Assembly (NCBI GenBank): GCA_017554385.1
Contig: JAFZIL010000007.1
Location: 1 to 38,014, forward strand
Source: Prevotella sp.
Lineage (GTDB): Bacteria > Bacteroidota > Bacteroidia > Bacteroidales > Bacteroidaceae
Length of the DNA stretch: 38,014 nucleotides
Reading direction: 5' to 3'
Position numbers and translations under genes: made by a program. Position 1 is the first letter of the stretch, and every line of letters starts with the position of its first letter. Positions 1-38,014 of this stretch are shown one piece after another. The notes beneath the pieces are model-generated. The model was not told the origin of the DNA, ran no database searches, and was given only the letters and a program-made list of their open reading frames with translations.

Positions 1-2
1 AC

Positions 3-428
3 GACATTGTTGACAACATCAATGTTGCTGTCGACTGGGCAGTGTCTGAGGGGATGCACATCGTCTATATCAAGCACAACAACATCACAGCCGCCACCCG
101 TACCTTTAAGCCCGGCACCCATGGCGAGGAATTGGTACCAGAACTGAAGGTGGTTTCGGATAATATCTTTGTGAAGACAAAGAGTAACGCGTTGACGAGC
201 GAGGCGTTTTCCACGTTCATTACGGAAAATGGAATCACAGAGTTCTATATCGCTGGTGCTGATGCTACCGCCTGCGTGAAGTCCACCTGTTTCAACATGC
301 GGAAAGCAGGCTATACGGTGCACGTTTTCTCCGACTGTGTTACCAGCTACGACCTGAAGAAACTACCAGAGATGCTGGCATACTACGCCAAGCAGGGTTG
401 CGAAGAGATTACTTTAAATGAACTATAA
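3..428 (+). CDS. Isochorismatase-like cysteine hydrolase (N-terminus outside window)
   Basis: The frame is open from the first bases, so the gene starts upstream of the window and only about 141 C-terminal residues are seen. The segment AGADATACVKSTCFNMRKAG is the typical cysteine-nucleophile region of the isochorismatase-like fold (small-molecule amidases such as nicotinamidase and cysteine hydrolases of unknown substrate), followed by a strand ending near SDCVTS. The Asp and Lys of the usual Asp-Lys-Cys triad would lie partly in the missing part. An internal GTG at 42 is not a believable start because homology-like sequence continues before it. The stop overlaps or nearly touches the next gene, so the two are probably co-transcribed. 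The substrate cannot be told. Confidence 0.8.
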   Translation, partial: DIVDNINVAVDWAVSEGMHIVYIKHNNITAATRTFKPGTHGEELVPELKVVSDNIFVKTKSNALTSEAFSTFITENGITEFYIAGADATACVKSTCFNMRKAGYTVHVFSDCVTSYDLKKLPEMLAYYAKQGCEEITLNEL

Positions 429-429
429 T

Positions 430-978
430 ATGAAACACGAGATTATTGAATTGCACGATGTGCAAATTATTGGCATGGCCAAGAAGATTGCCTTCAATGA
501 GGCGAAGGAAGAGTGTCCTAAGTTTTGGGGCGAGTTTGTGGAAAAGATTGTCAGGCCAGTGTTTTTTGAGAAGCAAGAACCCAATGCTTTCCAAAAAGCA
601 GCCATAGACAATGGCGTGGGCGAGTTTGGTCTCTGCACCTGCGATATTCCCAACCACAATTGTGCTACCTGTTGGGAAGCGAACTTTGGGGCTTGCTGCA
701 AAAATACCTTTACTTACGTCATTGGAGGCATATATAAAGGTGGAGATGTTCCTGAGGGCATGCAGCTCTTCCCCATTCATAGTGGGAAGTGGCTGAAGAT
801 GCATTTCGATGGAGGCATGAAAGCCTTTCAGGAGCAGTACGAGAAGTTCCATAAGGAGTGGCTGCCCGCTCATCCTGAGTACAAATGGGCACCGAATTCC
901 TGCAGTATGGAATGGTATCAGGGTACAGACATCGAGTCGCCGGACTACCAATGTGGCGTAATGATGCCGATCGAGTAA
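430..978 (+). CDS. GyrI-like / AraC effector-binding domain protein with cysteine cluster
   Basis: The product is about 182 residues with the general pattern of a stand-alone GyrI-like (SOUL/AraC effector-binding) small-molecule-binding domain: an N-terminal strand with IIELHDVQIIGM, a middle part ending in YVIGGIYKGGDVPEGMQLFPIHSGKW, and a closing EWYQGTDIESPDYQCGVMMPI. Residues 69-90 hold six cysteines (C69, C71, C78, C81, C89, C90), which could bind metal or act in redox sensing; this is inference. An earlier ATG at 418 would overlap the upstream stop and add four residues; ATG 430 begins MKHEIIELHD and lies just after the upstream stop. It is probably in one operon with the hydrolase before it and with the acetyltransferase remnant five bases later. 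Confidence 0.75.
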   Translation: MKHEIIELHDVQIIGMAKKIAFNEAKEECPKFWGEFVEKIVRPVFFEKQEPNAFQKAAIDNGVGEFGLCTCDIPNHNCATCWEANFGACCKNTFTYVIGGIYKGGDVPEGMQLFPIHSGKWLKMHFDGGMKAFQEQYEKFHKEWLPAHPEYKWAPNSCSMEWYQGTDIESPDYQCGVMMPIE

Positions 979-983
979 ATAAT

Positions 984-1151
984 ATGAAGAGAGAAATCAA
1001 CCCTCAAGAAAGTAATCGTGCTGAAGCATTCCGTATGTGGATGTCGTCGCCCATGCCAATGGTGACGCTGGAGAAAACGCTGGATGTCAGCCGCTTGGTA
1101 AAGATCAGTAAAAAGAGCGGCATGAAGTTCACCATGCTGATGAGTTGGTGT
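984..1151 (+). pseudogene. CatA-like O-acetyltransferase, 5' fragment only
   Basis: The ATG at 984 opens 56 codons with REINPQESNRAEAF, MWMSSPMPMVTLEKTLDVSR and KKSGMKFTMLMSWC. This is the N-terminal pattern of chloramphenicol-acetyltransferase-like enzymes of Bacteroidetes, which transfer acetyl from acetyl-CoA. The family normally runs to about 210 residues and has its catalytic HHxxxDG near the C-terminus. Here family likeness stops abruptly after codon 56 (TGT at 1149-1151), and the following DNA reads as a KilA-N domain on the other strand. The frame itself stays open to 1280 but the added residues are meaningless. It sits five bases after the preceding stop, so it was once the third gene of that operon. 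Confidence 0.75.
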
Positions 1152-1430
1152 CCTTTCTTGACAATGATACCAATAGCGTTAGTTTTCTCAATCCACTCGC
1201 TCACACTCATGACGAAACTCGGCAAACCAGCCTGCATTCTAAAGTGGTCAAATTCGACCACTTTGAAATTGGGGTTGTGAATCATTTCCCAAGTTCCAAG
1301 AAACTCTATCGTGTATCTGGTGCGTATCCAGTTTTTGATGACATCGGCAGCAGCAGAAGGAAAAAGAGTAAGTATTGTTTCATGTTCATAGTGTTTTAAT
1401 TTGTTTTCAGTTTCAAGAAAGAAATTCCAA
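1152..1430 (-). pseudogene. KilA-N domain fragment
   Basis: On the minus strand the DNA reads DVIKNWIRTRYTIEFLGTWE, then NPNFKVVEFDHFRMQAG, then SFVMSVSEWIEKTNAIGIIV. This is the core of the KilA-N DNA-binding domain found in phage and in RhuM-like proteins of Bacteroidetes. The expected continuation (GRYGGTYAHKDIAFEF in relatives) is cut off exactly where the acetyltransferase fragment begins. Upstream of the domain the frame stays open to about 1430 but has no recognisable start or family pattern. It is therefore a broken piece of a probably mobile or prophage-derived gene. The orientation and clean joint suggest a recombination scar. Confidence 0.7.
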
Positions 1431-1574
1431 ATAAAATGCCGGCATCCTCGGCCTCGGCCATTCCCGAGGCAAGCTCGCCTACCCGTAGCCTTTCCCGCCC
1501 TTGCGATTCTCTACATTTTATTGTTTATAGGCTGTCGTGGCGGTTGTTTTTCATTTTGCCTCTTTGGAAATATG

Positions 1575-2056
1575 AAAAAGGTGTGCCCCCCGTGCCCCCT
1601 TTGCTCGCTTTCCCTTTGTACAAAGGAAATTGCGGGGGGCACACCATGCAAAAAAACGCGCCCCCTGTGTGCCCCCTGTGTGCCCCCCGCCTCCACCTAC
1701 AAAATATACTGTTTAACATCCTCAAAGATACTGTTTGACATCCTCAAAGATACTGTTTGGCATCATCAAAGATACTGTTTGGCACCCTAAAACGAGAACT
1801 ATTCTCATGGCACGCGAGAACTATTCTCGTCGCAAGCGGGAACTATTCTCGTCGCTACACCACAGGATCGTAGGAACAGCACCGTTGAGGCTACAAACAG
1901 CCCCTGTTTCATAGCTGCTTTAGGGTTCTTGGAGAAAGAGGGGGGGCACACTGGGGGTACACTGGGGGGCGCGTTTTTTCGCATGGTGTGCCCCCCGCAA
2001 TTTCCTTTGTACACAGGGGAAACGAGCAAAAGGGGGCACAGGGGCACACCTTTTTT
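1575..2056. repeat. Large inverted-repeat island with GC-rich 11-nt repeats in its arms
   Basis: About 116 bases at 1575-1690 are repeated in inverted orientation at about 1940-2056 with high but imperfect identity. Both arms contain GGTGTGCCCC, a CCTTTGTACAAAGG-like palindrome, GGGGGGCACACCATGC, and 11-nt units of the form CCCCCTGTGTG. Between the arms lie a 22-nt tandem array and about 80 bases of unique sequence. Several open frames cross the arms but are low-complexity by-products. No transposase or target duplication was seen. It lies between converging genes (the 984 fragment and umuC). Confidence 0.8.
1705..1858. repeat. Tandem array of seven 22-nt units in two blocks
   Basis: Four contiguous units of the type GATACTGTTTGGCATCATCA plus two A (1705-1792) are followed without a break by three units starting CGRGAACTATTCTC (1793-1858). 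Every unit is 22 nt. The second block has the dyad GAGAA-CTA-TTCTC. There are no spacers, so it is not a CRISPR. The function is unknown; the regular two-helical-turn spacing would suit repeated protein binding. Confidence 0.8.
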
Positions 2057-2156
2057 TTGTTTTGCTACAAGCTTGAGTCACTTTACTTCAAAAATTGCCA
2101 CAAATAGCGACCCAAGCCTTTGAACAAACGTAATAATTTGCCAATAGCTTTCGTTT

Positions 2157-3452
2157 TCACGTCAATTTAATTACGTCGCTCCATCGTGTCGTAGGGCATG
2201 GGCTGCGGTGGTCGTGCTTGATGGCGTTGGCGAAGACATCGGCCTTGCCCTTGCCGTCCTTCTGGGTATATTGTTGTGAGCCGAGGACGATGGTCTCGCT
2301 GCCCTGCATACGGTTGATGCGGTCTACCACTTCGTCGAGCCGCTTCATTTTCTGGAACTGTTCGGCGTTAATGTCGAACAGATCTTGCTGGATAGGAGAA
2401 TCCGGGCCAATGCCCATGACGATAACTCCAGCCTTCTTGTATTGATAGCCCTGCCTGTAGATTCGCTGTAGCACCTGGTTGGCTGCTTCGACAATGGTGA
2501 TGGTAGAGCTGGAAGCTGTGAGCAGCCGCGTTTCCTGGAAGTTCCAGTATTGGGCGAGGTCTTCGCGGAAGGCATTCGTATTCAGGAATACGCCGACAAT
2601 GGTAGCGACGGAGTGTTGCATCCTGAGTTTCTCGGCACATCGGGCGGCATAGTTGGCTACATGGGTGCGAAGGGTATCGTAGTCGCTGATCATACCGTTA
2701 AACGAGCGACTGGTGCAGATGCTTTTCTTCTTTGTCAGCTCTTCATTCGGCACACAGTCCTCGCCATTGAGTTCTCGCCACGTTCGCTGAATGACAATGT
2801 TGTTGAAGGTGAGTCGCACCCAGTCGCCATGATGGGCGGCAAAGTCGTAGGCCGTCTTTACTCCGAGAGATTCAAGTTTGGCTGCATACCTCCTGCCGAT
2901 GCCCCATACTTCATCGATAGGGTATAGTTTGAGCGCCTTGATGCGTTTCTCGTCGGTATCTATCATGCAGCAGTGGCGATAACCCTTGTACTTCTTTGCA
3001 AAGTGAGAAGCCATCTTTGCCAGCGTCTTGTTTGGTGCAAGCCCTATACTGATAGGCATCCCCACATACTGCCTGATCTTCTTGTGAAGATTTTCGCCCC
3101 ACTGCTTCAGGTCCACATCGTCCATGCCGTCAAGATAGAGAAAACACTCGTCTATGCTGTAGCGGAAATAGGCTGGGGCCTCCTTGCTGATGATGCTGAC
3201 CACCCGTCCGGTCAACTCGCCATATAGTTCGTAGTTCGAGGAAAAGACAACAATCTTGTTGTTGGGGAATTGCTGCTCCAACTGGAAATACGGCGTTCCG
3301 GCCTTGATGCCTAATGCCTTTGCTTCATTGGAACGAGCCACTACGCAACCGTCGTTATTCGACAATACCACAATAGGTTTTCCCTCCAGATCAGGACGGA
3401 AAACTTTCTCACATGAGCAGTAGCAGTTGTCAAGGTCGGCAATCCCGTACAT
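2157..3452 (-). CDS. umuC: UmuC, Y-family translesion DNA polymerase V subunit
   Basis: The 431-residue protein is the expected length for UmuC (about 420). The start MYGIADLDNCYCSCEKVFRP matches the catalytic palm, with the metal-binding D6 in the DLDNCYCSCE motif, and SIDECFLYLDG holds D101-E102, the same numbering as in the E. coli enzyme. KIRQYVGMPISIGLAPNKTL AKMA and EVWGIGRRYAAKLESLGV (thumb helix-hairpin-helix) follow, then the little-finger region and the typical end PCPTTRWSDVIKL. It copies damaged DNA during the SOS response together with processed UmuD. It starts eight bases after umuD in the same orientation, so the two form an operon. Confidence 0.95.
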   Translation of the reverse strand: MYGIADLDNCYCSCEKVFRPDLEGKPIVVLSNNDGCVVARSNEAKALGIKAGTPYFQLEQQFPNNKIVVFSSNYELYGELTGRVVSIISKEAPAYFRYSIDECFLYLDGMDDVDLKQWGENLHKKIRQYVGMPISIGLAPNKTLAKMASHFAKKYKGYRHCCMIDTDEKRIKALKLYPIDEVWGIGRRYAAKLESLGVKTAYDFAAHHGDWVRLTFNNIVIQRTWRELNGEDCVPNEELTKKKSICTSRSFNGMISDYDTLRTHVANYAARCAEKLRMQHSVATIVGVFLNTNAFREDLAQYWNFQETRLLTASSSTITIVEAANQVLQRIYRQGYQYKKAGVIVMGIGPDSPIQQDLFDINAEQFQKMKRLDEVVDRINRMQGSETIVLGSQQYTQKDGKGKADVFANAIKHDHRSPCPTTRWSDVIKLT

Positions 3453-3460
3453 TAACTATA

Positions 3461-3892
3461 TTATTCAAAAGTCCTAATCAAGTGTATCACCACACCCCAT
3501 ATCTGAAACCGTTCAGGGTCATCGACACGGAACACCGGGTAATCGGGGTTAGCAGGACGAAGCTCAATATAGCCTTCGTTCTTGTGGGTCAGGTCAAGGC
3601 ACTTCATTGTAAACCCGCCATCCCACCATGCCACCACAATAGAGCCGTCGTGTGGCTCTACTGCCCTGTCGATGATGACACGGTCGCCATCCAACAGGCC
3701 GGCGTCCTTCATGCTGTCACCTTCTACGTCGCCATAGAACGACGCTTCGGGGTGACGGATATAGTCACGGTTGAAATCCAAAGTCTCATGCCTGTAGTCG
3801 TCGGCAGGGGAGGGAAAGCCTGCCACCACGTTTGCATGTTCCAGTTCCAATTTGGTGTCAAATACACCTCTGATAATCTTGATATTACCCAT
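3461..3892 (-). CDS. umuD: UmuD, self-cleaving SOS mutagenesis protein (S24 peptidase)
   Basis: This S24/LexA-type protein cleaves its own N-terminal tail and then joins UmuC to form the mutagenic polymerase. Counting from the ATG at 3892, the cleavage site is A24-G25 (NVVAGFPSPADDY), the nucleophile is S60 (VEGDSMKDAG) and the general base is K97 (GGFTMKCL). These are the same positions as C24-G25, S60 and K97 of E. coli UmuD, which strongly supports this start over GTG 3910 or ATG 3901. GTG 3910 also lies inside the likely -7 box. Length is 143 residues, as usual. umuC follows after eight bases. Confidence 0.93.
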   Translation of the reverse strand: MGNIKIIRGVFDTKLELEHANVVAGFPSPADDYRHETLDFNRDYIRHPEASFYGDVEGDSMKDAGLLDGDRVIIDRAVEPHDGSIVVAWWDGGFTMKCLDLTHKNEGYIELRPANPDYPVFRVDDPERFQIWGVVIHLIRTFE

Positions 3893-3909
3893 GTCACACA
3901 TTTTGGGCA

Positions 3910-3941
3910 CAAAGATACTACTTTTTCTTCAAAAAAGACAA
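3910..3941 (-). promoter_or_regulatory. Probable umuDC promoter with overlapping palindrome
   Basis: On the minus strand TATCTTTG (3910-3917) fits the Bacteroidetes -7 consensus TAnnTTTG, and TTG (3939-3941) lies 21 bases upstream as a -33 element. The spacer holds CTTTTT-TGAAG-AAAAAG, a six-base inverted repeat placed where a repressor would block transcription. A role as SOS operator is inference. Confidence 0.55.
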
Positions 3942-4014
3942 TAGTGTGGAGAACTTCTTTCAAATTCTCAATTAGGTGCATAATATCAATTTTGCTGAAA
4001 TATGTCTAAAATAA

Positions 4015-4045
4015 TTGTGAGATTGAAATAGTTTTTGTAATTTTG
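4015..4045 (+). promoter_or_regulatory. Probable promoter of the secreted-protein operon
   Basis: TAATTTTG (4038-4045) matches TAnnTTTG, and TTG (4015-4017) lies 20 bases upstream as the -33 element. The likely transcript begins about 25 bases before the ATG at 4075. Confidence 0.5.
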
Positions 4046-4074
4046 CCGCCAAATGTTCACTAAAAAGTATTAAT

Positions 4075-7000
4075 ATGCGTAAATTTTACATTTTACTGTC
4101 TGCAGCCCTGGCATTCTTAGCTACGGGGGCTCAGGCACAGACCATTCTCGAAGAGGATTTCGAGACAGGAGCAACCAAATCTCAGTCCACGCCATTGACA
4201 CGCGGTGAGGGCTGGACAACGGTGAACTCCTATAATGGCTCGAAGATGGAGTATAACTGGTTCAACTACTACAGCGACCCTGAGAGCACGAGCGGCTCGA
4301 CCATCAGCGGCTCAGGCTGTGCAGCCTGTGACGGTCCTATTGGCCAAAGTGGAGCAGACGGCTATGGACCTCGCGAGGAGATCCTGCTCTCGCCCGAGCT
4401 CAACCTGGACGATAACTATCAGTTGCAGTTCTCGTGGAAGGTCAGTCCGATGAACAATCGCGACAATTCAAAGTATGACCTGCAGGTGCGTGTAGTCATA
4501 GGCGACAACCTGAACAGCGCCGTGACCATGTTCAGCATCCAGAACGAAGCGATGCTGCGCGAGAGCGGCGTCACCGTGTTCCCTATCGATACGTGGGACC
4601 TGTACACGTCGAAAATCGACTTGAGCGACTTCAAGGGTCAGAAGGTGAAGTTGGCCTTCGTCTACAAGATGCTGAAGGATATTTCGAACATTGCCTGGAT
4701 TGATGACATCACGGTGAAGAAGTTCACACCTGCTACTGGCCCCGTGGCCCAGCTGTCGATGGACCGCTACGACTTCAAGAATGTATATATTGGCGAGAAG
4801 GTCTATTCCGACGTGTTCACCCTTACCAATGTGGGTAAGAACGGCCTGAAGATCAACAGCATCGACCTGCCCAACGGTGTGACCACTACCCTCAATACCG
4901 CAGAGATCAACCTGCGCAGCTATGATAAGGTGACATTCCAGCTCGCCTACGAGGCCCAGATGACCTCGGCTGCCAGCGGCACCGTAGTGCTTCACACTAC
5001 AGGTGGCGACGTGAAGATTGACATTGCTGCCCAGAAACAGCTGTTGCCCGAGGGCTATATGCTTGAGACCTTCAACAGCTACTTCCCCCCTGCAGGATGG
5101 AAGAACAGCGGATGGTATGCCACGACGACTGCCATCGAGGGCGACCAGAGTGCCTATTGTGGTGGTGGCTTTACGGCTGCCTACCTGCGCTCGCCCCGTC
5201 TCGACCTGAGCGATGGCGGCACGCTGACCTTCACCTATTATAATCAGTATGAGGGCGACTATGCTCCCGAATACGACATCGAGCTGCAGGTGAGCTACGA
5301 CAACGGCGACACCTGGACTACGAAGTGGACCAGCGACTACCAGAACGGACTGAACCAGCTGCTCACACAGGAGGTAGACCTTGGCATTGGTAGCGACGAG
5401 AGCTACGTGCGCTGGTACTATCCTGCCATCGAGAGCGACGACGAGGGGGCCTTTGACCACTCAAACTTCACGCTCGACCGCGTGCTGCTGCCCAATGTCT
5501 ACGGCATGGACGGCGTGCCCGGCAACTGCACAGTGATTCAGCCTGCCAACAACGCCACCAATGTCTATCCGAAGGACGTGGTGCTGGAGTGGGGACCTGC
5601 CATCTTTGCCACCGGCTATAAGGTGTATGTGGGTACCAGCAGTGCCTGCAACGAGCTTGTCGACGGTGTGGACGTGGGCAATGCCCTGACCTATACCATC
5701 CCCGTGACGGCCTACGAGACCACCTATCGCTGGAAGGTTGTGGCCTACAATGACAAGGGCGAGTCGACCACGGCCAGCACCTGGCGCTTCACTACCCAGC
5801 CCGACGCCTCGGTCATGGAGTTCCCATGGGAGGAGAACTTCGACGAGTGTGCTCAGACGAAGGACATCCCCAACGGCTGGCTGAGCACCACCACCATCAC
5901 CGACCTCTATCCCTCATGGACCAACCGCCGCTGGGAGCCGCTGGCTACAAGCAAGGCATACGGAGGTACCGGTGCATCGATGTACACCATGTGGCTCTAT
6001 GGCGGCTACAGCTCTACGCTGACCTCGCCTGAGTTCACGCTGCCTGCCGACGGCAAGTCGATGAGCATCTCGTTCGTATGGGGCGATACCCATCCCGTAG
6101 ACCTGATTATCGATGAGACTGGTCTGTTGGAGAAGCAGAATGTCGCAGGCGGCAACGGCTACAGCGACGTGGTGTTCGAGATCTACAGCGACGGACAGTG
6201 GAAACAGGCTTCCTACCTCTCAGAAAACTACAACGCTGACGGCGATACCAAGTACTGGCGCAACGAGACCATCGACCTTGACCAGTATGCAGGCAAGACC
6301 ATCCAGTTCCGTTGGACCAACCATAGCTATGGCAATGCCCACAAAGGTGCTGCCCTCGACAATATCGTCATCGACGGAACCATCGAGGATGGCGTCGTGT
6401 TCAACAAAGACAGCTGGGATGCCGGCAAGGTGAACTTTGGCAAGGGCAACAACTCTGAGAGCCTGCTCACCATCCGCAACAATGGCAAGAACAACCTCAA
6501 GGTGAAGAGTGCCACCTTCGGCACCGACTTCTTCACCACTTCGATAGCTGTAGGACAGGAACTGAAGGCTGGCGAGGGCGCTCCCTTCGACATTACCTTC
6601 ACCGCCAAGGAAGAGAGCAAGAGCGTCGAGGACAAGCTGACTATCACCTTCGAGAACGGCTATGAGGCCACCTTCCCCGTGAAGGGCGAGACGCTGGCCA
6701 AGGACGTGCTCTACTATACCTTCGAGATGAACGCGCTGGAGTACGACTGGAAGAAGGACTTCACTACTGTCGACGTCGACCGCAAGGCCACCCATGAGCT
6801 GGGCTACTATGAGACCATCGTCGAGAACGACGGAGGACGCTATGCCTTCACTCAGGTGACCAACAACAATAGCAACATGACTGCCCATACGGGTACTCAC
6901 ACGCTGGGAGCTGCTGCTCCTGACGACCAGACCGCTGCCGACGACTGGCTTATCAGCAAGCAGATCGTGCCTGCTGAGGGCGCTACCTTCGACTTCTATG

Positions 7001-7476
7001 CACGTAACCTCAGCACAGTCAATTCGGTCTTCGTGGGCGACAACGACCTGCACTGCGTCGAGGTGCTCGTCAGCGAGACCGGTATCGACGACCTGGCCGA
7101 CTTCACTACCGTGATGCGCAACACTGAGATGGCTTATCTGCCTGAGAACCAGTGGCACCACTACACCGTAGACCTCTCGGCCTACGCAGGCAAGAAGATC
7201 AACGTGGCCCTGCGCCACACCACCGTAAGCGCCAGCTTCTTCGCCTTCTTTGATGACCTGACATTCACCCATGTCGCTGATGCCAATGTCAATCCCGACG
7301 ACATCCGCATGACGGCTGTCAGTGCCGACGCACAGGTGACCGTCTACACACTCGACGGTGTGCAGAAGGCCAGCGGACGTGGCATGCAGACGATGGACAA
7401 GCTGGAGAAGGGCGTCTACGTGGTCAAGGTGACCGACGGCGAGAACAGCCAGACCATGCGTATCATTCGCAAGTAA
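4075..7476 (+). CDS. Secreted multidomain choice-of-anchor J protein with C-terminal sorting tail
   Basis: The 1133-residue protein starts with a signal peptide (residues 1-21, ending TGAQA). By pattern it holds four jellyroll 'choice-of-anchor J' / cleaved-adhesin-like modules (about 22-215, 330-480, 585-770, 876-1068; signature pieces EEDFETG, SPEFTLPADG, FDDLTFTHV). They are separated by two ASH-like beta domains (about 222-320 and 773-875, with FTLTNVGKNGLKI and LTIRNNGKNNLKV) and one fibronectin-III-like domain (about 481-575, YKVYVGTSS...YRWKVVAYN). The C-terminus YTLDGVQKASG...LEKGVYVVKV...MRIIRK has the look of a type IX secretion type A sorting domain. It is probably exported and surface-bound. 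No catalytic motif was recognised, so an adhesive or binding role is inferred. It heads a three-gene set with the following two genes. Confidence 0.8.
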   Translation: MRKFYILLSAALAFLATGAQAQTILEEDFETGATKSQSTPLTRGEGWTTVNSYNGSKMEYNWFNYYSDPESTSGSTISGSGCAACDGPIGQSGADGYGPREEILLSPELNLDDNYQLQFSWKVSPMNNRDNSKYDLQVRVVIGDNLNSAVTMFSIQNEAMLRESGVTVFPIDTWDLYTSKIDLSDFKGQKVKLAFVYKMLKDISNIAWIDDITVKKFTPATGPVAQLSMDRYDFKNVYIGEKVYSDVFTLTNVGKNGLKINSIDLPNGVTTTLNTAEINLRSYDKVTFQLAYEAQMTSAASGTVVLHTTGGDVKIDIAAQKQLLPEGYMLETFNSYFPPAGWKNSGWYATTTAIEGDQSAYCGGGFTAAYLRSPRLDLSDGGTLTFTYYNQYEGDYAPEYDIELQVSYDNGDTWTTKWTSDYQNGLNQLLTQEVDLGIGSDESYVRWYYPAIESDDEGAFDHSNFTLDRVLLPNVYGMDGVPGNCTVIQPANNATNVYPKDVVLEWGPAIFATGYKVYVGTSSACNELVDGVDVGNALTYTIPVTAYETTYRWKVVAYNDKGESTTASTWRFTTQPDASVMEFPWEENFDECAQTKDIPNGWLSTTTITDLYPSWTNRRWEPLATSKAYGGTGASMYTMWLYGGYSSTLTSPEFTLPADGKSMSISFVWGDTHPVDLIIDETGLLEKQNVAGGNGYSDVVFEIYSDGQWKQASYLSENYNADGDTKYWRNETIDLDQYAGKTIQFRWTNHSYGNAHKGAALDNIVIDGTIEDGVVFNKDSWDAGKVNFGKGNNSESLLTIRNNGKNNLKVKSATFGTDFFTTSIAVGQELKAGEGAPFDITFTAKEESKSVEDKLTITFENGYEATFPVKGETLAKDVLYYTFEMNALEYDWKKDFTTVDVDRKATHELGYYETIVENDGGRYAFTQVTNNNSNMTAHTGTHTLGAAAPDDQTAADDWLISKQIVPAEGATFDFYARNLSTVNSVFVGDNDLHCVEVLVSETGIDDLADFTTVMRNTEMAYLPENQWHHYTVDLSAYAGKKINVALRHTTVSASFFAFFDDLTFTHVADANVNPDDIRMTAVSADAQVTVYTLDGVQKASGRGMQTMDKLEKGVYVVKVTDGENSQTMRIIRK

Positions 7477-7489
7477 ACGAAAAATGATT

Positions 7490-7570
7490 GTAGGGACAGA
7501 CATCGTGTCTGTCCGCAGACGACGGAACGATTACATTTCCGTTTGCGGACAGTCAGGGGTCTGTCCCTAC
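7490..7570. repeat. Imperfect palindrome (REP-like) with 12-bp ends
   Basis: GTAGGGACAGAC at 7490 is matched by GTCTGTCCCTAC ending at 7570, and inside these CTGTCCGCA pairs with TGCGGACAG. On RNA this would fold into a long hairpin in the gap between two same-strand genes. Such intergenic palindromes of the GTAGGGRCAG type occur in many bacteria. It could be a REP-like element or an attenuating or processing site. Confidence 0.65.
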
Positions 7571-7591
7571 TACTTCTAAACCAAATAGTCT

Positions 7592-10111
7592 ATGAGATTC
7601 TTTACCTCATCCATCATCCTGCTTTTCATGCTGGTACTGCCCACGACGGCACAGAACCGCAACATACAGCTGACCATCGAGGTGACCTCGGTCGAGGGCG
7701 ACAACCTTGAAGGACAGCCACTTACGCTGAGGCATACGGGCTATGAGGTGAGCTACGGCTCGCTGAAGCTCAATGCCGAAGGCGTCTGCAAGCTGAAGAT
7801 CTATGCCGGCGACCACAACCTATCTGTGGTGCGTGACGGCTTCGAGACCGTTTCCTACGACTTCACCGTGGCCGACACTGAGACGGAGAAGACCGTCAGC
7901 GTCGTACTCGCTGAGAAGACCCGCACACCGTTCTCTCTTACAGCCAAAAGTTCGCATGACGTCTTCACAGGCAAGAACAGCGTCAGCGTGACCTGGAACC
8001 GTGAGGCTCCCGCCTTCTTCGATGACTTCGAGAGCTACAGTCCCTTCGCTGTCAGCTTTGGCGAGTGGACGGGCATCGATGCTGACCAGGAGGCTGCGGC
8101 ACCACTCGTGGGAACCTATCCCAACCGTGGCGTCATGCAGTATGCCCAGATCATCAACCCGCTCACCGTCACGCCTACGTGGTGGTACGACTATCCTATC
8201 CTGCGACCCTATAGCGGACAGCAGTATGTGGGCTTCACGCGTACCTCATCTGGCAACCAGAACGACGACTGGCTCATCTCGCCTGCCATCACCGTAGGTA
8301 CCGACAACGTGCTTCAGTTCATGGGCAAGGCTGCCGACAGGTTTCCCGAACGGTTCATGGTCTACATTACTGAGAAAACGGACAATCCTGAGCAGGCAGA
8401 CTTTGTACGTATTGACAAGGACAACTTCGAGACGGCCGATTACACGGGCTGGCACCAATACAGCTACGACCTCTCGCAGTATGCCGGACGAACCATCAAG
8501 TTTGCCATCCGCTACATCAGCCACTACAACCTCTACGGCTCGTTCATGTTGATGATTGACGACGTGTATGTAGGTCAGGAGCAGTTGGACAACGAGGAAA
8601 GCCGTAGCGTCGGCAGCCAGAAGGCACGTCGTCTTGCCCAGTCGAGGAAGTCGCCTGCCAACCCCAACGAGCGCTTCAACGTCTATCTCGACAATCAACT
8701 TGTCGGCACCACCGACGGCTATGAGTATACGTTCGACAACGTAGCCTCCGGCAACCATACGTTTGGCGTACAGGCACTCTATATCAAGGCGAAAAGCGAG
8801 ATGGCAACCCATGCCTTCGAGATTCCCGCTGCCGACTATGCCCACGTCACCTTCCATGTTACAGCCAACAGCCTGCTCAGTGCTGACGGCCAGCTCCTCT
8901 CAGTCACGAGCCTTGCCACGACCGAGACCTACCAGTTGACTGTTGCCGATGGGAAGGCCGAGATTCCCTCGCTGCCTAAGGGCCAGTATGTGGTGAATGT
9001 GGCCAAGGGTGCGTTCAACGAATACCTGGAAACCATCACTGTCAGCTGCGATGTCACCATCGACATCGAGCTTTCCGACCAGATCCTCAAACCCTACAAT
9101 ATCACTGCCGATGCCGATGACAACGGCAACTACACCCTGCGCTGGAATCAGGATCTCATCTTCAGCGACAGCTTCGAGGACTACGACGACTTTGCCACCG
9201 GCTCGTTCGGTGAGTGGCTAAGCGTCGACAAGGACCAGATGCCTGTCTATCCCATTGCCCTGGGCTCTACGTCGAACATCGTGTCGTTCCCCGGCTCGGG
9301 CACAGGCTCCAATCCCAAGGCCATCGCACCGATGGTGTTCAATCCTTGGAACACCACGCCTGCCATGATGCCTACCGATCCTGCCATCGGTGCGCCTACG
9401 GGCGAGAAGACCGTTATCTTCTTCTCGGCACAGCAGGCACGCAACGACAAGTGGCTCATATCACCGCTCATCAGTATCCATGAGAACTACCAGCTGTCGC
9501 TTAAGGCGAAGGGCTACAGCTCGATGTATCCTGAGTCGATGGAGTTCTGCGTCTCCGAGGAGGGCAGCACCAATCCTTCCGACTTCACCGTGCTCAGCAC
9601 GGCCAGCCCGCTTGGCTCTGAGCAGTGGACGCTCTATACCACCGACCTGTCGCAGTTCGTAGGAAAGACCATACGACTGGCTGTGCACTACACCAGCAAC
9701 GATGCCTTCCTGGCTCAGATCGACGACTTCACCGTAGGGCCCGAGAGCGGACAGGGCGAGATTGTGGACTATGGCAATGTGGTGCGCTTCGATATCTATC
9801 TTGACGGAAAGAAGGTGGGCGAGAGCCATACTCCTACCTTTGTTCTCTCTGGCCTTAGCGAGGGTAGTCACGTCGTAGGCATCCGTGCCATCTATAAGAA
9901 TGGTGAGTCGGAACTGGTAGAGTATGTCATCAACGATGCCACGGGCATCAGCCATGTGAGTCTCACTCCTGCCGAGTGCGATGCTGTGTGGTCGCTCTCC
10001 GGCCGCCTTGTGCTGAGCGGCGTCGATGTACTTGGCCAGTCGGCTGCCAGCCTGCCTGCAGGTGTCTATCTGATGAAGAAAAACGGAAAAACCATCAAAA
10101 TACGGAAATAG
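7592..10111 (+). CDS. Secreted choice-of-anchor J protein with two repeated modules
   Basis: The 839-residue protein has a signal peptide (about 1-20, ending PTTAQ). It then shows a duplicated plan: a carboxypeptidase-regulatory-like beta domain (about 22-105, then about 420-500), a choice-of-anchor J jellyroll (about 135-330, FFDDFESYSPFAVSFGEW; about 510-715, FSDSFEDYDDFATGSFGEW), and a short fibronectin-like piece (FNVYLDNQLVGTTDGYEYTF; FDIYLDGKKVGESHTPTF). DDWLISPAI and DKWLISPLI mark equal points in the two copies. The end LSGRLVLSG...LPAGVYLMKK...IKIRK is a type IX type A-like sorting tail. It is presumably surface-exposed with an unknown ligand. It is separated from the gene before by a palindrome and from the next gene by three bases. 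Confidence 0.8.
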   Translation: MRFFTSSIILLFMLVLPTTAQNRNIQLTIEVTSVEGDNLEGQPLTLRHTGYEVSYGSLKLNAEGVCKLKIYAGDHNLSVVRDGFETVSYDFTVADTETEKTVSVVLAEKTRTPFSLTAKSSHDVFTGKNSVSVTWNREAPAFFDDFESYSPFAVSFGEWTGIDADQEAAAPLVGTYPNRGVMQYAQIINPLTVTPTWWYDYPILRPYSGQQYVGFTRTSSGNQNDDWLISPAITVGTDNVLQFMGKAADRFPERFMVYITEKTDNPEQADFVRIDKDNFETADYTGWHQYSYDLSQYAGRTIKFAIRYISHYNLYGSFMLMIDDVYVGQEQLDNEESRSVGSQKARRLAQSRKSPANPNERFNVYLDNQLVGTTDGYEYTFDNVASGNHTFGVQALYIKAKSEMATHAFEIPAADYAHVTFHVTANSLLSADGQLLSVTSLATTETYQLTVADGKAEIPSLPKGQYVVNVAKGAFNEYLETITVSCDVTIDIELSDQILKPYNITADADDNGNYTLRWNQDLIFSDSFEDYDDFATGSFGEWLSVDKDQMPVYPIALGSTSNIVSFPGSGTGSNPKAIAPMVFNPWNTTPAMMPTDPAIGAPTGEKTVIFFSAQQARNDKWLISPLISIHENYQLSLKAKGYSSMYPESMEFCVSEEGSTNPSDFTVLSTASPLGSEQWTLYTTDLSQFVGKTIRLAVHYTSNDAFLAQIDDFTVGPESGQGEIVDYGNVVRFDIYLDGKKVGESHTPTFVLSGLSEGSHVVGIRAIYKNGESELVEYVINDATGISHVSLTPAECDAVWSLSGRLVLSGVDVLGQSAASLPAGVYLMKKNGKTIKIRK

Positions 10112-10114
10112 AAG

Positions 10115-12100
10115 ATGAAACACAATATGCTTTTATCTCTGCTGCTCTGCCTGATAGCACTTATCTGTGCTGAGCCTGTCGAATGTACGGCTCAGGCACA
10201 GCAGCATCGTGTCAGCGTGAAGGGGAATTCTCCGCTCGACCTCTGGTCGCTTGCAAGGCAAGAATTGTCAATTCTCAATTCTCAATTATCAATTGTCAAT
10301 TCCCAACTGTCTTCCGACCAACGTCTTGTGGGTTATACCGTCACCGATGCTATCGACGTCAGCGGTGCTGCCTTCGAAAAGGCAGGAACCTACTCGGTAG
10401 GTGCCGTCCTCACTCCGCAGATGCTTGCTTCGTATGAGGGCTGTCGTGTGGTGGGCATCCGCATGGCTGCGGCATTGAACCTCGGTCTCTCGCGTACATT
10501 TATATATGATGTCAGCGATTTGGGCATTGTGGCCCAGGTCGAGCAGTACCAGCGCCTCTATGAAGGCTGGAACGAGGTGTTCTTCAATGGCGACGGCTAC
10601 GTCATCCAAGGCACGGAGACGCTTTTCTTCGGTTTCGACTATACGGAGACCGACGAGATGGTCAGCAATGACCAGGGTGGTCTCTGCGGTGTTGGCGACG
10701 AACTGGAGGGCTCTTTCTATGCTTATGGTGATTATGGTAAAGGTGAGGGGCTCTATTCGCTCAGCGGACTGGGTCGTCTGTGCGTGCAGCTCATCGTCGA
10801 CGTCAGTTCGCTACCCATGCTCGATATGGATATGACCTATCTTGATGCGGGCTTCAAATACAAGCAGCCCGGAGAGGCCATCGAGGGGTTGGCTACGTTT
10901 ACCAATGTGGGACGTGCTACGGCCAACGGTTTCCAGGTGGGCTGGAAGCTCGACGATCAGCAACCCGTGCTCACCACTGTCACCGACTCGGTGCTTGCTG
11001 TGGGAGCCAGCGACTCCTGGCAGTTCATCTGCCGATTGCCAGAAGATATTGCCGTAGGCATGCACACGCTGAAGGTCTTTGTCAGTCAGGTAGGGGGCGA
11101 GCCTATGCCTGATCGCTCGCACAACGACACCCTCTCGGCCTCTTTTGCCGTCTATCGTGAGAGCATGCCGCGCCAGAAAGCCTATTTTGAGGTCTATACC
11201 GATGCCTCGACCTATTATTCTGCATTGCTCAACGATGCGCTGAAGGTGATGAAGAACCGTGAGGACATCGCTGACAAGCTTGCCTTGGTCAACGTCCATC
11301 GTCCCGGCACGGCACTCGCTGTGAGCGAAGCTGCCTATCTGCACAGCCTCTATGCCTATACCTGGCCCACGTTTACCATCAACCGTTCCTACTTCCCCGG
11401 TGAGGCATATATTGCCTACGACATGAACTACTACCTCGACTACCAGTCGCTCCTTGGTGCCGACTTCAATGCGGGCATTATAGGCGACATGGTGTTCCAG
11501 GACTATTACTCGCCCTCGTTTGCAGGTATTAACCTACAGGCCGACTACGATGCTGACACACGCCAGTTTACGATTACTGCCAATGGTGATGTGCTGCCTG
11601 AGTCGGATGCCATCTATGGCGATTTGGCCCTGACACTGATGGTGGTCGAAGACGGGGTGAAGAGTCAGCAGGCTATAGTGAATTCCACTACCGGACGTGT
11701 CACCACCAACCGAAACTACATGCATCAGCAGGTTTTGCGAGGCTATCTTACCTCGCCCATCGGTGATGCCCTTCAGGTGGCAGATGGAAAGTACAGCGTT
11801 ACGGTGACAGAAACGCTCAATAGTAAGTGGAATGTCGACAACGTGACCATCGTGGGTCTGCTCACCAAGCGTGCCGACGAGATTAACAGTGCCAACGTGC
11901 GCGACTACGATGTCATCAATGCCACGTCGGTTGCCCTCTCTGCTGCTTCAGGCATCCTCGTTCCCAGCCAGTCTTCAGCAGAGACTGTAGCCCGTTTCAC
12001 CCTCGACGGTAAGCGCATCTCTTCCTCGGCATCACACAAGGGTATCATGGTTGAGCGTCTTTCCGACGGTACGGTGAGGAAAGTGCTTTCAAGATTCTGA
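10115..12100 (+). CDS. Omp28-like secreted protein lacking the CxxC motif
   Basis: The 661-residue product has a hydrophobic N-terminal signal (an ATG at 10127 is an alternative start). Residues 340 onward resemble the Omp28 family of Bacteroidetes: a beta domain with THNDT-like SHNDTLSASFAVY, then PRQKAYFEVYTDASTYYSALL, a thioredoxin-like helix and strand (DKLALVNVHRPG), TWPTFTINRSYF, and a C-terminal beta domain. Family members usually read EEFTGxWCxNCP at the YTDAS position; here no cysteine is present, so a redox role is unlikely. Residues about 50-66 are encoded by a heptanucleotide repeat. The end RFTLDGKRISSSASHKGIMVERLSDGT is a degenerate sorting-type tail. It starts three bases after the previous stop (same operon), and its last 56 bases overlap the opposing PPIase gene. 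Confidence 0.65.
   Translation: MKHNMLLSLLLCLIALICAEPVECTAQAQQHRVSVKGNSPLDLWSLARQELSILNSQLSIVNSQLSSDQRLVGYTVTDAIDVSGAAFEKAGTYSVGAVLTPQMLASYEGCRVVGIRMAAALNLGLSRTFIYDVSDLGIVAQVEQYQRLYEGWNEVFFNGDGYVIQGTETLFFGFDYTETDEMVSNDQGGLCGVGDELEGSFYAYGDYGKGEGLYSLSGLGRLCVQLIVDVSSLPMLDMDMTYLDAGFKYKQPGEAIEGLATFTNVGRATANGFQVGWKLDDQQPVLTTVTDSVLAVGASDSWQFICRLPEDIAVGMHTLKVFVSQVGGEPMPDRSHNDTLSASFAVYRESMPRQKAYFEVYTDASTYYSALLNDALKVMKNREDIADKLALVNVHRPGTALAVSEAAYLHSLYAYTWPTFTINRSYFPGEAYIAYDMNYYLDYQSLLGADFNAGIIGDMVFQDYYSPSFAGINLQADYDADTRQFTITANGDVLPESDAIYGDLALTLMVVEDGVKSQQAIVNSTTGRVTTNRNYMHQQVLRGYLTSPIGDALQVADGKYSVTVTETLNSKWNVDNVTIVGLLTKRADEINSANVRDYDVINATSVALSAASGILVPSQSSAETVARFTLDGKRISSSASHKGIMVERLSDGTVRKVLSRF
10263..10311 (+). 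repeat. Seven heptanucleotide repeats inside a coding sequence
   Basis: Units of the form AATTSTC (AATTGTC, AATTCTC, AATTATC, AATTCCC, AACTGTC) stand seven times in a row. They encode LSILNSQLSIVNSQL-type residues in the Omp28-like protein. The same kind of repeat occurs between genes at 26405-26439. Confidence 0.85.
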
Positions 12101-12806
12101 TGTCGTCAACGGGTCGGTCGTAGTCATCGGTGAAGGCTTCCTGGATGCGTTTCACTACATCCAAGCCTTCGACCACCTCGCCGAACACCGTGTACTGACC
12201 GTCAAGATGAGGCGTACCGCCCGTCTTGCGGTAGACATCATACATTTCAGGAGTGATCGTCACCTGATGGTTTGTCATCGTGTCGAGTCGCTCCTGAATT
12301 TTCTTCATGTCGTTCGACGAGAACGTCTTTCCCCATACGATATAGAACTGACAGCCGCTGCTGCGCCTGTCGGGATTGACGTCATCGCCCTCGCGTGCCA
12401 TAGCCAGTGCGCCGCGTCGGTGATAGTGCAGCAGGGTGCGTGGCTTGTGCTGAGCAGAGCCGAAGTAGTTGGCATCAGGGCTTTCCGTAGGGGCAAAGAA
12501 CTCCGGTTCGATGGTGTAGCCCGTGTCGCCTTCGCCCAGCGTAACGCCAGGCTCGGCATGTCGGCTGGTAGGGTCTCCGCCCTGAATCATAAAGCCTTTG
12601 ATCACTCGGTGGAACAGCAGCGAGTCGTAGAAGTGCTCGTTGACCAGTCGCAGGAAGTTGTCACGATGGCGTGGCGTGTCGTCAAATAGCATCAAGCGGA
12701 TGTTACCCTCTGTAGTCTCCAACACCACCTCGTGCGTCTGTGCCGATGACGGCAATCCCAGCAGGAGCACCACAAACAGAATGGATAGTCGTAACATGTG
12801 TTTCAT
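12045..12806 (-). CDS. Cyclophilin-type peptidyl-prolyl cis-trans isomerase, exported
   Basis: The 253-residue protein has a signal peptide (about 1-22, ending GLPSSAQ) and one cyclophilin domain (about 25-245). FHRVIKGFMIQGGDP carries the catalytic Arg region, and GALAMAREGDDVNPDRRSSG with CQFYIV and GQYTVFGEVVEGLDVV complete the fold. It speeds proline isomerisation of folding proteins, here in the periplasm. It is the last gene of a minus-strand set (flotillin, MATE, PPIase). The stop lies 56 bases inside the 3' end of the opposing gene that ends at 12100. Confidence 0.92.
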   Translation of the reverse strand: MKHMLRLSILFVVLLLGLPSSAQTHEVVLETTEGNIRLMLFDDTPRHRDNFLRLVNEHFYDSLLFHRVIKGFMIQGGDPTSRHAEPGVTLGEGDTGYTIEPEFFAPTESPDANYFGSAQHKPRTLLHYHRRGALAMAREGDDVNPDRRSSGCQFYIVWGKTFSSNDMKKIQERLDTMTNHQVTITPEMYDVYRKTGGTPHLDGQYTVFGEVVEGLDVVKRIQEAFTDDYDRPVDDIRILKALSSPYRRKDAQP

Positions 12807-12810
12807 ATCT

Positions 12811-12859
12811 CAAACCTCAAATCTCAAATCTCAAATCTCAAACCTCAAACCTCAAACCG
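12811..12859. repeat. Seven CAAAYCT heptanucleotide repeats
   Basis: CAAACCT, CAAATCT (three times), CAAACCT (twice) and CAAACCG stand in tandem between the PPIase start and the MATE gene. The MATE stop codon (12845-12847) and its last three codons are formed by this repeat, so repeat growth has shaped the end of that protein. Confidence 0.85.
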
Positions 12860-14314
12860 TTTTTTCTGCCAATTGCCGAATTGCATGCGTGTGAGGAATA
12901 GCAGTCCGCGGAAGGTCAGCTCTACTGCCATAGCAGTCCAGACACCGCGAAGACCGTAGCGAGGAGCCAGCAGGGCGGCAAGCGTCAGTCGCACGCCCCA
13001 CATCGATGTCAGGCTCATGATGGCAGGCTTCAGCGTGTCGCCAGCACCGATGAAAATACCGTTGACTACGATGGCAGCGGCAAACATCGGCTCGGCCCAA
13101 GCCTCGATGCGCAGGACATCGGTGCCCAGGGCGATAATCTCGTCTACGGGTGACATCAGCGTCATCAGCTCGGGTGCGAAGAGCCACATCAGCACGCCCA
13201 TGAGCGTCATCACGCTGATGCCCAGCGTCACTGACATATTGGCAAATGAGCGTGTCAGCACCCGTTGTCCGGCACCAATGCTCTGGCCTACGAGCGTCGT
13301 GGCTGCCTCGGCAATGCCGAAGCCCGGCATGTAGCACAGGCTCTCCACGGTAATAGCCAGCGAGTGGGCAGCGATAGCGATAGTGCCTAATGGTGCCACG
13401 ATCAGTGTGCTCACAATCTGTGCCGAGCCCATGAGCAGGTGCTGCAGTCCCATCGGTGCCCCGATTTTGAACGCGGTAGTCACCACGTCGGTGGTAGGAC
13501 GGAAGTCTCTAAGTTTAGAGTTTAGAGTGTAGAGTGTAGAGTTTGCTACCGCTGTTCCTTCTGCAGAAGAGCTGGCGGCAGCAAATTTATCACTTTTCCC
13601 TTCTCCCTTATCCTTTCTAAGTATTCCCAGCATCTCGCTGCGCCACAGCAGGAACCAGAGCATCAGCAGGGCAGTAATCAGCATGGCAAGTCCTGTTCCC
13701 ATGGCTGCTCCTACCACGCCCATGTCAAGGATGTAGATGAAAAAATAGTTGAAGATGACATCCATCACGCACATTCCGATGTTCAGGGCCGACGGCACCT
13801 TCATGTTACCCGAACATTTCAGCATCGAGCCTGCCAGTCCCTCCATCTGGAAGAAGATGCCGCACAGCCCGAAGATAGCGAAGTAGAGCGATGCGTCGTG
13901 GGCTATTTCCTCGCTGCCGCCTAACCAATAGGGTAGGGGCCACGCAATGGCTACGCAGATGACCGACATGGCGAGCCCGTAGAGCAGACAGCATACCAGT
14001 GACTGCCTGAGTACACGCCGTGCTGCCTCGAAGTCGTTGGCACCGATGAAGTGGGCCACCTGTACCGAGAATCCCATCGATGCTGCCGATGCCAGTCCGC
14101 CCATCAGCCAGCCCGTAGTCTCTACCAGTCCGATGGCTGCCGATGCTTTTGCGCCTAAGTGACCCACCATCGATGCATCGATGAAGAACATCACCGTAGC
14201 TGAGATCTGCGCGAGTATAGACGGAACGGAGAGACTCACGATGAGCCGGAGCTTCTCGCTCTGCGTCATCGTGCGTCCCTCACGTATATAGGAAAGTAGG
14301 TCTTTCTTCGCCAC
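12845..14314 (-). CDS. MATE family efflux transporter
   Basis: The 489-residue integral membrane protein follows the MATE plan of two halves of six helices: first half about 20-225 (IVSLSVPSILAQISATVMFFIDASMVGHLG; GFSVQVAHFIGAND) and second half about 275-485 (FKIGAAPMGLQHLL-like start, TTLVGQSIGAGQ, GIFIGAGDTLKPA). MATE proteins export drugs or metabolites against Na+ or H+. The loop between the halves (about 234-268) is unusually long because of an inserted composite repeat, with an odd composition (KDKGEGKSDKFAAASSSAEG). The frame is kept, so the gene may still work. It starts 26 bases after the flotillin stop. The substrate is unknown. Confidence 0.92.
   Translation of the reverse strand: MAKKDLLSYIREGRTMTQSEKLRLIVSLSVPSILAQISATVMFFIDASMVGHLGAKASAAIGLVETTGWLMGGLASAASMGFSVQVAHFIGANDFEAARRVLRQSLVCCLLYGLAMSVICVAIAWPLPYWLGGSEEIAHDASLYFAIFGLCGIFFQMEGLAGSMLKCSGNMKVPSALNIGMCVMDVIFNYFFIYILDMGVVGAAMGTGLAMLITALLMLWFLLWRSEMLGILRKDKGEGKSDKFAAASSSAEGTAVANSTLYTLNSKLRDFRPTTDVVTTAFKIGAPMGLQHLLMGSAQIVSTLIVAPLGTIAIAAHSLAITVESLCYMPGFGIAEAATTLVGQSIGAGQRVLTRSFANMSVTLGISVMTLMGVLMWLFAPELMTLMSPVDEIIALGTDVLRIEAWAEPMFAAAIVVNGIFIGAGDTLKPAIMSLTSMWGVRLTLAALLAPRYGLRGVWTAMAVELTFRGLLFLTRMQFGNWQKKRFEV
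13512..13618. repeat. Composite palindromic repeat inserted in frame in the MATE gene
   Basis: On the plus strand four heptamers (AGTTTAG twice, AGTGTAG twice, 13512-13539) lead to TTTGCTACCGCT (13542-13553). A short centre with the palindrome TTCTGCAGAA (13559-13568) follows, then GGCGGCAGCAAA (13574-13585), the inverse of TTTGCTGCCGCC, then pyrimidine heptamers to about 13618. One half, heptamers plus TTTGCTACCGCT, recurs at three junctions of the sus operon (19410, 21511, 24548). Confidence 0.8.
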
Positions 14315-14340
14315 GGAACTGTTCGTGGTCGTTGATTTGG

Positions 14341-15834
14341 TTATTTCTCAGTAATCGCGTCTACGGCATCGCGTGCCTGGTCGTTCAGGTTGATGTTGCG
14401 GTTCACCTTTGCGTCAATGGTTCCGGCACGCATGATGTCGGCCATGTCCACGCCGGTAGCACTCTTCAGCACGTCGAAGGCCTGCTTGATGGCCACGGGC
14501 ACGCCTCCGCTCATGGCAGCTACGCCGGCTCCAGTGTCCTGGCCTCCGCTGTAGACGTGGACGTCCTTGATGGCGCTGATGGGCTTGGCCACGTTCTCTA
14601 CGACCTGCGGCAGCACCTCGATCATCATCTGCATCACGGCAGCATTATTATACTTCTTGTAAGCCTCGGCCTTCTTGTCCATAGCCAGAGCCTCGGCCTC
14701 ACCCTTCTTCTGGATGGCGTATGCCTCGGCCTCACCCTTGGCCTTGATACCGGCAGCCTCCTGCTCCAGACGGTAACGGGTGGCATCCGATTCGGCATTC
14801 TGTGCCAGTGCACGCTGCTCAGCCTCGTATTTCTGGGCCTCAGCCACGCGCTTACGCTGTTCCAGATCAGCAGCGGCATCCTTCTCTACCTTGTACTTGT
14901 CGGCATCGGCTTTCTTCTCGATCTCGGCAGCCAGCTGGTTCTGCTTGATCTCAATCTGCTCCTTCGACAGGATCTGCTCACGCTTCGTCTTCTCAATCTC
15001 GGCCTCTACGGTCTTGATGTTGATGGTCTTCTGCTGCTCCTGCTGCTGGATGGCGTATGCTGCATCTGCATCGGCCTGGGCAGTGTCGGCCTCACGCTTC
15101 AGAGCTGCACGCTTCAGTGCCAGGTCGTTGTTCTTGATGGCGATAGCAGTGTCGGCATCTACGCGGGCATCGTTGGCATCCTTGTCAGCCTTCGACACCT
15201 CAATCTTCACGTCGCGCTCAGCCACGGCACGGTTGATGGCGGCGTCCTTCTTGATCTTTGCAGTATTGTCGGCACCGAGGTCCTTGATGAGTCCCTCGCG
15301 GTCGGTCACGTTCTGGATGTTGCAGGAGATGATGTCGATACCCAGCTTAGCCATGTCGGGCGAAGCCTTTGCCATCACCTGATCCGAGAATCCGTCACGG
15401 TCGGTGTTCAGCGAGCGCAGGTCAAGCGTACCGATAATCTCACGCATGTTACCCTGCAGCGAGTCTTGTAGTTGCTGTGCAATCTCGTCGGGTGTCATGT
15501 TCAGGAAGTTCTTTGCAGCCAAGCGTGTACCCTCTGAGTTCGGTGTGACGCGAATCTTTGCCACGGCATCCACGTCGACGTTGATGAAGTCGTTCGTAGG
15601 TACGCTTTCCTCGGTCTTGATGTCAACAGTGATCTGACCTAAGTAGACACGGTCCATACGCTCGAAGAACGGGATGCGGAAGCCACCGGAGCCGATGAGT
15701 ACACGCGGCTCCTTCGACAGACCCGAGATGATGTAGGCAAACGAGGGTGGAGCCTTCACGTAGCTGATGAAGATAAACACGAGCAGCAGGGCAACACCCA
15801 GTGCGATGTAAAAGTACATGGGATCGATTTCCAT
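14341..15834 (-). CDS. Flotillin-family SPFH membrane scaffold protein
   Basis: The 497-residue protein has one N-terminal membrane segment (about 7-26, FYIALGVALLLVFIFISYV) and an SPFH/band-7 domain (about 27-200: RVLIGSGGFRIPFFERMDRV, VDVDAVAKIRV, NMTPDEIAQQLQDSLQGNMR). A long Ala/Glu/Lys-rich coiled coil follows (about 210-400, with the flotillin repeats EAAGIKAKGEAEAYAIQKKG), and then a C-terminal region with IEVLPQVVENVAKPI. Bacterial flotillins oligomerise on the inner membrane and organise membrane microdomains. Length and order match FloT/YuaG-type proteins. It is the first gene of the minus-strand set with MATE and PPIase. Confidence 0.93.
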   Translation of the reverse strand: MEIDPMYFYIALGVALLLVFIFISYVKAPPSFAYIISGLSKEPRVLIGSGGFRIPFFERMDRVYLGQITVDIKTEESVPTNDFINVDVDAVAKIRVTPNSEGTRLAAKNFLNMTPDEIAQQLQDSLQGNMREIIGTLDLRSLNTDRDGFSDQVMAKASPDMAKLGIDIISCNIQNVTDREGLIKDLGADNTAKIKKDAAINRAVAERDVKIEVSKADKDANDARVDADTAIAIKNNDLALKRAALKREADTAQADADAAYAIQQQEQQKTINIKTVEAEIEKTKREQILSKEQIEIKQNQLAAEIEKKADADKYKVEKDAAADLEQRKRVAEAQKYEAEQRALAQNAESDATRYRLEQEAAGIKAKGEAEAYAIQKKGEAEALAMDKKAEAYKKYNNAAVMQMMIEVLPQVVENVAKPISAIKDVHVYSGGQDTGAGVAAMSGGVPVAIKQAFDVLKSATGVDMADIMRAGTIDAKVNRNINLNDQARDAVDAITEK

Positions 15835-15915
15835 AATTGGTCTTATTTTTTAATGGTTACACCTTATTAATATATAACATGTCTGCACCTTAGTGGCAGG
15901 CTCAATTCTTGTTTG

Positions 15916-15946
15916 CAAATATACAGACAATTTCCCAATGCCCCAA
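15916..15946 (-). promoter_or_regulatory. Probable flotillin promoter
   Basis: On the minus strand TATATTTG (15916-15923) fits TAnnTTTG, and TTG (15944-15946) stands 20 bases upstream. The leader to ATG 15834 would be about 75 bases. The 348-base gap 15835-16182 separates divergent genes and holds only this promoter and the susC one with its direct repeats. Confidence 0.5.
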
Positions 15947-16029
15947 GCCTTTTGCAGATTTTAACTACACGATTCCGTACCTTCACTCATCTTAAGTGTT
16001 TTTAATAGTGTTTCAATGTTTGCGTTATA

Positions 16030-16066
16030 TTGAAAAATGAGACATATTGAAAAACGCATGAGACAT
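16030..16066 (+). repeat. Two direct repeats upstream of the susC promoter
   Basis: TTGAAAAATGAGACAT (16030-16045) is followed at once by TTGAAAAACGCATGAGACAT (16047-16066), the same sequence with four extra bases. A third partial ATGAGA stands at 16073. The position, just ahead of the probable -33 region of the locus, fits an activator site, for example for a hybrid two-component regulator encoded elsewhere. This role is inference. Confidence 0.5.
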
Positions 16067-16071
16067 AAAAA

Positions 16072-16104
16072 TATGAGAAATATATATAATATTATTTACT
16101 TTTG
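16072..16104 (+). promoter_or_regulatory. Probable promoter of the polysaccharide-utilization operon
   Basis: TACTTTTG (16097-16104) fits the TAnnTTTG -7 box; the -33 region near 16072 (TATG) is poor, as expected for an activated promoter. The leader to ATG 16183 would be about 70 bases and AT-rich. Confidence 0.45.
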
Positions 16105-16182
16105 CATTGTTTTTCGTGGTGAACACATTTTCCGGTATTGAAAAAAGATTAAAAATAACAATAATTACAAACTAAAACAGAC

Positions 16183-19100
16183 ATGATGAAACAACTAAAA
16201 AGTTTCTTGAAGCGAGTCGTCCCTACGATGATGCTACTTCTGGGATGTGTGCAGTTGGCACTTGCCCAGGAAGGAGGTGGCATACTCGTTAAGGGTACGG
16301 TCCTTGATGCTACTGGTGAGCCCCTCATCGGTTCTTCGGTTGTGGTGAAAGGGAATACCAGTCTGGGTACCGTAACCGATATCGACGGTAACTTCCAACT
16401 GAAAGTTCCCTCTGAGCAGACAGTGCTGACGTTCTCCTATGTGGGTATGATTTCCAAGGAAGTCAAGGTCGGTAAGCAGCGTACCTTCAAGGTGTCGCTT
16501 GCTGACAACACCAAGCTGGAAGAAGTCGTAGTCGTGGGTTACGGCCAGCAGAAAAAAGCATCGGTGGTGGGTGCCATTACTCAGACCACGGGTGAAGTCC
16601 TTGAACGTGCAGCAGGTATTGGTAGCGTCAGTGCAGCCCTGACAGGTAACCTTCCCGGTATTGCAACCATTGCTTCTACTGGTCAGCCAGGTGAAGAAGA
16701 TCCTCGCATCTATATTCGTGGTGCAGCAGCTTGGAACCAGGACGCACAGCCGCTGATTCTTGTCGATGGTGTCAAGCGTGAGATAAAGTCCGTTGATATT
16801 TCCTCCGTTGCAACGGTGTCAGTGCTGAAGGATGCATCTGCCACAGCCGTCTATGGTGTGGAGGGTGCTAACGGCGTTATCCTGATCACCACCAAGCGTG
16901 GTGTGGAGGGTAAGGCAAGAATCGACGTCGGCTTCAACGCAACGCTGAAGGCAGTGTCAAAGCTTCCTCGTAAGTATGACTCCTATGATGGATACATGTT
17001 ACGCAACCAGGCTATCGAGCATGAACTTGCACTGGGCGGCGATGCATCTTGGGCATACTATCGTCCGCAGACGTTCATTAACAACTTCCGCAACCAGGAT
17101 TATACAGTCAAGCCTCATTATAATGCTGACGGCGGCTACCTTGGTGACTATAGTCAGGCAGAGCGCTATCCAAACATTGACTGGCAGGAAGAGATGTTTA
17201 AGGATTTTACCTTATCTTATAATACTAACCTCAACTTCTCGGGTGGTACGCAGTTCGTGAAGTACTTTGTGGCATTCGACTTCCAGAACGAAGGTGACAT
17301 GACCCGCATCTGGGATAACAACCAGGGTTATGAGGGTGGCTATTCGTACAACCGTCTGAATGTACGTTCAAACTTGGACTTCCAGATTACGAAGACCACA
17401 CAGTTCAAGGTGAACCTGGCTGGTTCGAATGCTCAGAAGAAGGCTCCCCGTACTTATTGGGGTAATGACGGCATGTTCTTCCAGCAGCAGAACTGGGCAG
17501 GTGCATACGGTATGGCTCCGAATATCTTCCCTGTTAAGTTCTCTGACGGCTCGTGGGGTTTCTATCCGTTGGTCTCCAACGTTGCCAACTCTCCAATGAA
17601 CGTCGCTACTGCAGGTTATAACCTGACCACCAATACCCGTATTTTCACTGACTTCTCTCTCGAGCAGAATCTCGACTTCATCACGAAGGGTCTTGTTGCT
17701 CGCGGTACCATCTCATGGGACAACCAGTTTGATGAGGGCGGTCGTGGTATCTCTGATACACACCAGGCAAAGATTGCATACATCCTTCCTGAGGATGGCG
17801 AAATGCTGTGGGATAGTAAATGTATCATCGACCCGAAAACCGGTTTCGATTTCTATGAGCCTCGTGAGTGGTCAGAGCAGTCAGGTAGCGTAAATTCTAC
17901 GAATCGTGCCACGGAAATGTCAGTCCAACTTTATTGGGCACGCCAGCTCGGTGTACACAACGTGTCTCTGATGGGTAACTGGAAGCGTCGTATCAATGCA
18001 GGTAATGCCGACCTCGAGTTCCGTCGTGAAGACTGGGTGTTCCGTACTACATACGACCTGATGGGTAAGTATTTCGCTGAGTTCAACGGTGCTTACAACG
18101 GTTCCCAGAAGTTCTCTCCCGACAACCGTTTCGCATTCTTCTGCTCAGGAGCTGCAGGTTGGATGATTTCGGAAGAGAAATTCATGAAACCTCTGAGGGA
18201 CAAGGGCATCATTGACATGTTCAAGGTCCGCGGTTCTATTGGTGAGATTGGTGATGACAACGCTGGTGACCGTTGGGCATACCTTACGACCTGGTCGGTA
18301 TTGAATGAAGGTAATGGTTACAAGATGGGTCTTGACGGTTCAACGAGCCCGTTTGTTGGCTATAAGGAAGCAAACATTGCCAGCCCCGACCTTCGTTGGG
18401 CAACGGTACGTAAGAAGAACCTCGGTTTCGACTACGCTTTCCTTCATGGTATGTTCGCAGGTAGCTTCGACTACTTCACTGATGACCGTTACGATATCTT
18501 TATCTCCGGTGGTGAGCGTACTGTACCTTCCTACTATGGTGCTGCAAAGACTCCTGACGTCAACAAGGGTGAGATTAAGAACCATGGTTTCGAGTTGGAA
18601 CTTCGCTTTAATAAGGTGCTGAAGAACGGCATGCGTTTCTGGGCTAACACCAACTACACTTTTGCCCGCAACGAAATCATATTAAAGGATGATCCTGAGC
18701 TGATACCTTCTTATCGCAAGGCACAAGGATACTCTCAGGGACAATATGTGTCGTTTATTGATAACGGATATATTGGCACCTATGACGAGCTCTATAGCAT
18801 ACCTGAACGTGATACTAATGACGATCAAGTCATCATTGGTGACCATTATATCGTTGACTTCAATGGCGACGGTAAGGTTGACGTGACCAACGACCAGGCT
18901 CCTTACGGATATACCGGAACGCCTGAGCACACTTACAATGCCACGATTGGATGGGAGTGGAAGGGTTTCTCCTGCTTTGCTCAGTTCTATGGTGTAACAG
19001 GTGTTACTCGTGACGTAGGTCTGGCTTCGTTCAACAACAAGTTGCTTACCGTTTATGACAACGGTGCTTGGTGGAATCCCATCGATAGGACAGGTGACGT

Positions 19101-19386
19101 AGTCGTTCCCCGTTTCACCACTGAGGTGTACTACAACGACGGTACTCAGTACCTCTATGACGGTTCCTACTTCCGTCTTAAAAATGTGGAGGTTGCCTAT
19201 ACATGGACAAAGGGCTGGATTAAGAAGATTGGTTTCTCAAGTCTGAAGGTTTATTTGAATGGTAACAACCTCTTCCTGATTACCAAGATGCCTGACGACC
19301 GTGAGAGCAACTATGGATATAGTGGTGGTGGCGGTGCTTACCCAACTGTCAGACGTTATAACCTCGGATTAAAGCTTTACCTGTAA
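16183..19386 (+). CDS. SusC/RagA-family TonB-dependent glycan transporter (first pair; XusA position)
   Basis: The 1067-residue outer-membrane transporter has a signal peptide (about 1-29, ending LALAQ; ATG 16186 is equally possible) and a carboxypeptidase-regulatory-like domain (about 34-112, VKGTVLDATGEPLIGSSVVV, TDIDGNFQLKV). The SusC linker LEEVVVVGYGQQKK follows, then a plug (about 125-250; LILVDGVKREI, GVEGANGVILITTKRG) and a 22-strand barrel to the end (GLKLYL). It imports oligosaccharides with the SusD lipoprotein as lid, driven by TonB. The codon use (mostly CGT, GGT) suggests high expression. It is the first gene of a seven-gene set. The gene order is that of xusA-E/xyn10 loci for xylan, but the substrate is not proven by sequence alone. 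Confidence 0.95.
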   Translation: MMKQLKSFLKRVVPTMMLLLGCVQLALAQEGGGILVKGTVLDATGEPLIGSSVVVKGNTSLGTVTDIDGNFQLKVPSEQTVLTFSYVGMISKEVKVGKQRTFKVSLADNTKLEEVVVVGYGQQKKASVVGAITQTTGEVLERAAGIGSVSAALTGNLPGIATIASTGQPGEEDPRIYIRGAAAWNQDAQPLILVDGVKREIKSVDISSVATVSVLKDASATAVYGVEGANGVILITTKRGVEGKARIDVGFNATLKAVSKLPRKYDSYDGYMLRNQAIEHELALGGDASWAYYRPQTFINNFRNQDYTVKPHYNADGGYLGDYSQAERYPNIDWQEEMFKDFTLSYNTNLNFSGGTQFVKYFVAFDFQNEGDMTRIWDNNQGYEGGYSYNRLNVRSNLDFQITKTTQFKVNLAGSNAQKKAPRTYWGNDGMFFQQQNWAGAYGMAPNIFPVKFSDGSWGFYPLVSNVANSPMNVATAGYNLTTNTRIFTDFSLEQNLDFITKGLVARGTISWDNQFDEGGRGISDTHQAKIAYILPEDGEMLWDSKCIIDPKTGFDFYEPREWSEQSGSVNSTNRATEMSVQLYWARQLGVHNVSLMGNWKRRINAGNADLEFRREDWVFRTTYDLMGKYFAEFNGAYNGSQKFSPDNRFAFFCSGAAGWMISEEKFMKPLRDKGIIDMFKVRGSIGEIGDDNAGDRWAYLTTWSVLNEGNGYKMGLDGSTSPFVGYKEANIASPDLRWATVRKKNLGFDYAFLHGMFAGSFDYFTDDRYDIFISGGERTVPSYYGAAKTPDVNKGEIKNHGFELELRFNKVLKNGMRFWANTNYTFARNEIILKDDPELIPSYRKAQGYSQGQYVSFIDNGYIGTYDELYSIPERDTNDDQVIIGDHYIVDFNGDGKVDVTNDQAPYGYTGTPEHTYNATIGWEWKGFSCFAQFYGVTGVTRDVGLASFNNKLLTVYDNGAWWNPIDRTGDVVVPRFTTEVYYNDGTQYLYDGSYFRLKNVEVAYTWTKGWIKKIGFSSLKVYLNGNNLFLITKMPDDRESNYGYSGGGGAYPTVRRYNLGLKLYL

Positions 19387-19421
19387 AGGGAAAAGTGAAT
19401 AGTGAATAATTTGCTACCGCT
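19387..19421 (+). repeat. Heptamer repeat ending in TTTGCTACCGCT, susC-susD junction
   Basis: The gap after the susC stop is AAAAGTGAATAGTGAATAA followed by TTTGCTACCGCT (19410-19421), 21 bases before the susD start. It is the short version of the composite also found at 21511, 24548 and within the MATE gene. Confidence 0.75.
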
Positions 19422-19442
19422 ATAATGAAAAGAGATTTAATT

Positions 19443-21485
19443 ATGAAATACAATAATAATATAAAAAACCTTTTGTGTGGTTCACTGCTTCTGTTGGCAG
19501 GCAGTGCATCCTTCACATCCTGCACCGACTGGCTTGACAAGGATCCGGAGTCTATCGTAGGAGAGGATGAGGCATTCAAGAACTACCGCAACTTCCAGGG
19601 ATATATCGAGGAAATATATAGTCTGATTCCCAACAAGGAGACAGTCAACTACTGTACTGGATGGAATATGGGTGATGATGCTGTTCATAACCCAGAAGGA
19701 TATGCCCATATAGACCACCAAGTTGATCTTGGCAACTATCGCGACATTTGGGATGAAAGAACTCCTAAGCAGTGTTGGATTAATGGTGACAGAAGCTCGC
19801 TCTGGAAAAACTCATGGTACTGCATCCGTAAGTGTAATATGGGTATAGAGAACATCAAGTCGCTCATTGGCACTGACGAAGAGCGCGACCTGTTGCTCGG
19901 ACAGATGTATTTCTTCCGTGCATGGTGGCATTTTGAGCTGATGTGCTACTTCGGTGGCCTGCCATACATTGACAAGGCTTTCGATGCAGATATCCCTCAG
20001 CTGCCTCGACTCTCCTTCCAGGAATGTGCCGACCGCTGTGCAGCCGACTTTGAGAAGGCGGCCGACCTCCTTCCTCTGGATCCTCAGGGATGGGATGCGA
20101 CAATTGCCGGTATGCAGACTTCGAGTAAGAACGATCTGCGTATCAACAAGTTCATGGCGCTCTGCTACCTTGGCAAGTGCTATCTCTATGCTGGCTCTCC
20201 GCTCATGAAGGAGTTTGAGAAGACCAAGGACGGTGGTGTTGCCCAGCTTTTAGGTGCCAGCTCCAATGGTAAGACCTATGACTATGATGTAGAGTACTGT
20301 AAGAAGGCTGCTGAGGTTCTTGGTAAGGCTCTCGACATGGTCAAGAAAGGCCAAGTGAGTTACAAGCTTGCCGAATACAGGTATTCAAATATCTATGACC
20401 ATGTGGGCGACGATAATGCAGAATCTTGCTACTCTGAAATATTCTATACATACAAGAAGGACTGGAAACAGCCCGGTTCTACAGAGGCTATCTTCCGTGG
20501 CCTGTCACCTGACGGTAATACATCCAACTGGAACTGCACCAAGATCTTTGGTCCGAAGATAGCTGGTCTCGTGGCTCATGACAATATCATCCATCATCCT
20601 ACGGCCAACCTCGTCGACCAGTACGGTATGGCTAACGGACAGCCCATCTATCTGATAAAGAATGGTGAGTATGTGCTGAATCCTGCCTCTGGATGGGATC
20701 CTGAGCATCCTTTCAAGAATCGCGATCCACGATTCTATCACGATATCGTGTTCGACGGTTTCCACTATGTGCTCAATACCGATGCCTTGTCTGCTGAGCA
20801 GAAGAAGCATGAATACTGTTCTCTTTACACCGGTGGTGCCATGCGAGCTGTTGACAATGGAAGCAGCACCGGCTATTTCATACAGAAGCTTGTCCCTCAC
20901 CAGTGTAACGAAGGCGACAAGTGGTACGATGCATGGGGTGGTGGAGGCCCTCTCCATACTTATCTCCCCTACATGCGTCTTGCCGACGTCTATCTGATGT
21001 ATGCTGAGGCTATGGCTGCCATTGCCCTTGCAAATAACAATGTTACCGACTTCAAGAGTAATAAGGACTATTGCTCGTCGTTTACTGCTGTTGATGCTGT
21101 CAATGCACTTCGCGATCGTGTGAACTCTGATGATTATCCGATGGAACACATTCCGGCTCAGTTCCTTACCTCTCCTCAGGAGTTTATGGATGCTGTTCGT
21201 CGTGAGCGTGCTGTCGAGCTTTCCTTCGAGGGCTTCCGTTGGTGTGACCTTCAGCGTTGGCTTCTCCTCACCGAGCCTCCTTACACTGTGAAATACTCTC
21301 ATGAGTTTGAGCGTTTGGAGTCTGCCGACTGGTTCAAGAGCCACGATCCCAAGGACGCCCAGGTTGCCAACTTCCACAAGGAGGAGCTGATCTCCCGTCG
21401 TTTGGAGTCCAAGCACTACTGGTTCCCGCTTCCTGACAAGGATACTTATCTGTACGAAGGATATAATCAGAATCCGGGATGGTAA
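19443..21485 (+). CDS. SusD/RagB-family surface glycan-binding lipoprotein (first pair; XusB position)
   Basis: From ATG 19443 the protein has 680 residues and a clear lipobox: the hydrophobic LCGSLLLLAG is followed by SASFTSC with C27 as the lipid-bearing residue. ATG 19425 would add six charged residues before it and is less likely. The SusD plan follows: TDWLDKDPES at the start, TPR-like helices (GQMYFFRAWWHFELMCYFGG, FMALCYLGKCYLYAGSPLM), then GYFIQKLVPHQ, YMRLADVYLMYAEAMA, and RRERAVELSFEGFRWCDLQRW near the end, closing YLYEGYNQNPGW. It binds glycan at the cell surface and caps the preceding SusC. Confidence 0.95.
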   Translation: MKYNNNIKNLLCGSLLLLAGSASFTSCTDWLDKDPESIVGEDEAFKNYRNFQGYIEEIYSLIPNKETVNYCTGWNMGDDAVHNPEGYAHIDHQVDLGNYRDIWDERTPKQCWINGDRSSLWKNSWYCIRKCNMGIENIKSLIGTDEERDLLLGQMYFFRAWWHFELMCYFGGLPYIDKAFDADIPQLPRLSFQECADRCAADFEKAADLLPLDPQGWDATIAGMQTSSKNDLRINKFMALCYLGKCYLYAGSPLMKEFEKTKDGGVAQLLGASSNGKTYDYDVEYCKKAAEVLGKALDMVKKGQVSYKLAEYRYSNIYDHVGDDNAESCYSEIFYTYKKDWKQPGSTEAIFRGLSPDGNTSNWNCTKIFGPKIAGLVAHDNIIHHPTANLVDQYGMANGQPIYLIKNGEYVLNPASGWDPEHPFKNRDPRFYHDIVFDGFHYVLNTDALSAEQKKHEYCSLYTGGAMRAVDNGSSTGYFIQKLVPHQCNEGDKWYDAWGGGGPLHTYLPYMRLADVYLMYAEAMAAIALANNNVTDFKSNKDYCSSFTAVDAVNALRDRVNSDDYPMEHIPAQFLTSPQEFMDAVRRERAVELSFEGFRWCDLQRWLLLTEPPYTVKYSHEFERLESADWFKSHDPKDAQVANFHKEELISRRLESKHYWFPLPDKDTYLYEGYNQNPGW

Positions 21486-21522
21486 AGAGTGAATAGTGAA
21501 AAGTGAAAAATTTGCTACCGCT
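21486..21522 (+). repeat. Heptamer repeat ending in TTTGCTACCGCT, susD-susC junction
   Basis: Units GTGAATA, GTGAAAA and GTGAAAA lead into TTTGCTACCGCT (21511-21522), which lies 11 to 17 bases before the two possible starts of the second susC. The stop of the susD gene is directly before the repeat. Confidence 0.75.
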
Positions 21523-21539
21523 ATAAATATATTATGATT

Positions 21540-24491
21540 ATGAAGAATATAAAAACAAACATATTTCTCTTAGCCATGTTGGTTGCATCGCCACTGACTG
21601 CCAATGCCCAGGAAGCTACCGCAGCACCCGATAGCGTTGCCAACAGCAGTGCAGTTCCTACTGTGGCAAAAAAGAAAGTCCATGTAGCTTTCCGCGACAT
21701 GGATGCGGACCATCTCCTCGGAGGCGTTTCCTATGTCGATATGGAAGAGTTGTCGAAGAAGGATTATACGATGGGCAGTCTTGACGACATGTATGCCCTT
21801 GTCGGCGGATGGAACGGCAACAACCTTTGGGGTATGGACAATGACCGCCTTGACAATAACGACAACGGTAATCTTCCGCTCGTCATCATCGACGGTGTGA
21901 AGCGCCCGTCCAATAACGTGCTTCCTTCTGAAATTGAGCAGGTGACCTTCCTCAAAGGTGCTCAGGCCGTCGTACTTTATGGCTCCAAAGGTGCCAAAGG
22001 TGCTATCCTGATTACCACCAAGCGTGGCAAGGTTGACGGTCTTCGGATTGATGCCAATGCCAACACTGGTTTCCATGTGGCAAAGGAGTTCCCCGAGTAT
22101 ATTGGTTCTGCCGAGTACATGACGCTCTACAATGAAGCTTGCGTGAACGATGCTCTCGCCACTGGACCAAAGTATTCTCAGATGGATATTTACAATCATG
22201 CATCAGGCGTTAATCCTTACCGCTATCCCAACGTCAACTACTATTCTGACGAGTATATCCGCAAGGTCTATAACCGTTCTGATGCTACCGTAGAGATTCA
22301 GGGAGGCGGTACTCGTGCCCACTTCTATACAAACATCAACTACTACCGTTTGGAAGACCTTATCAACTTCGGTAATGCTAAGGACAACTATACCGACCGT
22401 TTCAGTGTTCGTGGTAATGTTGACCTCGTTATCAATAAGGTCATCAAGGGCTATGCTAACGCAAGCGCAACCTTCTACAACGCCCACAAGAACAAGGGTG
22501 ATTTCTGGGGTGAGGCCTCTACCATGCGTCCGAACTTCCCGGAGAATGCAGCACCGCTGATTGACATTAATATGGTCGACCCTAACGCATCCAAAGCCCT
22601 TGCCATCCTTGGCAAGTCGCTCAACCTCCTTGATGGCAGATATTTCCCTGGTGGTACGAAAGCCACCCAGACGAATGCTATTGCCGACTGTTATTTTGGT
22701 GGTAAGACACAAAGCGTGAGCCGTCAGTTCCAGTTCGATGCCGGTATAATCTATGACATGAACAAGTTCGTCAAGGGTTTGTCGTTCAAGACACAGTTTG
22801 CTATCGACTATGCCGGATACTACGATCTTTCGTATAATAACAAGTATGCAGTATTCATTCCCACGTGGAGTAACTATAATTCACAGGATGCTATTGTCGC
22901 TCTTACACAACAGAACGACGAAATCGTGACTGGTCACATGATCATGGATAATGATAGTAAGAAATACCGCCAGACCATCAGTTGGAACGGTCATTTCGAC
23001 TACGACCGTACGTTTGCAGGCAAGCACCATGTAACTGGTATGCTCCTTGGCAATATGTTTACTACTACATCCAGCGGTCAGTATCATCGTTACGCCAATG
23101 CTAACTTAGGCCTTCAGGCAGGTTACGACTTTATGGAGCGCTACTTTGGTGACGTGTCATTAGCTGGCGTACATTCTGCCCGTCTTGCCGAAGGTAATCG
23201 TGAGGCAGTATCCTATTCTTTCACTGCCGGTTGGAATGTCGCCAAAGAGAGTTTCATGAAGAATGTAAGCTTTGTCGATGATCTGATGCTCAGTGCTTCA
23301 TACAGCAATCTGAACGAAGACATTGATGTCTATATGGGTGACACTTATTTCTATCTGTATAGAGCAACATGGGACAAACAGGGTGGTTCGTTCTCATGGA
23401 ATGAAGGAAACAGCACTGACCGTACTTTCTCTAAGTCGGGTAGCAATCCTTCACTCGACTTTATCCACCGCAAGGAATTCTCTGTCACTCTTCGTGGCTC
23501 GTTCCTCAACCGCCTGCTCTCTGCTGAGTTCACATTCTTCAATACCGATTTGGATGGCTTCATTATCCAGAATCCAACCCAGTTCCCATCGTATCTGTCA
23601 GGTGGACTGTCGGGCAGCTCATTCAAGCCTTCCATCAACAACAATATCCAGAACCGCAAGGGTCTTGACTTCAGCGTAACCGCACAGAAGCAGCTGGGTA
23701 AGGTTCATGCTACCCTTGGCGTTGTCGGTACATATCTTACGACAAACTATAAGAAGTACGACGAAATCGTTGACGCTACTGCTCCTTACCAGAACACTGA
23801 GGGCCGTCCTCTCGATGTCATCTGGGGCTACAATTGTCTTGGCTTCTACACAGCCGACGATTTCGACTACAACGAGGCAACAGGCAAGTACACCTTGAAG
23901 GACGGCCTTCCCAAATCCTCGCTCAACGGTAATGCAAACCTGCAGCCTGGCGACTTGAAGTACGAAGACGTAAACGGTGATGGTAAGATTACCAATAAGG
24001 ACCGTGTCGACCTTGGTAAGGACGGCACATACGGTGCTCCTCTCACCCTCGGTATCAACCTCACACTCAAGTATAAGAACTGGACACTCTTTATGATTGG
24101 TAACGGTCAGTTCGGTGCCAAGGCGTTGAAGAACAGCAGTTACTACTTTATGAGTGGCGAAGCTAAGTATTCCGTTAACGCACGTGGCCGTTGGACTCCT
24201 GCAACAGCCGATGCGGCTACACATCCTCGTCTGACTACACTTACCACGTCAAACAACGAGGCTTCTACCTTCTGGCTCTATAGTACAGACCGCTTCAATC
24301 TCCGCAAGGTGCAGCTTACCTATGACTTCCCGAAGGAGATGTTCAACGGGACATGGGTAAAGAATCTCTCCGTCTATCTGAACGGCAACGACCTTCTCAC
24401 TATCTCGAAGAATCGTGATATCATGGAGACGAGCGTCGGTGTTGCTCCTCAGACGCGTTTCTATAACCTCGGCGTAAAGGCCACATTCTAA
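21540..24491 (+). CDS. SusC/RagA-family transporter without the N-terminal carboxypeptidase-like domain (XusC position)
   Basis: The 983-residue protein (985 if ATG 21534 is used) has a signal peptide (about 1-25, ending LTANAQE). A short linker takes the place of the usual carboxypeptidase-regulatory-like domain, and no LEEVVVVGYG segment is present. The plug (about 60-170) shows LPLVIIDGVKRP, EIEQVTFLKGAQAVVLYGSK and GAILITTKRG, and the barrel ends FYNLGVKATF. XusC-type second transporters of tandem systems are likewise shorter than XusA. It should import oligosaccharides with the next SusD. The missing canonical TonB-box region raises the question of how it is energised, though the box can be hard to see. 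Confidence 0.93.
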   Translation: MKNIKTNIFLLAMLVASPLTANAQEATAAPDSVANSSAVPTVAKKKVHVAFRDMDADHLLGGVSYVDMEELSKKDYTMGSLDDMYALVGGWNGNNLWGMDNDRLDNNDNGNLPLVIIDGVKRPSNNVLPSEIEQVTFLKGAQAVVLYGSKGAKGAILITTKRGKVDGLRIDANANTGFHVAKEFPEYIGSAEYMTLYNEACVNDALATGPKYSQMDIYNHASGVNPYRYPNVNYYSDEYIRKVYNRSDATVEIQGGGTRAHFYTNINYYRLEDLINFGNAKDNYTDRFSVRGNVDLVINKVIKGYANASATFYNAHKNKGDFWGEASTMRPNFPENAAPLIDINMVDPNASKALAILGKSLNLLDGRYFPGGTKATQTNAIADCYFGGKTQSVSRQFQFDAGIIYDMNKFVKGLSFKTQFAIDYAGYYDLSYNNKYAVFIPTWSNYNSQDAIVALTQQNDEIVTGHMIMDNDSKKYRQTISWNGHFDYDRTFAGKHHVTGMLLGNMFTTTSSGQYHRYANANLGLQAGYDFMERYFGDVSLAGVHSARLAEGNREAVSYSFTAGWNVAKESFMKNVSFVDDLMLSASYSNLNEDIDVYMGDTYFYLYRATWDKQGGSFSWNEGNSTDRTFSKSGSNPSLDFIHRKEFSVTLRGSFLNRLLSAEFTFFNTDLDGFIIQNPTQFPSYLSGGLSGSSFKPSINNNIQNRKGLDFSVTAQKQLGKVHATLGVVGTYLTTNYKKYDEIVDATAPYQNTEGRPLDVIWGYNCLGFYTADDFDYNEATGKYTLKDGLPKSSLNGNANLQPGDLKYEDVNGDGKITNKDRVDLGKDGTYGAPLTLGINLTLKYKNWTLFMIGNGQFGAKALKNSSYYFMSGEAKYSVNARGRWTPATADAATHPRLTTLTTSNNEASTFWLYSTDRFNLRKVQLTYDFPKEMFNGTWVKNLSVYLNGNDLLTISKNRDIMETSVGVAPQTRFYNLGVKATF

Positions 24492-24497
24492 GGAATC

Positions 24498-24559
24498 GTG
24501 AAAAGTGAATAGTGAAAAGTGAATTGTGAATAGTGAAAAGTGAATAATTTGCTACCGCT
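24498..24559 (+). repeat. Seven GTGAAWA heptamers plus TTTGCTACCGCT, susC-susD junction
   Basis: GTGAAAA/GTGAATA/GTGAATT units stand exactly seven times (24498-24546) and are followed by TTTGCTACCGCT (24548-24559), 20 bases before the next start. This is the cleanest copy of the composite in the window. Confidence 0.85.
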
Positions 24560-24579
24560 TTAAAAACAAATTGAAGATT

Positions 24580-26400
24580 ATGAAGAAAAGTAATATTATA
24601 TTGTGTTTCATCGGTCTGCTCGCTTTCTGCTCGTGTCAGGATATTTTCGAGCCAGCTGAAGAAAACAAGCGTCAGTTGGACGACTTGACCGAGGAGTCGA
24701 AGTATGCACATGGTCTGCTGATGTATGGCTACGACCGTCTGCCATATATCACGACCACTCAGACCGATGTTGCTACTGACGATGCTGTTACCAACTCGAA
24801 GACCAGCAATTATCTGAATATGGCTACCGGTACATGGGCATCTGACAACGACCCCATGTCGCAGTGGGACAACTGTAAGGACGGCATCCAGTATGTCAAC
24901 CTCTTCTTCACTATAGCCGATAAGGTAAAGTGGGCTCCGCGAGCAGCTTCGAAGCAGCAGATGTTCATCGACCGCCTGAAGGGTGAAGGTTACGCACTCC
25001 GTGCCCTCCTTTATTTCTATCTTCTTCAGGCCCATGGCGGCTATGCCGATGACGGTGTGCTCTACGGTGTGCCTTTGCTGACCACTCCCGAGGACGGTAG
25101 TTCCGACTTCAATCAGCCACGTGCAACGTTTGCCGACTGTGTGAAGCAGTGCTTTGCCGACTGTGACAGCGCAATGGCTCTTCTCCCTGTAGATTATGAA
25201 GACCTTGCGACGAAGGATAATATTCCTGAAAAGTATCAGGCTCTTGGAGCTGAATTCTCGAACTACAACCTGATATTCGGCAGCAAGTCGAAAGGCCTTA
25301 TTTCTGGTAGGATTGCCGAGGCTATAAAAGCTCAGATAGCACTTCTTGCCGCCAGTCCTGCTTTCCGTGACCAGAGCGGTGTGACGTCTGAACAGGCTGC
25401 TATCCTTTGCGGAAATGTGCTCAAGCGTATTGATGGATTGAATGGCTTTGACAAGACCGGTAACAGAAACTGGTTCAAGTCATCTTTCAAGTCAATGATT
25501 GAGACGGCACCCAATCCTGAGATCCTTTGGCGCGAGGACCGTCATAAGAATGCTGAGCAGGAACGTGAAAACTTCCCGCCGACTCTCTATGGCAGCGGTC
25601 GCACCAATCCGTCGCAGAATCTTGTTGACGCATTCCCCATGCGCAATGGTCGTCCTATCACCGATCCGGCTTCTGGCTACGATCCGAAGAATCCTTACGC
25701 CAACCGCGACCCGCGTCTTGAAATCAGTATACTTTATAACGGAAGAACTCTTAGAAAGACTGAAATCATCACAGGAACCTATCCTAACGAGAATAACGAG
25801 ACTGACGATAATCTCAACAAAATTGAGAAATCCACACGTACGGGATATTACCTCTTGAAGCTCCTTCGTGACGATGTGAGTCCGCTGTCCAGCTCTCTTA
25901 TCGAACAGCAGCACATCTATCCCCGCATCCGTTATACCGAGATGTTCCTTGCATACGCCGAGGCAGCAAACGATGCTTGGGGACCGAAGACCGACGGTGC
26001 TGGTGTGGGCATGACTGCTTACGACGTGATCAAGGCCATTCGTGAACGTGCAGGACTCGGTACAGACGAATTTTCGATGCCGCTCGCTGAAGGCGATGCC
26101 TATCTTGAAGAGTGTGCCGGCGACAAGACAAAGATGACCAACCTTATCCGTAACGAGCGTCGTCTTGAGCTCTGCTTCGAGAACAAGCGCTTCTGGGACC
26201 TCCGTCGTTGGCTGCTGCCACTGGATGAAACAGTGAAGGGTATGAAGATTGAACGCGACGAAAAGACTGGTGAGCTTTCTTACACCGTTATTGACGTTGA
26301 GGAGCGTAAATACGACAACTCTTATCAGTGCTATGGTCCGATTCCTAAGGGCGAAATGCTGAAATGGAGCAACCTTAAGCAAAATAAGGGATGGAAGTGA
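24580..26400 (+). CDS. SusD/RagB-family surface glycan-binding lipoprotein (second pair; XusD position)
   Basis: The 606-residue protein starts MKKSNIILCFIGLLAFCSCQ, a lipoprotein signal with C19 as the probable lipid site (C17 is an alternative); a TTG start at 24571 would add three residues but is not needed. SusD features are GEGYALRALLYFYLLQAHGG, VPLLTTPEDG, ISGRIAEAIKAQIALLAASP, IYPRIRYTEMFLAYAEAAND, NERRLELCFENKRFWDLRRW, and the end KQNKGWK. It is the lid and glycan binder for the second SusC, which ends 88 bases upstream. Both SusDs are clearly different proteins, not a recent duplication. Confidence 0.95.
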   Translation: MKKSNIILCFIGLLAFCSCQDIFEPAEENKRQLDDLTEESKYAHGLLMYGYDRLPYITTTQTDVATDDAVTNSKTSNYLNMATGTWASDNDPMSQWDNCKDGIQYVNLFFTIADKVKWAPRAASKQQMFIDRLKGEGYALRALLYFYLLQAHGGYADDGVLYGVPLLTTPEDGSSDFNQPRATFADCVKQCFADCDSAMALLPVDYEDLATKDNIPEKYQALGAEFSNYNLIFGSKSKGLISGRIAEAIKAQIALLAASPAFRDQSGVTSEQAAILCGNVLKRIDGLNGFDKTGNRNWFKSSFKSMIETAPNPEILWREDRHKNAEQERENFPPTLYGSGRTNPSQNLVDAFPMRNGRPITDPASGYDPKNPYANRDPRLEISILYNGRTLRKTEIITGTYPNENNETDDNLNKIEKSTRTGYYLLKLLRDDVSPLSSSLIEQQHIYPRIRYTEMFLAYAEAANDAWGPKTDGAGVGMTAYDVIKAIRERAGLGTDEFSMPLAEGDAYLEECAGDKTKMTNLIRNERRLELCFENKRFWDLRRWLLPLDETVKGMKIERDEKTGELSYTVIDVEERKYDNSYQCYGPIPKGEMLKWSNLKQNKGWK

Positions 26401-26404
26401 TAGG

Positions 26405-26439
26405 TGATAATTGATAATTGACAATTGATAATTAATTGA
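26405..26439 (+). repeat. TGATAAT heptamer repeat before the DUF1735-type gene
   Basis: TGATAAT, TGATAAT, TGACAAT, TGATAAT and TAATTGA stand in tandem and fill the gap between the second susD and the next gene. The unit is related to the AATTGTC array inside the coding sequence at 10263-10311. Confidence 0.8.
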
Positions 26440-26442
26440 ACA

Positions 26443-27648
26443 ATGATGAAACTAAAGAAGTATATATACGGTGTAGCTCTGGGTGCTTTCGCTCTCTCAT
26501 TTGCTTCTTGCTATAATGCAGATAAGGAGTTCCCAGACTATGAAGGAGGTACGACAGCCTACTTCGCTTATCAGTATCCGGTACGTACGCTCGTGCTTGG
26601 TAACGACATCTACGACAATACGCTCGACAACGACCACAAGTGCCGCATCTGGTCTACAATGGGTGGCGCTTATGGTGGTCGCGACGCAGTAGTAGACATT
26701 GCTGTCGACGAGACGCTTTGTAATAACCTGTGGTTTGTCGATGCCGGTGGAAACCCAGCAACTCAAGTGCTTCCCTTGCCCGCATCCCATTATAAGCTGC
26801 TGTCCAACAGCATCCCCTACAATGGCGATCCTCGCGGCTATGTGGAAGTTCAGTTTACTGACGCTTTCTTCAACGATCCCAAGTCAGTGGAGAACACTTA
26901 CGTCATTCCGCTCGTGATGACGGGTGTCACAGGCATCGACCATATTCTTACCGGTACTCCTCGCGAGGGTCTCACCCCCTCTCGCACGAATACCGAGGAC
27001 TGGGAAGTCCTTGCCAAGGACTATGTCCTTTACTGCGTGAAGTATATGAACCCCTGGCAGGGAAAGTATATCCGTCGTGGTGTGGATCAGGTGACAGAGA
27101 ACGGCGTTACTACAGAGGTGGTACGCAAGGACTTCAAGCTTGTCAACACCGATCTTGAGCATTACACTGAGAATCCTGTCAACCAGAACGATGAGGTTTG
27201 TGGCATCGTCACCCGTAACATGACGCAGTCGGTGTTCCCCGTCTATGTCAATATAGGTAAGGATGCAAATGGCGATGCAAGGCCTTCTCAGCTTTGCAAC
27301 CTCGTTCTCACCTTCAATGATGGCAAGTGCACCATCTCCAACGACGATACCGAGATTCCTTCTACCGGTTCGGGAGAGTTCATCGTGAAGGGTACAGAGA
27401 AGCCCGAGTACAAGGACTACCAGTGGGGAACGATGAATGGTGAGCCTGTTCAGCGTGACATCCTCCGTCTGGCCTACAATGTGACCTTCAAGAAAGGCAG
27501 AGTCATCGGTACAAAGATGGTAAAAGGCAAAGAAGTGGATTGGGTTCTCGAGAACGACGTGACGGTCTCGACCAACGATACGCTTGTTGTTCAGACCCGT
27601 GAGTCAAACAAGAAAGAATTCTTCTCACCCAAATACGTGAAAGAGTAA
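26443..27648 (+). CDS. DUF1735/DUF5627-like surface lipoprotein (XusE position)
   Basis: The 401-residue lipoprotein has the lipobox FALSFASC with C23, then YNADKEFPDYEGG. AYFAYQYPVRTLVLGNDIYDN, VDIAVDETLCNN, VLPLPASHYKLL, VEVQFTDAFFNDP and TYVIPLVMTGVTG follow the beta-sandwich pattern of the DUF1735 domain, with a C-terminal part (about 200-400) like DUF5627 proteins. Such proteins stand after tandem susCD pairs and are thought to bind glycan at the surface; no enzyme motif is seen. In xylan loci this slot is xusE. It is co-transcribed with the susCD genes. Confidence 0.8.
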   Translation: MMKLKKYIYGVALGAFALSFASCYNADKEFPDYEGGTTAYFAYQYPVRTLVLGNDIYDNTLDNDHKCRIWSTMGGAYGGRDAVVDIAVDETLCNNLWFVDAGGNPATQVLPLPASHYKLLSNSIPYNGDPRGYVEVQFTDAFFNDPKSVENTYVIPLVMTGVTGIDHILTGTPREGLTPSRTNTEDWEVLAKDYVLYCVKYMNPWQGKYIRRGVDQVTENGVTTEVVRKDFKLVNTDLEHYTENPVNQNDEVCGIVTRNMTQSVFPVYVNIGKDANGDARPSQLCNLVLTFNDGKCTISNDDTEIPSTGSGEFIVKGTEKPEYKDYQWGTMNGEPVQRDILRLAYNVTFKKGRVIGTKMVKGKEVDWVLENDVTVSTNDTLVVQTRESNKKEFFSPKYVKE

Positions 27649-27695
27649 GGGGAATATAAAAATTAAAAAATGTAAGAATGTAAAAAAGAAAAGAC

Positions 27696-29366
27696 ATGAA
27701 GCGTAATAATTTTTTAATTTTTAAATTATGTCATTGTTGCATTGCAGCGACTGTTATGCTGCTTGCTGCGTGTGCCGACTATAACGAGACGGACAATTTC
27801 TCTGCTGAGCCTGATCCCTCTTTCGTAGAACCTTACAAGGATTTGGCTCCTGTCAAGTCGTATATCGACAGGAACACATATCCAAACATGACTCTTGGCG
27901 CTACCCTCAAGGTTGCCGACTTCAACAAGCAGGAGCTGGCCCATGCCGTTGCTATGACCAACTTCGACAATGTTGCCTTCGGTACGACCCTTATGTCGGG
28001 TGCTATCGTCAATAGCAAGGGTGTGATGAACTTCCTCGACATGATGGATCTTCTTGACCATGTCGAAGAAATCGGTGGCGAGGTGTTTGGCAGCCCTATC
28101 GTTGCCAACACCAACCAGGCCGACGATTGGCTGAACTATCTCACGGCTCCTATCGAGGTGGTCGTCGACTATGTTGAAGGAAAGACAGTCGACTTCAACA
28201 CCATGTCCGTAGGCGCTTATGATGGTACTATTGAGAAAGGTAAGGCTGCTATCGTCAAATACGACAGTCAGAACGTACTCCAGGTCTCTCCTTCATCCAG
28301 TGTCCGTATCATTGAGGGCTTCGAAGTGAATCCTCTGGCAAAATACACCACGACATTCTGGGCAAAGGCCGACAAGGAAATCAACTACGACATCAATTTC
28401 TCAGGCACTGCTGTTACTGGTTCCGGCACCAATGGAACGTGGGTGCTGAAGCCGGGCAAATGGACCAAGGTCGTTGTAGAGGCACAGAGCGCTCCCGACG
28501 TTACCGACGGCTACTTGTCCATCGTGACTGCCCGTGGTATCACTATCAATATCCAGAAGGTCCAGGTGGGCTACTATCCTGACAACCATCGTCCGCAGAC
28601 AGAAAAGGAGAAGACCGATACCATCAACTATGCACTCAACGCATGGTGCGACGGTCTGATGAAGATCAACGCCGGTCGTATCAAGTCGTTCGACCTTATC
28701 GACGAAGCCATCGACTCAAAGGCAACGCTCGATAATGGCATGCTCGACCTCAAGCACTCTACCGATAAGATTTTCTGGCAGGACATCCTCGGCAGCGAGA
28801 ACTATGCTCCCGTCGTGTCGAAGGTGGCAAGTGCCGCATTCGAAAAGCATGGCGGAAACGTTGAAGAGCTGAAGTTCTTCATCAGTGAGGCAGGTCTTGA
28901 CAAGCAGAACAAATTCGAGAGCCTCAAATACTGGATTGGTATCTGGGACGGCAAGGGAGCAAAGATTGATGGTATCAATGCCAAGCTTGACCTTACCTTT
29001 AGCGAGGATGCTGACAAGCAGGCTGCAAACGTGGCAACCCTCAACACGCTTCTTGACAATCTTGCAACTACGGGTAAACTCATCCGCCTGTCAAACTTCG
29101 ACATCAAGTATCAGGATGCATCAGGCGCCAATGTCACGGCTAAGGATATTACCGATGAGCAGCGCCAGAAGCTGGCCGACTACTATGGCTACGTCATCAA
29201 GAGCTATATGACCAAGATTCCGCACGACAAGCAGGCTGGCATCTGTAAGGGCAACATGTCCGACACGGGCGATCCTGTAGGTCTCTGGGCTATCGACACC
29301 AAGAGCAAGGACTGGGTGCGCACGGCTACCTACAAGGCCTTCTGCGATGCGCTCAGCGGGAAGTAA
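27696..29366 (+). CDS. GH10-like lipoprotein with inserted binding module, probable pseudoenzyme
   Basis: The 556-residue lipoprotein (lipobox MLLAAC, C26) has a GH10 frame split by a beta module. Residues 64-150 match the first GH10 strands (MTLGATLKVADFN, MNFLDMMDLLDHVEEIGGEV), an inserted CBM-like module takes about 152-296, and the rest of the barrel follows (INYALNAWCDGL...SFDLIDEAID...GINAKLDL...IRLSNFDIKY). Xyn10 enzymes of Bacteroidetes carry binding modules inserted at the same place. However, catalytic motifs are changed: the ENxxK region reads GTTLMSG, HxLVWHxQ reads SPIVANTNQ, WDVVNEA reads FDLIDEA (E337 kept), QxH reads KLD, and TELD reads SNFD, so the nucleophile is N467. Xylanase activity is therefore very unlikely; binding of glycan at the surface is inferred. 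Confidence 0.8.
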   Translation: MKRNNFLIFKLCHCCIAATVMLLAACADYNETDNFSAEPDPSFVEPYKDLAPVKSYIDRNTYPNMTLGATLKVADFNKQELAHAVAMTNFDNVAFGTTLMSGAIVNSKGVMNFLDMMDLLDHVEEIGGEVFGSPIVANTNQADDWLNYLTAPIEVVVDYVEGKTVDFNTMSVGAYDGTIEKGKAAIVKYDSQNVLQVSPSSSVRIIEGFEVNPLAKYTTTFWAKADKEINYDINFSGTAVTGSGTNGTWVLKPGKWTKVVVEAQSAPDVTDGYLSIVTARGITINIQKVQVGYYPDNHRPQTEKEKTDTINYALNAWCDGLMKINAGRIKSFDLIDEAIDSKATLDNGMLDLKHSTDKIFWQDILGSENYAPVVSKVASAAFEKHGGNVEELKFFISEAGLDKQNKFESLKYWIGIWDGKGAKIDGINAKLDLTFSEDADKQAANVATLNTLLDNLATTGKLIRLSNFDIKYQDASGANVTAKDITDEQRQKLADYYGYVIKSYMTKIPHDKQAGICKGNMSDTGDPVGLWAIDTKSKDWVRTATYKAFCDALSGK

Positions 29367-29374
29367 CAAACAGG

Positions 29375-29414
29375 GTGTAGGAGTACAGGCAAAGTGTTGT
29401 CTGCACTCCTACAC
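29375..29414 (+). promoter_or_regulatory. Intercistronic hairpin
   Basis: GTGTAGGAGT (29375-29384) pairs perfectly with ACTCCTACAC (29405-29414), with further pairing of CAG and CTG inside. A T-rich stretch (TTTTTTTT) starts only about 20 bases later, so it is not a classic terminator. It may protect or trim the mRNA between the GH10-like gene and the next gene. Confidence 0.6.
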
Positions 29415-29480
29415 TTCCAAACTCCAAGTAAATCCAATTTTTTTTATTAACATCTTTTTTATTAACTAACATTATTCATT

Positions 29481-31685
29481 ATGAAGAAATTATTTACTCT
29501 TGTTGCTCTCTTGACATGTTTCTTGGGAGTAAAGGCAGAGGAGGTCGTCGATCTGGACTTGGATCTCACGACTGTTACTGCCGACAATTGGCAACATGGT
29601 TGGGTGTCGGAGGAAGCTGCAGCTTACCTCTCATTCGACAGCGATGGTCTCCATTTCACCAATGAGGAGGCTAAGTCTCAAAGATACGAAATCCAGTTCC
29701 AGCCATTCCCTGGCATTCAAAATCTGGATAATGATGCTTCCTACACCATCAGTATTACCATTAAGGGATCTGTTGAAGGAGGCGTTGACGCTTATTTCTC
29801 TGGTTCTAACACTCCCGGTACTATGAATGTCACAACAGAATGGCAGACCCTGACGTTCGAGGATTGTAAGAACAATCCCAACGCAGAGTACTTTGCTAAT
29901 TCTGCTTCTGTGCTCATCCAGTGCGGTGACTTCGTAGGTGACTGGTGGATTTCCCACGTGAAGATTACCCACGACGAGAAGGCTCCTACTCGTCCCGTAG
30001 AGTGGCTCGAGCAGCTCACCAATGGTAATGCAGAGTCTGCATGGCCCGCATGGGCTCTTGAGGAGACCGATGGTGTCAACATCAACTGGCGTGGTGACCG
30101 TACAGGCGAGATTTGCGCATGGTCTCTGCAGATGGGTACGAATAACGACTCTGGTATGCGCGATGGAAGTGAACTGGATGGCAGAGCACGTCCTTTCCCC
30201 GCTACCATCGTTGCTGACCCCGATAATGCTTCTAACCATGTCTTCATGGTTGATGCAAGCCAGATTGAGAAGATCGATGATGACAACTCTATCCAGTGGT
30301 CTAACCAGTTCTGGATCCAGTCTCCTAAGGGCTGGAAGGAAGGCACCAAGGTAAAACTTCACTTCCGCTATAAGGCAGAGGTTCCCGCCAAGGCAGCTAC
30401 ACAGATCCACAAGCAGAACCCCTCTGACTATCTGCACTATGTTGGTATAGGTGACGTGAACTTCACCGAGACCTGGCAGGATTTTGACAAGGAATTCACA
30501 TTCGATGCCAGTCAGGCCACGGGTTGGTCTGTCGCATTCAACCTTTGCGCCGATTCAAAGGTCGATGCTCCTCAGCCCGCTAATAAGTTCTATTTCGACG
30601 ACCTCTCTTGGCAGGTCATGAAGCTTGATGAGGGCTACTTCGTTGCTTCTTCTAACTCTACCACCGGTATTGAGTACGACTACGACAACGCTATCGAGTT
30701 CGTAGCTGGTGAAGATCCTGATGGCGGTGAGTGCCTGGTTGCTACCGTTGGTACTGCTGGTAAGGAGGATACTTGGGTTAATCAGCTGATGATTTCTACC
30801 GTTCGCGGTGAGACTGCTTCGTTCAAGGGCGCTACCATCAAGCCCACTGGCAATATCAAGGGCAATGACAAGGACAACTGGCAGATCTATGCCGCTGGCT
30901 CGCAGTATAAGATCGATCTTCCCGCAGCCGGTGTATGGCAGATCTTTATTGCTCCTGAGGAGAGCCAGATTCTCTTCATGATGGTCGAAGGCGAGGAAAT
31001 CGTTGAGAAGGAACCAATTGATATCGTTACCAACCAGACCGCAGTTGTTGTTCATGGTCAGGAGCGCGACTGGCGTGGAACCGACAACGATGGTAACCCC
31101 ATTGAAGAGGAAGTTGGCGAGGGTCAGCCTTGGGACAACCAGTTCTTCATCTTTGCTAACCGCACACTTGCTAAGGGCACTGAAACCGTTCTGAAGTTTA
31201 AGTATAAGGCTTCTGTTGAGGCTCGTACAACCACACAGTGCCACGGCGCTCCTGGCGCTTACATGCACTGGGAAGCCATTCACGACGTGATCTTCACTGA
31301 GGATTGGCTGGACTTCGAGTATGACTTCACTGTTCCCAATGAGGCAGACGGCATGCAGTGTATCGCTTTCAACATGGCTGAGATCAAGGAGGCTTGCGAC
31401 TACGAGCTTACGGATTTCCAGTGGTATCTGAAGGACGAGACTCTCGAAGAGGGTAAGACCTACGAGAACCTGATTAACGAAACAGGCGCTGATAACTTCT
31501 ACGTGAAGGAAGGTGCCGGCACCGCCCCACGCATCTTCGGTACCGATCCCGAGGAGGATGGCATCAGCAGCGTAGTGGCTAAGAGCAACGTTTCTACCGC
31601 TACCTTCAACCTCGCTGGCCAGCGTGTTGCTAACCAATACAAGGGCATCGTCGTTAAGAACGGCAGAAAGTCTATCAACAAGTAA
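29481..31685 (+). CDS. Secreted protein with repeated carbohydrate-binding-type beta domains
   Basis: The 734-residue protein has a signal peptide (about 1-19, ending GVKA) and no lipobox. Several jellyroll modules of the CBM4/9/22 type are suggested: about 22-165 (LTTVTADNWQHGWVSEE), about 175-385 and about 515-680. The last two share an internal repeat: FWIQSPKGWKEGTKVKLHFR near 277 and FFIFANRTLAKGTETVLKFK near 555, followed by HYVGIGDVNFTETWQDF and HWEAIHDVIFTEDWLDF. Between them (about 388-510) is a different beta region ending WQIFIAPEESQILFMMV. The tail FNLAGQRVANQYKGIVVKNG with KSINK is a common Prevotella C-terminal sorting-like end. No catalytic domain was seen. It closes the locus, before a strong terminator, so it probably helps bind the same glycan. 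Confidence 0.75.
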   Translation: MKKLFTLVALLTCFLGVKAEEVVDLDLDLTTVTADNWQHGWVSEEAAAYLSFDSDGLHFTNEEAKSQRYEIQFQPFPGIQNLDNDASYTISITIKGSVEGGVDAYFSGSNTPGTMNVTTEWQTLTFEDCKNNPNAEYFANSASVLIQCGDFVGDWWISHVKITHDEKAPTRPVEWLEQLTNGNAESAWPAWALEETDGVNINWRGDRTGEICAWSLQMGTNNDSGMRDGSELDGRARPFPATIVADPDNASNHVFMVDASQIEKIDDDNSIQWSNQFWIQSPKGWKEGTKVKLHFRYKAEVPAKAATQIHKQNPSDYLHYVGIGDVNFTETWQDFDKEFTFDASQATGWSVAFNLCADSKVDAPQPANKFYFDDLSWQVMKLDEGYFVASSNSTTGIEYDYDNAIEFVAGEDPDGGECLVATVGTAGKEDTWVNQLMISTVRGETASFKGATIKPTGNIKGNDKDNWQIYAAGSQYKIDLPAAGVWQIFIAPEESQILFMMVEGEEIVEKEPIDIVTNQTAVVVHGQERDWRGTDNDGNPIEEEVGEGQPWDNQFFIFANRTLAKGTETVLKFKYKASVEARTTTQCHGAPGAYMHWEAIHDVIFTEDWLDFEYDFTVPNEADGMQCIAFNMAEIKEACDYELTDFQWYLKDETLEEGKTYENLINETGADNFYVKEGAGTAPRIFGTDPEEDGISSVVAKSNVSTATFNLAGQRVANQYKGIVVKNGRKSINK

Positions 31686-31730
31686 GCATCCTAACGCAAA
31701 CAGGTATTAGTACCTGTCTGTAACAATAGT

Positions 31731-31773
31731 AACAGCAGCTACACCCATCGAGGGCGTAGCTGCTGTTTTTTTA
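31731..31773 (+). terminator. Rho-independent terminator of the utilization operon
   Basis: AACAGCAGCTAC (31731-31742) pairs perfectly with GTAGCTGCTGTT (31756-31767) around a 13-base loop and is followed by a T run. A smaller hairpin, ACAGGTA-TTAG-TACCTGT (31700-31717), precedes it. It stands 45 bases after the last gene of the locus. Confidence 0.92.
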
Positions 31774-31866
31774 TAGCATAGCGGATGACTTTTTCTTGTT
31801 TTTGCCTTAACTCTACACAAAAATGCTCGCATTCCCTTTGTATATCGGCATATCAGAGGTTTTTAA

Positions 31867-31987
31867 CCCTACATAAACTCTACATAAACTCTACACAAAC
31901 TCTACATGATCTATACACTAACTCTACACTAATTCTACACTAACTCTACACTAACTCTACATAAACTCTACATGATCTATACACTGA
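31867..31987. repeat. Eleven tandem 11-nt CTCTACAYWAA repeats
   Basis: Units such as CTCTACATAAA, CTCTACACTAA, CTCTACATGAT and CTATACACTAA follow each other without a break eleven times. The last three units repeat the order seen earlier, so the array grew partly by copying three-unit blocks. It starts after ACCCTAC and ends right before the 31990 palindrome. Confidence 0.9.
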
Positions 31988-31989
31988 TT

Positions 31990-32209
31990 GAGTCCACTTT
32001 AAAAAGTCCGAACATGAGAAATCTGAGAAGGACTCTGTGCGCAGCCACTCCCCTCCCTTCAAGGGGAGGGGCAGGGGTGGGGTCTGTATATTCCTCGCTG
32101 TCTGATATTTACATACCCCACCCCGGCCTTCGGCCACCCCTCCCCTTGAAGGGAGGGGAGTGGCTGCGCCTCCCGTTGCGGCAGTATGTGGACTTTTTAA
32201 AGTGGACTC
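31990..32209. mobile_element. MITE-like palindromic element without genes
   Basis: A perfect 20-bp terminal inverted repeat (GAGTCCACTTTAAAAAGTCC at 31990-32009, its inverse at 32190-32209) bounds about 220 bases. Inside, 33 bases at 32039-32071 (GCGCAGCCACTCCCC and onward) pair perfectly with 32137-32169. The core between them has GGGGTGGGG-type and ACCCCACCCC-type arms and a GGCCTTCGGCC hairpin. It has no coding capacity and no clear target duplication. It may be a miniature inverted-repeat element moved by a transposase elsewhere. Confidence 0.7.
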
Positions 32210-32321
32210 CTAATTAAAGTTTCAGAAGTTTCGTACATGCTGATAAACGCAGACGATCTGCCCCTACACTATGCCGTTTCACCATTTCCGGAATACACTA
32301 ACTATATGGAAAGAGGCTACA

Positions 32322-32453
32322 AGTATGCTGTTTAGTGTCACTAAGTATGCTGTTTTGCTTCATCAAACATGCTGTTTTCGACAGCAAGGGAGTATTCCTG
32401 ACACCCTCGAGAACTATTCTCGCTTGCCACGAGAACTATTCTCGCTTGAAACA
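32322..32453. repeat. Second 22-nt tandem array, same two-block type as at 1705
   Basis: Three units of the type AGTATGCTGTTTTGCTTCAT plus CA (32322-32387) are followed by one degenerate unit (32388-32409) and two units starting AGAACTATTCTCGCTTG (32410-32453). All are 22 nt long. The first block matches ATACTGTTTGGCATCATCAA of the first island, and the second has the same GAGAA-CTA-TTCTC dyad. The order of the two blocks is the same in both islands. Confidence 0.8.
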
Positions 32454-32504
32454 TGTAGAGTTAGTGTAGAGTTTATGTAGAGTTTGTGTAGAGTTTATGT
32501 AGGG
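32450..32504. repeat. Five inverted 11-nt repeats (TTTATGTAGAG type)
   Basis: AACATGTAGAG, TTAGTGTAGAG, TTTATGTAGAG, TTTGTGTAGAG and TTTATGTAGGG are the inverse of the CTCTACAYWAA units at 31867-31987. Together the two arrays bracket the MITE-like element and the 22-nt array as a large inverted repeat. CCTTTGTATATC occurs outside both arms, in the same direction (near 31843 and 32523). Confidence 0.85.
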
Positions 32505-32564
32505 TTGAAAACGCGCAAAATACCTTTGTATATCAATGTTTCAGCGAATTTTAGTGTATAGATG

Positions 32565-33926
32565 TCAATCCTTACTGACTTTCCAGGGATAATCGTTGGC
32601 ATCGGCATCGGGGTTTGCCTTGACAGAGTAGCCCGATGGGATGGTGACATTGCCGTAAGTTCTTGGATCGTTTTTGAACTTACCGCCATAGATTATGTAA
32701 GGCCCACGTGATCGCCCTGCCGGTGGATTTTTAGCGCTTAAGGTGTTGAAATATCCACCGTAGATGGTCGCCGTGCCAGCAGGCACGTTGTCAGGCGTAT
32801 AGTTACAGATGCCACCGTAGTAGGTTCCACCTATGATGCTGCAGTTATGGCCATCGATATAGGCATTTTGATAGACGGTCATGTTCTCCATGATTACGTT
32901 TCCAAGGTATCCGTCATTATATTGACTATTACCGTCGACCTCTTTTTCTACCGTGCCGTTACGAAGTGTCACGGTTCTGCCCGCAACGTTGTTTTGCACA
33001 TAAACATTTACTGTGGAAGAATAACCGTTGAAGTCTATCACACCATCGGCCCGCGTTATTTTATAGGGATTTGGTGTGGAGACGTTAGCATTCAAGACGA
33101 GCACCGGATTCGTTTCGGTTGTAGTATTCCAATCGGCGAGGTTGGTATAGACATCCTTCGTCTTTGACATCTTAACCGTGACGGTGTAGTACTGTCCGTT
33201 GGTGAAAGTAACGTTTTCTCTCTCAAAATCATAGACACCTGAGAGGGAGGTGGCGTTCAGGCTGACAGTCTGATTGCTGAAGCCGGGGATGGCTACGTAG
33301 ATGATGTTGGTAGTCGTAGCGGGGTTGACGCTGTAGGTGTTGGTACCGTCGCTGATGGTGAGGTTCGTGGCGTTGACTGGCGTGGTGCCGTCTACATCGT
33401 CGAGAAGGGTGAACTTCACGATGGCCTGCTGGTTCTGGAAGCTGACAGCGTTGGCAGCGACCATGCCGCCTGAGCTGACGGCAGTGACGGTGGCTGTAGC
33501 GGTGGCATAGTCGTAGTTTTGGGCGATGTCCTCAAGGGTGCCCTTCTGTCCGATGTAGGTGGGCACGTCTCTCTTGGGGTAGTATAGGGTCAGCTCGTCG
33601 TCGGTGGCGATGGTCACACCCGAGAGCGTGCCCTTCAGCGTGGCGGTGGCTCCGTCGGTCTGTGGCTGTAGCGAGCCATTGGCCCACCTTGTGCCCTTCT
33701 TCACATATATATGATCTGTGGTGGCCCATGAGGCGTTGATGGTCGACCCGTTGAGCGCGAGGGCGCGGGTGGTCATGCTCTTCGCTGTCTCTACAGACAG
33801 GGTATAGGTTCCCTTTTGCACCTGCTGCTCGTCTAATAGGTCATCATCTCCTGAGCAGGATGTGAGGGCAGTCCCTGCCATCAGCAGCGCTGCGATTGCT
33901 TGTATTGTCAACTTCATTGCTTTCAT
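32565..33926 (-). CDS. Fimbrillin-family lipoprotein with C-terminal beta-repeat module
   Basis: The 453-residue lipoprotein has lipobox GTALTSC (C24), an acidic spacer, then SMTTRALALNGSTINASW. The N-terminal half (about 40-270) is fimbrillin-like: WATTDHIYVKKGTRW, DDELTLYYPKRD, AIVKFTLLDDVDG, YVAIPGFSNQTVSL, TFTNGQYYTVTVKM. The C-terminal part (about 285-440) has strand repeats with glycine turns (SIIGGTYYGGICNY, TIYGGYFNTL, IIYGGKFKNDP), which suggests a right-handed beta-helix or similar. R54 in TTRA could be the site where such proteins are cut for donor-strand pilus assembly. It is the last gene of the minus-strand pilin cluster, 15 bases after the one upstream. Confidence 0.8.
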   Translation of the reverse strand: MKAMKLTIQAIAALLMAGTALTSCSGDDDLLDEQQVQKGTYTLSVETAKSMTTRALALNGSTINASWATTDHIYVKKGTRWANGSLQPQTDGATATLKGTLSGVTIATDDELTLYYPKRDVPTYIGQKGTLEDIAQNYDYATATATVTAVSSGGMVAANAVSFQNQQAIVKFTLLDDVDGTTPVNATNLTISDGTNTYSVNPATTTNIIYVAIPGFSNQTVSLNATSLSGVYDFERENVTFTNGQYYTVTVKMSKTKDVYTNLADWNTTTETNPVLVLNANVSTPNPYKITRADGVIDFNGYSSTVNVYVQNNVAGRTVTLRNGTVEKEVDGNSQYNDGYLGNVIMENMTVYQNAYIDGHNCSIIGGTYYGGICNYTPDNVPAGTATIYGGYFNTLSAKNPPAGRSRGPYIIYGGKFKNDPRTYGNVTIPSGYSVKANPDADANDYPWKVSKD

Positions 33927-33941
33927 TGTTCTATCGAATGA

Positions 33942-35675
33942 TTATTGTACGTTTTGGACTAAGCGGACAGGACGGCCAGAATAGCGGTCGGCACCAACAT
34001 TAGTGATGAGTTTACTTGCGCTGATGAAAAGGATATTTGCCGAACTATTACTGCTTCCTGAGGTTGCCGACCAATAATAGCCGATATTAGCGACGGAAGT
34101 GAAAGTCGAGCCGGTGCGGTAGCCTGCATTTGGAATAAATGCCGCACCGGCAGCCTCCATCTTGGCCCAGTTGGTGGTATTGTAGTTGGTTCCGAATCCG
34201 GAACTTGCATCATTAATGTACGATGGCACAGTCACGTCAGAGGGATGGATGTAATGGTTGGGGAAGATGATGAGTCCATATTTCGAGTTCACGTATGCTT
34301 TGGCAAAGCGAGCATTGGAGGTAGCAAGGTTGGTAGTCGTAGTACGGCTGAATAATAGGTACTGCCACTCGTTTCGGGTCAACGTGCGCCATTTATTTGC
34401 TGTATTCCCACCGTTGGTGATAGCATTGGCACCCCATTCGTTATAGGAAGAGTAGATGCTGTTGTCTTCGGAAATCTCATTAGGGTTATTACCAGTGCCC
34501 CAGCCGAAGAGGTCACGGTGGTCGTCAGACTGCGAGTTTCCGAAATAGTCCCATTGGTTAGTGGCAAACTGCCACGTACCCACGTACTGTAGGTTGCCTT
34601 TCGAGAAATAGACCATTGTCGAGCCACTGACAGAGAATTGGCCGGAAAGGGCACCTTCAGGAATCTTTTCCCACTTTTGTCCACTTGTCGCGGAATAGTT
34701 GGTGCGTGTGGCCTCTATGCCGCTGTCGTTGACGGTGATGGTGAGGACGGTGCTGCTTCCGGCAGTGAGGTCGATGTCGGGCAGGGTGCCGGTGATGGTC
34801 TCGCCGTCGCCAGTGGTGATGGTGATGGTGTTAGTCGAGGAGAGAGCCTGTGCGGGCAGCACGATGGCATACTCGGTGGTGCCTATGGCAGCATCGGCGT
34901 TGTCGTAGTAGAAGGCGAGATCGGCGTTGGAGGCGACGGTGACGGTAGCTGCGTTGTCGCCTGCGGTGACAGCGCCAGTAGTCATATTCATTGTGGCCTC
35001 GGTAGCAATGTTGCCAATGGTGATGGTCGTCCCAGCCAGCTCGGTGGCTGTGATGGGCGAGGAAGATCCTGCGTGTACGCCCTGCTTCAGTCGGATGACG
35101 AGACGAGCCATGACGTGACGGAACTGCAGGTTGATGGTGTTGTCGTCCTTCGGATAGCGTGAGTGGTCGGTGACGGGCGTAGCAATCATCACGTCGCTGG
35201 CGCGGTAGTTGGCAACGGTGCTCTGGTCGTTGCTGACGGTCACGTCGAGGTCGGTGGTCTCGCGATTGCTTACGCTTGCGAAACGGCTGTAGGGATAGAA
35301 GGCATAGACATCGACGTTCGATGCTGCATCAATGGGATAGCAGAGCAACGAGGCCGTGGTGGCGTCGCTATAGTAGGTCAGCTCGTTCTGTCCAGACACG
35401 GCAGCAGAGGTGCGGTAGCGGTAGGGCGTAGCGGTGTAGGTAGCCGTGCCGTCGCAGTCAACCATATAGACAGCCACGTCCTCACCGGCTGCAAACGCTG
35501 TGTTCTGCAGGTCGTCGGTGCTGGCCGCGCGTGTCTGCCCTGGTACTGCCGTCGCTACCGCCGTCAGTCGGATGGGCTGCTGCTCACAGGGCTGCATGTC
35601 CGGCTCCCAGTCGGAAGAGCAGGATGACAGCAGCGCAGCGGCTATCCAGAGGGTTATGAATTTCTTTCTATTCAT
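33942..35675 (-). CDS. Fimbrillin-family lipoprotein with C-terminal FGE/C-type-lectin-like module
   Basis: The 577-residue lipoprotein has lipobox ALLSSC (C19) and a fimbrillin part (about 34-320: GQTRAASTDD with R49, EDVAVYMVDCDG, NVDVYAFYPYSRFAS, NLQFRHVMARLVIRLKQG, LTAGSSTVLTITV). The C-terminal part (about 330-577) reads VYFSKGNLQYVGTWQFATNQ, WDYFGN, LFGWGTGNNPN, WRTLTRNEWQYLL, GYYWSATSGSSN and SGRPVRLV. This is the pattern of formylglycine-enzyme-like / major-paralogous domains with a C-type-lectin-like fold, often a ligand-binding tip in Bacteroidetes surface proteins. The fusion suggests a pilus-tip adhesin. It lies in an apparent operon with the fimbrillins on both sides. Confidence 0.82.
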   Translation of the reverse strand: MNRKKFITLWIAAALLSSCSSDWEPDMQPCEQQPIRLTAVATAVPGQTRAASTDDLQNTAFAAGEDVAVYMVDCDGTATYTATPYRYRTSAAVSGQNELTYYSDATTASLLCYPIDAASNVDVYAFYPYSRFASVSNRETTDLDVTVSNDQSTVANYRASDVMIATPVTDHSRYPKDDNTINLQFRHVMARLVIRLKQGVHAGSSSPITATELAGTTITIGNIATEATMNMTTGAVTAGDNAATVTVASNADLAFYYDNADAAIGTTEYAIVLPAQALSSTNTITITTGDGETITGTLPDIDLTAGSSTVLTITVNDSGIEATRTNYSATSGQKWEKIPEGALSGQFSVSGSTMVYFSKGNLQYVGTWQFATNQWDYFGNSQSDDHRDLFGWGTGNNPNEISEDNSIYSSYNEWGANAITNGGNTANKWRTLTRNEWQYLLFSRTTTTNLATSNARFAKAYVNSKYGLIIFPNHYIHPSDVTVPSYINDASSGFGTNYNTTNWAKMEAAGAAFIPNAGYRTGSTFTSVANIGYYWSATSGSSNSSANILFISASKLITNVGADRYSGRPVRLVQNVQ

Positions 35676-35697
35676 TTCGTATTTCTTTTTTTCTTGT

Positions 35698-35776
35698 GCC
35701 GCTGACCGCCAGCGAAGCGGTCAGCCTACACCATGTAGGTTTCCGGGCATTACGCTCTAAGTTGCCCGGCAGCGGC
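35698..35776 (-). promoter_or_regulatory. Multi-hairpin element between two fimbrillin genes
   Basis: Three adjacent hairpins are present: GCTGACCGC/GCGGTCAGC (35701-35725), CCTACA/TGTAGG (35725-35739) and CCGGGC/GCCCGG (35743-35769). The outer sequences GCCGCTG (35698-35704) and CAGCGGC (35770-35776) are also complementary and share bases with the first hairpin, so a cloverleaf and an alternative fold compete. It lies between a stop and the next start on the minus strand. Confidence 0.65.
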
Positions 35777-35794
35777 TGTTTTAGCCCCCTAAGA

Positions 35795-36733
35795 TTACTG
35801 CAGGGTAGCTGTACCGTCAGCTGAGCCACCGTCAGCCCAAGCTGTGATGGTCGTTGCTGTCAGCAGCAGACCGGTCTTGTTCACGGTCAGGTTGTAGGTG
35901 TAAAGCGTCTGACTGGCGAAGAATTTGTTGGCAGCCAGTGCATAGTAGTAATCACCGCCACCGATGGTGATCTTGATGAAGTTGCCTGCCATAACCGTCT
36001 GGGGCACGATGATGGCCGATGTGCTGGCACCTGTACCGGCTGCAATGTTTGTGGCAGTGCCCGAACCCTCGGTCACAGCGGTTCCTTGTACGCCAAAGGT
36101 GGTGGTAGGCTTGACACCGAGGATGCTTACCTCAGCATTGTTCATCTCAGTCTCCGTAAAGCCGTCGCCTGCGGTCAGGTTGACGTTGATCTTAGTGAGC
36201 AGGTGGGTGAACGTCATAGGCACTTCCGAGGTGGTGCGGGTCACAGGGTTACCACCCGTAGGCGCACCCATCATCAGGTCGCTGGCCTTATAACCGGCAG
36301 TGCTCGACTGGTCGGCAGCTACGCTGAAGGTAATGTCGGTGCCGTTATAGGCCGTTGACGATGTGACGGCTGAGGCGGGATAGATACCAAAGATGAAAAG
36401 ACCGTTGCCGTCCTGGGGCCAGTACTGGGCTGCGGCGGGAGTGAGAGCACCGGCATTGCCTGTCGTGTAGGCCAGCGGGTTGCTGTAGGTCGTCACGTTG
36501 GTGCCGCTGGGGGTCTGGGTGCCGTTGACATCTTCTACGAGGAAGATGCTTACGTTCTCGTCAGCGTCAAACTGCGTGAGCTGGATGCTCTGTCCGGCAC
36601 GAGTCATGCTCGTCAGCGATTGGGTACTCAGGCGAATGGCGCTCTTTTCTGCAACCTTCACTTCTTCGTTGTCACTGCTGCAAGCGGCAAACATCATCGA
36701 TGCAGCGGCTGCGAAAAATACTAACTTTTTCAT
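35795..36733 (-). CDS. Fimbrillin-family lipoprotein, pilin part only
   Basis: The 312-residue lipoprotein has lipobox SMMFAAC (C18), an acidic spacer, and SMTRAGQSIQLTQFDADENV with R45 as the possible processing site. The usual fimbrillin pattern follows: VSIFLVEDVNG, NGLFIFGIYPAS, YKASDLMMGAP, PMTFTHLLTKINVNLTAGDG, STSAIIVPQTVMAGNFIKIT, YTYNLTVNKTGLLLTATTI, and it ends soon after TAWADGGSADGTATLQ. There is no extra C-terminal module. The last third is closely related, also at DNA level, to the gene at 36838-38014, so the two arose by duplication. It may be a shaft or anchor-type subunit; which one cannot be told. Confidence 0.85.
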   Translation of the reverse strand: MKKLVFFAAAASMMFAACSSDNEEVKVAEKSAIRLSTQSLTSMTRAGQSIQLTQFDADENVSIFLVEDVNGTQTPSGTNVTTYSNPLAYTTGNAGALTPAAAQYWPQDGNGLFIFGIYPASAVTSSTAYNGTDITFSVAADQSSTAGYKASDLMMGAPTGGNPVTRTTSEVPMTFTHLLTKINVNLTAGDGFTETEMNNAEVSILGVKPTTTFGVQGTAVTEGSGTATNIAAGTGASTSAIIVPQTVMAGNFIKITIGGGDYYYALAANKFFASQTLYTYNLTVNKTGLLLTATTITAWADGGSADGTATLQ

Positions 36734-36837
36734 AATTGAAAATGGTTTAAGATGTTAATTAATTAATAAATGAATTATAATGTTGTTTTTTTGTTTTTGC
36801 TTAGTTGATGGATGGTTCCACTCTTGTTTCGGGCTTA

Positions 36838-38014
36838 TTAGGGCGTTGCTGGCACCAGCGTCAAGGTCTTGCCCTCATTCGAGATGGTGAGAATCAGGCC
36901 GCCATAGTTAGTATCGCTTACGAGTGCAGGGTTATATTGGAGGATATAACCGCCTAATTCACAATCTGTCTCCTCGGTTACCATTACCATAGTACCAAAT
37001 GTTACTGAACAATTGGTGTCCATCCAGTATTGTCCCGCCCCGATGCTGGGGATTTGTGCGTATGCACCTATGGCTGTCACGCTTTTCACGTTGGGGCCTA
37101 TGCTAATGTTCCCACAATCGGTCTCGTAACCGCCACCGATGGCCGACGCCGTTCCACTTGTTTGTGCGACTACCGTTCCGCCCGATATGGTAATGTTGCT
37201 ACAACCATAACTGTTACCGGCACCAATTCCGGCACAATCATTTATACCTGTGGCATTGACAGTACCGCCAGAGATATTGATATTGCCACAACTTGCCTCG
37301 AAACTGCCGCCGATACCGGCATGTCCAATTGCCGTGATGTTACCACCCTCAATGTTGATGTTGCCACAATGTAACTGGTAGCCGCCACCTATTCCAGCAC
37401 CGCCCCAGTCACCTATTGCGGTCAGTGACCCTTCTCCCCGGATAGTGAGGGTTTTACCCCAGGGTACGTAAATGCCGGGATATTCTTCAAAGAAAGTTCT
37501 CACAATGTTCGTTCCACTGAGGATGATTGTGGCATTGCCTAAGCAGGTAATACCTGCACCGGTATAATCGCCACTCAAATTTTGGTTACCGTTGATATTC
37601 ACATTGTCTAAAGTCACGGTGGCACCGTCGGCAATGGAAATCATCACTTCGTTGGCTAATGTGCCTGTCAGTCTTTCGCCGTTTTTCGCTGTGTAATTAC
37701 TTGTGATGGTGCTGAGCTCAGTCCCTGGTAACGGCATCTCTGCAGTACCCACGATGGGATCGACGGCAGTCCAGGGCGTGATGTTGGTGACGGTGAGCAC
37801 CAGACCGGTCTTGTTGACAGTCAGGTTGAAGGTATAGCGATTCTTGGCAGCAAACGTCGTGGCGGCATCCAATTTGTAGATGTAGTTGCCACCTCCTACG
37901 GCCACCTGAATGAAGCTGGTATTGGCAGCAAGCGTCTGGGGCACGATGATGGCCGATGTGGTTGCACCAGTACCGGCAGCAATGGTCGTGGCAGTGCCGG
38001 AAGCCTCGCCCACT
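36838..38014 (-). CDS. Fimbrillin-type protein with C-terminal cysteine-containing beta-helix (N-terminus outside window)
   Basis: The frame runs out of the right edge, so the signal and most of the pilin part are missing. The visible first 90 residues (AAGTGATTSAIIVPQTL, YTFNLTVNKTGLVLTVTNI, TPW) are the last third of a fimbrillin domain. A glycine-rich repeat domain (about 100-390) follows, with units such as GSLTAIG..AGIGGGY..HCGNINIEGG, NITAIG..GIGGSF..SCGNINISGG and TVNATG..AGIGAGN..GCSNITISGG. Each repeat holds one Cys at the same place (visible residues 216, 242, 271, 300). This resembles Cthe_2159-like carbohydrate-binding right-handed beta-helices. A pilus-borne adhesin is inferred. 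It is the first visible gene of the cluster; the next gene starts 104 bases later. Confidence 0.8.
   Translation of the reverse strand, partial: VGEASGTATTIAAGTGATTSAIIVPQTLAANTSFIQVAVGGGNYIYKLDAATTFAAKNRYTFNLTVNKTGLVLTVTNITPWTAVDPIVGTAEMPLPGTELSTITSNYTAKNGERLTGTLANEVMISIADGATVTLDNVNINGNQNLSGDYTGAGITCLGNATIILSGTNIVRTFFEEYPGIYVPWGKTLTIRGEGSLTAIGDWGGAGIGGGYQLHCGNINIEGGNITAIGHAGIGGSFEASCGNINISGGTVNATGINDCAGIGAGNSYGCSNITISGGTVVAQTSGTASAIGGGYETDCGNISIGPNVKSVTAIGAYAQIPSIGAGQYWMDTNCSVTFGTMVMVTEETDCELGGYILQYNPALVSDTNYGGLILTISNEGKTLTLVPATP

Follow-up and report, generated by a model that had tools for sequence, protein, structure and literature searches.

An inactive relative of the GH10 xylanases is known from B. 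ovatus, where the surface lipoprotein BACOVA_03431 of PUL-XylL is similar to GH10, is inactive on xylans, has lost its nucleophile, has a disrupted -2 subsite, and yet binds BGX (glucuronoxylan) and CX (corn xylan) (Rogowski et al., 2015; PMC4491172). That paper calls it the first naturally inactive GH10 on record and likens it to dead GH18-type chitin-binding lectins. BACOVA_03431 is assigned to the core xylan cluster in an excerpt of PMC4855328, and the available part of a 2024 review repeats the case (PMC11610566). We recognised no further published inactive GH10 in a literature search of freely accessible journal papers. The inactivated, interrupted GH10 Pm25 also still binds xylans, mostly via its CBMs, and the same source, as far as accessible, gives the gene order xusABCD-xusE-xyn10C (PMC7848910), which matches the cassette analysed here.

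The cassette, its neighbours and the psGH10 protein

The window, by which we mean the whole stretch of 38,014 nt analysed (Prevotella sp., assembly GCA_017554385.1, contig JAFZIL010000007.1, positions 1-38,014, forward strand), contains genes in the SusC-SusD-SusC-SusD-XusE-GH10 order of the Xus core cluster. Its GH10 relative, psGH10, occupies the Xyn10C slot of this Xus xylan cassette and, judged by its residues, is not an active Xyn10C. The same cassette order is also found in loci with an active slot GH10. The genes are as follows:

16183..19386, plus strand: SusC-like TonB-dependent transporter 1 (XusA position), 1067 aa; Pfam Plug and CarbopepD_reg_2, synteny in related loci
19425..21485, plus strand: SusD-like lipoprotein 1 (XusB position), 686 aa; Pfam SusD_RagB, 1.7e-44
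21534..24491, plus strand: SusC-like transporter 2 (XusC position), 985 aa; synteny, and Pfam Plug at 4.4e-05, barely above cut-off
24571..26400, plus strand: SusD-like lipoprotein 2 (XusD position), 609 aa; Pfam SusD_RagB, 3e-48
26443..27648, plus strand: XusE-like lipoprotein (BT_3987-like_N and DUF5627, both Pfam), 401 aa
27696..29366, plus strand: GH10 pseudoenzyme psGH10, 556 aa, predicted lipoprotein
29481..31685, plus strand: P734, exported, with three CBM4-like beta-sandwich modules

The sole PDB match of the XusE-like lipoprotein is 3n91 (E 2.1e-56), which is named BACOVA_03430 in the accessible part of PMC4491172. No second close copy of SusD-like lipoprotein 2 was found in the window's own genome (81% complete). 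Farther out, three large proteins encoded in succession at 4075-12100 show matches to HYDIN-like Ig, MAM-like, PEGA and Omp28, two fimbrillin-like (Mfa_like_1) genes lie on the minus strand at 33942-36733, and an exported-looking 453-aa protein with no Pfam match (32565-33926) adjoins them.

The psGH10 protein is divided into these parts:

27696..27773, plus strand: signal peptide and lipobox ending at lipidated Cys26 (codon 27771-27773), then acid-rich CADYNETDN; from the sequence
27828..28157, plus strand: GH10 barrel part 1, residues 45-154, strands 1-3; AlphaFold2 DSSP, structural alignment
28158..28586, plus strand: inserted beta-sandwich module, residues ~155-297; DSSP, profile similarity to modules of P734 homologs
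28587..29363, plus strand: GH10 barrel part 2, residues 298-556, strands 4-8; Pfam, DSSP, structural alignment

The first-pass annotation had proposed a GH10 fold with a binding module after the third strand, and had suggested overlaying a predicted structure on a GH10 xylanase. The fold and the place of the insertion held up: Pfam PF00331 matches residues 305-506 above cut-off, and AlphaFold2 DSSP and the structural alignment retain the (beta/alpha)8 barrel with its insertion, so that a non-GH10 fold is ruled out. When psGH10 alone was compared with PDB sequences by phmmer, there were zero matches up to E=1, while the family profile did match; an NCBIfam scan returned nothing up to E=1. The insert has no Pfam CBM match, and its likeness to Xyn10C-type CBMs comes from DSSP and profile similarity only. 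Two sequence sets were defined, A1 with 52 of the 80 homologs introduced below plus the window and one active relative, and A2 with the window and 41 P734 homologs.

P734 follows the dead GH10 directly in 80/80 loci. Pfam gives no hit for it up to E=1; its modules are beta-sandwiches similar to Xyn10C-type CBMs and resemble a xylohexaose-binding CBM. Its C-terminal end is matched by no model but resembles a type IX sorting tail.

No xylan enzyme adjoins the cassette within the window itself. Downstream of the cassette, xylan-type enzymes are present in all four window-type loci scanned (L003, L041, L050 and L130, taken from the 80 fetched loci plus the census loci) and comprise GH10, GH115, GH43, GH3, GH5 and acetylesterase types. 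The raw list of further GH10s holds 28 ORFs in 24 loci, mostly P734 homologs (via the module insert) or parts of esterases; a true further GH10 occurs in just 8/80 fetched loci (flanks of up to 10 kb), and the partner xylanase is therefore mostly unlinked. Three related loci (L172, L173, L178) have an intact-motif GH10 ORF of ~1300 aa immediately after P734. The window's own genome encodes four other GH10s with intact motifs, two of them inside an enzyme cluster (G000:C28, ~1-45 kb, L238-L240) that also includes GH3, GH2, GH43, arabinofuranosidase, GH97, GH31 and esterases. Judged by its ORF sizes and by the Pfam matches of 10 of its ORFs, this cluster has no SusCD pair; thus, transport and cutting seem to be unlinked in this genome.

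Active-site residues and their conservation

We compared the window protein with 25 active GH10s in the same slot of other genomes and with 1i1w. All 25/25 active rows agree at the nucleophile, the acid/base, the His of GHTL, the WH pair, QxH, the first two residues of NDY and the Trp of strand 8. At four of the key positions psGH10 has:

28704..28706, plus strand: Glu337, acid/base position (NEA to DEA); E in 75/81, covarying with residue 430
28983..28985, plus strand: Lys430, replacing Gln of QxH; probable charge partner of Glu337
29094..29096, plus strand: Asn467, nucleophile position (SELD to SNFD); N in 80/81
29247..29249, plus strand: Lys518, invariant new strand-8 residue beside G519; K in 81/81

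Thus, of the two catalytic Glu of GH10 xylanases (strands 4 and 7), E337 is present and the nucleophile position holds N467, as the first-pass annotation had read it. Its statement that the ENxxK, HxLVWHxQ and QxH motifs are replaced was likewise confirmed against the active slot rows: D336-E337 stands for NE, S133 for the His of GHTL, A137-N138 for WH, K430 and D432 for QxH, S397-E398-A399 for NDY, M100 for the Lys of NxMK, and G519 for the strand-8 Trp (W in 25/25 active rows, G in 74/81 dead rows). The Gly that replaces the first Glu of ENxxK is common to 25/25 active slot enzymes too. Subsite roles (-2, -1, +1) were taken by motif from the P. copri GH10 table in the accessible part of PMC8631079, and we infer that they carry over to psGH10, in which nearly all glycone-side residues are gone. 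E398, although present in 81/81, was rejected as a stand-in nucleophile by alignment, which places it on strand 5, in register with the Asp of NDY, and not on strand 7.

The homolog set consists of the best 80 of 86 confirmed loci, which with the window gives 81 rows of 47-93% pairwise identity. Titles name Prevotella, Prevotellaceae, Bacteroidaceae, Bacteroidales and one Muribaculaceae, mostly MAGs or "uncultured", with many of ruminant origin; only the title of Prevotellaceae bacterium MN60 lacks such a mark. The alignment, which the first-pass annotation had named as a check, shows the active-site losses to be conserved: the nucleophile position holds N in 80 rows and D in one (L063), with no Glu in any of the 81; M100, S133, N138, E398, K518 and the retained D469 are constant (81/81), A137 and D336 occur in 79/81 and K430 in 76/81. 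At C26, too, 97% or more of the 81 rows agree. Across 14 changed pocket positions the mean majority frequency is 0.90, whereas the remaining barrel positions average 0.81, a modest excess that random sets reach with P=0.037; the inserted module averages 0.65. The median Nei-Gojobori dN/dS among the 40 closest pairs (39 computable) is 0.10. Taken together, the conserved replacements and the low dN/dS indicate that the old site was refilled and not left to decay; full-length homologs and a dN/dS of ~0.1 rule out a pseudogene or frameshift.

E337 was proposed as the sole surviving catalytic residue. It is indeed present in the window, but it appears to be kept as the charge partner of K430 and not as a catalyst. 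Residues 337/430 are E/K in 75 rows, K/E in four (L069, L070, L072, L073), G/Q in one (L026) and D/K in one (L034). L115 has R/E and belongs to the same sub-branch as the four K/E rows (67, 71, 64 and 65% identity, respectively), so the charge swap was probably a single event in that sub-branch and the double loss in L026 another. Since opposite charges survive the swap and both residues are uncharged in L026, E337 looks constrained by its charge and not by acid catalysis. This covariation favours a salt bridge that spans the dead cleft and could be purely structural, and it speaks against a catalytic acid.

Proposed role in xylan capture

Our best explanation, to which we give a probability of roughly 0.72, is that psGH10, a GH10 xylanase without catalysis, has been retained as a surface xylan-capturing lipoprotein (SGBP). 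A selected non-catalytic role, as suggested at first pass, is supported as the best reading by the nucleophile absent in 81/81, the conserved refill and the dN/dS of ~0.1. The case for capture is made because BACOVA_03431 binds xylan without activity and inactivated Pm25 keeps its affinity for xylan. The shared cassette order, the xylan-type enzymes downstream in related loci, the other intact GH10s of the genome and the P734 modules add to it, whereas the empty slot in G155 described below, the scarcity of linked GH10s and the lack of a xylan enzyme beside the cassette in the window count against it; surface location, xylan as the ligand, absence of catalysis and hand-over to SusCD are what we infer from these data. 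Under this model, lipidated Cys26 would probably tie psGH10 to the outer membrane, and decorated xylan chains would be held close to the SusD lids by the rebuilt GH10 cleft together with the insert, with P734 adding binding modules beside the two SusCD transporters. Cutting would be left to GH10, GH43, arabinofuranosidase and esterase enzymes encoded elsewhere in the cell. With nearly all glycone-side residues gone, binding by the cleft could be weak, or its ligand could be different.

Xylan might instead be bound through the inserted module only (with P734), the dead barrel serving as a scaffold or a docking surface for SusC, SusD or XusE. The demolished glycone subsites would agree with such an arrangement, as would Pm25, in which binding is described as largely CBM-driven in the part of PMC7848910 available; we nevertheless consider it unlikely, because a pocket somewhat more conserved than both the remaining barrel and the insert fits a site in use better.

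It is less probable still, and in our judgement doubtful, that the old site was rebuilt (M100, S133, N138, D336, E398, K430, N467, D469, K518) for a new ligand or chemistry, making psGH10 an enzyme or receptor for something other than the xylan backbone. The replacements are conserved in 76-81 of 81 rows and the pocket exceeds the rest of the barrel in conservation, which speaks for it; against this, the excess is modest, the one GH10-type acid still present, E337, gives way to K, G or D in 6/81, the context genes are of xylan type, and the known analogue is inactive on xylans.

Origin, frequency and comparison with known systems

Having no nucleophile, standing after XusE and carrying a lipobox, psGH10 shares the general description of BACOVA_03431. 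As loci of that type we took L167, L168 and L170, with L166 and L169 added by motifs or tree. L167 has a XusE-like neighbour with a 3n91 match at 5e-146, and the slot is followed by GH30 in L167 and L170 (weak Pfam scores) and by GH98 in L168.

Locus trees were built from SusC1, SusD1, SusC2, SusD2 and XusE of 52 loci; BACOVA_03431 itself is not in the trees. The window clade enters with 15 (earlier trees, including the GH10-domain tree) or 10 (both five-gene trees) of its 81 rows. L166, in which only XusE is present, was left out of the locus trees, and redundancy or near identity removed L066, L072, L006, L062 and L040 from the first five-gene tree and additionally L127 and L222 from the 52-locus tree. 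SusC2 of L221 and of L244 is split over two ORFs, and one piece was used.

One dead clade (SH-aLRT 100) unites L167, L168, L170 and L169 with L134, L135, L244 and L278-L280. The window clade is sister to the active L175/L176 (SH-aLRT 97), within a set that includes the active L281, L282 and L231 (99, 100). We consider it very unlikely that the window clade and the BACOVA_03431-type proteins are one family from one ancient loss. In AU tests (LG+G4, all groups named after seeing a tree), joining the two clades was rejected with five genes (p=0.0009, and p=0.0002 with more loci), and the window clade groups with the active loci just named; with three genes (SusC2, SusD2, XusE), a clade joining the window, the BACOVA_03431 type, L134 and L135 was not rejected (p=0.175). 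The window clade thus apparently arose separately. This also bears on the question, raised at first pass, of whether the relatives form a described family: one such protein, BACOVA_03431, is in print, but the window clade is separate from its type on the five-gene tree.

Isolated dead slot GH10s also occur between active loci. At the nucleophile position, L181 has Gly, L226 has Ala, L233 has Asp and L277 (read as L252) has Gln; the acid/base is Asn in L226 and Asp in L233 and L225. For L225, which keeps its nucleophile, and L277, which keeps its acid/base, "dead" is a prediction from the residues. The locus tree needs seven changes to account for the dead GH10s, all forced by well-supported branches, and five of the seven dead groups are single sequences. 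Placing all 25 dead rows then known in one clade was rejected (p=3e-44); holding L181 with the BACOVA_03431-type rows was rejected at p=0.019 only. On the GH10-domain tree, made from an earlier set without motif columns and in which the long branches L134 and L233 meet, six changes are needed (bootstrap 5-7) and strong branches force just two. We read these changes as losses because an active ancestor is assumed, which is natural because the GH10 catalytic residues are common to the active rows.

To estimate frequency in the genus, we searched 200 genomes drawn from it, the window's own included, with the window's SusD2 as the query (E <=1e-60) and scored at most the six best candidates per genome (at most seven or three in the companion genome searches), so that further cassettes can have been missed. 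At least 75 matches fell in 68 genomes, 34 of window type (>=60% identity) and 41 others (<=55%). Among the former, 31 have a dead GH10, none with a nucleophile Glu (the sequence from G153 is identical to L070), two lie at a contig end, and one (G155) has no GH10 after XusE; among the latter, 28 are active at both positions, seven are dead and six are cut or gapped. Dead slots thus make up 38/66 readable ones among the candidates scored in this sample. A window-type match and an active slot (the 28, plus two cut ones with visible motifs intact) occur together in 0/200 genomes, a zero overlap with a one-sided Fisher p=0.002 that is post hoc, uncorrected for kinship and incompleteness, and confined to the candidates scored.

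Six genomes (G030, G033, G038, G052, G129, G155) have two matches of different kind, with a dead slot GH10 in each, and G196 has two truncated copies. Two Xus-type cassettes with at least one dead slot GH10 are seen in G052, G030, G038 and G129 (L278, L279, L280 and L244, respectively); the second slot is active in the first three, a pairing of an active with an inactive surface GH10 that B. ovatus also has. In the window-type cassette of G155 (L245, G155:C51), the contig continues after XusE with opposite-strand genes and neither GH10 nor P734; the second cassette of this genome has another dead GH10 (L135), followed by GH98. The empty slot implies that the protein is not indispensable in G155. 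That it marks a decaying gene heading for loss is scarcely credible against full-length homologs in many species, identities down to 47% and a median dN/dS of 0.10.

New in this analysis are the apparently separate origin of the window clade, the repeated loss in the slot and how often dead slots occur in the genus, together with the charge pair at 337/430 and the three-module protein P734 that goes with psGH10. With a second, apparently separate clade of ~80 homologs and the additional single cases, loss of catalysis in this slot looks like a repeated route. Tentatively, the Xyn10C slot could be a recurrent birthplace of pseudoenzymes in which the window-clade pocket (S133, N138, E337-K430, E398, N467, D469, K518) recognises another ligand, for example a side-chain or ester decoration, or supports new chemistry; we would not put this forward as the likely outcome. 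Whether surface glycan binders of Xus-type systems arise from the systems' own enzymes is now testable, as is what E337-K430 and the rest of the refilled site do. In addition, GH10-based xylanase counts in such genomes would probably be inflated, since Pfam calls psGH10 a GH10 above cut-off.

Compared with known systems, the window agrees with the Xus core cluster (xusA-B-C-D-E, xyn10C) in all six genes, both in kind and in order, but it has no active xylanase, by residues, in the xyn10C position and a conserved three-module protein next to it. The active interrupted xylanases Xyn10C, BACOVA_04390 and BiXyn10A share with psGH10 the slot, the fold and an insertion after strand 3, which in them consists of CBM module(s), whereas active slot enzymes, unlike psGH10, keep both Glu and the subsite His, Trp, Asn and Gln (25/25 rows at most positions). 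The GH18-type lectins, to which we liken psGH10 by description only, are a dead hydrolase fold reused for binding, as proposed for psGH10, in another family and with another ligand. The closest counterpart is BACOVA_03431, which is also a lipoprotein and a GH10 relative without a nucleophile, in the slot after the SusCD pairs and a XusE-like protein; GH10s of its type differ from psGH10 in having Asp at the nucleophile position and a length of ~740 aa, and they fall into a different clade when the loci are placed on the tree.
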